Shown in pieces: positions 1-33,124 of a DNA stretch of 33,124 nucleotides. Within the stretch, counting starts at the first letter, position 1, and every line of letters begins with the position of its first letter. Location of the stretch: positions 1-33,124 of the IMG/VR virus record IMGVR_UViG_3300025110_000063, one strand, 5' to 3'. The DNA is from a virus. Both the position numbers and the translations under genes were made by a program. The notes under the pieces were generated by a model. It was not told where the DNA came from. It worked only from the letters and a program-made list of their open reading frames with translations, and made no database searches.

Positions 1-86
1 AAATCAAATATTTAGGATGATAAAATACTATGATTATAATTATAAACCTAATTATATTATAAATTAATTAAAATAAAATAAATGTT

Positions 87-115
87 TTGGAAATTAAAAT
101 ATTTATTTATAAAAT
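87..115 (+). promoter_or_regulatory. Putative early promoter, copy A
   Basis: TTGGAA at 87-92 and TAAAAT at 110-115 are separated by 17 bases and lie 25 bases before the regulator ATG at 141. The region is very AT-rich, so -10-like hexamers are common by chance. It occupies the same place as the better promoter of copy B at 31098-31126, but the -35 boxes differ. Confidence 0.4.
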
Positions 116-140
116 TGAAAAGAATTATAAAAGGAATTAT

Positions 141-362
141 ATGCAAAACAATATTAAACAAGTAATAAAAGAAAAAGGCATAAAACAGACTTATATCTGT
201 GAGAAACTTGGTATAAATGAGAGTGTACTATCTCTTATTATAAATAATAAACGTAAACCAAGCCAGGATAGGCTTCGTGCCTTAGCTAAAATTTTGAATG
301 TAAGTATAAAAACCTTATATCCAAATGTAGTATGTAAAAAAATAAACTATTATTATATATAG
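141..362 (+). CDS. Cro/CI-like XRE-family regulator (copy A)
   Basis: A 73-residue DNA-binding protein that is almost entirely one helix-turn-helix domain of the XRE/Cro type. The HTH is around residues 14-40, with GIKQTYICEKLGINESVLS as first and recognition helices, followed by the IINNKR and PSQDRLRALAKIL segments typical of the family. The start at 141 is preferred over an in-frame ATG at 87 because AAGGAATT precedes it and the homologue at 31153 begins at the same place. It is the first gene of the early operon and probably controls the operon. No divergent partner and no integrase are seen, so a lysogeny role cannot be claimed. It differs from the copy B protein at only about ten positions. 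Confidence 0.88.
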   Translation: MQNNIKQVIKEKGIKQTYICEKLGINESVLSLIINNKRKPSQDRLRALAKILNVSIKTLYPNVVCKKINYYYI

Positions 363-374
363 GAGAGTAAAAGA

Positions 375-941
375 ATGAATATGAAAGACTTAGCAAAGAA
401 GTATAATTTAACTAAAGACGATTACTGGCAGGAGTCGAGGAGTCAAAAATATATTATAACTCACGATGCGTGTCAAAAAATAGGTGATATGGAAGGTATT
501 ATATTTGGACCTCCACAAATACTCAACTCAGAACAAAGCTTCGTTAGAATGGTTATTTCTGCTAAAAAAGGAGAGGTTTTAATGTGGAGTATTGGCGAAG
601 CTGATACTAAAAACTGCAAGAACTTATATTTTGGAGCAATGGCAGAAAAAAGAGGTAAAGATAGAGTTATATTAAAACTTATAAATGCTTATGAGTATGG
701 TATATATTCTGATGTTGAAGCAGACGATTTTAAAAAGCCTAAATACGAACACCGAACAGAAGATCAAGCAAAAGAATTTGAGGAGCTGAAAGGACACCCT
801 GCTTTTGAGGGTCTTAAAAAGTTTTCTAATGATGAGTGGAGAAAATGTAATAGTATAAAAGACTATGAAGATGTTTTGGTAAGAATGAGAGCCGAAAGAG
901 ATAAGTTTGATAACATTACAGGAGAACATAATGATAATTAA
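375..941 (+). CDS. Candidate single-strand annealing/recombination protein of unrecognised family
   Basis: A 188-residue protein preceded by AGGAGAG. Notable segments are THDACQKIGDMEGIIFGPP near residues 29-48, IGEADTKNCKNLYF near 73-86, and AMAEKRGKDRVILKLINAY near 88-106, followed by an acidic EADDF. The AMAEKR...DRVILKL helix recalls the AETRAxGRAL helix of ERF- and Rad52-like annealing proteins, but the family is not identified from sequence alone. The functional argument is positional: in copy B exactly this slot, between the same two neighbours, holds a DUF1071 annealing protein (31396-32043). Its last codons overlap the start of the Zn-ribbon gene at 931. Role inferred, not shown. Confidence 0.5.
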   Translation: MNMKDLAKKYNLTKDDYWQESRSQKYIITHDACQKIGDMEGIIFGPPQILNSEQSFVRMVISAKKGEVLMWSIGEADTKNCKNLYFGAMAEKRGKDRVILKLINAYEYGIYSDVEADDFKKPKYEHRTEDQAKEFEELKGHPAFEGLKKFSNDEWRKCNSIKDYEDVLVRMRAERDKFDNITGEHNDN

Positions 942-1206
942 AGAACATTTGGACCAAAATGGTAGACCAGACCCTGTTGCACAATTAAAATATTGTTCAG
1001 AAAATAATTGTCCAGACTGCACTTATTGTTTATGTGCTTCAGATATGCTACGATTCACAAAACCTACCAAAAAGAAGCCGATTAAAGCAAAGATTATTGA
1101 AACTAAAGAAGCTAATGAATTTGATACTTTAGCTAAAAGGGTGGCTAATGTTGAGGATTTTGACCATCCACTTTATAAAGACGTTGTAAGATTGTTTTTA
1201 AAGTGA
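931..1206 (+). CDS. Small Zn-ribbon-like early protein (copy A)
   Basis: A 91-residue protein with a dense cysteine cluster near residues 23-36 (C-x5-C-x2-C-x2-C-x-C), probably metal-binding, followed by a basic KPTKKKPIKAK stretch and a conserved C-terminal DFDHPLYKD. An in-frame ATG at 907 exists, but 931 is chosen because GGAG lies just upstream at 921 and the copy B homologue starts there. The start overlaps the previous gene's stop by 11 bases, indicating translational coupling. The first two thirds are almost identical in DNA to 32033-32240, while the region after residue 58 has diverged and copy B has an insertion. Family and function unknown. Confidence 0.8.
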   Translation: MIIKEHLDQNGRPDPVAQLKYCSENNCPDCTYCLCASDMLRFTKPTKKKPIKAKIIETKEANEFDTLAKRVANVEDFDHPLYKDVVRLFLK

Positions 1207-1343
1207 GAAAAGCCGATTTTAATAAAATGAGAATAATTCTCTCTAAAGATAATAATGATGATTATATGTCAATGTCTGATGAAGATGTGTTATACGAGTT
1301 TGTTAAGCAGTTTGGAAATAAAATACCAAAAAGGGAGGTATAA
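1203..1343 (+). CDS. Small hypothetical protein, GTG start (copy A)
   Basis: A 46-residue ORF beginning with GTG that overlaps the previous stop as GTGA. The homologue at 32317-32466 uses ATG in the same ATGA overlap, which supports the GTG start. The shared core is RIILSKDNNDDYMS followed by LYEF(V/I)KQFGNK. Conservation of frame between diverged copies shows it is a real gene. It is acidic and soluble, with no recognisable domain. Confidence 0.7.
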   Translation: MRKADFNKMRIILSKDNNDDYMSMSDEDVLYEFVKQFGNKIPKREV

Positions 1344-1492
1344 TGGAAGCGATACAGATTAGATTTGAGTGTGAGCAATTTAAACAAAAAATGTTAGAAT
1401 TAAATCCTAATGTTATGATTGATTTTAGCGTATACGATATAAACGAACACCTAAGAGATATGGAGGGCAACAATGGAAACCAATCCAAATAG
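1343..1492 (+). CDS. Small hypothetical early protein (copy A)
   Basis: A 49-residue ORF starting in a TAATG overlap with the preceding gene, after AGGGAGG. It is homologous to 32468-32608: both have an N-terminal IR-E-C motif, a central MI-F-V-D segment and a shared DMEGNN near the end, while the middle is diverged. The GGAGGGCAAC coding for MEGN doubles as the ribosome binding site of the next gene at 1473, which explains why this end is conserved. Function unknown. Confidence 0.65.
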   Translation: MEAIQIRFECEQFKQKMLELNPNVMIDFSVYDINEHLRDMEGNNGNQSK

Positions 1493-1646
1493 TCTTGACG
1501 GAATAATAAACACTTTAGATTATTATGACCTCTGGTATAAGTGGTTTATAAAATGTTCAAATGTAAAAGAACAAGTAAAATTCAATAAAATGAATAAACA
1601 AGAACAATACAAATACTTAAAGGAGAAAGTAAATGAAAATAAGTAG
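1473..1646 (+). CDS. Small hypothetical early protein (copy A)
   Basis: A 57-residue ORF starting inside the previous gene, after GGAGGG, and ending 14 bases inside the next gene. It is rich in Tyr, Trp and Lys (DYYDLWYKWF, then EQYKYLKEKVNENK). The C-terminal KYLKEKVN matches QYKKEKVN in the copy B gene at 32601-32780, but the N-terminal parts are only weakly alike. The shared end corresponds to the ribosome binding site of the next gene. Function unknown. Confidence 0.6.
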   Translation: METNPNSLDGIINTLDYYDLWYKWFIKCSNVKEQVKFNKMNKQEQYKYLKEKVNENK

Positions 1647-1920
1647 AATGACTAAAGGAGAATGGTCTAAAATAAGAGCATTTTTTGATTTAGAAACAGA
1701 AGATGGTTTTACACTTAAAGGTTTTAAAATAGTTGAAGGTAGTAGTGGTTTATTTGTCGGCTTTCCTAATCAGAAAAACAAAGATGGCGAATACAATGAT
1801 ACTATCTTTGCAAGTAAAGAGCTAAAACAAAAAGTGAATCAATTAGCACTTGAACACTATAATCAAGGCGAATCAACAAACCAAAGTGGATCATCACAAT
1901 CTGACGATATACCATTTTAA
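1633..1920 (+). CDS. SpoVG-like nucleic-acid-binding protein with an SSB-type DDIPF tail
   Basis: A 95-residue protein. Residues 1-72 resemble the SpoVG family, a small DNA/RNA-binding fold of Firmicutes: DGFTLKGFKIVEG, then GLFVGFPNQKNKDGEYND matching the family's GLFIAMPSRK-x-GE-x-D signature, and a late helix KELKQKVNQLALEHY. A Gly/Ser/Gln-rich linker follows and the protein ends in DDIPF, the tip by which bacterial SSB recruits repair and replication partners. Linker plus acidic tip is SSB architecture, so it is probably a phage single-strand-binding protein built on a SpoVG core. In copy B the same slot holds an unrelated protein with the same tail. Start after AAGGAGAAAGTAA. Confidence 0.7.
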   Translation: MKISRMTKGEWSKIRAFFDLETEDGFTLKGFKIVEGSSGLFVGFPNQKNKDGEYNDTIFASKELKQKVNQLALEHYNQGESTNQSGSSQSDDIPF

Positions 1921-1936
1921 ATAAGGGAGAAAAAGA

Positions 1937-2203
1937 ATGAGAACTACATCTATAATGGCTTATGATGAGCTTAAAATAAGTGGTAAGCAGCCAAAGCAAA
2001 AAGACATTATTTATTCAGTACTTAGAAAAAATGTGTCGCCAATGACATTGCAAGAGATATGTAATAAAACTGGTATGGCTATAAATTCAGTATCAGGTAG
2101 AGTTAATGACCTAAAGAAAGAAAATAGAGTTGTTGAATCTAAAAAAAGAAAGTGTTCTGTAACACGAAAATTAGTCACACCAGTTACGAGTTTAACTTTC
2201 TAA
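1937..2203 (+). CDS. Winged-helix DNA-binding protein (copy A)
   Basis: An 88-residue protein. Residues 23-66 (QKDIIYSVLRKN, MTLQEICNKTGMAINSVSGRVNDL and KKENRVVESKK) have the layout of a winged helix: three helices with recognition helix MAINSVSGRVNDL, then a short wing. The basic C-terminus RKLVTPVT is unusual. AGGGAGAAAAAGA precedes the start. Its first 38 codons are almost identical in DNA to 33011-33124. It could be an early regulator or a partner of the replication-initiator-like protein that follows directly. Function inferred from fold only. Confidence 0.7.
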   Translation: MRTTSIMAYDELKISGKQPKQKDIIYSVLRKNVSPMTLQEICNKTGMAINSVSGRVNDLKKENRVVESKKRKCSVTRKLVTPVTSLTF

Positions 2204-2698
2204 ATGTTGGAGATACTAATAAGAGAGGGTAAGGATAAGCAACCTAAATGGGTTGATATAGACACTTTGAGGAGTATGACGAGGAAGCCGAAAAAGTCAT
2301 CAACCCAACCTTCTCTTAAAAGTACAAAAGATTTTGAATTTTGGTGGGATTTATATGATAAAAAGACGACTAAGAAACAGACTTTAGCTTATTGGATCAA
2401 AAACATCACTAAAGAAGATATATATAAAATTATGCAACATACTAAGCATTATATTAAAGATAGAGAGAAAGTATATCGCAAAGACCCAGTAAGATATTTG
2501 AGAGATAAAGTATATGAAGATGAGATTATAAAAACAGAGAAAAAAATTGATTTAGATGAATATTATCCATTTGATAAAAGTGGCTCTGCAAGGCTTGGTA
2601 GATGTGCAAGTTGTAATGGGATAGTATTTGGTAATAAATTCACTATAGCAAAAGACGATAGTGATTGTTGTAAAGCAAAAATAAACAAATATAGGTAA
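2204..2698 (+). CDS. Replication initiator/helicase-loader-like protein
   Basis: A 164-residue protein starting immediately after the previous stop. Residues 44-106 (FEFWWDLYDKKTTKKQTLAYW, the ITKEDIYKIM helix, then KDPVRYLRDKVYEDE) match the module found at the end of many phage O-like replication proteins: FWxLYPKK, a helical stretch, and a P-x-x-YL-x-x-xxWED-like finish. A C-terminal CxxC (134-137) with a C155-C156 pair suggests a small zinc knuckle. No helicase, primase or polymerase was recognised in the window, so this is the best candidate for recruiting the host replisome. Assignment by motif, moderate confidence. Confidence 0.55.
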   Translation: MLEILIREGKDKQPKWVDIDTLRSMTRKPKKSSTQPSLKSTKDFEFWWDLYDKKTTKKQTLAYWIKNITKEDIYKIMQHTKHYIKDREKVYRKDPVRYLRDKVYEDEIIKTEKKIDLDEYYPFDKSGSARLGRCASCNGIVFGNKFTIAKDDSDCCKAKINKYR

Positions 2699-2700
2699 CT

Positions 2701-2838
2701 ATGGAAGATGAAATTTTAGTTAAAGTATTAAATAAAGATTTGCAAATAGCTATTCAAGCTTTAAAAGCTATTATAAACGAATCTAATGATTCTATAGCAG
2801 TTAAAATAGCTGAAGATACTTTAGAAATTATAAGTTAA
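2701..2838 (+). CDS. Small hypothetical helical protein
   Basis: A 45-residue ORF starting two bases after the previous stop. It is composed of aliphatic and acidic residues (LQIAIQALKAIINE, then AVKIAEDTLEII), consistent with two helices. No membrane segment and no domain recognised. It is followed at once by the structured leader at 2845-2898. Confidence 0.5.
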   Translation: MEDEILVKVLNKDLQIAIQALKAIINESNDSIAVKIAEDTLEIIS

Positions 2839-2844
2839 ACTCGC

Positions 2845-2898
2845 AGGGCAGGTAGATCATTCGCACAATGTCATATCCCTCCTTAGGATACTTGCCCT
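2845..2898 (+). promoter_or_regulatory. Predicted three-way-junction RNA leader 1
   Basis: AGGGCAGGTA (2845-2854) pairs with TACTTGCCCT (2889-2898). Inside it, CATT-CGCAC-AATG forms a small hairpin (2858-2870). A second hairpin, TATCC (2874-2878) with GGATA (2886-2890), carries the loop CTCCTTA, which resembles the anti-Shine-Dalgarno end of 16S rRNA. The two innermost pairs of the outer stem compete with this hairpin. The outer stem ends 8 bases before the GGAGA site of the gene at 2916. Pairings were found by eye. Confidence 0.5.
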
Positions 2899-2915
2899 CA
2901 AAATTGGAGAATAAA

Positions 2916-3134
2916 ATGAGAAAATGTAGCCATTGTAAGACAACTAAAGATATAAGTAGCTTTAACAGAGGTGGCGATAATAGAAGTTATATATGTGCAG
3001 AATGTCAAAAACTATATAGCCGTAATAAACAAGCCAAACAAAAGCAGAAAATTTTAGAGTGGACTAACAATGGTAAGTGCTGGTGGGTATATCAAAGTAT
3101 AATGGGAGATTTAACATTTTGGAAAAAGAGGTAA
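2916..3134 (+). CDS. Small zinc-finger protein
   Basis: A 72-residue protein with two CxxC knuckles, CSHC at residues 4-7 and CAEC near 29-32, separated by KTTKDISSFNRGG and followed by a Lys/Gln-rich helix (KLYSRNKQAKQKQKILEW). This is the layout of small phage and HNH-associated zinc-binding proteins, but no His-Asn-His catalytic residues are seen. The ATG at 2916 is preferred over one at 2868, because TTGGAGA lies at 2904-2910 and the longer version would start inside the RNA leader. Function unknown; nucleic-acid binding is plausible. Confidence 0.65.
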   Translation: MRKCSHCKTTKDISSFNRGGDNRSYICAECQKLYSRNKQAKQKQKILEWTNNGKCWWVYQSIMGDLTFWKKR

Positions 3135-3137
3135 ATA

Positions 3138-3440
3138 ATGCCGAACAAAAGTAAAGCTAAAGGTAATAGATTTGAAAGAGAAATTGTAGAAGCAGTAGAG
3201 CTTCACGAAATTAAATGTGTTCGTGCTTGGGGATCAAACGGAAAAGCATTTGGACACCACGAAGAAGTAGATATACTTATAGACAACAAGATTAAAGTTC
3301 AAGCTAAAGTTCGTAAGGCTTTGCCGAAATGGATAAGACCCTCTGAAAATGTAGATGTACAGATTATAAAAGAGGACAGAGGAAAGATGTATGTAGTACA
3401 AGAATTGAATGACTGGTTAATAAACATAAAGGAAAAATAA
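3138..3440 (+). CDS. Holliday-junction-resolvase-like PD-(D/E)XK nuclease
   Basis: A 100-residue protein resembling small phage and archaeal Hjc-like resolvases. GNRFEREIVEAVE (residues 9-21) supplies the N-terminal acidic residue, AWGSNG (30-35) the usual glycine turn, EEVDILI (42-48) the catalytic Asp, and VQAKVR (54-59) the second part of the core. In that last motif the usual ExK is QAK: the lysine is kept and the Glu position is Gln, as in some family members. It would resolve recombination intermediates or branched DNA before packaging, which fits its place among recombination genes. The function would depend on D45 and K57. Confidence 0.7.
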   Translation: MPNKSKAKGNRFEREIVEAVELHEIKCVRAWGSNGKAFGHHEEVDILIDNKIKVQAKVRKALPKWIRPSENVDVQIIKEDRGKMYVVQELNDWLINIKEK

Positions 3441-3700
3441 TGGGTATTTTTATAGACACACAAACAGAAGATAAGCAAGTATATGAAATTTTGTTAAGCG
3501 ATAATAAATGGTACAGAGCAAAACTTAACACATATATGATAATAGATGCTTTTGAAATAGGTTTTTATAATATCGATACCGAAAAATATTATCTACAGAC
3601 CGATATGGGTAAAGGTGTAAAAATTCATTTAGAAGATGGTTCTGAATTAATTTGTAAGCTTTCAGAAGTAAAAGCATTTAAGATAAAGTATAATAAGTAA
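3440..3700 (+). CDS. Hypothetical early protein
   Basis: An 86-residue protein starting in a TAATG overlap with the resolvase-like gene. It is predicted to be mostly beta (QVYEILLSDNKWYRAKL, FEIGFYNID, VKIHLEDGSELICKLSEV) and acidic. No motif or family recognised. Coupling to the nuclease gene suggests joint expression. Confidence 0.6.
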   Translation: MGIFIDTQTEDKQVYEILLSDNKWYRAKLNTYMIIDAFEIGFYNIDTEKYYLQTDMGKGVKIHLEDGSELICKLSEVKAFKIKYNK

Positions 3701-3701
3701 A

Positions 3702-3842
3702 ATGGGTAGAGTAACAGAATTTATTGATTTTATTAATAGGAAGCCTAAGCCTACACCATTAGAAATGAAAACAGAATATACTTCATTAACATTGACTTAT
3801 AAAATACAAGATATTAGAAAACAAAATTTAAAAAAGAGATAG
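3702..3842 (+). CDS. Small hypothetical basic protein
   Basis: A 46-residue ORF starting two bases after the previous stop. It begins MGRVTEFIDFINRKPKP and ends in a basic RKQNLKKR. Its stop codon lies inside the 5' strand of RNA leader 2, so translation of its end would disrupt that stem. No family recognised. Confidence 0.5.
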   Translation: MGRVTEFIDFINRKPKPTPLEMKTEYTSLTLTYKIQDIRKQNLKKR

Positions 3843-3905
3843 GTGGTGGGTTTTTATTCATTCTCCCAACCTTTAGCATTTCCCCTTTCTATGCACTATC
3901 TCTTT
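3833..3905 (+). promoter_or_regulatory. Predicted three-way-junction RNA leader 2
   Basis: AAAGAGATAG (3833-3842) pairs perfectly with CTATCTCTTT (3896-3905), a 10-bp closing stem. Within it, GGTGGG pairs with CCCAACC (one bulged A) around a U-rich loop, and GCAT (3876-3879) pairs with ATGC (3891-3894) around a pyrimidine-rich loop. The GGAGAA site of the gene at 3920 begins six bases after the closing stem, and an ATTCTCC segment at 3859-3866 could alternatively pair with it. The topology matches leader 1. Found by eye. Confidence 0.5.
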
Positions 3906-3919
3906 AAATTGGAGAAAAT

Positions 3920-4363
3920 ATGATTTATTTAGTTAATGCTGAAAATACAGATTTATATAAAATTGGTTACACATCTGTGGGTGCTGAAAACAGATTAAAA
4001 TCATTACAAACAGGAAGTCCACATAAACTTAATATTATCAAACAAACTGATGGTAGCATTTCAAAAGAAAAGTATATACAAAATTGGTTTTATTACAAGA
4101 AAAAACGAGGCGAGTGGTTTGAGTTTAATGATGATGATGTTAAGAATGTTATTGATATGATGTTAGATAAAAAAGAGCATTTAACAGAAAGTAAAATTAA
4201 AACAAAGTTATTATCATTTAGAACAAGTATCAACAATGATAAATATTTAAGAAAATTAATGGAAAGTGATGAACGAAGCATGTCGTACATTATATCTAAA
4301 ATGATTGAATATTTTAATAAACAAAATATCACAGATGTTAGAGATATAACGGAGAAAATATGA
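3920..4363 (+). CDS. MUG113/T5orf172-type GIY-YIG-like nuclease with helical C-terminal extension
   Basis: A 147-residue protein. Residues 1-82 fit the MUG113/T5orf172 branch of the GIY-YIG superfamily: IYLVNAENTDLYKIGYT replaces the GIY...YIG strands, ENRLKSLQTGSPHKL is the conserved arginine helix, and KEKYIQNWFYYKKKRGEWFEF holds the late Glu and the G-x-WF signature. Residues 95-147 (LRKLMESDERSMSYIISKMIEYF) look like a ribbon-helix-helix or other small DNA-binding segment not usual in this family. It probably cuts DNA during recombination, or acts as a homing or host-DNA nuclease. RBS TTGGAGAA follows RNA leader 2. Confidence 0.7.
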   Translation: MIYLVNAENTDLYKIGYTSVGAENRLKSLQTGSPHKLNIIKQTDGSISKEKYIQNWFYYKKKRGEWFEFNDDDVKNVIDMMLDKKEHLTESKIKTKLLSFRTSINNDKYLRKLMESDERSMSYIISKMIEYFNKQNITDVRDITEKI

Positions 4364-4509
4364 TTAAAAAAGAATTACACTTTGTATGGATAACTAAAGA
4401 CGGCAAGAGATTCTTAGATAGAGATGAAGCCGAGAAACATAATGACCTACTTATTGACCCAAAAGATATAGTGGATCAATGGTTAGATAGACTTAAAGGA
4501 GAAAAATGA
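4360..4509 (+). CDS. Small hypothetical protein
   Basis: A 49-residue ORF with a GGAGAA site, overlapping the nuclease stop as ATGA and the next gene as ATGA. It is charged (FVWITKDGKRFLDRDEAEKHN) with a C-terminal helix ending LDRLKGEK. No family recognised. Confidence 0.6.
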   Translation: MIKKELHFVWITKDGKRFLDRDEAEKHNDLLIDPKDIVDQWLDRLKGEK

Positions 4510-4625
4510 ATATAGTATTTGCATTATTATTAACCTCTGCTATGCTTGTAACTTTATTAGCAGTTATTTTAGAATCAATAGAAGTATATTATGATACGAA
4601 AGAGAGAATGACAAATGAAGATTAA
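4506..4625 (+). CDS. Small single-pass membrane protein
   Basis: A 39-residue ORF with one hydrophobic segment (residues 2-22, including ALLLTSAMLVTLLAVIL), followed by an acidic/basic tail. The start overlaps the previous stop (ATGA) and follows AAAGGAGAAAA. Together with the next, overlapping membrane ORF it forms a pair of tiny membrane proteins in the early operon. Lysis, exclusion or envelope roles are possible but unproven. Confidence 0.5.
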   Translation: MNIVFALLLTSAMLVTLLAVILESIEVYYDTKERMTNED

Positions 4626-4728
4626 TTGGTATAGTCTTATAAGTTATTTAACAATTATATTTTTAGGTTGTGCATTTTGGTATGCAGTAATAAGCCGATT
4701 TATAGAAGCATTTTCTAATCAAGGGTAA
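4615..4728 (+). CDS. Small single-pass membrane protein
   Basis: A 37-residue ORF overlapping the previous one by 11 bases in another frame. It has one hydrophobic segment (ISYLTIIFLGCAFWYAVI). The FLGC sequence is a poor lipobox, so lipoprotein processing is not supported. Function unknown. Confidence 0.45.
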   Translation: MKINWYSLISYLTIIFLGCAFWYAVISRFIEAFSNQG

Positions 4729-4730
4729 GG

Positions 4731-4770
4731 TATAGGTCAAGGCTTTTTCTTTTATAAATAGCCACCTATA
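4731..4770 (+). promoter_or_regulatory. Predicted stem-loop leader 3
   Basis: TATAGGT (4731-4737) pairs with ACCTATA (4764-4770). Directly inside, GGCT (4741-4744) pairs with AGCC (4760-4763), giving 11 bp with a CAA bulge and a U-rich 15-base loop. It fills the gap before the HNH gene at 4801. It is not followed by a uridine run at the base, so a classical terminator is unlikely. It is the third structured element in this operon. Confidence 0.5.
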
Positions 4771-4800
4771 AGCATAGTTTTTAACAAAAAAGGGTATTCT

Positions 4801-5064
4801 ATGAATACAAAGGATTATATTAAGTATATTAAGTCTAAACATTGTTTAGTGTGTGGGAGGTCGCCAGTAGACCCAGACCATTTAGAACATTTGGGTATGG
4901 GTGGAGCAAACAAGGGTGGTCTTAAAGATTACTCTTGTGTGCCTCTTTGCCGAAAACATCATACTGAAAGACACAATATAGGCATAAAAGACTTTGAATG
5001 GACTTATGGTATTAGTCTATGGAAAGAAGCATTTTATTTATTGAGAGGATATTTCGCAGAATGA
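4801..5064 (+). CDS. HNH-type nuclease-like protein (YbcO/DUF968-like)
   Basis: An 87-residue protein. CLVCG (residues 15-19) and CVPLC (46-50) provide a four-cysteine zinc site. DPDHLEHLG (24-32) supplies the first catalytic His, and RKHHTERHN (51-59) the following histidines. This is the compact HNH layout of phage proteins such as YbcO and DUF968 members, which replace or assist recombination nucleases. It sits beside a NinB-like gene, as in lambdoid nin regions. RBS is AAAGGG, weaker than its neighbours, and RNA leader 3 precedes it. Good structural match, moderate functional certainty. Confidence 0.75.
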   Translation: MNTKDYIKYIKSKHCLVCGRSPVDPDHLEHLGMGGANKGGLKDYSCVPLCRKHHTERHNIGIKDFEWTYGISLWKEAFYLLRGYFAE

Positions 5065-5414
5065 AATTCGCAGGTAAAATAAAACAAGGTAAACTTACCT
5101 TAGATGATAATCTTGGATTTAGGGATTATTTAAGGCTAATTGAGGGCGATGTTCACTTAGAAATAAAACCTGCCGAAAAGGTGCGTTCTCCACAACAAAA
5201 CGCCTATTATAGGGTTATTATAAGGTTATTAGCTAAAGATTTAGGTTATACTGAAGCCGAAATGCACAATGTTATAAAAGAAAAGTATGAGATCCAATCC
5301 ACTAAACAATTATCTGTTCCAGAGTTTACTGAACTTATCGAAGAAATAAAAAGATGGGCAGTAATAGAAATGGGTATTGTGCTGCCGAACGCTAAGCAAC
5401 CTCATCAATCGTAA
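5061..5414 (+). CDS. NinB-like recombination-associated protein
   Basis: A 117-residue protein when started at 5061, where ATGA overlaps the HNH stop; an ATG at 5019 in frame would read through much of the HNH gene and is not favoured. RSPQQNAYYRVIIRLLAKDLGYTEAEMHNVIK-type helices and a conserved tail (EIKRWAVIEMGIVLPNA) match a common phage family near NinB, whose lambda member is a DNA-binding helper of recombination. Its last 23 bases overlap the convergent end of the late operon (5392-5414), so both stops lie within each other's gene. It marks the end of the early operon. Confidence 0.6.
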   Translation: MKFAGKIKQGKLTLDDNLGFRDYLRLIEGDVHLEIKPAEKVRSPQQNAYYRVIIRLLAKDLGYTEAEMHNVIKEKYEIQSTKQLSVPEFTELIEEIKRWAVIEMGIVLPNAKQPHQS

Positions 5415-6492
5415 TACTTAACTTATAAGTATTAAAAGCTACTTGTTGTACACTTAAAGAGTTTCCTCTAAAATTACATATAGCATATCTATCAGGTGCA
5501 TTAGAATCTTTATCGTCTGTGAATATAAACGGCAGAGTACCACCTAATGTACAATTCCATACAAAGTTAAAACTATTATCTGATAGCATAGGGTTAGGAT
5601 CGTTATCATTAGGAGTAGATTCGCCATCACTTATAAGTGTGTTAGACACTTCATTTTCCATCCACATATCACTTTCTGCTATATAAGAGAAAGACAATTT
5701 CCAACTTCTTAATCCTTTTCTACCTAAACCACTTTTAACTTTTTGATTAAAATCATTTGTATTTACAACTGATTCTGGATAATCTAATTCAAATGGTGGG
5801 TATTTATAAGTTCCATTAGGACTATTCATAGTCCATTCTGTTGCTCCATCATAATAAATGTTAGCTAATGTTTTACCACCTATTGTTTTTTGTTTTTTAA
5901 TACCATCAAATCGTCTTGACATTGTAAGGTTAAGGTCAGGCGAATTAGGACAATCAAAATACTTACCTACTACTAAAGAGCCTAATTGATGTTTACCTGC
6001 TTCAAGAGCTTGTTCTTCAGGCGTTCCGTAATATATGCTAAATTGCCTCCAATAAGCATCTTGACTTTCAAAGGTATATAAAGTTGTTCCATTATATTGA
6101 GGACTTATTAATTGTCCTGAAAAATTTGAGTTTAAAACACTACCTGTTTCAGATGGTACAAATCTTGGTGCTTCAGTTTGGGCATCTGTTTCCCAAGGAT
6201 AATTACTTTTTCCGATAACTCTAAATCCTTCAGGGTGATATAAATTATGATTTAAAAGAGCTACAAAATTTACAGGAAAAGATGTTTTTGCAATATTATT
6301 TGTAGAATCGCCAATTTTAAAAGGTGCTACTTGATTTTCTGATTCTGTAGATTCGTATAGATAAGGATTAGCACAATTCATATATAAAAGCTCTGCACCA
6401 CCATCACTATCATCCCAACCTAATTGTCCTGTGGCGTGTAAAAATGTAGGCATATCTACATAAAATCTTGGCGTTTTAACTTGCTTTCCCAT
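5392..6492 (-). CDS. Putative tail-tip/fibre structural protein, last late gene
   Basis: A 366-residue protein, beta-rich and acidic, with many aromatic residues and no membrane segment or enzymatic motif. It is the promoter-distal gene of the late operon, after the large tail-tip protein and the 176-residue protein, a position usually occupied by distal tail or baseplate components. The start shares one base with the stop of the preceding gene (TAATG on the minus strand) after an AGGAGG site. Family not recognised. The end overlaps the early operon's last gene on the other strand. Confidence 0.55.
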   Translation of the reverse strand: MGKQVKTPRFYVDMPTFLHATGQLGWDDSDGGAELLYMNCANPYLYESTESENQVAPFKIGDSTNNIAKTSFPVNFVALLNHNLYHPEGFRVIGKSNYPWETDAQTEAPRFVPSETGSVLNSNFSGQLISPQYNGTTLYTFESQDAYWRQFSIYYGTPEEQALEAGKHQLGSLVVGKYFDCPNSPDLNLTMSRRFDGIKKQKTIGGKTLANIYYDGATEWTMNSPNGTYKYPPFELDYPESVVNTNDFNQKVKSGLGRKGLRSWKLSFSYIAESDMWMENEVSNTLISDGESTPNDNDPNPMLSDNSFNFVWNCTLGGTLPFIFTDDKDSNAPDRYAICNFRGNSLSVQQVAFNTYKLSITIDEVA

Positions 6493-7022
6493 TAATATCC
6501 TCCTGAACTACTTCGTCTTTTAATTTTTGTTTTAGTTTTCTTTGTCGGCTCTGCTTTAGGTAGATCATCATCTATAATATAAGATGTTTTTTTAACCTTT
6601 CCATTAGGAGTAATATCTTTAAAATTATCCCAAGTATCTGCTTCTACTTCCATAGACCAATTTTGTCTAGTCCATTGTGATTCATCTTTTTTAACAATAC
6701 ATTTAATTTGTTTACCTTCTACGTTTGCTACTATAGCTTTATTTAATTTTATTGTGCCTTCATATTTAAATAGTAATTGATTTTTTATAGGAACATTTTG
6801 TAAAGCAAATATTATAATCTTACTATTATTTCCTCTTAAATACCAACCTTCTGGAAGTTCTGGCGTTATATTAGCTTTACCTCTAAAATGTATTTCTATT
6901 CCCATTATATCAGTATCAGACGATATTAAACACTCACCTTTTTCACAACTAATAGTAGCCGTACCACTTGCTATTTTACTACTAAAATCATAAACTTCTG
7001 ATATTTTCTTTGCTATTGCCAT
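6492..7022 (-). CDS. Putative tail-associated structural protein
   Basis: A 176-residue protein with a beta-rich body (residues 15-130) and a strongly basic, low-complexity end (KKTKTKIKRRSSSGGY). A segment near residues 110-135 (DESQWTRQNWSMEVEADTWDNF) is Trp-rich. It lies one base after the 1176-residue tail protein's stop, so it is translationally coupled. No family recognised; the tail-tip role rests on position. Confidence 0.5.
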   Translation of the reverse strand: MAIAKKISEVYDFSSKIASGTATISCEKGECLISSDTDIMGIEIHFRGKANITPELPEGWYLRGNNSKIIIFALQNVPIKNQLLFKYEGTIKLNKAIVANVEGKQIKCIVKKDESQWTRQNWSMEVEADTWDNFKDITPNGKVKKTSYIIDDDLPKAEPTKKTKTKIKRRSSSGGY

Positions 7023-7023
7023 A

Positions 7024-10000
7024 TTACTCCAATATTATTGCAACAAGTTGCACCATATCTAATACATTTATTATACCATCATTATTTATATCTGCTTCAT
7101 CATTAGGTTCTTCAAAACCTAAAGCCATATTAACTAAAAGTACTACATCTAAAACATTAACCACTCCATCACCTGTTACGTCACCTATTAATTCTTCAGT
7201 TTCAGATTCATTTATTCCTAATTGGTCAAAAGATTCTTCTAATGTAAATTGTGTATTTTTAACTTCTAATATAAATTCAATAACTGCACCTTGTGGATAT
7301 AATTCAAATTTCTTTTCAATAGTTATATATCCATCATTATCTTGCATACTTAATGCGTGATTAACTAAATCCATACCTGATAAATCGCCCACTTCATATT
7401 CGCCTGAATTGTACTCTATTCCATTATATTCAAATGAAGAAGATATTGCTCTAACCCAAATATTATATTCCCAAGATTCATCCATATTCGTGCTTACAAA
7501 ACAAACAACTTGGTTAGTATTTAGATTTCTGTTAGAACCCATTTGTATTCTTAAATAGTTATCTTCTTCAAATTCAAATTCGTCAGTTCCAATAGAATCT
7601 TCGTTATAGTTAGGGTCGTCTTGTGGGTCAGGTAATTGATTGTTTTCAGTTACATCTTCACCATTTCCATTAACTGTATCACCTGCATCATTATCATCAT
7701 CTAAGGGAAATCCATATTCTCCACGATGTACTTGCACTCCTTCTATAGTTACTTTAGATAATGATTTAGATACTTTTGTAATAAAAAATACAGGATAAAT
7801 AAGTTGCCCATTTCTGTGCTCAACTTTAGAATAATCATATCCAAAAGCTAATTTGCCACCTAATAAATCATTAAATCTAATATAATCACCTGCTTCTAAG
7901 TGCATATAATGTGCAGGTAAATCTATTTTAGTTATTAAATGTTGATTACAATGCCATAATAAAAGTTTTTTTTGTAATCTTACAGCTGTAAATTCAGCTC
8001 TTATATAATCTGTTTCTATTTCTAATTTAGCATCTTCTGAATCTAAGCCGTAATAACCAATATCATAAGCATCATTACCACTATACCCTAATTCAGTAGT
8101 TGTGTACTCATCAAGAGTGGTATATGTAGTATCAGCTATTGTATAACCTGTTTGCTTGTCATATTCGCCAGAACCATAATTTTTTTTGTATTTTACATTA
8201 ACAGAATTATAAACATCATCTAATTTTGTAAGTTCAAAAGAATATTTTATTATATCTTCTGTATCTATAGAAATAACATCGTCATAACTACTTATAATCT
8301 GTTTAATTCCTATAAATTTAAATTGCCCAGCACTATCAAAAGATGGAATTAAAAGTGTAGCTTTAAACATATCTTCCATTACTTCCTTAGTTTCTTTTTG
8401 TTCATTTAAAGTAAAAGAATACTGCCAAGAATTTATTCCTGTATCAAGATCAATTTGTACATCTGCCTGACTTTCATCTATATTGCCATTATATAATAAT
8501 TCATCTTGCAAAATATCTTTCATTATTCCTTCAGCTTTTGATATTATTTCAAGGTCATTAGATAATGAAGTTCTACCTGCTATAGCACCATAAAAATCTT
8601 TATTAGCATAATCTAAAATTAACGCATCCTGTAAAACATAAAAGTCTTTTAAATTTGCTATACAAGAATTAAATATTAGGAAATTATTATACCAGCAATG
8701 TTTTATTTTTGGCGAACCCCATTGTATACTATTATAAGCATTTGTAGTATCAAAACCTTCAATAATATTCTCATAATCAGCAGTATTTAATATATCGTGT
8801 GCTCCATTTTGTTGTTCGTTTTGATTTTGGTACCTTACAACAAAATGCCATTGACCATATCCATCTTCGTCAAAGTTATCAATTTCAAAGTTATGCTCTT
8901 TATTAGGAACCCAGCAAGGTGTAACCCAATCTTCTGGATTGGTACGATTTTTTTCCCAATCTCCTCCTTGTTCAGGGTCTACATCACTACCTTCTACATC
9001 TAAATATATACCAGTTCTTTCTACTAATTGTTTTTCTACCCAAAAAGCAGTAGGGTTTGTATCTGTTCCTAGAGGATAATCTCTACCCTTAGCAGGAAAA
9101 TATTCAATATTATAAAATATTTTTGTTACACAAGGTAAACTACCTACATTTTGTTTAAAAAATAATCTTGCATACGCACCACCACCTTCACCTGATTCAT
9201 TTATACAAGTAATATTTAATCCAGAAAATTGATTCCAATTTTGTATCCAAGAAACATCAAATTCTGCTGCTTTATAACTTTCATCATAAAATTCATACCA
9301 GTTATCATCATAATGTGAAACAATTTCTTCTTCACCTTCTAAATTTTCATTTATAGATGTAGGTTCCCAATAATTTAAAACATCCCCTTCTGTTGGACCA
9401 TCATTCCAAAATTCATTATAAAGATTTTGAGATTCAATATTATCTGAATAGCTTTGAATTATTTGTCTCATAGGACCGTAAGTAGCTTGATTTTGGTAAC
9501 CAACAAATTTATTTGTATTAGGTAAATCACCATCAATATTAGGTAAATTTAAAGCAAAAAATGAAACTTTATCTATTGGTCTATATATTCTTGCTGGAAT
9601 ACCTTGCTTACCTACACCTTCATCTGCTTCTTCATCCCATTTTTCGTGTATAAAACTATCAAAATTAAATTTTATATGTGCAGGTTCGCTTTCATTGTTT
9701 ATAAGTGAATATAAACTTACATCCTCATTATAATTATTATAGATTCTTGAACCAAATTGACGTACACCTTCTTGATATATTGGTATAAATCCCCCCTCAT
9801 ATATTGATAAATATGAAAGATTTCTTAAATAATTAAATCTGCGTAATGGGTGATAGCTACTGTTTTGGATAGCCTCATTACCATAATCTATTTGTGAAGC
9901 ACCATTCCAATAATCTTTTATATTTCTATTTGGTTTATCTATTTCAAGTGTTTGTTCAAGTGTTGTTATTAATGGTGATTTATCTACTAAACCATAAACC

Positions 10001-10554
10001 ATAGGGTAAGGTTTTCCAATGTCAGATTCTTTATATTTTTCTTTATCTTGAATTGTAGTAGATGGTATTTGAGTTTTAAGTTTTTGTTCAGTTAGATCTT
10101 CTAAAGTAAGGCTTAAAGTTTCTGCCGACTGTGAATAACGTCTAATAGTACCAGTATAGACTAAAAGACAATCATCTAAACTATCTAAACCATTAGCAGC
10201 GTAATACACTTGTACTACTGCGTTTAGTAGACTAGGAATATCGTCTGAGAATATCTTGCCATTATAGGGAGCATTTGATATAGATAGGGATACACTCGAA
10301 ATAGTGTATTTATTGTTTATAATGTCGGCTTTTGAGCTTATAGAAGGACTATTAAGAAGTAAAGGTATATAACCTTCATAAGTATTATCTAAGTTCTTAA
10401 TAGATGTTTCTTTTATAGATAAGTTTATTGCTTCTACATCATCAGGTATAGTGTCGTCAATTTGATAACCTTTATAAATCCTAACCAAAGGATATAAAGA
10501 TGTTCTTACACCATTACCTAATGCTTGTTTAAACTTTACTGGTAATTCTAACAT
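7024..10554 (-). CDS. Large tail-tip/host-interaction protein with C-terminal dockerin-like module
   Basis: An 1176-residue protein, the largest in the window. It directly follows the tape measure gene (one-base overlap), the usual place for tail-tip/central fibre (gpJ or Tal-like) proteins. The N-terminal part (KFKQALGNGVRTSLYPLVRI, then segments on vectors of tail assembly around residues 70-170 such as GKPYPMVYGLVDKSP) and a long Asp/Asn/Tyr-rich middle fit a baseplate hub plus receptor-binding region. Residues about 1122-1176 carry two EF-hand-like repeats, DVTGDGVVNVLD and DINNDGIINVLD, 30 residues apart: a type I dockerin signature. The acidic linker near residues 950-990 separates body and tip. 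Confidence 0.72.
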   Translation of the reverse strand: MLELPVKFKQALGNGVRTSLYPLVRIYKGYQIDDTIPDDVEAINLSIKETSIKNLDNTYEGYIPLLLNSPSISSKADIINNKYTISSVSLSISNAPYNGKIFSDDIPSLLNAVVQVYYAANGLDSLDDCLLVYTGTIRRYSQSAETLSLTLEDLTEQKLKTQIPSTTIQDKEKYKESDIGKPYPMVYGLVDKSPLITTLEQTLEIDKPNRNIKDYWNGASQIDYGNEAIQNSSYHPLRRFNYLRNLSYLSIYEGGFIPIYQEGVRQFGSRIYNNYNEDVSLYSLINNESEPAHIKFNFDSFIHEKWDEEADEGVGKQGIPARIYRPIDKVSFFALNLPNIDGDLPNTNKFVGYQNQATYGPMRQIIQSYSDNIESQNLYNEFWNDGPTEGDVLNYWEPTSINENLEGEEEIVSHYDDNWYEFYDESYKAAEFDVSWIQNWNQFSGLNITCINESGEGGGAYARLFFKQNVGSLPCVTKIFYNIEYFPAKGRDYPLGTDTNPTAFWVEKQLVERTGIYLDVEGSDVDPEQGGDWEKNRTNPEDWVTPCWVPNKEHNFEIDNFDEDGYGQWHFVVRYQNQNEQQNGAHDILNTADYENIIEGFDTTNAYNSIQWGSPKIKHCWYNNFLIFNSCIANLKDFYVLQDALILDYANKDFYGAIAGRTSLSNDLEIISKAEGIMKDILQDELLYNGNIDESQADVQIDLDTGINSWQYSFTLNEQKETKEVMEDMFKATLLIPSFDSAGQFKFIGIKQIISSYDDVISIDTEDIIKYSFELTKLDDVYNSVNVKYKKNYGSGEYDKQTGYTIADTTYTTLDEYTTTELGYSGNDAYDIGYYGLDSEDAKLEIETDYIRAEFTAVRLQKKLLLWHCNQHLITKIDLPAHYMHLEAGDYIRFNDLLGGKLAFGYDYSKVEHRNGQLIYPVFFITKVSKSLSKVTIEGVQVHRGEYGFPLDDDNDAGDTVNGNGEDVTENNQLPDPQDDPNYNEDSIGTDEFEFEEDNYLRIQMGSNRNLNTNQVVCFVSTNMDESWEYNIWVRAISSSFEYNGIEYNSGEYEVGDLSGMDLVNHALSMQDNDGYITIEKKFELYPQGAVIEFILEVKNTQFTLEESFDQLGINESETEELIGDVTGDGVVNVLDVVLLVNMALGFEEPNDEADINNDGIINVLDMVQLVAIILE
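7027..7192 (-). other. Dockerin type I-like calcium-binding module (part of the tail protein)
   Basis: Two loops of the form D-x-(T/N)-(G/N)-D-G-x-(V/I)-N-x-L-D, each followed by a hydrophobic helix (VVLLVNMALG and MVQLVAIILE). This matches the duplicated Ca-binding loop-helix of dockerins. In dockerins the module binds a cohesin; here it would be displayed at the end of a phage tail protein. Confidence 0.75.
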
Positions 10555-12455
10555 TAACCGATCCCAAAATCACTACCCCTACGGACAGCTTCTTTAATTG
10601 ATTCTGCAAGTTCACCTTCTACAAAATCTTGTGTTAAAACATTACCTGATACGCTTACATTGATGTTTCCACCACCACCTGATTGATTCATTTGGTTAAG
10701 TGTTTCTAAGCCGATAGATTCTACTGCATTTCTACTCATTACAAATTCGCCTCTTTCAGCTTCTATAATAGTACCACCTTGTGAGTGTCTGTTTCCACCT
10801 ACATAACCACCTTGTTCAAACTTGCCGTAGACACCACCTGCACCTGCTCCAGCAACGCTACTCATTTTACCTATAGAACTTTCTATAGTTGCTACGTTAG
10901 CTAAACCTGCTGCTATAACTGCTGCCATTTTAAATGGTTGCCCTACAAATTTAGTTGCTTCAGCATAAGTATCAATAACTGCTGCTATTTGTTGTAGTCT
11001 TGCTCCTTGTAAAGCATTTTTACCATCTATTTGTATTACAGCAGCACTTGCTTTTGCTACAGCAGAATACATATTTAATTTATCTTGTTGTATTTCATTA
11101 ACTGTATCTGTAACATCACCTAAATGTTTTTCAGCAGGTCCTAAAGCTAATAATGCGTTCATATAAAATGATGAAGATTTAGTTAGCCTATCAAATTTTG
11201 CTGCTGCTGTTGTAAGTTTTGGTAAGGTATCATCTAAAACAAAATTAAAATGTTCAAAATTAGGATTGGCTAATACAAGAGCATTTGCAAAACGGTCTAC
11301 TGATTCTTTTGATTCATCTGACCCAGATGTAAACCCTTGAACTGCTGTAGCAATACTACCTATTGTAACAGCAGCAACATTTCCAATTCCTAAAAAGTTA
11401 AGTAAATTTTTACCTAAACCTAATAAAGTTTGACCCCAAGTTTTAATTGCTTTAGCTCCATTAGTTATTGCAGTAATATTTTTTCCTATAACTTTAGTAA
11501 GTGCTGAAATACCCACTCTTGCAGCTACAGTTGCTGTTTTTATACCAGCAAAAGCTATACCAATATTAACAATTAATTTTACTGCTGCTTTCATTCTATC
11601 ACTTGTAATAGCATTTACAAAATTAGTTGAAGCATCAATTAATGGAGTTAATTCTTTAGTTAAATCACCTATTCTTGTGTTAAGGTTTGCAAAAGCTGTA
11701 CCTAATTGGTCCATTGAATCTTGTTGAGATAAAACTTCTTTTCCTGTTGCAGCTAATGCTGATTCACCTTGTCTTAATGTTTCATTAAAAAACGCTTGTT
11801 TTTTTTGTGCATCAGTAAGAGCAGAAGCTACTAAATTATTTTCTTCTGCATATCTTTTATATGCTTGTTCAGCAGATACAATAATACCTAAGTTATCAAG
11901 CATCAGTCTTGATTGACGACCAATACCAGTTATTAAAGATTCAACAGAACGTCTTGTATCAACACCCATAGCTCTACCAAGCCTTTGTGCCATATCAAAT
12001 AATCTTGACATTTCATCAGCATTATTACTTACACCAAGTATCATAGCATTGTTTGCTTGTTGAAATAAATCAAAATCTGAAACAGTATTATTAGTTGCTT
12101 CTCTTAATTTTTCTATTGCAATAGCAGCACTACCACTACCTTGACTTAAATTTCTAAATGCTCTTTCCATTGATTCAAGTTTCGCTGCTGCTTGAGCCAT
12201 TTTGGTAAGTTGAGTAATACCAAGACCCATAGCGAAATTAAATAGTAACATTTTTGAACGTACTGTAGAAAATGCCAAACCTAAATTGCTCATAGATTTA
12301 GCATTACGTTTTGTTGTGGTATCAAATGCTCCTAAACTTTTAGTTGTTTTATCAGTTGTTCCTTTTAAACGATCTTTTGCTTTTTGTAAGGCTTTTATAG
12401 CTGTTACTAATTCTCTATCGCCTTGTGGCTTAAACTGTACGATAATATCAGACAT
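10554..12455 (-). CDS. Tail tape measure protein
   Basis: A 633-residue protein, short for a tape measure, which would mean a short siphoviral tail if length scales as usual. It begins with a basic, helical region (ELVTAIKALQKAKDRLKG). Hydrophobic segments lie at about residues 68-85 (LLFNFAMGLGITQL) and 290-312 (AVKLIVNIGIAFAGI), with further Ala/Val-rich stretches at 330-375. The middle (SLITGIGRQSRLMLDNLGIIV, then AEENNLVASALTDAQKKQAFF) is a recurring tape measure motif region. The C-terminus is Gly-rich (AGAGAGGVYGKFEQGGYVGG), also typical. Its start overlaps the upstream chaperone ORF by 8 bases. Confidence 0.85.
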   Translation of the reverse strand: MSDIIVQFKPQGDRELVTAIKALQKAKDRLKGTTDKTTKSLGAFDTTTKRNAKSMSNLGLAFSTVRSKMLLFNFAMGLGITQLTKMAQAAAKLESMERAFRNLSQGSGSAAIAIEKLREATNNTVSDFDLFQQANNAMILGVSNNADEMSRLFDMAQRLGRAMGVDTRRSVESLITGIGRQSRLMLDNLGIIVSAEQAYKRYAEENNLVASALTDAQKKQAFFNETLRQGESALAATGKEVLSQQDSMDQLGTAFANLNTRIGDLTKELTPLIDASTNFVNAITSDRMKAAVKLIVNIGIAFAGIKTATVAARVGISALTKVIGKNITAITNGAKAIKTWGQTLLGLGKNLLNFLGIGNVAAVTIGSIATAVQGFTSGSDESKESVDRFANALVLANPNFEHFNFVLDDTLPKLTTAAAKFDRLTKSSSFYMNALLALGPAEKHLGDVTDTVNEIQQDKLNMYSAVAKASAAVIQIDGKNALQGARLQQIAAVIDTYAEATKFVGQPFKMAAVIAAGLANVATIESSIGKMSSVAGAGAGGVYGKFEQGGYVGGNRHSQGGTIIEAERGEFVMSRNAVESIGLETLNQMNQSGGGGNINVSVSGNVLTQDFVEGELAESIKEAVRRGSDFGIG

Positions 12456-12867
12456 CTTTTTTCGCTTTCTCTTGTATCATTTGACTTTTCTTAGCCATCG
12501 CATTTTTAATTATAAAAAAATATTGTACCCATCTTGCAGGTTGTTCACCATAACTACCTGAGTATGCTGGTGTATTTGTTTCTGTACAATATAAATACTT
12601 ATTAAGAAGTTTTATATACTTCTCATCTCTAACGTGATTTATACACGCAAAGAAAGGTAATTGTGCAGTAATACTTTTAGCCACATCAAACTCCTTTCCT
12701 TTTTCTTCGTTAAATTCTTTAGTTTCTTGGGTAATTAAATTAATAACTGCCCAAACATCATCTTGTGATCTAAACTCTCGTGTTTCGTATCCGTTTTCCG
12801 TCTTTACAGGTAACTGTGCTTCGTATGGAAATTCACAATAAGGACAGCCTCCACAGCCGTCAGACAA
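12448..12867 (-). CDS. Tail assembly chaperone, T-like second ORF (probably made by frameshift)
   Basis: This frame codes 139 residues from a TTG at 12867, but no ribosome binding site precedes it. The frame stays open upstream to 12900, inside the previous ORF. Expression by -1 frameshifting from that ORF is therefore more likely, giving a fusion of about 237 residues, like lambda gpGT. It has CxxC pairs at the start (CGGCPYC), Trp and aromatic residues, and a basic helical end. The role would be to bind the tape measure during tail assembly. Position directly before the tape measure supports this. Confidence 0.68.
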   Translation of the reverse strand: MSDGCGGCPYCEFPYEAQLPVKTENGYETREFRSQDDVWAVINLITQETKEFNEEKGKEFDVAKSITAQLPFFACINHVRDEKYIKLLNKYLYCTETNTPAYSGSYGEQPARWVQYFFIIKNAMAKKSQMIQEKAKKDV

Positions 12868-12903
12868 TATAGTCAGTTCTACTTGGAGGCTTTCTCTTCC
12901 CCC
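12846..12903 (-). promoter_or_regulatory. Putative -1 programmed frameshift signal in the tail chaperone pair
   Basis: Read on the minus strand, the G-run GGGGGAA (12897-12903) is followed after 5 bases by AGCCTCCA (12884-12891), which pairs perfectly with TGGAGGCT (12846-12853) across a 30-base loop. The -1 frame from this point is open through the second ORF. The heptamer is not the classical X-XXY-YYZ form: the Gly codon can re-pair, but the following Glu codon cannot fully. Confidence 0.6.
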
Positions 12904-13160
12904 ACTAAGTAATAAGACTGCATTTTAGTAAATATTTCAGTCCTATCCTCTAATGTGAGTGTTTTTAGAAACTTATCTGATGTATCGCCTTCAAGTCCAA
13001 TACGAATCCATTTAGTCATAGTAGAGTGCATCATTTTAATTTGACCCACATTTCCATCACTATCCATTTCATATTGTACAGAATCAAGCATTTCATCTCT
13101 TTCATCTATAGATACATCTTTTAACTTAATCTTACTTCCAGATTCAAGTTTAAATTCCAT
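12879..13160 (-). CDS. Tail assembly chaperone, G-like first ORF
   Basis: A 93-residue acidic, helical protein with the look of small siphoviral tail chaperones: a short beta start (FKLESGSKIKLKDV), then helices (SIDERDEMLDSV, TLEDRTEIFTKMQSYYL). It lies between the tail tube and tape measure genes, and its end contains the putative frameshift site. Residues after Gly87 would be replaced by the second frame in the shifted product. Start follows AAGGAATAA. Confidence 0.65.
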   Translation of the reverse strand: MEFKLESGSKIKLKDVSIDERDEMLDSVQYEMDSDGNVGQIKMMHSTMTKWIRIGLEGDTSDKFLKTLTLEDRTEIFTKMQSYYLVGEEKASK

Positions 13161-13170
13161 TGTTTATTCC

Positions 13171-13344
13171 TTACTTTGTTTTTTTAGCCGTTTTTTTAGT
13201 TTTATCAAACTTAACATTAGGTGTATCGTGAGGTCTGCCTTTAATCTTGTCAGACACATCTGTCCAATGAGATGGAACTAAATCCACATCTTTGTCTGCA
13301 ACTCTCCTAAGTTTATAATGATCTCCAACTTTATAATATTTCAT
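13171..13344 (-). CDS. Small basic hypothetical protein between tail tube and chaperones
   Basis: A 57-residue ORF with AAGGAG before the ATG. It begins MKYYKVGDHYKLRRV and ends in a lysine-rich tail (KTKKTAKKTK). Phages often carry a short protein of this kind here, but no family is recognised. Confidence 0.6.
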   Translation of the reverse strand: MKYYKVGDHYKLRRVADKDVDLVPSHWTDVSDKIKGRPHDTPNVKFDKTKKTAKKTK

Positions 13345-13355
13345 TTAATCTCCTT

Positions 13356-14507
13356 TTAATCTGAACTTGTATCACCAGTTGCTAATCTTAAAATATAATT
13401 AGTTCCTTGGTCTACAATTTTTGCTTCTATATCAACAGTAGCCACATCACCTGAACCAACAGAAGCACTAATTAATTTTGCCTGATGGAATATAATACCT
13501 AGACCGTGAGCATTGTCATCACCAAAATAAAGGTTATTATTAAACACAGCATCTGCTGCTGGTGCAGTAGATGACCCTGAAAAAGCGTGAGTAGCCATTG
13601 CTAATTGAATATATGAATTTTGGTTAGCATCTCTATGAGCCTCTAATAGATTATCAGTTTCATCATCATATTTAAGAGAAGCTCCAAATGTTATATTCAT
13701 TTCAGGTAAAGCTCTACCTATTACTTCTGGCTCAGCATCACTACCTGAAGCTCCCATAAAAACTGCTGGAGCATCAAAAGTTAAACTTATACTGTTAAAT
13801 ACTGGAAAGTTTCTATAAAAACTACTACCACCAACATCTAACATATTTAAGTATTTTGTACTCATATCTGATAAAAACATTTGAGTGCTAGGTATTGCAG
13901 TAAATTGTCCAGCTAACATTGTAACTGCAGCTTTTGAAGGTTTGTATTGTGTTCTGAAAGTTGCAGAATAATCAAATCTACCACTTGCAGTTCCCATATC
14001 ACCTGTTATTTGAAAATTAGTACAAATACACCCAAATAATGTATAAGAGTCTGATGTTGTTGGAGCTTGAAAATAAAAAGTTAAAGTTTGATGATAATCC
14101 CCTGAATTAATAGTATCACCATCCTTCATATTTGCTCCACCACTATAACCTGTGTTTATATCTACAACACCTAAGTTAGACCCACCTTCTCCTGCTTCGT
14201 TACCTGTTACATTTTCTGCAAACATAGCACAGTTAATTTGGTCTAACCTTCCTGTAAGTGTAAACTCTGTTACTACACCTTTTGAACTTGAAAACATTTG
14301 TGAAAATTCAGCCACCCTACCTGAACCTGAACGCATTTCAAATTCTTGGTTTGGACTAAATGTGGGTAGTGTAATACCTTCTACATCTATTTGTTTAAAA
14401 TCAGCATCATCAGTATTAGGGTTTCCCACAGATGCATCTTCTGCAGCAAAAACCTTAAACTGCCTACCCGATATGGTTGTGCTGTTTATTGCGTTAAAAT
14501 CAGTCAT
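13356..14507 (-). CDS. Major tail tube protein
   Basis: A 383-residue beta-rich protein with low charge and many Ser/Thr/Gly, including GRQFKVFAAEDASVG, TLPTFSPNQEFEMRSGSGRVAE and SFTTR-like strands. It lies after neck-type genes and before the chaperone pair and tape measure, which is the canonical place for the tail tube subunit. It is longer than a minimal tube protein (about 150-200 residues), so an extra surface domain is likely in the second half. No exact family recognised. Confidence 0.65.
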   Translation of the reverse strand: MTDFNAINSTTISGRQFKVFAAEDASVGNPNTDDADFKQIDVEGITLPTFSPNQEFEMRSGSGRVAEFSQMFSSSKGVVTEFTLTGRLDQINCAMFAENVTGNEAGEGGSNLGVVDINTGYSGGANMKDGDTINSGDYHQTLTFYFQAPTTSDSYTLFGCICTNFQITGDMGTASGRFDYSATFRTQYKPSKAAVTMLAGQFTAIPSTQMFLSDMSTKYLNMLDVGGSSFYRNFPVFNSISLTFDAPAVFMGASGSDAEPEVIGRALPEMNITFGASLKYDDETDNLLEAHRDANQNSYIQLAMATHAFSGSSTAPAADAVFNNNLYFGDDNAHGLGIIFHQAKLISASVGSGDVATVDIEAKIVDQGTNYILRLATGDTSSD

Positions 14508-14562
14508 ATCTTTATCCTTCCGACATAAGATTTATGCCATTAATTTAGTTATTATTTGTTAA

Positions 14563-14997
14563 TTATCCAACATTTCCTACGTGATTGCATTGCCATTCCA
14601 TTTCCACCGTATAAATACCATCTCCTTCTTCTGTATTCAATTCCGTAGATTGAACTCTACAATCAAATGCTTTAGAGTTATCAGATAAAGTCATTATCAT
14701 ATTATCGTGAACTAACGCCTCAATTCTTGAGGTGTATCTTAGTATATGGTCCATTGTTTTAGTATTGACCATTTTTTCGTCAAAATAATATATTAATTTT
14801 ACGTTATATTGCCTTTCTTCAGAGTTAGTTGTAAAACTAATTAATGAAGAAGATTCAGGCAAAATTCTTAAATATTGTGAGCCGTGCATTTGTTCATAAC
14901 CAACACATACAGGCAAAGCACCCTTAAATTCTGTTTCGATAACACTTTCGAGTTTATCTAATATATTCTTAAATGTATTTTCAGGAGTTATAGCCAT
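14563..14997 (-). CDS. Putative tail terminator/neck protein
   Basis: A 144-residue protein of mixed alpha/beta make-up: an N-terminal helix (NTFKNILDKLESVIETEF), central strands, and a C-terminal strand pair (GDGIYTVEMEWQCNHVG) typical of minor tail and tail-completion proteins of about this length. It sits between the 324-residue adaptor-like gene and the tail tube gene, and shares one base with the former's stop. Assignment by size, pattern and order. Confidence 0.5.
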   Translation of the reverse strand: MAITPENTFKNILDKLESVIETEFKGALPVCVGYEQMHGSQYLRILPESSSLISFTTNSEERQYNVKLIYYFDEKMVNTKTMDHILRYTSRIEALVHDNMIMTLSDNSKAFDCRVQSTELNTEEGDGIYTVEMEWQCNHVGNVG

Positions 14998-15971
14998 TAG
15001 TTATATTTCCTTTTATATGAAGCTCTACCTGTTCTTGTCATTTTAACGGATTTACCACTTGACACATCTACAACTTCGTGCCTACCAAATACTTCTATTT
15101 CCCATTCATCATTAGCAGCAGCTTGTGTAGCATCTGTACTACCTGCAAATCTAATCTCTAAACCACCTCCTAAAGATTGATAGTCACCATTGATTACTTC
15201 ATTTGTAATAACTTGTTGATTTTTAAGTCCGTCACCATCTTTAACATATACGTTATATGTAGCCGTTCCTAAAACGCCACCAGTACCTATTTTAACCTTA
15301 ATTAAATCATAAGTACCTGACCATTCACCTCTTGTGTCTACAGGTCTAATTTTACCTGATGTATAAGTGACATCTCTTACTATACCTTGAGATGAATCTC
15401 TTGATACTTGCCAAGATAAAGCTGCTTTGCCTTGATTAATGTTTTCAATGTTATTGTTAGCTTCTTCCATTAAAGCACTTGCAAGTTCACTATTTGGATC
15501 GTGACTTTTAATCATAAAGTTAGCAGCTATTAAAGCCGTACTTCTAATGATAATATAGTCAAAGTTACCTTCTTTATCTTTTAATGCCTCTTTAGGCATA
15601 TTAGGGTCTAACATACTATCAAGGTATCTACTTGCATCAGTTCTGTATTGTGTAACCATAGAAGTAAATTCTTCTCCACCTTCCATTAATTTATCTAATG
15701 GATTACTGGCTGAATAATAATAACATACATCTTCAGCAGAATTATAAAACCATTCGCCTTCAACATTTAAATCAGTATGTGCTGATTGAGCAGGTCCTAA
15801 ATCTTCGCCATCTGCAAATAATTGAGTTACTATGCCACTATTGTGGGCAGCATGCTTATTAGTTGTAACCTCTGTCCAACCATAAATAGATTTCTTATTA
15901 TCAAAACTATCAAGTTGAGGAAATACTCTCTTTAATTCTTTATGTGTACAATATATCGCTGCTGTCGCCAT
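14997..15971 (-). CDS. Putative head-tail adaptor protein
   Basis: A 324-residue protein. It opens with YCTHKELKRVFPQLDSFD, then helices around residues 95-180 (EFTSMVTQYRTDASRYLDSML, then IIRSTALIAANFMIKSHD), the pattern of head-completion adaptor proteins (gp6-like), whose N-terminal half is a helical bundle. The second half is beta-rich (GTYDLIKVKIGTGGV) and ends basic (RTGRASYKRKYN). It is much longer than classical adaptors (about 100 residues), so this is a fusion or a different family. Position before the terminator-like gene supports the call. Confidence 0.5.
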   Translation of the reverse strand: MATAAIYCTHKELKRVFPQLDSFDNKKSIYGWTEVTTNKHAAHNSGIVTQLFADGEDLGPAQSAHTDLNVEGEWFYNSAEDVCYYYSASNPLDKLMEGGEEFTSMVTQYRTDASRYLDSMLDPNMPKEALKDKEGNFDYIIIRSTALIAANFMIKSHDPNSELASALMEEANNNIENINQGKAALSWQVSRDSSQGIVRDVTYTSGKIRPVDTRGEWSGTYDLIKVKIGTGGVLGTATYNVYVKDGDGLKNQQVITNEVINGDYQSLGGGLEIRFAGSTDATQAAANDEWEIEVFGRHEVVDVSSGKSVKMTRTGRASYKRKYN

Positions 15972-15979
15972 CTATTCTC

Positions 15980-16237
15980 CTACCATTTCTTACAAGACCA
16001 GTATCTTGCTGTTGTTTTATCTTTTGCAGTTGCACATTTATGTCTTGCTCTAAAAGACCTTCTTGCTTCAGGATTATTTTTTCTAATTTTCATATTAGGG
16101 TCGCCAAATGTAACCCTTTTAGTTTTTGAGCCATCTTTAACATATACTTGAAACTTTTTTCTTCCATAAGTTGGTTGCCCTTTTCTAATACGAGAAGGAC
16201 TATTAAGTTTAACAGTTCTATTTTTATATTTAGCCAT
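15980..16237 (-). CDS. Conserved basic phage protein ending in RYWSCKKW
   Basis: An 85-residue, strongly basic protein. KKFQVYVKDGSKTKRVTFGDPNMKIRKNNPEARRSFRARHKC and the end ARYWSCKKW match, from memory, a family common in head-gene regions of phages and marine viruses, sometimes as the tail of a prohead protease. The pattern is VYVK, FGDPNM, RRSFRARH-C and YWSCK-W. The Cys/His residues could bind metal. Function unknown; DNA or RNA contact in the head is a guess. It shares one base with the gene at 16237-16422. Confidence 0.65.
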   Translation of the reverse strand: MAKYKNRTVKLNSPSRIRKGQPTYGRKKFQVYVKDGSKTKRVTFGDPNMKIRKNNPEARRSFRARHKCATAKDKTTARYWSCKKW

Positions 16238-16422
16238 TAACGACCTACTTTTTTCATAGCAATTTTATGTGATTGTGTGAAAGTTTTACCTTTACGCATA
16301 GCAGCAGTCATAGACCTTAAATGTTTAGCTGTATGATGTGTTTTATGCCTTCTCATAGCAGTTTTTTGTCTACTTGTAAGACCTGTCATACTAACACCTT
16401 TTACATAATTATTTTTTGGCAT
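16237..16422 (-). CDS. Small highly basic protein
   Basis: A 61-residue protein with about one third Lys/Arg/His: TGLTSRQKTAMRRHKTHHTAKHL and then MRKGKTFTQSHKIAMKKVGR. The repeated S/T-x-x-x-x-AM(K/R) pattern (KTAMRRH, KIAMKKV) suggests two short helices. Similar small basic proteins accompany the RYWSCK-type protein in phage head regions. It could condense or bind packaged DNA. Start follows AAGAAGTAAT. Confidence 0.55.
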   Translation of the reverse strand: MPKNNYVKGVSMTGLTSRQKTAMRRHKTHHTAKHLRSMTAAMRKGKTFTQSHKIAMKKVGR

Positions 16423-16423
16423 A

Positions 16424-16486
16424 TTACTTCTTTCTTTTTTTTATTTTAGTTTTTTTCTTTTTCTTTTTGCGTGTATGATACGGCAT
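16424..16486 (-). CDS. Tiny polybasic peptide
   Basis: A 20-residue ORF with a strong AAGGAG site seven bases before ATG, reading MPYHTRKKKKKKTKIKKRKK. Thirteen of 20 residues are Lys or Arg. It precedes two more basic genes in a row. The ribosome binding site makes it likely to be translated, but homopolymeric A runs also make lysine-rich ORFs by chance. Confidence 0.45.
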   Translation of the reverse strand: MPYHTRKKKKKKTKIKKRKK

Positions 16487-16495
16487 ATATTCTCC

Positions 16496-18112
16496 TTATA
16501 CAAATCCTAATATTTCTACTTCGGCATCTATTTTTGAATTACAACTTCTTGCTGCAATTTCAATAATTGTATTTTGTTGTGAAGCAGTTTCATTAACGCC
16601 ACCACTATGAGCCGAATCATAATTAAAACTTGTTGCAAACTCTGCATTAGTAGGTCCAGTAAAATCTATAGCACCTGTTTCATAGTTTATAGTACCTGTA
16701 GCAGTACCAACAATATTACCTTTACCATCATCATAAGCAAAAATAGATTGATTTTTGTTTTCAATGTTATTTGTTTTATCAAATACTGTGTCATCGGGTA
16801 ATTTAGCAGCTACAGCACCTTCTATGCTTCCAATAGCAGGTATTCTACCTACACCAAATGGTGTGCTCCCTGAAGTTGGTGCTGCTAATAATATAGCAGA
16901 GTTTCTTGTTCTGTTGCCTGAAGCAAATCTTATGTCGCCATTTACAATACTTACAGTAACTGCTTTTTCAAACAAGTTTCCTGATGTATAGAACTGAGTG
17001 TCAAGTGCAGATTGAATCTTGCCTAAAACACCATTATTTCCACCAAATTTAGTGTTTGTAGCATCTGTTGTAAATGAAAGACTTGCAAATGTACTTCCAC
17101 CATCAACTGTTATGTTAAGAGCATAAGCTGTTGAAGCAGTTAATCCTGATTCTGTATTTGGCGTAATGCCTGACATTCCAAGCTCTTGATAACCATTGTT
17201 GTAAAATTTCATAGCAAAAGAACCTTTAACAATACCTGTAGGGTATGTAGCACTTCTACCATATCCAAATAAATTCTGTGCTGTGTATCTACCACTTGAA
17301 TTAGTTTGTGCTGTGCCAAGTGCATCAGCATCATCGTGATATTTATCGTATTTTTCTTGTGTGTTAAACCAAGGTAAGTGTACAGCAGCTCCTGAAGCGT
17401 GTCCAGTTGTTTGAGCCGATGAATTTCCTGTAATAGATCCAAACAATCCTCTTTCTACTGTTAATGTATTAGTAGAAATGCCAGTAACTCTCATAATTTC
17501 AATATTAGTTGCAGTAGTGCCTGTAGTTGTTCCAAGCTGTATTAAATCGCCAACTCTAAAATAATCTCCATCGTTTACATCTATTTCAGTTTCAGAGCCG
17601 TCTACAGCTTCAGCTAAGTTAGCAACACTATCAACATATAACTTACCACTATTAACTGAGTAACCTGTAGCGTTGTCTATAGTTTTAGCATTAGCTGCCG
17701 AAGCATCTTCAGCATAGCCAACCATCCATTGACTTGGTAAAACCATATATTCATTAGCACCAATTAAATAACTAAACTGTCTTAAATGTGTAGCTGATCC
17801 AGGACCTAAATCAACACTATTAGTTTGGTCAATATTTGAATCATCTTTCCATTCTGCATATCTAAATTGCATCTCTACACCAACATCGCTATTATTTTTA
17901 AGAACAATAAGTTTAGAGCCTTTAAGTCTTTGTCCTGCACTTGCTCCTATACCACCTATTGTACTGCCTAAACTAACTATAGTTGTAAAAGCATTAGTAT
18001 TATCTACTTTTTGTTTTGTAGTTAAAACCTCTGTATAGTTATCACTCATAGAGCATAGATACTCTTTGTCTTGCCCTGCCGTTACTGTTAAATTCGCTTC
18101 TAATTTTGCCAT
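16496..18112 (-). CDS. Virion structural protein, beta-rich
   Basis: A 538-residue protein rich in Gly, Ser, Thr, Ala and Asn with few Cys, like surface-exposed virion proteins. Around residues 175-235, EIDVNDGDYFRVGDLIQLGTT, then IMRVTGISTNTLTVERGLFGS resembles the DxF-GDxI-xxGx...VxxIxxNxLTVxRG(xxG)T motif of phage tail and head-decoration proteins. Near residue 300 a segment (GSFAMKFYNNGYQELGMSG) repeats that style. It lies between two fibre genes and the basic genes. Exact role unknown. Confidence 0.6.
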   Translation of the reverse strand: MAKLEANLTVTAGQDKEYLCSMSDNYTEVLTTKQKVDNTNAFTTIVSLGSTIGGIGASAGQRLKGSKLIVLKNNSDVGVEMQFRYAEWKDDSNIDQTNSVDLGPGSATHLRQFSYLIGANEYMVLPSQWMVGYAEDASAANAKTIDNATGYSVNSGKLYVDSVANLAEAVDGSETEIDVNDGDYFRVGDLIQLGTTTGTTATNIEIMRVTGISTNTLTVERGLFGSITGNSSAQTTGHASGAAVHLPWFNTQEKYDKYHDDADALGTAQTNSSGRYTAQNLFGYGRSATYPTGIVKGSFAMKFYNNGYQELGMSGITPNTESGLTASTAYALNITVDGGSTFASLSFTTDATNTKFGGNNGVLGKIQSALDTQFYTSGNLFEKAVTVSIVNGDIRFASGNRTRNSAILLAAPTSGSTPFGVGRIPAIGSIEGAVAAKLPDDTVFDKTNNIENKNQSIFAYDDGKGNIVGTATGTINYETGAIDFTGPTNAEFATSFNYDSAHSGGVNETASQQNTIIEIAARSCNSKIDAEVEILGFV

Positions 18113-18120
18113 TTCTTCTC

Positions 18121-18906
18121 CTATGCTATATGATACTTGACTTGTACCTGTAAATTTATATCGTCTGTGTTTGTTTCATTTTCTACTGTGCACATAATCA
18201 CTTTACCACTTGTTACACTTGAACTTTGTATTGTTAAATCTGTTGTTTTTGTTACACTTCTATCTACACTTGTTGCTTGCCCATCTGCTAATACTACTCC
18301 ATTTGATAAATCGCCATCAAGTGTTGTTCCATCTGCTATCATATCATAACTCATTAAATGAAAGTTTAAAGTAGTATCAGTATCTGTATCGGTAGATGAT
18401 AAAACCTTAACTGCATCTATTGTTATATTAAAAGGAACAGGGAATATTGCATTAGTATAATCATCAGTAGTAGAGGTTGAATTTAAGGAAGTTGATGGAT
18501 TTGTTCCTGTTCCCAAAGTTCTTTCAGCCATTGCTGCACCATATTCTAATGCTCCTAAACCAACAACCATATGAGTTCCTGATGCACTTGGAACTAATCT
18601 ATAAGCAGCAAATGTCAATAACTGTGTAGTAGCACTTACTTGTGATGTTCCTACTTTTACTACACTATTAGATGTATCTACTGTTAATAGGTTACTACCA
18701 CTTGCATTTTCTACTTCAAATGTAGTAGTTGTATTATCGCTTTGTGGCTTTACTTTAAAATTATCATCGCCAACAGATATACAAGTAGATGTACCTTCTC
18801 CATCTTCTATTTGAGAAGGACTACCTGAAACTCCATTTGTTTCATCTGCTACTTTTAATAAACTTTTATATGTATTTGCTGGACTTTTACCTGCTAAACT
18901 TCCCAT
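18121..18906 (-). CDS. Putative tail fibre or head fibre protein 2
   Basis: A 261-residue, Thr/Ser/Asp-rich, beta protein. Residues 58-90 carry FEVENASGSNLLTVDTSNS, then VVKVGT, a fibre-like repeat also seen in the neighbour at 18916-19632 (LKVDATNN-RVGIGT and LEVDTSSNNVVIG). The second half (KVLSSTDTDTDTTLNFHLMSYDM, end LQVQVKYHIA) looks like a compact receptor- or structure-binding domain. Start after AAGGAGA. Adjacent fibre genes may encode parts of one appendage. Confidence 0.55.
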   Translation of the reverse strand: MGSLAGKSPANTYKSLLKVADETNGVSGSPSQIEDGEGTSTCISVGDDNFKVKPQSDNTTTTFEVENASGSNLLTVDTSNSVVKVGTSQVSATTQLLTFAAYRLVPSASGTHMVVGLGALEYGAAMAERTLGTGTNPSTSLNSTSTTDDYTNAIFPVPFNITIDAVKVLSSTDTDTDTTLNFHLMSYDMIADGTTLDGDLSNGVVLADGQATSVDRSVTKTTDLTIQSSSVTSGKVIMCTVENETNTDDINLQVQVKYHIA

Positions 18907-18915
18907 TTAATCTCC

Positions 18916-19632
18916 TTACCCTGCATCTTCTGCTCCTGTTGGGTTACTTAATGAATACCAATTAGTTCCATTACAGTATAGTGTATACCCACCATACCCT
19001 ACAACTCTTTCATCAGCACCTGATGTTAAAAAAATCTTTTGATGTGACCCTGCTGCTGGAGTTTCGTCGTGTTCTAATTGTATAAAGTTAGTAGTATCTG
19101 TTTTAACTATATATAATACTTGTCCTTGTACACCACCACTAAATCCACCTATAACTACATTATTGCTTGAAGTATCTACTTCTAATACTGTAGTATCTGA
19201 TACATCAATACTGTCTGTAGGTCCTGCCGTAGTAAATGCAGTATGTTTATATGATACAGTACCTTCTACATCAAGTGTAGTAGTGGGACTTTCAGTACCT
19301 ATACCTACTCTATTATTAGTAGCATCTACTTTTAATGTATCTGTATCAACTGTAACATCTCCTGTTACATTTAAATCTCCTGATAAAGATAAATCATCAA
19401 ATGATAAGTCTACTTCTACATCATTTTTAAAATTAAGTCCACCTGTAACTTCTAAATCGCCTCTAACCTTAACTTTAGCATTATCAGAACCATCAGGTAA
19501 GGAGGTAGACATCTCTATTGGAGATGCCTCACCACCCACTTTTAAAGGTTTTAAATCATTAGACAAAGGATAGCCGTCACCTAAAGTGACTTCATTAACT
19601 AAACTACCATCTTTTGTCTTAGCGTAGGGCAT
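18916..19632 (-). CDS. Putative tail fibre or head fibre protein 1
   Basis: A 238-residue protein with three fibre-like beta repeats: VKVRGDLEVTGGLNF near residue 54, LSLSGDLNVTGDVTV near 82, LKVDATNNRVGIGTESP near 101-117, plus LEVDTSSNNVVIGGF near 150. It ends in ERVVGYGGYTLYCNGTNWYSLS, a pattern common at the end of phage fibre proteins carrying a small C-terminal domain. It shares one base with the preceding 92-residue gene's stop. Confidence 0.6.
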   Translation of the reverse strand: MPYAKTKDGSLVNEVTLGDGYPLSNDLKPLKVGGEASPIEMSTSLPDGSDNAKVKVRGDLEVTGGLNFKNDVEVDLSFDDLSLSGDLNVTGDVTVDTDTLKVDATNNRVGIGTESPTTTLDVEGTVSYKHTAFTTAGPTDSIDVSDTTVLEVDTSSNNVVIGGFSGGVQGQVLYIVKTDTTNFIQLEHDETPAAGSHQKIFLTSGADERVVGYGGYTLYCNGTNWYSLSNPTGAEDAG

Positions 19633-19910
19633 TAGTCTGCTCTTAATCCTTTAATGAATCCTCTTACAGCTGAACCTATAAAGTTATCAATAAGATCTAT
19701 AAACCAAGGCTCTATAGTCTTGTTCCATATACCTTTTGTAAACTTCCACTTAGATAAGCCTAAAGTCATAACTTTACCCATTGTGTAACATATACTCTCA
19801 ACCCAAGCACAAATCTCTTTATTTGGTACCTTTTTAAGCATATAAAGCACTATTCCACCACCTGTACCACCTGCTAATAATCCTGCATTATTTGTAATAA
19901 AATCTAACAT
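19632..19910 (-). CDS. Small membrane-associated phage protein
   Basis: A 92-residue protein with an N-terminal hydrophobic stretch (residues 6-27, NAGLLAGGTGGGIVLYML) and an amphipathic rest containing CAWVESICYTMGKVMTLGLSKW and a Trp-rich IWNKTIEPWFIDL. A single membrane segment plus soluble tail, close to lysozyme, gives a holin or holin-accessory candidate, but the 52-residue protein at 20859-21017 is a better neighbour to the lysozyme. Family not recognised. Confidence 0.5.
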   Translation of the reverse strand: MLDFITNNAGLLAGGTGGGIVLYMLKKVPNKEICAWVESICYTMGKVMTLGLSKWKFTKGIWNKTIEPWFIDLIDNFIGSAVRGFIKGLRAD

Positions 19911-19911
19911 A

Positions 19912-20082
19912 TTATTTCTCCTTTTTTAAAAATAATTCTAACATATCAACTCTTTTTTTAAGTTGTTTAACTTCTTCATCTAATTCGTTTGGTTCTTCAA
20001 CGTATTGTAGGACTTTGTCTAATTTGAATTGTTTTTTTACGAGCTTAACAACAGCTTGTATTATCATCTTCTGTATCAACAT
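19912..20082 (-). CDS. Small coiled-coil protein
   Basis: A 56-residue ORF starting 7 bases before the end of the phosphoesterase gene. After a short hydrophobic start (MIIQAVVKLVKKQF), residues 33-56 (ELDEEVKQLKKRVDMLELFL) form a heptad-repeat coiled coil. It is the next gene upstream of the 92-residue membrane protein and might be its partner. Function unknown. Confidence 0.55.
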   Translation of the reverse strand: MLIQKMIIQAVVKLVKKQFKLDKVLQYVEEPNELDEEVKQLKKRVDMLELFLKKEK

Positions 20083-20858
20083 TTTCCGTTTCCGTCTATA
20101 ACCTCACCCCACAAAGAAGTTCTGCCATTTATTATCTGTATGATGTGAACTGTAAAAAGTCCACCTTTAAAAAAATCTACTATAGCAAATGCGTGTGCCC
20201 AGTTAATAGGTCTACCACCAAGCCAAGAATTTGCTTCATCGCTCATATCTTTTAAACATCCGATACTCCAAGCAGACTTAGGTCCGTCTTTATGAGTAAC
20301 AGACATTTGTTGGAGTTCGTGCCAATGCCCATACATAATATTACAACCAAGTTTACGCAAATGGTTGGAAGTATGGTATTGCCCTCCATAATGATGTCCG
20401 TGATATAGGTATAATTTACCTAATTTTAAGTGTTTTCCAAAGGGAATATATTTATATCCTCTGTCCTTTAGATTAACTGCATTAGCAAATTTATACTGAG
20501 GTATGTAAGGATACTTCTCTACAGCAAAGTTTAACCAATTATCGTGGTTACCTTCTGTGATGTATCTTTCGTGACAATTAACTTTGTCAAGAACATCATC
20601 AATCTGATCCATACCAGCATTGACATCTTTTACGTCTTTTTCAAAATCTTCTATAAGGTATTCAAGTGGTGGAGCTTTCTTTCTTTTGAATCTCCAAGCA
20701 CTAAATGCGTGCCACTCACCTACATCACCTATATCTACATAGGCATCAGGTTTGACTATCTCTATAGTCTTTTTTAGGCAATTTATAGCAGGTTGGTCGT
20801 GTAAAGGAAAATGTTTGTCAGGCGTTACTATTACTCTTTTAACTACGCCTTTATCCAT
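20076..20858 (-). CDS. Calcineurin-like metallophosphoesterase
   Basis: A 260-residue enzyme of the metallophosphoesterase (MPP) superfamily. The two-metal site is readable: D14-x-H16 (TPDKHFP), GD at 44-45 (DIGDVGEWH, where the usual second Asp is replaced), GNHDNW at 103-108, HGHH at 153-156, and GHWH at 177-180. Phage members cleave phosphodiesters or phosphomonoesters, as DNA exonucleases or RNA-repair enzymes; the substrate cannot be told here. Its place inside the late operon between lysis and fibre genes is unusual. The stop is overlapped by the coiled-coil gene. Confidence 0.85.
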   Translation of the reverse strand: MDKGVVKRVIVTPDKHFPLHDQPAINCLKKTIEIVKPDAYVDIGDVGEWHAFSAWRFKRKKAPPLEYLIEDFEKDVKDVNAGMDQIDDVLDKVNCHERYITEGNHDNWLNFAVEKYPYIPQYKFANAVNLKDRGYKYIPFGKHLKLGKLYLYHGHHYGGQYHTSNHLRKLGCNIMYGHWHELQQMSVTHKDGPKSAWSIGCLKDMSDEANSWLGGRPINWAHAFAIVDFFKGGLFTVHIIQIINGRTSLWGEVIDGNGKC

Positions 20859-21017
20859 CTACTTTATCTCACTTTTTATTTTTTTAATTTGATATAAAAA
20901 AAATGCAATAAGCACTATTTGATAACATAACCCAACTAATGGACTAAATAAATCTGTCCATTGAACCATATAACCACTTAAGCCAAGTCCACCAGCTTTT
21001 AAACTTTCAACGTCCAC
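20859..21017 (-). CDS. Putative holin (small membrane protein after the lysozyme)
   Basis: A 52-residue ORF starting with GTG inside the end of the lysozyme gene, with AGAGGT upstream. It has a hydrophobic segment at about residues 23-43 (FSPLVGLCYQIVLIAFFLY) and a basic C-terminal tail (QIKKIKSEIK). A short single-pass membrane protein coupled to the endolysin is the classic holin context. No exact family recognised, and the GTG start is a judgement. Confidence 0.55.
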   Translation of the reverse strand: MDVESLKAGGLGLSGYMVQWTDLFSPLVGLCYQIVLIAFFLYQIKKIKSEIK

Positions 21018-21420
21018 TATCTACCTCTTTAACTCTATTACTTAATTCTTTTGCTCTATTAGGTGTTTGTCTTGCCCATAAACTATCAAGCATTTCTACC
21101 GATGCTTCTTCCCATTGTTTATTCTGCAAGTATGCTATAGTTTTCTTAAACTTAGAAACGCCTGTAACACCTAATTGATAACACATTTCTATAACAACAT
21201 CTTTAATTTCTTGAGGCATATACTTATACCAACTAAACTTTAAGTTAATACTATCTTCTAAAGCGTGTAGTTTACGTTCAAGAATGATCTCACAGATGTC
21301 CTCATCTAACTCTAAATCTTTTATTGCAAAGCCGTACCCTATAGTATCTATACCTAAAGAATCTTTATAGACTACGCCAACATAACCTTCGTGTTGTTTA
21401 ATGCTCTCTATTAACTTCAT
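21007..21420 (-). CDS. Endolysin, T4-type lysozyme (glycoside hydrolase family 24)
   Basis: A 137-residue muramidase that cuts the bond between N-acetylmuramic acid and N-acetylglucosamine in peptidoglycan at lysis. The catalytic triad of T4 lysozyme is present at the same positions: E11 (KQHEGY), D20 (VYKDSLG) and T26 (DTIGYGF). A later helix, WARQTPNRAKELSNR, carries the conserved C-terminal W-x-x-R-x-x-R-R-like signature. No signal peptide is visible, so release depends on a holin. Its start overlaps a 40-residue ORF by 23 bases. Confidence 0.93.
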   Translation of the reverse strand: MKLIESIKQHEGYVGVVYKDSLGIDTIGYGFAIKDLELDEDICEIILERKLHALEDSINLKFSWYKYMPQEIKDVVIEMCYQLGVTGVSKFKKTIAYLQNKQWEEASVEMLDSLWARQTPNRAKELSNRVKEVDSGR

Positions 21421-21520
21421 TTACTTCTTTCTTGAAAATCTTGTCATAGTTTTCTTTATACTTCTTATCAGTAATAGGGATTCTATATGAATCCCCTTTA
21501 CCATTTTGTAATTCAGACAT
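21398..21520 (-). CDS. Small conserved phage protein of the GKGD-RP type
   Basis: A 40-residue ORF. NGKGDSYRIPITDKKYKENYD and KIF match a widespread tiny phage protein whose pattern is N-GKG-x-x-R-P, then Y-x-x-NYD-x-IF. The match is from memory. It overlaps the lysozyme start, so coupling to lysis expression is likely. Function unknown. Confidence 0.6.
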   Translation of the reverse strand: MSELQNGKGDSYRIPITDKKYKENYDKIFKKEVNEVNREH

Positions 21521-22032
21521 TATTTTTCTATATGTAATATAACTTGTAAACTATCAGCATTATCAAAAGTTACACCTGATTGGTCAGCAACCATACCTAA
21601 AAAAACACTTTTAGAACCTGCATCTGCTTGTAAAAGAACAGGCATACTAAATTCTTCTGCACCTGTAGATTTACCATAAAACTGCCTCATATCAATATTA
21701 TCTATTTTATCATCAGTATCCACATTACTATCAGTATATACTACTGCTAAAGGATTTGCTGCAATAAAGTTTGCGTGGCTTACATCTGCTGTTGCATTTA
21801 CAGTACCTAAAACAACTGTTTTTTCAGTAAAAACTAAGTAACCAATAGGGTCATCTCCACCTTCAGTTACTAAAAACCCTGAAATAAGTTTAGAACACCC
21901 ACCATCTTCTCTTACAGCATTTGGTATTTCTAAACCTGTAAATATAACATCTCCATTTGCGTATGCACCTGTTTCTACAGTAGGATTTAATCTTATAACT
22001 TCATATTTTTGTAAGTAACTTGTGTAACCCAT
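21520..22032 (-). CDS. Head decoration or accessory virion protein
   Basis: A 170-residue beta-rich, acidic protein without Cys clusters or membrane segments. It lies two genes after the capsid gene. LNPTVETGAYANGDVIFTGLEI recalls the opening of phage structural proteins that coat the capsid, and a later GDDPIGYLVFTEK, then ANPLAVVYTDSNV supports a beta-sandwich. Assignment from position and composition. Start shares one base with the stop of the gene at 22032-22196. Confidence 0.5.
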   Translation of the reverse strand: MGYTSYLQKYEVIRLNPTVETGAYANGDVIFTGLEIPNAVREDGGCSKLISGFLVTEGGDDPIGYLVFTEKTVVLGTVNATADVSHANFIAANPLAVVYTDSNVDTDDKIDNIDMRQFYGKSTGAEEFSMPVLLQADAGSKSVFLGMVADQSGVTFDNADSLQVILHIEK

Positions 22033-22196
22033 TATTTACCATCTTTCTTAGCTTTTTTAGCTACTTTTTTAACTTCTTTTTTAATTTCTTGTCCATTTTC
22101 ATCACATTCCATAAATCTATCTTCTAAAGACTGTATATCGTGATTATCAGTTGCTTTAATAATTGTTCCATTACCTTTTTTAAAAAATCTTTCCAT
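22032..22196 (-). CDS. Small Lys-rich protein after the capsid gene
   Basis: A 54-residue ORF with TGGAGA before ATG. It begins MERFFKKGNGTIIKATDNHDIQSLE and ends with an alternating KKEVKKVAKKAKK stretch. Its stop and the next gene's start share one base. Small Lys-tailed proteins of this kind often follow capsid genes. Function unknown. Confidence 0.6.
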   Translation of the reverse strand: MERFFKKGNGTIIKATDNHDIQSLEDRFMECDENGQEIKKEVKKVAKKAKKDGK

Positions 22197-22211
22197 ATTA
22201 TCTCCATATTA

Positions 22212-22235
22212 AAGGGGGCAGTTACCCACCCCCTT
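22212..22235 (-). terminator. Hairpin after the capsid gene, terminator or attenuator
   Basis: AAGGGGG (22212-22218) pairs with CCCCCTT (22229-22235) around a 10-base loop. On the minus strand the stem lies 12 bases after the capsid stop and is followed by TTTAATAT, a weak uridine tract. Reduced read-through would give more capsid than downstream product, which is a common arrangement. On the plus strand a better U-run follows. Confidence 0.6.
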
Positions 22236-22246
22236 ATTTTTAAGAA

Positions 22247-23128
22247 CTAAGAAACGTCAGATAAGATATAAACACCATAAGCGTCTTTAATCTCAACTTC
22301 GCCCCAGAATCCTGTAGCTACATAGTTAGTTGCTCTTAGCATTTCATCTCTTTCTGCTGCGATTCTAAATAAGCCATCAGCACCAACACCAAGACCAATA
22401 CCACCTTGTGAGAAAGCAAAACCAGCAGCATCGCCACCAGAACCAACATTCTCATCTATTTGATCAGACCAATAAACATTGAATCCTGCAATAGAACCAA
22501 CATAACCTGTAGAAAATGCTTCTTCAGCTTTATTGCCCATCATAGACATTGGCTTAGCATTTGAACCTGTTACACCTTCATCGTGTAATAAGCTAATAAT
22601 ACCTTTAGCACCCCACACCTGTTTAGGTGAAAGAACTAAATTATAAGGCATTGGAGCACCTGCTGCTCTTAATTGTCTCATAGAGCCAAATATATGAGAT
22701 AATGCCAAACCAGTACCAGCACCACACTCTGTTTGAGAGAATGATTTACCTAATTCTACTAAGTCATCATCAAGTTTAGCAGCAACTGCGTTACCTAAAG
22801 CAGGACCTGCTTGACCTTCAACATCATCGCCTGAACCCATAAGAACTAAGTCACTTACTGTAGAAGCAATAACGTGTTCTGATACAGTTGCAGTTCTTGC
22901 TGCTGTTGTGATAGCTACAGCTGTTGTAGTAGTAGCCTGTGTAGCAGCAGTTACATCAGATGATGCTAATTTTGTCCAATCTGAGAATTGAACGTGATTT
23001 GAACCTCTTGCAGCCTGTTGTACAGTTACAAGTGGGTACATTACATTTACGTGATTAAAAGCAATTACAGCATCGCCAATCGTTCTTCCTAATCCACCAG
23101 CTGCTGTGCTTGTGTTTGTTAAAGCCAT
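22247..23128 (-). CDS. Major capsid protein
   Basis: A 293-residue protein in the position and style of HK97-fold capsid proteins. Residues 1-75 contain an N-arm and a long Ala/Thr-rich stretch (ATQATTTTAVAITTAARTATV), then GPALGNAVAAKLDDDLVELG, a spine-type helix, LRAAGAPMPYNLVLSPKQVWGAKGIISLL, and a domain with GSIAGFNVYWSDQIDENVG near residues 207-226 like the A-domain of this fold. The preceding scaffold gene and following hairpin support it. Strongly expressed product expected. Confidence 0.82.
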   Translation of the reverse strand: MALTNTSTAAGGLGRTIGDAVIAFNHVNVMYPLVTVQQAARGSNHVQFSDWTKLASSDVTAATQATTTTAVAITTAARTATVSEHVIASTVSDLVLMGSGDDVEGQAGPALGNAVAAKLDDDLVELGKSFSQTECGAGTGLALSHIFGSMRQLRAAGAPMPYNLVLSPKQVWGAKGIISLLHDEGVTGSNAKPMSMMGNKAEEAFSTGYVGSIAGFNVYWSDQIDENVGSGGDAAGFAFSQGGIGLGVGADGLFRIAAERDEMLRATNYVATGFWGEVEIKDAYGVYILSDVS

Positions 23129-23184
23129 TTAAAGCTCCCTTCAATTATTTTCCTCTATCAACTGCTTTCGCCTTCAAGTAGGAA

Positions 23185-23439
23185 TTATTTTTCGTATGAT
23201 TTTTTTAAAGTACCTTTACCCCAACCACCAAATAATCCCATAGATGACTTAACTGCTTTTTTACCTTCACCTTTACGAGTTGCTCTTTCTTCCATAATAT
23301 CAATATAATCCATATACTTAATCTCTTTACCTCTATGAGTAACTTTTACGTCACCATCAGGTTGAGGTGTATGAGTTAAATCGTTATTAGGATCTAAATC
23401 AACTCCAAAAGGTTTATGAGGGTCTTTATTCGCCACCAT
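23185..23439 (-). CDS. Small head-region protein
   Basis: An 84-residue basic protein (many Lys/Asp/Gly) overlapping the scaffold gene by 14 bases and followed by the capsid gene. It contains DPNNDLTHTPQPDGDVKVTHRG and a Gly-rich end (SSMGLFGGWGKGTLKKSYEK). No family recognised. A start at the next codon (GTG) cannot be excluded, as the ribosome binding site is weak. Confidence 0.55.
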   Translation of the reverse strand: MVANKDPHKPFGVDLDPNNDLTHTPQPDGDVKVTHRGKEIKYMDYIDIMEERATRKGEGKKAVKSSMGLFGGWGKGTLKKSYEK

Positions 23440-23977
23440 AACCTAACTTAATGCCTTTAGCAGAATTAGTGCTATTTTGTGAGGCATATCCAATAGGGTC
23501 TTTCTCTGCCCATTCACCATAAGAAGCGTAACCACCAAACTCTGTGTTTTTAGTGCCTACAAGATTCCTTGCTGAAGGTTCTTGGGTTTTGGTTTTAAGT
23601 TCAGATACCATAAACTCTAAAACATCTAAATCTTTGTTTTTAAAAGTTTCACGCTTATCTTCAGGTAACCTTTCTAATAAAACACCACGTCTTTGCTCAA
23701 CAATACCTTCATATTTTTCTTTGTAAGGATTAAGTTCATTAACTTGAGCTTCGTATTTCTCAGCTAAAGTTTTAAATTCCTCATTTTCCTTTAATTTAGC
23801 ATTTTGTTGAGTTTCCAACTGTTTTTCTAAATTGGCTAACCTATTTTCAGCGTCTTGTGCTCTTTTTCTATACTTCTTGCTTTCTGCTATGTACTCATTC
23901 TGAGCTGATTCCTGAGCTACATTCTCCGTACCCTGCTCCACTACTGTTTCGTTTGATACTTGATTTTCTTCGGACAT
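23426..23977 (-). CDS. Putative scaffolding protein
   Basis: A 183-residue acidic protein whose residues 28-90 form a long coiled coil (ESKKYRKRAQDAENRLANLEKQLET, then EFKTLAEKYEAQVNEL). The N-terminus is Glu/Gln/Asn-rich and unstructured, and the C-terminus is Gly/Ser-rich with aromatic residues, as in phage scaffold proteins that bind the capsid by their end. It directly precedes the capsid gene. First gene of the late operon, with GGAGGGC before ATG. Confidence 0.75.
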   Translation of the reverse strand: MSEENQVSNETVVEQGTENVAQESAQNEYIAESKKYRKRAQDAENRLANLEKQLETQQNAKLKENEEFKTLAEKYEAQVNELNPYKEKYEGIVEQRRGVLLERLPEDKRETFKNKDLDVLEFMVSELKTKTQEPSARNLVGTKNTEFGGYASYGEWAEKDPIGYASQNSTNSAKGIKLGYGGE

Positions 23978-23985
23978 ACTGCCCT

Positions 23986-24031
23986 CCTATATGTTGTGTA
24001 TTTGTTAATGCAAAATACTATATCTTGCATT
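23986..24031. promoter_or_regulatory. Divergent promoter region with 7-bp inverted repeat
   Basis: Between the scaffold gene (minus) and the terL gene (plus), only 91 bases apart. AATGCAA (24007-24013) and TTGCATT (24025-24031) form a perfect 7-bp repeat with an 11-base spacer. A plus-direction promoter TTGTGT (about 23995) and TACTAT (about 24017), 16 apart, overlaps it. The symmetric element could be an operator for both operons. Assignment tentative. Confidence 0.45.
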
Positions 24032-24068
24032 TCTCCTACTTCGTAAGTTAAATTAGAAAGGTGGATAT

Positions 24069-25379
24069 ATGCAAGTTTTAAATGATTACAAACAGAAATG
24101 GTTCGACTTTTTAGGGTATGAACCACACGAAGGTCAGAGAAAGTTGCACTTTCCTACCAAAGAATCTGCAAGGTTTTTTGTTATGGTGTGTGGGAGGCGT
24201 TTTGGAAAGACGACTGCGAGTGCTATGGAAGCGACCTTTTACGCCTCCCAGCCTAATCAACGTATATGGCTCGTAGGTCTTTCGTATGATAAAGCCGATT
24301 TGATGTTTAGAGAAGTGTGGGAAAAGATGGTAAAAGGACATCAAAACGATATTATCAAGGCTTCTGAAAAAGAAAGATATATCAAATTCAAATGGGGTAC
24401 TACTGTAGAAGCTAAATCGGCAGATAACCCTGATTCACTTGTAGGTGAAGGGTTGGATCTACTAATAGTAGACGAGGCAGCTAAAGTAAGACCAAGAATT
24501 TGGGATATGTATTTATCTCCCACATTATCTGATAGAAAAGGAAAGGCTGTATTTATTTCGACACCAGAAGGGTTTAATTGGCTATATGATTTATATTTGC
24601 TTGGAAAAACTGACGAGTTATGGGAATCGCATCAAGCTCCATCTTGGGATAATGGTTTTGCTTTTCCTGAAGGTAAAGACGACAGGTTTCTCATTGAGAG
24701 AAAGCGTAATATGGCTAAAGAGCTTTATGACCAAGAGTATGGAGCTCAGTTTACATCATTTGAAGGTAGGGTTTATCCTTTTGATAGGAATATTGATGTC
24801 GGTTATTATCCTTACAACCCACATCTTCCTACTTTTTGTAGTATTGATTTTGGGTACAGGATGCCTTCTGTGGGATGGTATCAAACCTACAGAGTAAATG
24901 GTGAATGGCATATAAATATGATAGATGAGATAATTCACGAAACAAACATTAAAACAGATGAACTTGCAAGTAGAATAAAAGCAAAGCCTTATATAGTAGC
25001 AAAGTATTATGGTGACCCAGCAGGGTTACAAGCACAAGGACAGTCAGGAGTAGGAGATATAGAGATTTTTAGAAAAATGGGTATCGTAGTAAACACAATA
25101 ACAGATAAAGCATCAAGAAGTATAACAGCAGGTGTGAATCACGTTAGAAGTTTTATAGAGAACGCAAATGGCGAAAGATACCTACACCTAAACAACAACT
25201 GTACAGGTATGGCAGAAGATTTAGAAAGTTACAGGTATCCAGAGGCTCAAGATAGCAAACCATTAAAACAAGAGCCATTAAAAGACGGATACCACGACCA
25301 CGGATGCGACCAATTAAGATATTTTTTTATTAACCAATTTCCAATTAAAAACAGAGAGATAAAAGTGAGGAACAGATGA
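24069..25379 (+). CDS. terL: Terminase large subunit
   Basis: A 436-residue packaging motor with ATPase and nuclease. Walker A is CGRRFGKT (residues 41-48), Walker B and catalytic Glu are LDLLIVDEAA (129-138), and a motif III-like FISTPEG lies at 162-168. The RNase H-like nuclease has FCSIDFGYR with D260, YYGDPAG with D316, and HDHGCDQLRYF with D410/D414. Length is typical. AAGGTGG lies before ATG. It opens the plus-strand block with portal and is separated from terS (27759-28397) by four genes and opposite orientation, which is unusual. Confidence 0.95.
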   Translation: MQVLNDYKQKWFDFLGYEPHEGQRKLHFPTKESARFFVMVCGRRFGKTTASAMEATFYASQPNQRIWLVGLSYDKADLMFREVWEKMVKGHQNDIIKASEKERYIKFKWGTTVEAKSADNPDSLVGEGLDLLIVDEAAKVRPRIWDMYLSPTLSDRKGKAVFISTPEGFNWLYDLYLLGKTDELWESHQAPSWDNGFAFPEGKDDRFLIERKRNMAKELYDQEYGAQFTSFEGRVYPFDRNIDVGYYPYNPHLPTFCSIDFGYRMPSVGWYQTYRVNGEWHINMIDEIIHETNIKTDELASRIKAKPYIVAKYYGDPAGLQAQGQSGVGDIEIFRKMGIVVNTITDKASRSITAGVNHVRSFIENANGERYLHLNNNCTGMAEDLESYRYPEAQDSKPLKQEPLKDGYHDHGCDQLRYFFINQFPIKNREIKVRNR

Positions 25380-26656
25380 TATATAAAGGAGAACAAGCTA
25401 TTAAAGACAGCTTAAACGTCTTAAAGATAGAAAACCACAGAAAAAGAGAAAGTTACGTACATAAGCTACTTGATTACTACAATGGTAGCAATACAAAGTA
25501 TTATATAGAAAATAGATTTGATTTAGATGCTTTTAAAGAAGTTCCACCTTACGAGGCGAACATAACTAAGAAATTTATCAATAAAATGTCAAGAATCTAC
25601 ACAGTAGGTGCTGATAGGAATGTTAATGAAAGATACGATAACCTCTCTGTGTTAAAAGATGCTAAAATGAAGCATATAGAAAGAATGACACGCTTAGTTG
25701 GAACTATAGCTACAAGAATAATGTTTGTTGATGGAGAAATGCCTCACTTTGACTATCAACCTATTTATTACTTTCATCCTTTCTTTGGTGCTGATCCATT
25801 TAAGCCTATAGCAATCTCTTATCCTCTAATGCACTACACAGAAGATGCTTCTAACTCTGATTCTTGTCAATACATACATTGGAACGCAGAATCATACATT
25901 ATATTTGATGAATCTGGGAAGGTATTAGAAGAAGCAGAACACGGATATGGTACTTTACCATTTGTATTTACTCATAGAGAACATCAAAGTGATTCTTTCT
26001 ATGTTGAGGGTGCAAATGACATTTGTAATGCTAATGAGCATATAAATATCACAATGACAGAGCTTCAGCTTGGTTTAAGGTTTCAAATGTTTGGACAACC
26101 TGTTGTTTCAGGTGCAGATTTAGGAAATAACCAAAGATTTGGTTCAGATGTGATTTTAGAGCTTCCAGAAGGTGCAAATTACAACATTTTATCTCCAGCA
26201 GGTGATATTGAGAAGGTTATAGAGAATGTTAAGTTCCAAATGGAGCTTGTAGCACAAAATAACCACTTATCTGTTCAATTTGCTCAAGATGGTGGCGAAA
26301 CACCAAGTGGAATAGCCTTAAAAATTAAAGATTTGGAAAGTTTTGAAGATTATCAAGATGATTTAGCTTTATGGAGCCAATACGAGCACGAAATTTACCA
26401 AATTGAGAGGAATATAGCAAGAACTTTAAATATTGGTATGCCTGAAGCCTTAAAAATCGATTTTAATGAGCCTGAGTATCCAATGACAGTACAAGACCAA
26501 ATAGCTCTTGACAATCATAGACTATCACTTGGACTTGTAAATAAAGCCGAATTAATGGTTGAATACAATAAAGACTTAACTATAGAAGAAGCAAATGCTA
26601 AACTAACTGCAAATCAAGCATTAATAGAGCCTCAAGATGATAACAGTCAAGTATAA
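25376..26656 (+). CDS. Portal protein
   Basis: A 426-residue protein starting in an ATGA overlap with terL, the standard place for the portal. It is an alpha/beta protein with an N-terminal helical clip-like region (NHRKRESYVHKLLDYYNG), an Asp/Tyr-rich body and a C-terminal helical region near residues 300-390 (GIALKIKDLESFEDYQDDLALW), as in dodecameric phage portals. Acidic end DNSQV. It forms the vertex ring for DNA entry and tail joining. A ring-forming role is inferred from context and size. Confidence 0.85.
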   Translation: MIYKGEQAIKDSLNVLKIENHRKRESYVHKLLDYYNGSNTKYYIENRFDLDAFKEVPPYEANITKKFINKMSRIYTVGADRNVNERYDNLSVLKDAKMKHIERMTRLVGTIATRIMFVDGEMPHFDYQPIYYFHPFFGADPFKPIAISYPLMHYTEDASNSDSCQYIHWNAESYIIFDESGKVLEEAEHGYGTLPFVFTHREHQSDSFYVEGANDICNANEHINITMTELQLGLRFQMFGQPVVSGADLGNNQRFGSDVILELPEGANYNILSPAGDIEKVIENVKFQMELVAQNNHLSVQFAQDGGETPSGIALKIKDLESFEDYQDDLALWSQYEHEIYQIERNIARTLNIGMPEALKIDFNEPEYPMTVQDQIALDNHRLSLGLVNKAELMVEYNKDLTIEEANAKLTANQALIEPQDDNSQV

Positions 26657-27077
26657 TATTGATTTTAAGAAAGCTCTTAAAGAATTAGAGAAAGAGAAAT
26701 TATCTAAAACTTTAAATAAAGAGGTTGCACCTAAAACAGTACAATTATCTAAAAAATTCATAAAATCAGGAAATGTAAAGCCAAGATTATCTGGTTTTCA
26801 AAGAAATTACAGAAAATCTATTGGTATTAATCAAAATAAACCACTTTTTATGACAGGAAAACTTGTTAATAGCCTAAAAGGTACGGAACAAGGAATAAAA
26901 GGTGTAAATTATGCTAAAGAACATAGAGAAGGTTATCAATATGAACGTGGTGATGTACCTGCAAGAGAATTTGTTACAGCAGCTTTACCAAGCGAAAAAT
27001 CAAGTACTGACAAAATTTACAAGGAATTTGAGAAAAAATTCGTTAAATTATTGAGTAAATCAATAAGGAAACGATAA
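26637..27077 (+). CDS. Virion morphogenesis protein, HK97 gp10/GpG-like
   Basis: A 146-residue basic protein overlapping the portal gene by 20 bases. A long helix (FKKALKELEKEKLSKTLNKEV), a central GKLVNSLKGTEQGIKG, then EHREGYQYERGDVPAREFV near residues 100-119 match tail-completion/morphogenesis proteins of the GpG or gp10 type, where the R-G-x-x-P-R-P/R-F(I/V) motif recurs. Such proteins help join tail to head. Moderately sure. Confidence 0.6.
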   Translation: MITVKYNIDFKKALKELEKEKLSKTLNKEVAPKTVQLSKKFIKSGNVKPRLSGFQRNYRKSIGINQNKPLFMTGKLVNSLKGTEQGIKGVNYAKEHREGYQYERGDVPAREFVTAALPSEKSSTDKIYKEFEKKFVKLLSKSIRKR

Positions 27078-27078
27078 T

Positions 27079-27303
27079 ATGTCTGAAGAAGAAAAAATAG
27101 AAATCCTACTAAGAAATATCATCAATATGCACGAAAAACTCAATGTTTTAATAGACTATATGGCTAAAGACCTTACAGAAGAACAATATCAAAGAGAATT
27201 TTACAAAGACGAGGATATGTTAGTAGAGATAGAAAAAGACACATACCAACAAATGTGCGATTTAATTGGAGATGGTACAATACCTTTTATGGCGATAGCT
27301 TAA
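27079..27303 (+). CDS. Small acidic hypothetical protein
   Basis: A 74-residue protein starting one base after the previous stop. It is helical and acidic (EEEKIEILLRNIINMHEKLNVL, then LTEEQYQREFY, DEDMLVEIEKD). No motif recognised. A place between a morphogenesis gene and a holin-like gene gives no firm clue. Confidence 0.55.
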   Translation: MSEEEKIEILLRNIINMHEKLNVLIDYMAKDLTEEQYQREFYKDEDMLVEIEKDTYQQMCDLIGDGTIPFMAIA

Positions 27304-27312
27304 TGGAGAATA

Positions 27313-27621
27313 ATGGATATTTTAACAATACTGGAACAATTTGGAATACCCGTAGCGATGACGATAGCGTTTGGATTTTTTATATGGAGGCAGAACAGAT
27401 TCATACAGGAAACTCTAATGACAGAGTTGGATCAAGACTTCAAGAGGTTGGAAGGTATTATTATTAAACTCATTGACCAGCAGAAGTTGGTACAAATGGA
27501 ACAAAAGAAACTTAATGGTATTTTCAAAGCACAAGTAGAAATAATCGCAAGACTTTCAGGTAACGGATTAAAAGACAAATTTTTAAGAATTATGGAACAA
27601 GGTGGAATGAAAGATGACTAA
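27313..27621 (+). CDS. Membrane protein with coiled coil, holin-like (BhlA/UviB-like layout)
   Basis: A 102-residue protein: an N-terminal membrane segment (FGIPVAMTIAFGFFIW, residues 10-25) followed by a charged, helical region (ELDQDFKRLEGIIIKLIDQQKL). This layout matches BhlA/UviB-type proteins and many uncharacterised phage proteins; a conserved end (ARLSGNGLKDKF) is also family-like. It could be a holin, but it is far from the lysozyme. RBS GGAG at 27303-27308. Confidence 0.55.
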   Translation: MDILTILEQFGIPVAMTIAFGFFIWRQNRFIQETLMTELDQDFKRLEGIIIKLIDQQKLVQMEQKKLNGIFKAQVEIIARLSGNGLKDKFLRIMEQGGMKDD

Positions 27622-27766
27622 GCAAACAAAAAAGATGACTATAGTAACTCCTATGGGTAGTATTGAAAGTGATTCAGGTAATCATTTTGTAGATGTAGTA
27701 ACAGTTTTTGGCTTTGTCGTGGCGTTTATGGTACTTAAAAAGATAATAAGTAAATACGTTAGATAG
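27614..27766 (+). CDS. Small single-pass membrane protein
   Basis: A 50-residue ORF overlapping the previous gene by 8 bases. It has a polar start (TKKMTIVTPMGSIESDSG) and one membrane segment near residues 26-42 (VVTVFGFVVAFMVL), ending basic (KKIISKYVR). Its last 8 bases overlap the end of the opposite-strand terS gene. Function unknown; a pair with the previous membrane protein is possible. Confidence 0.55.
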   Translation: MTKQTKKMTIVTPMGSIESDSGNHFVDVVTVFGFVVAFMVLKKIISKYVR

Positions 27767-28397
27767 ATTCCTCAGCAGCAATAATAGATAACTCCCACTC
27801 TTTTCTTTGACCTTTAGTAGGCTTTGTAGCAGGTAAAGGATCAATACCAACAGCTTTAGCTCTTTTCTTCCACTTATGCCACTCTCTACGCATCTCATTA
27901 CGAGTTTTCTTCTTACCCTTGTTTTTATCCTTATCTATCTCACTCTTTAAAGCTATCTTTTCTTCTTTAACAGTCTTAGAAGGCTTTCTCTCTGGTAAAT
28001 CATCAGGAATAACCACATCATCAAATATCTCAACAATCTCGGCATCCTCTACATCCTCTGCCTTAAGAAACTTCTCAAAAGGACTATCTATCGTAATATT
28101 GACGTTTTTAACGAGTTTTCCACTATGCTCTAACACTAAACGAGCAGCTTGTACATTACCGTGCTTAGCTTCCCTTACCATAGCATTAATAACAGCAGGT
28201 AACTGTGAGCCGAACTCAGTCATATACCTCTCATAGATCTTATCTATAAACATAGGGTCTTGACGCCACTTAGATACACATATATCGCTAACACCTACCT
28301 TAGCTGCTACTTCCTTAACAGTAATAGAAGGATTTAAAGCAAAAAGCTCTATAGCTAAGACTTTGTGGGGTTTTCTCTGTGCTGGTGTCGTCTGCAT
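27759..28397 (-). CDS. terS: Terminase small subunit
   Basis: A 212-residue DNA-recognition subunit. Residues 13-45 hold a helix-turn-helix (VKEVAAKVGVSDICVSKWRQD), as in phage TerS proteins, then EFGSQLPAVINAMVREAKHG, NVQAARLVLEHSGK (residues 60-93), the oligomerising helices seen in the family. The rest is charged and coiled (EIDKDKNKGKKKTRNEMRREW). It is on the opposite strand from terL, 2.4 kb from the end of that gene, so co-transcription is excluded. Its upstream region (28398-28470) carries palindromes that might be its binding site. Confidence 0.85.
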   Translation of the reverse strand: MQTTPAQRKPHKVLAIELFALNPSITVKEVAAKVGVSDICVSKWRQDPMFIDKIYERYMTEFGSQLPAVINAMVREAKHGNVQAARLVLEHSGKLVKNVNITIDSPFEKFLKAEDVEDAEIVEIFDDVVIPDDLPERKPSKTVKEEKIALKSEIDKDKNKGKKKTRNEMRREWHKWKKRAKAVGIDPLPATKPTKGQRKEWELSIIAAEESI

Positions 28398-28975
28398 ACC
28401 TCGTAATTTAGTACTATATGGTACTTATTTCCAAATTTTTTTATAATTGGGGTTTGGTACTAAACTTTCACATTTTTTGTGGAATGGGAGCCGATAGCCA
28501 GCCACCGAATCTCATCCCCTGATACCCCCTTTTAAGCAAATATACGCTTTGACCTATGTTATGGTATACTTAAGCTAAAAAGCTCTTGATTTAAGGGTAT
28601 TTGGTAGTAATTATGGGGATAATAAGGGGAATGAAAGCCATAATTATGATAAGTTTTAATTTAGTTTTTAATTAGATACAAATATATAATTCTAAATTCT
28701 TTTAAATAATCTTGATCCAAACACCAAACCAAAAACCAAAACCAATACCATTAATTGTTTTATCTTACTATGTGTTAAATGTACCTGGAACGGCTCGATA
28801 TTACACCACTAATTGATATTACAAACATATTAAAAGAATTAATTAAAACTTTCTCTCCTCTATTAATTAAATATATTCTTTGCAACGTGTAAATAATTGT
28901 TGTTTGGTAAATAAATTTAAAGTAATTTACTTTTAAGATAGGTAATTAAATAAACAAAATAAGGAATAAAATAAA
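28398..28975. other. Non-coding region upstream of terS and of the Gp88-like gene
   Basis: 578 bases without a convincing gene. Next to terS are GTAC palindromes: TTTAGTAC (28408-28415) and GTACTAAA (28457-28464) form an 8-bp inverted repeat enclosing a further GTAC at 28421. A short GC-richer tract follows at about 28488-28530. At 28717-28750 CCAAA-type units recur. GATATTACA occurs twice (28797-28805 and 28815-28823). These could be the packaging site, operators or an origin; nothing decides between them. Confidence 0.5.
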
Positions 28976-29755
28976 ATGAATAAATATAATCAATTACTAA
29001 GTATCAATAGCGACTATAAAACGTCTAAGGGAACTAAAAAAGGATATTTGACTGGTATCTTGTATTTATCACCAGCTAATGAGTCTGGCAAGAATTTTTG
29101 TTCTAGTGCTAGTGCTGGATGCATATCTAGTTGTTTAAATACGGCCGGACGTGGTGCGTTTAATAGTGTACAACAAGCTAGATATAATAAATCTAGATAC
29201 TTTATAGAAAATAAAGCTGGATTTATGTTTGATCTTGTTAAAAGTATTATAAGATTAAAAATTAAAGCTAAAAATAAAAACTTGATCCCAGTTGTAAGAT
29301 TAAATGGTACATCTGATTTATTATGGGAACTAATTAAAATAGATATAAAAACTTTATTAAATGATAAATATATATCAAATAATATAGATAAATTAAATGT
29401 TAACGTATTAAATAATGATACTTGTAATATATTTGATTTATTTAATAATATTACTTTTTACGACTATACAAAGCATAATATAAAAATACGTAAAAAAGCT
29501 ATAAAAATACAAAATTATCATTTAACCTTTAGTAGATCCGAAAATAATGAAAATAAAGCAATTTCTTATCTTGTTAATGGTTTAAATAGTGCGTTTGTAT
29601 TTTCTGGTCAAATACCTAGTACTTACAAAGGATTTAAAGTGTTTAATGGTGATGATACAGATTTAAGATTTTTAGACCCTAAAAACGTAATTATAGGGCT
29701 ATTAGCTAAAGGCCAAGCTAAAAAAGATAAAACGGGCTTTGTAATTCATAACTAA
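28976..29755 (+). CDS. Gp88/DUF7227-like phage protein
   Basis: A 259-residue protein of a phage family I recall as related to Gp88/DUF7227 (the name should be verified). Conserved signs are KGTKKGYLTGILYLSPAN (residues 18-35), a Cys triad C42-x6-C49-x3-C53 leading to CLNTAGRG (53-60), QQARYNKSRYF (66-76), VRLNGTSDLLWE (107-118), FYDYTK (161-166), NYHLTFSRSE (180-189), and DLRFLDP (229-235). The Cys triad might bind metal. Biochemical role unknown. It is far more AT-rich at third positions than the late genes. Start after AAGGAATAAAATAAA. Confidence 0.7.
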   Translation: MNKYNQLLSINSDYKTSKGTKKGYLTGILYLSPANESGKNFCSSASAGCISSCLNTAGRGAFNSVQQARYNKSRYFIENKAGFMFDLVKSIIRLKIKAKNKNLIPVVRLNGTSDLLWELIKIDIKTLLNDKYISNNIDKLNVNVLNNDTCNIFDLFNNITFYDYTKHNIKIRKKAIKIQNYHLTFSRSENNENKAISYLVNGLNSAFVFSGQIPSTYKGFKVFNGDDTDLRFLDPKNVIIGLLAKGQAKKDKTGFVIHN

Positions 29756-29771
29756 AATAAAGGAATATATT

Positions 29772-30038
29772 ATGTATCAATACAATAATTCAATTAATGA
29801 TATAAATTTTCGATATATTGTTAATGTACCTAAAAATAACGGCTTTATTGCTAAACGTTTTAAAATTAAGTATCTAGAATTAATTAATATGTTAGAATTA
29901 AAAAATGATGACCTTGGTATTAATTATAATAAAGGTACATCTAGACAATTACAGTTAATTCAACATCTTTTATTAAAAACTAAAGATTTAAACATTATAA
30001 AATGTAATGTTTATATAAATGATCAAGTAATATTATAA
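29772..30038 (+). CDS. Hypothetical AT-rich gene product
   Basis: An 88-residue protein (many Asn, Ile, Tyr) following the Gp88-like gene by 16 bases with AAAGGAATA upstream. FRYIVNVPKNNGFIAKRFKIKYLELINM and IQHLLLKTKDLNIIKC form two helices. No family recognised. Base composition matches the surrounding block and not the late operon. Confidence 0.5.
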   Translation: MYQYNNSINDINFRYIVNVPKNNGFIAKRFKIKYLELINMLELKNDDLGINYNKGTSRQLQLIQHLLLKTKDLNIIKCNVYINDQVIL

Positions 30039-30053
30039 ATAGGAGCTAAAAAA

Positions 30054-30161
30054 ATGAATAAATCTAATAAAAAACTTGTTTTTTTATTTACTAAAATTAA
30101 TAAAAAACAACGTACAAAAATACATCCAGCTATAATAAATAATAAAACAAATAGAAAGTGA
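30054..30161 (+). CDS. Tiny basic protein
   Basis: A 35-residue ORF with AGGAGCTAAAAAA before ATG, the typical leader of this block. It is rich in Lys/Asn (NKSNKKLVFLF, then KINKKQRTKIHP). Probably real because of the leader, but unrecognised. Confidence 0.4.
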   Translation: MNKSNKKLVFLFTKINKKQRTKIHPAIINNKTNRK

Positions 30162-30172
30162 GAGTTAAAAAA

Positions 30173-30361
30173 ATGAATAAAATATTAAAAAAATTATATT
30201 GTTATATATTTAGATATAAATCTTGTAATAAATGTAATAATATTATTTATGGTTATGGCTTTAGAAATAAAAGTAAAACTATAAATTTCTGTAGTAGAAA
30301 ATGCTTATGGACTGATAAAAAAACCGATGAAACTTTTTATTTCAATAAAATAGGAGATTAA
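30173..30361 (+). CDS. Small zinc-knuckle protein
   Basis: A 62-residue protein. CNKCNN near residues 18-23 and FCSRKC near 39-44 form a C-x2-C...C-x3-C knuckle of the TRASH/MYM-like type, followed by LWTDKKTDETFYF. ATG at 30173 is chosen over the GTG at 30158, because all genes here use an A-rich leader after GAG and the GTG lacks a good site. Metal-binding role inferred. Confidence 0.55.
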   Translation: MNKILKKLYCYIFRYKSCNKCNNIIYGYGFRNKSKTINFCSRKCLWTDKKTDETFYFNKIGD

Positions 30362-30364
30362 AAA

Positions 30365-30496
30365 ATGAGTACTGGAAAGCTAATAAGATTATATTATGAT
30401 ATTATATTACATATTATAATGATCACTATAACTGGAATTATATTAATGGGTGGTATTTTTATAATACGGCTTGGAATTAACTTTATAACTAGCTAA
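30365..30496 (+). CDS. Small membrane protein
   Basis: A 43-residue ORF with AGGAGATTAAAAA before ATG. Residues 10-42 are almost entirely hydrophobic (IILHIIMITITGIILMGGIFII). One or two membrane spans. Function unknown. Confidence 0.45.
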   Translation: MSTGKLIRLYYDIILHIIMITITGIILMGGIFIIRLGINFITS

Positions 30497-30509
30497 GGGA
30501 GTAAAAAAA

Positions 30510-30662
30510 ATGAATAAAAAAAATCTAATGAGCATAAAATATGCTATAGCTACTGATAAACACAATTTATTACAAGATGATGAGAATATTATAATATATA
30601 CAATTAAAAAATTATATTATAAATTAATACTTTCAATTATAAATAGGAGAATAATAAAATGA
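30510..30662 (+). CDS. Small hypothetical protein
   Basis: A 50-residue ORF with AAGGGAGTAAAAAAA before ATG and an ATGA overlap with the next gene. Basic C-terminus (LSIINRRIIK). The end doubles as the ribosome binding site of the following gene (AATAGGAGAATAATAAA). No family recognised. Confidence 0.45.
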   Translation: MNKKNLMSIKYAIATDKHNLLQDDENIIIYTIKKLYYKLILSIINRRIIK

Positions 30663-30808
30663 ATGAATTTATAAATGAGATTAAATCTACTTTAAAAGAA
30701 GAAAAGTCTAATAATTTTGATTCACATCAAGATGAAGATTATAATAAAGGCTGGATTGAAGCATTAGAGTATGTTATAAATACTTATAATAACTATGTTA
30801 AAAACTAA
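30659..30808 (+). CDS. Small hypothetical acidic protein
   Basis: A 49-residue ORF with AGGAG upstream. NEIKSTLKEEKSNNFDSHQDE and then GWIEALEYVINTYNNY. The GW-x-EALE-x-V pattern is common in small phage proteins. Last gene of the AT-rich block; the non-coding region follows directly. Confidence 0.5.
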   Translation: MNEFINEIKSTLKEEKSNNFDSHQDEDYNKGWIEALEYVINTYNNYVKN

Positions 30809-30831
30809 TATTATAACCCTTATATTTGGCG

Positions 30832-30875
30832 TAGTAGTCCTTATTCCCAGACTTTTAATCTGAGAATGACTACTA
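30832..30875. other. Strong hairpin (16 bp) flanked by direct repeats
   Basis: TAGTAGTC (30832-30839) pairs with GACTACTA (30868-30875). After a 3-base bulge, ATTC pairs with GAAT and CAGA with TCTG, with one mismatch and a 7-base loop. There is no uridine run on either side, so a simple terminator is not the best reading. Confidence 0.7.
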
Positions 30876-31097
30876 TTATAACCCTCACATCGTGGCTTAT
30901 TTAGTTTATAACATTTTTTTCATCACAGGTCTGTTATAATTCGTCCTAACCTTGAACTTTGTGATCCCTTTTGGTAGCTCTTTATAACTTGTTATCGCCA
31001 AAAGTAATAAGCCAAACCAATAACAAGGATTATAAAATACTATAATTATAATTATAAAACAACATTATATTATAAATTAATAAAAATAAAATAAAAC

Positions 31098-31126
31098 TTG
31101 ACACAAATAACAAATTATATTTAGAT
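31098..31126 (+). promoter_or_regulatory. Early promoter, copy B
   Basis: TTGACA (31098-31103), a perfect sigma-70 -35 box, is 17 bases before TTAGAT (31121-31126), a fair -10 box. The regulator ATG is at 31153. This is the clearest promoter in the window; copy A has a weaker -35 at the same place. Confidence 0.65.
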
Positions 31127-31152
31127 TTAGAAAATGATTAAAGGAATTATAA

Positions 31153-31377
31153 ATGGAAAACAATATTAAACAAGTAATAAAAGAAAAAGGTATAAAACAG
31201 ACTTATATCTGTGAGAAACTTGGTATAAATGAGAGTGTATTATCTCTTATTATAAATGGTAAGCGTGTTCCATCACAAGATCGGCTTCGTGCTATGGCGA
31301 AATTGTTGAACGTTTCTATCAAGAGATTATATCCAAACGTAGTATGTAAAAAAATTAACTGGTATTTCATCGACTAA
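31153..31377 (+). CDS. Cro/CI-like XRE-family regulator (copy B)
   Basis: A 74-residue HTH protein, homologous to 141-362. The recognition region GIKQTYICEKLGINESVLS is identical in the two copies, so both may bind the same operator. Substitutions cluster after it (IINGKRVPSQDRLRAMAKLL). Start after AAAGGAATTATAA. It probably controls the second early promoter 27-55 bases upstream. Confidence 0.88.
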   Translation: MENNIKQVIKEKGIKQTYICEKLGINESVLSLIINGKRVPSQDRLRAMAKLLNVSIKRLYPNVVCKKINWYFID

Positions 31378-31395
31378 TAAATAGGAGAAAATAGA

Positions 31396-32043
31396 ATGAA
31401 AATGCAAGAAATATGGAATAAATTATCGGCAATAGATGTTAACAAACACAAGAAAAAACGAGGTCAATTCGATTATTTGCCTTGGAATGTTGCTATATCG
31501 ACAATAATGCAACATTACCCAGATATAAGCTACGACTTTTTACATTATACTGATAGTGATGGTATGGTTAAAGATTATATTGTTGCTCCAGACGGCTCAT
31601 GTTCTGTTGAATGTGTAGTTAATATCGGCGATAATACTAAGAAAATGTTTTTAGCAGTTACTGATTATAATAATAAGGCAATTAAAAATCCAAGCTCACA
31701 AGATATTAATAATACTAAAATGCGTTGTTTAACAAAGGCGATTGCGACTGGCTTCGGGTTAGGCTGGTATATATATCTTGGAGATGCTTTACCACAAGAG
31801 GAGTTTTATTCTGAAGAAGAAACTGGAAAATTTGCCGAACTTATAAAACACGAATTTTTTCAAGACAAAAAACAAAAAACAAAACAAGGTTTAACTAAAA
31901 TTCTAAAAAAGAACAATAATTCAAAATCTTCTTATCAACATTATTTAGATGAAATGCAGAAAGCTATTGATGATTATGAAAAAGTTGAAGATATAAATCA
32001 AGACATTGATAATGAGATGAAAAGGAAGATCAATGGTAATTAA
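31396..32043 (+). CDS. DUF1071/Sak3-like single-strand annealing protein
   Basis: A 215-residue protein. Its N-terminal 140 residues match the DUF1071 family of phage annealing proteins: IWNKLSAIDVNKHKKKRGQFDYLPWNVAI opens it (W-x-KLS-x-ID-V, then FDYLPWNVA), and DINNTKMRCLTKAIATGFGLG (residues 104-124) with WYIYLGDALP is the conserved core. Such proteins pair complementary single strands in phage recombination. The tail (residues 150-215) is charged. It occupies the slot of the unrelated 375-941 gene and overlaps the Zn-ribbon gene start by 11 bases. Confidence 0.82.
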   Translation: MKMQEIWNKLSAIDVNKHKKKRGQFDYLPWNVAISTIMQHYPDISYDFLHYTDSDGMVKDYIVAPDGSCSVECVVNIGDNTKKMFLAVTDYNNKAIKNPSSQDINNTKMRCLTKAIATGFGLGWYIYLGDALPQEEFYSEEETGKFAELIKHEFFQDKKQKTKQGLTKILKKNNNSKSSYQHYLDEMQKAIDDYEKVEDINQDIDNEMKRKINGN

Positions 32044-32320
32044 AGAACATTTAGACCAAAATGGTAGACCAGATCCTGTTGCACAATTAAAATATTGTTC
32101 AGAAAATAATTGTCCAGACTGCACTTATTGTTTATGTGCTTCAGATATGTTACGTTTCACAAAACCTACCAAAAAGAAGCCGATTAAAGCAAAGATTATT
32201 GAAACTAAGGTAGAAGCTAATAAATTTGATAATCTTGCTCAAAATATAGCAAAAACTAAAAAATATGGCGATTTTGACCATCCACTTTATAAAGATATTT
32301 TAAGGCTTTTTATAAAATGA
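32033..32320 (+). CDS. Small Zn-ribbon-like early protein (copy B)
   Basis: A 95-residue homologue of 931-1206. The first 58 residues are the same apart from conservative changes, including the cysteine cluster (YCSENNCPDCTYCLC). After TK the copies differ, and this one has VEANKFDNLAQNIAKTKKYG before the shared DFDHPLYKD. The DNA is nearly identical up to about position 32210. Overlaps the annealing gene by 11 bases. Confidence 0.8.
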   Translation: MVIKEHLDQNGRPDPVAQLKYCSENNCPDCTYCLCASDMLRFTKPTKKKPIKAKIIETKVEANKFDNLAQNIAKTKKYGDFDHPLYKDILRLFIK

Positions 32321-32466
32321 GAAAACCAGATTATAATAAAATGAGAATAATCCTCTCTAAAGATAATAATGATGATTATATGTCAATCAGTAATGAGGAT
32401 TTGCTCTACGAATTTATTAAGCAGTTTGGAAATAAAGTACCTACAATAAAAATAAGGACAAAATAA
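32317..32466 (+). CDS. Small hypothetical protein (copy B)
   Basis: A 49-residue homologue of the GTG-started ORF at 1203-1343, here with ATG in an ATGA overlap. Core RIILSKDNNDDYMS is identical and the end (VPTIKIRTK) differs and is longer. Function unknown. Confidence 0.7.
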   Translation: MRKPDYNKMRIILSKDNNDDYMSISNEDLLYEFIKQFGNKVPTIKIRTK

Positions 32467-32467
32467 A

Positions 32468-32608
32468 ATGAATACATCTAATATAAGACACGAATGTTTC
32501 CTATTTGCGAGTAAAATGATGGAAATGAGCGACCAAAAATTAATGATTAGCTTTGACGTGTTTGATCCAGAAGAACAAGCTAAAGATATGGAGGGCAACA
32601 ATGAGTGA
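32468..32608 (+). CDS. Small hypothetical early protein (copy B)
   Basis: A 46-residue homologue of 1343-1492, sharing the IR-E-C and DMEGNN segments with a diverged middle (FLFASKMMEMSDQKLMISF). Its end provides the ribosome binding site GGAGGG of the next gene at 32601. Confidence 0.65.
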   Translation: MNTSNIRHECFLFASKMMEMSDQKLMISFDVFDPEEQAKDMEGNNE

Positions 32609-32780
32609 TATAATGAAAATAATAGACAATGATGAATTTATATTCTTTTTAAGTTGGTTAGATGAATGGAATAATTGGGAAGCAAGAGAAATTATATCTG
32701 TTGTTCAAAGACCAAGTGGCTATCAAAAAGAGTATGATGAATATTTACAATACAAAAAGGAGAAAGTAAATGGAGAATAA
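32601..32780 (+). CDS. Small hypothetical early protein (copy B)
   Basis: A 59-residue protein starting at ATG 32601 after GGAGGG; an in-frame ATG at 32553 would lie inside the previous gene. It is acidic and aromatic (FIFFLSWLDEWNNWEAREI). Its end (QYKKEKVNGE) matches the position of KYLKEKVNENK in copy A, and it overlaps the next gene by 11 bases. Confidence 0.65.
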   Translation: MSDIMKIIDNDEFIFFLSWLDEWNNWEAREIISVVQRPSGYQKEYDEYLQYKKEKVNGE

Positions 32781-32994
32781 GGATATGACTGGAGTATTAT
32801 TTCCAGTAGAAAACAAACAATCAGATAAACACCCTAATCTTACAGGTAATGTGCTTATAAAAGGCGAGAAGTATTATATATCGGCTTGGAGTAATGTTGC
32901 TAAGAGTGGGAAGAAATATATTAGCTTAAAAATAAATGAAGATCAAAAGAAACAAGCTAATACACCAACCGAAAATGATGATATACCATTTTAA
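32770..32994 (+). CDS. SSB-like small protein with DDIPF tail, unrelated to the copy A gene
   Basis: A 74-residue protein with one small beta-rich domain (TGVLFPVENKQSDKHPN, then LTGNVLIKGEKYYISAW and GKKYISLKI), which recalls short phage proteins near recombination genes. A brief linker (KKQANTPTEN) and the SSB tip DDIPF follow. It takes the slot of the SpoVG-like gene at 1633-1920, shares its ribosome binding site region (AAGGAGAAAGTAA) and its last codons, but not its fold. Probably a phage single-strand-binding protein. Confidence 0.62.
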   Translation: MENKDMTGVLFPVENKQSDKHPNLTGNVLIKGEKYYISAWSNVAKSGKKYISLKINEDQKKQANTPTENDDIPF

Positions 32995-33010
32995 ATAAGG
33001 GAGAAAAAGA

Positions 33011-33124
33011 ATGAGAACTACATCTATAATGGCTTATGATGAGCTTAAAATAAGTGGGAAACAACCAAAGCAAAAAGACATTATTTATTCAGTATTAAGA
33101 AAAAATGTGTCGCCAATGACTTTG
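33011..33124 (+). CDS. Winged-helix DNA-binding protein (copy B, cut by window end)
   Basis: The first 38 codons of the homologue of 1937-2203, identical in protein over this stretch (MRTTSIMAYDELKISGK and on to NVSPMTL), with only a few silent changes. It runs off the end of the window, so the rest cannot be judged. Confidence 0.75.
   Translation, partial: MRTTSIMAYDELKISGKQPKQKDIIYSVLRKNVSPMTL

Follow-up and report, generated by a model that had tools for sequence, protein, structure and literature searches.

The doubled early region of an uncultivated tailed phage contig is most likely one circuit of a circular map that re-entered on another strain's recombination genes

The window, by which we mean the whole 33,124-nt stretch of DNA that was analyzed, carries an early region at each end, with the same gene order in both copies and unrelated genes at two corresponding positions. 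We conclude, with a probability of roughly 0.88, that the window is one circuit of a circular phage map of about 31 kb that re-entered its start on another strain's allele. The doubling is most likely an assembly effect rather than a real duplication, and the second copy would come from a different molecule. Judging from the sequences, the real content of the doubled region appears to be allelic mosaicism of annealing and ssDNA-binding genes at the same two positions.

To compare the two ends of the window, we used head-to-tail BLAST. Copy 1 (1-2050, allele A, cut by the contig start) and copy 2 (31013-33124, allele B, cut by the contig end), both on the + strand, were collinear, with shared blocks that were 80-96% alike and two genes that were unrelated. 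The matching blocks paired 14-388 with 31026-31409 (80%, E = 4e-98), 930-1327 with 32032-32441 (87%, E = 1e-142), and 1902-2050 with 32976-33124 (95%, E = 2e-65), while none of 60 random 2.1-kb pairs from the same window gave a match at E ≤ 1e-5. Identity was at background in 408-922, where the gene for a 188-aa protein faces a Sak gene, and in 1668-1907, where a SpoVG gene faces an SSB gene. These results bear out the preliminary description of this DNA, which had reported the same gene order at 14-2050 and 31026-33124, with whole unrelated genes between similar blocks.

All features of the two copies lie on the + strand. A Cro/C1-type HTH regulator is encoded at 141-362 (PF01381, E = 4e-13) and again at 31153-31377, with a protein 90% identical to that of copy 1. 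The first variable position, slot 1, holds a 188-aa protein without a family in allele A (375-941), characterized by AlphaFold2, Foldseek, and a comparison of its C-terminal helical tail, and a Sak single-strand annealing protein in allele B (31396-32043). A BLAST block then covers a gene for a small conserved cysteine-rich protein (931-1206 and 32033-32320), which contains the best conserved stretch, with 96% DNA identity within 930-1111. Small ORFs follow: 1203-1343 has an 81% identical counterpart at 32317-32466, 1343-1492 has diverged from 32468-32608 (41-47% protein identity), and no similarity was found between 1473-1646 and 32601-32780. The second variable position, slot 2, encodes a SpoVG-family protein with the SSB-type C-terminus SDDIPF in allele A (1633-1920) and an ssDNA-binding protein ending in NDDIPF in allele B (32770-32994). 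The longest exact block common to the copies (1906-1983, equal to 32980-33057) starts in the codons of this DDIPF tail. At the left junction, a winged-helix gene is complete (1937-2203; phrog_1123, E = 8e-16), while copy 2 retains its 5' part (33011-33124) up to the contig end, with an identical protein so far. The first single-copy gene past copy 1 (2204-2698) encodes a replication-initiation-like protein (phrog_270, E = 2e-6) that is 98% identical in the related contig L101.

Reading frames were intact in both copies. Codon changes between the copies were synonymous in 16 cases and not in 7 for the HTH gene, and synonymous in 5 and not in 2 for the cysteine-rich gene, while 6 base changes over 37 codons of the winged-helix gene left the protein identical. 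Because changes in the shared genes were mostly synonymous, both copies appear to come from living phages. Sequencing error as the cause of the differences was ruled out on the same grounds. Homology between the copies extended from about base 2, at the contig edge, to the final base of the contig, so both contig ends lie inside a homologous stretch. The longest exact match between copies was 78 nt long, and at the final bases of the contig the exact match covered 3 nt; thus, no exact overlap closes the contig, and a search of the window record for an exact direct terminal repeat returned none, leaving the mosaic overlap only.

We then compared the window with its relatives. A terminase scan of IMG/VR yielded 144 related stretches, of which 80 were kept, and the 188-aa protein, Sak, and the replication and HTH proteins served as queries in additional scans. 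In the resulting comparison set (20 whole records of relatives and about 25 informative contigs), no relative had the early region more than once. Marker maps placed one early region in each relative, and the winged-helix gene gave one match each in 13 of 13 records that have the gene. Genomes with one cassette alone, for which a search had been proposed, were thus found, with the early region held once and one or the other cassette within it. The path in these relatives ran from the 30.8-kb side of the window through one cassette into the 2.05-kb side. Contig L009 crossed both junctions, matching 30795-31400, the Sak allele, and 32767-33084, then 1890-2927 and 3132-3429; L003, L041, and L058 crossed both junctions with the 188-aa cassette. 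The preliminary description had favored, as the simplest reading, a contig that completed one circuit of a circular or terminally redundant genome and re-entered it on the allele of another strain, and these single-cassette relatives crossing the junctions support that explanation.

The relatives' contigs shared one circular gene order and opened at many different places in it, and in G004, the tape-measure gene was divided between the two contig ends. An exact end repeat of 124 bp was present in G009, end overlaps of 76 and 98 bp at 100% identity in G003 and G007, and imperfect end overlaps in G006 (143 bp, 98.6%) and G011 (136 bp, 97.8%). In G011 (L145/L146, a record of 34903 bases), the overlap pairs 273-408 with the last 136 bases, and 1-109 matches, at 90%, a stretch some 0.65 kb short of the end. 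All of these overlaps were short (76-143 bp), and none was a 2-kb mosaic like that of the window. As read from these sequences, the genome map of the lineage is circular, whether the DNA itself is a circle or is circularly permuted or terminally redundant. Since relatives have a single copy and a circular gene order, the 31.0-31.1-kb spacing of the copies in the window is best read as one circuit.

Contigs of the 188-aa type and the Sak type were both recovered from metagenomes 3300030376 (006969 and 004534), 3300030450 (002652 and 001611), 3300030098 (004140 and 003049), and 3300030329 (003428, a distant 188-aa relative, and 004249). The proposal that alternate cassettes coexist in one population thus gains independent support from four metagenomes, and because both types come from the same metagenome, a mixed sample is normal and a return on another strain's allele is nothing unusual. 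The record would then represent one circuit of an uncultivated tailed phage genome, about 31.0-31.1 kb long, in which the assembler reached its starting region again through reads from a strain that co-occurred and had a different recombination module. Since the returning reads would come from a differing strain, the circle would be left unclosed and both alleles kept, one per contig end. Circular viral genomes can be over-extended, and one assembler avoids this by stopping at near-identical terminal repeats (PMC11443906). The overlap in the window differs in being unusually long (2.1 kb) and mosaic. Tests for exact repeats therefore miss it.

In phage T4, the two ends of a single DNA molecule carry different alleles in terminal-redundancy heterozygotes, and a heterozygote of this kind would show the same arrangement here, which makes it a candidate. 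We consider a real molecule with both alleles, either such a heterozygote of headful-packaged, circularly permuted DNA or a two-strain concatemer, to be improbable. In the heterozygote version, the ends of one phage DNA would differ after recombination in a co-infected cell, and a virion with such ends would yield a sequence identical to that of the window. A 2.1-kb redundancy would amount to about 7% of the genome, and both the many opening points of the relatives' contigs and the frequent recombination of the lineage in its early region fit this explanation. However, it requires the capture of one rare molecule, and the other relatives have short end overlaps only. The packaging mode is also not readable from the terminase (24069-25379), as no terminase among the isolates listed was more than about 33% identical to it. 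Two related phages or prophages in tandem, on one host chromosome or in an array, are a still more distant prospect: such an array would likewise end inside a homologous stretch, but no integrase was noticed among the window ORFs, no relative had more than one early region, and 84,980 bacterial and archaeal species genomes yielded a single distant terminase match (34%) as a possible prophage relative. Least probable of all is one phage that keeps two early operons, each with its own annealing/SSB pair. The intact reading frames of both copies fit this reading, but no relative has two and copy 2 is cut off by the contig end.

The terminase lineage is common in IMG/VR (144 stretches), as a widespread uncultivated phage group, and a DNA search with window positions 1-20000 found no isolates. 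Elsewhere in the genome, 7024-10554 (- strand) encodes a large structural protein in which two C-terminal dockerin-like repeats (GDVTGDGVVNVLDVVLLV... / ADINNDGIINVLDMVQLV) were recognized by eye, and a T5orf172/MUG113 domain protein (3920-4363) lies amid the early genes. The GP88 family protein at 28976-29755 (PF17338, E = 6e-37) is patchy among relatives, being 95% identical in G003 and about 35% identical in G006 and G009.

Based on its sequence, the product of 31396-32043 is a Sak single-strand annealing protein, matching PF06378 over residues 6-137 (E = 5e-31; 107.7 bits against a cut-off of 22.3) and phrog_659 (E = 3e-34). Its structural model was of low confidence (pLDDT 69) and served solely to compare the order of structural elements. 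The 188-aa protein had no Pfam or PHROG match and failed sequence membership in every named single-strand annealing protein (SSAP) family, and was not classed as Sak, Erf, or RecT. Members of its family alignment gave weak matches only, which fell in chance families or in families of unknown function, and its profile returned nothing convincing against the sequences of solved structures. The AlphaFold2 model (pLDDT 87.5) consists of a strand, a helix, three strands, and a long helix (a beta-alpha-beta-beta-beta-alpha order), followed by three helices. Foldseek matches in the PDB were weak, with none at E ≤ 0.001; the top match was a dsRBD (E = 0.0097), next came 80alpha Sak (E = 0.014, probability 0.91), and yeast Mgm101 was also matched (E = 0.043, probability 0.99). 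Named matches in BFVD included SAK3, Bet, Erf, and RecT, at E values of about 0.003-0.007. A relative in Pseudanabaena phage Pam5 (38% identity over 59%) is annotated as a 'recombination protein', and distant relatives occur in Flavobacterium, Tenacibaculum, Rhizobium, Bradyrhizobium, Pseudanabaena, and Pelagibacter phages. From its predicted fold, we suggest that the 188-aa protein is probably a divergent annealing protein of the Rad52-superfamily type, and as such, it would anneal DNA. When the profiles of the two slot-1 types were compared, the C-terminal tails matched at 98.7% probability and the cores at 1.2%, which shows that a homologous C-terminal helical tail is common to both types, while the cores are not detectably homologous.

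In slot 2, the product of 1633-1920 matched PF04026 (SpoVG) with E = 3e-14 and 53.6 bits against a cut-off of 29.6, and that of 32770-32994 was assigned to the SSB type by its match to phrog_7364 (E = 4e-10) and its acidic tail with a final PF. An SSB-type acidic C-terminal tail was present in 16 of 16 SpoVG-type and 12 of 12 SSB-type proteins listed (28/28). Each of the 12 listed SSB-type proteins ended in D-[IL]-P-F, and variants in the slot included DDIPF, DEDLPF, and SDVPF. Two SpoVG relatives read in gut phage records were without the acidic tail. A 'Staphylococcus phage' record with a SpoVG relative looks like a host chromosome region. In the open-licence literature, we found no description of an SSB-tailed SpoVG-family protein occupying the SSB position. 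Annealing by the Sak4 protein of phage HK620 is stimulated by its cognate SSB through the C-terminal tail NDYPPF (Hutinet et al. 2018, PMC5928155). By analogy with this effect of the last six residues of an SSB, the slot-2 acidic tail, DDIPF-like in the window, is probably a partner docking site. Unlike in HK620, the tail here is also carried on a SpoVG-family core, and the interaction itself is one that we infer. The SpoVG protein would replace SSB in these phages.

On the body side of the left junction, the window is closest to contig L101, with 97-99% identity over the genes for SpoVG and the replication protein and over the 3' part of the winged-helix gene, yet L101 carries Sak. This combination suggests a recent slot-1 swap. 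Among 25 contigs, 12 paired the 188-aa protein with SpoVG, 9 paired Sak with SSB, 3 paired Sak with SpoVG, and 1 paired the 188-aa protein with SSB. Strict linkage of the annealing type with the SSB type was ruled out, as all four combinations occur. The pairing preference gave a Fisher p of 0.001 when uncorrected for relatedness and a p of 0.25 when relatedness was counted, with 3 independent pairs on supported branches. With just 3 independent pairs, the preferred pairing is not established and may reflect shared descent or physical linkage. The best tree of the neighboring nuclease gene, a short gene whose tree has many weak branches, gave at least 7 changes in slot 1 and at least 6 in slot 2. 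The two slots also swap independently of each other.

The swaps would probably arise by annealing-protein-driven recombination in co-infected cells, with short conserved blocks (the HTH gene, the cysteine-rich gene, the tail codons, and the winged-helix gene) as crossover sites. The parts that probably contact partners, namely the annealase C-terminal tail and the SSB-type acidic tail, would be kept while the DNA-binding cores are exchanged. A broader model, which we rate at slightly under even odds, is that of a two-slot plug-in recombination module in which unrelated cores sit on kept tails, selection swaps the cores, and SpoVG serves as a phage SSB. Sak or 188-aa cores would share one C-terminal tail and SSB-like or SpoVG cores would carry the acidic tail, so that selection, for example by host defenses sensing annealing or SSB proteins, could act with protein-protein interfaces preserved. 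Since defense systems targeting phage annealing proteins have been described (PMC8093625, PMC11846896), an arms-race reading of the slot swaps is plausible by analogy.

Rad52-like recombinases drive phage genomic mosaicism (De Paepe et al. 2014, PMC3945230). The pattern reported here resembles that mosaicism in its unrelated gene blocks amid short conserved blocks and in a recombination that tolerates divergence; it differs in that the exchanged genes are the annealing and ssDNA-binding genes themselves, in an uncultivated lineage. In a survey of Firmicutes, SSAP genes were found in modules with ssb, and SSAP families shared a C-terminal domain, which was attributed to domain shuffling (Steczkiewicz et al. 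2021, PMC8093625). The window likewise has an SSAP gene near ssb and replication genes and a C-terminal domain common to both slot-1 types, but unlike in that survey, one of these types, the 188-aa protein, falls in no Pfam or PHROG family, and a SpoVG-family protein can take slot 2. Mosaicism of annealing genes was already known; the SpoVG-family protein with an SSB tail had no counterpart in the open-licence papers searched.

Collectively, these comparisons indicate that the doubling most likely has an ordinary origin, and that the retention of tails with exchange of cores is what merits work at the bench. Near-complete genomes left by mixed-strain closure of a circular phage map, as is most likely here, escape tests for exact end repeats. 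The 188-aa family is a candidate for an unrecognized annealing family, and the SpoVG-family protein with an SSB tail is a possible phage substitute for SSB. The natural swap variants, with cores exchanged and tails kept, make the compatibility rules between annealases and SSBs testable.
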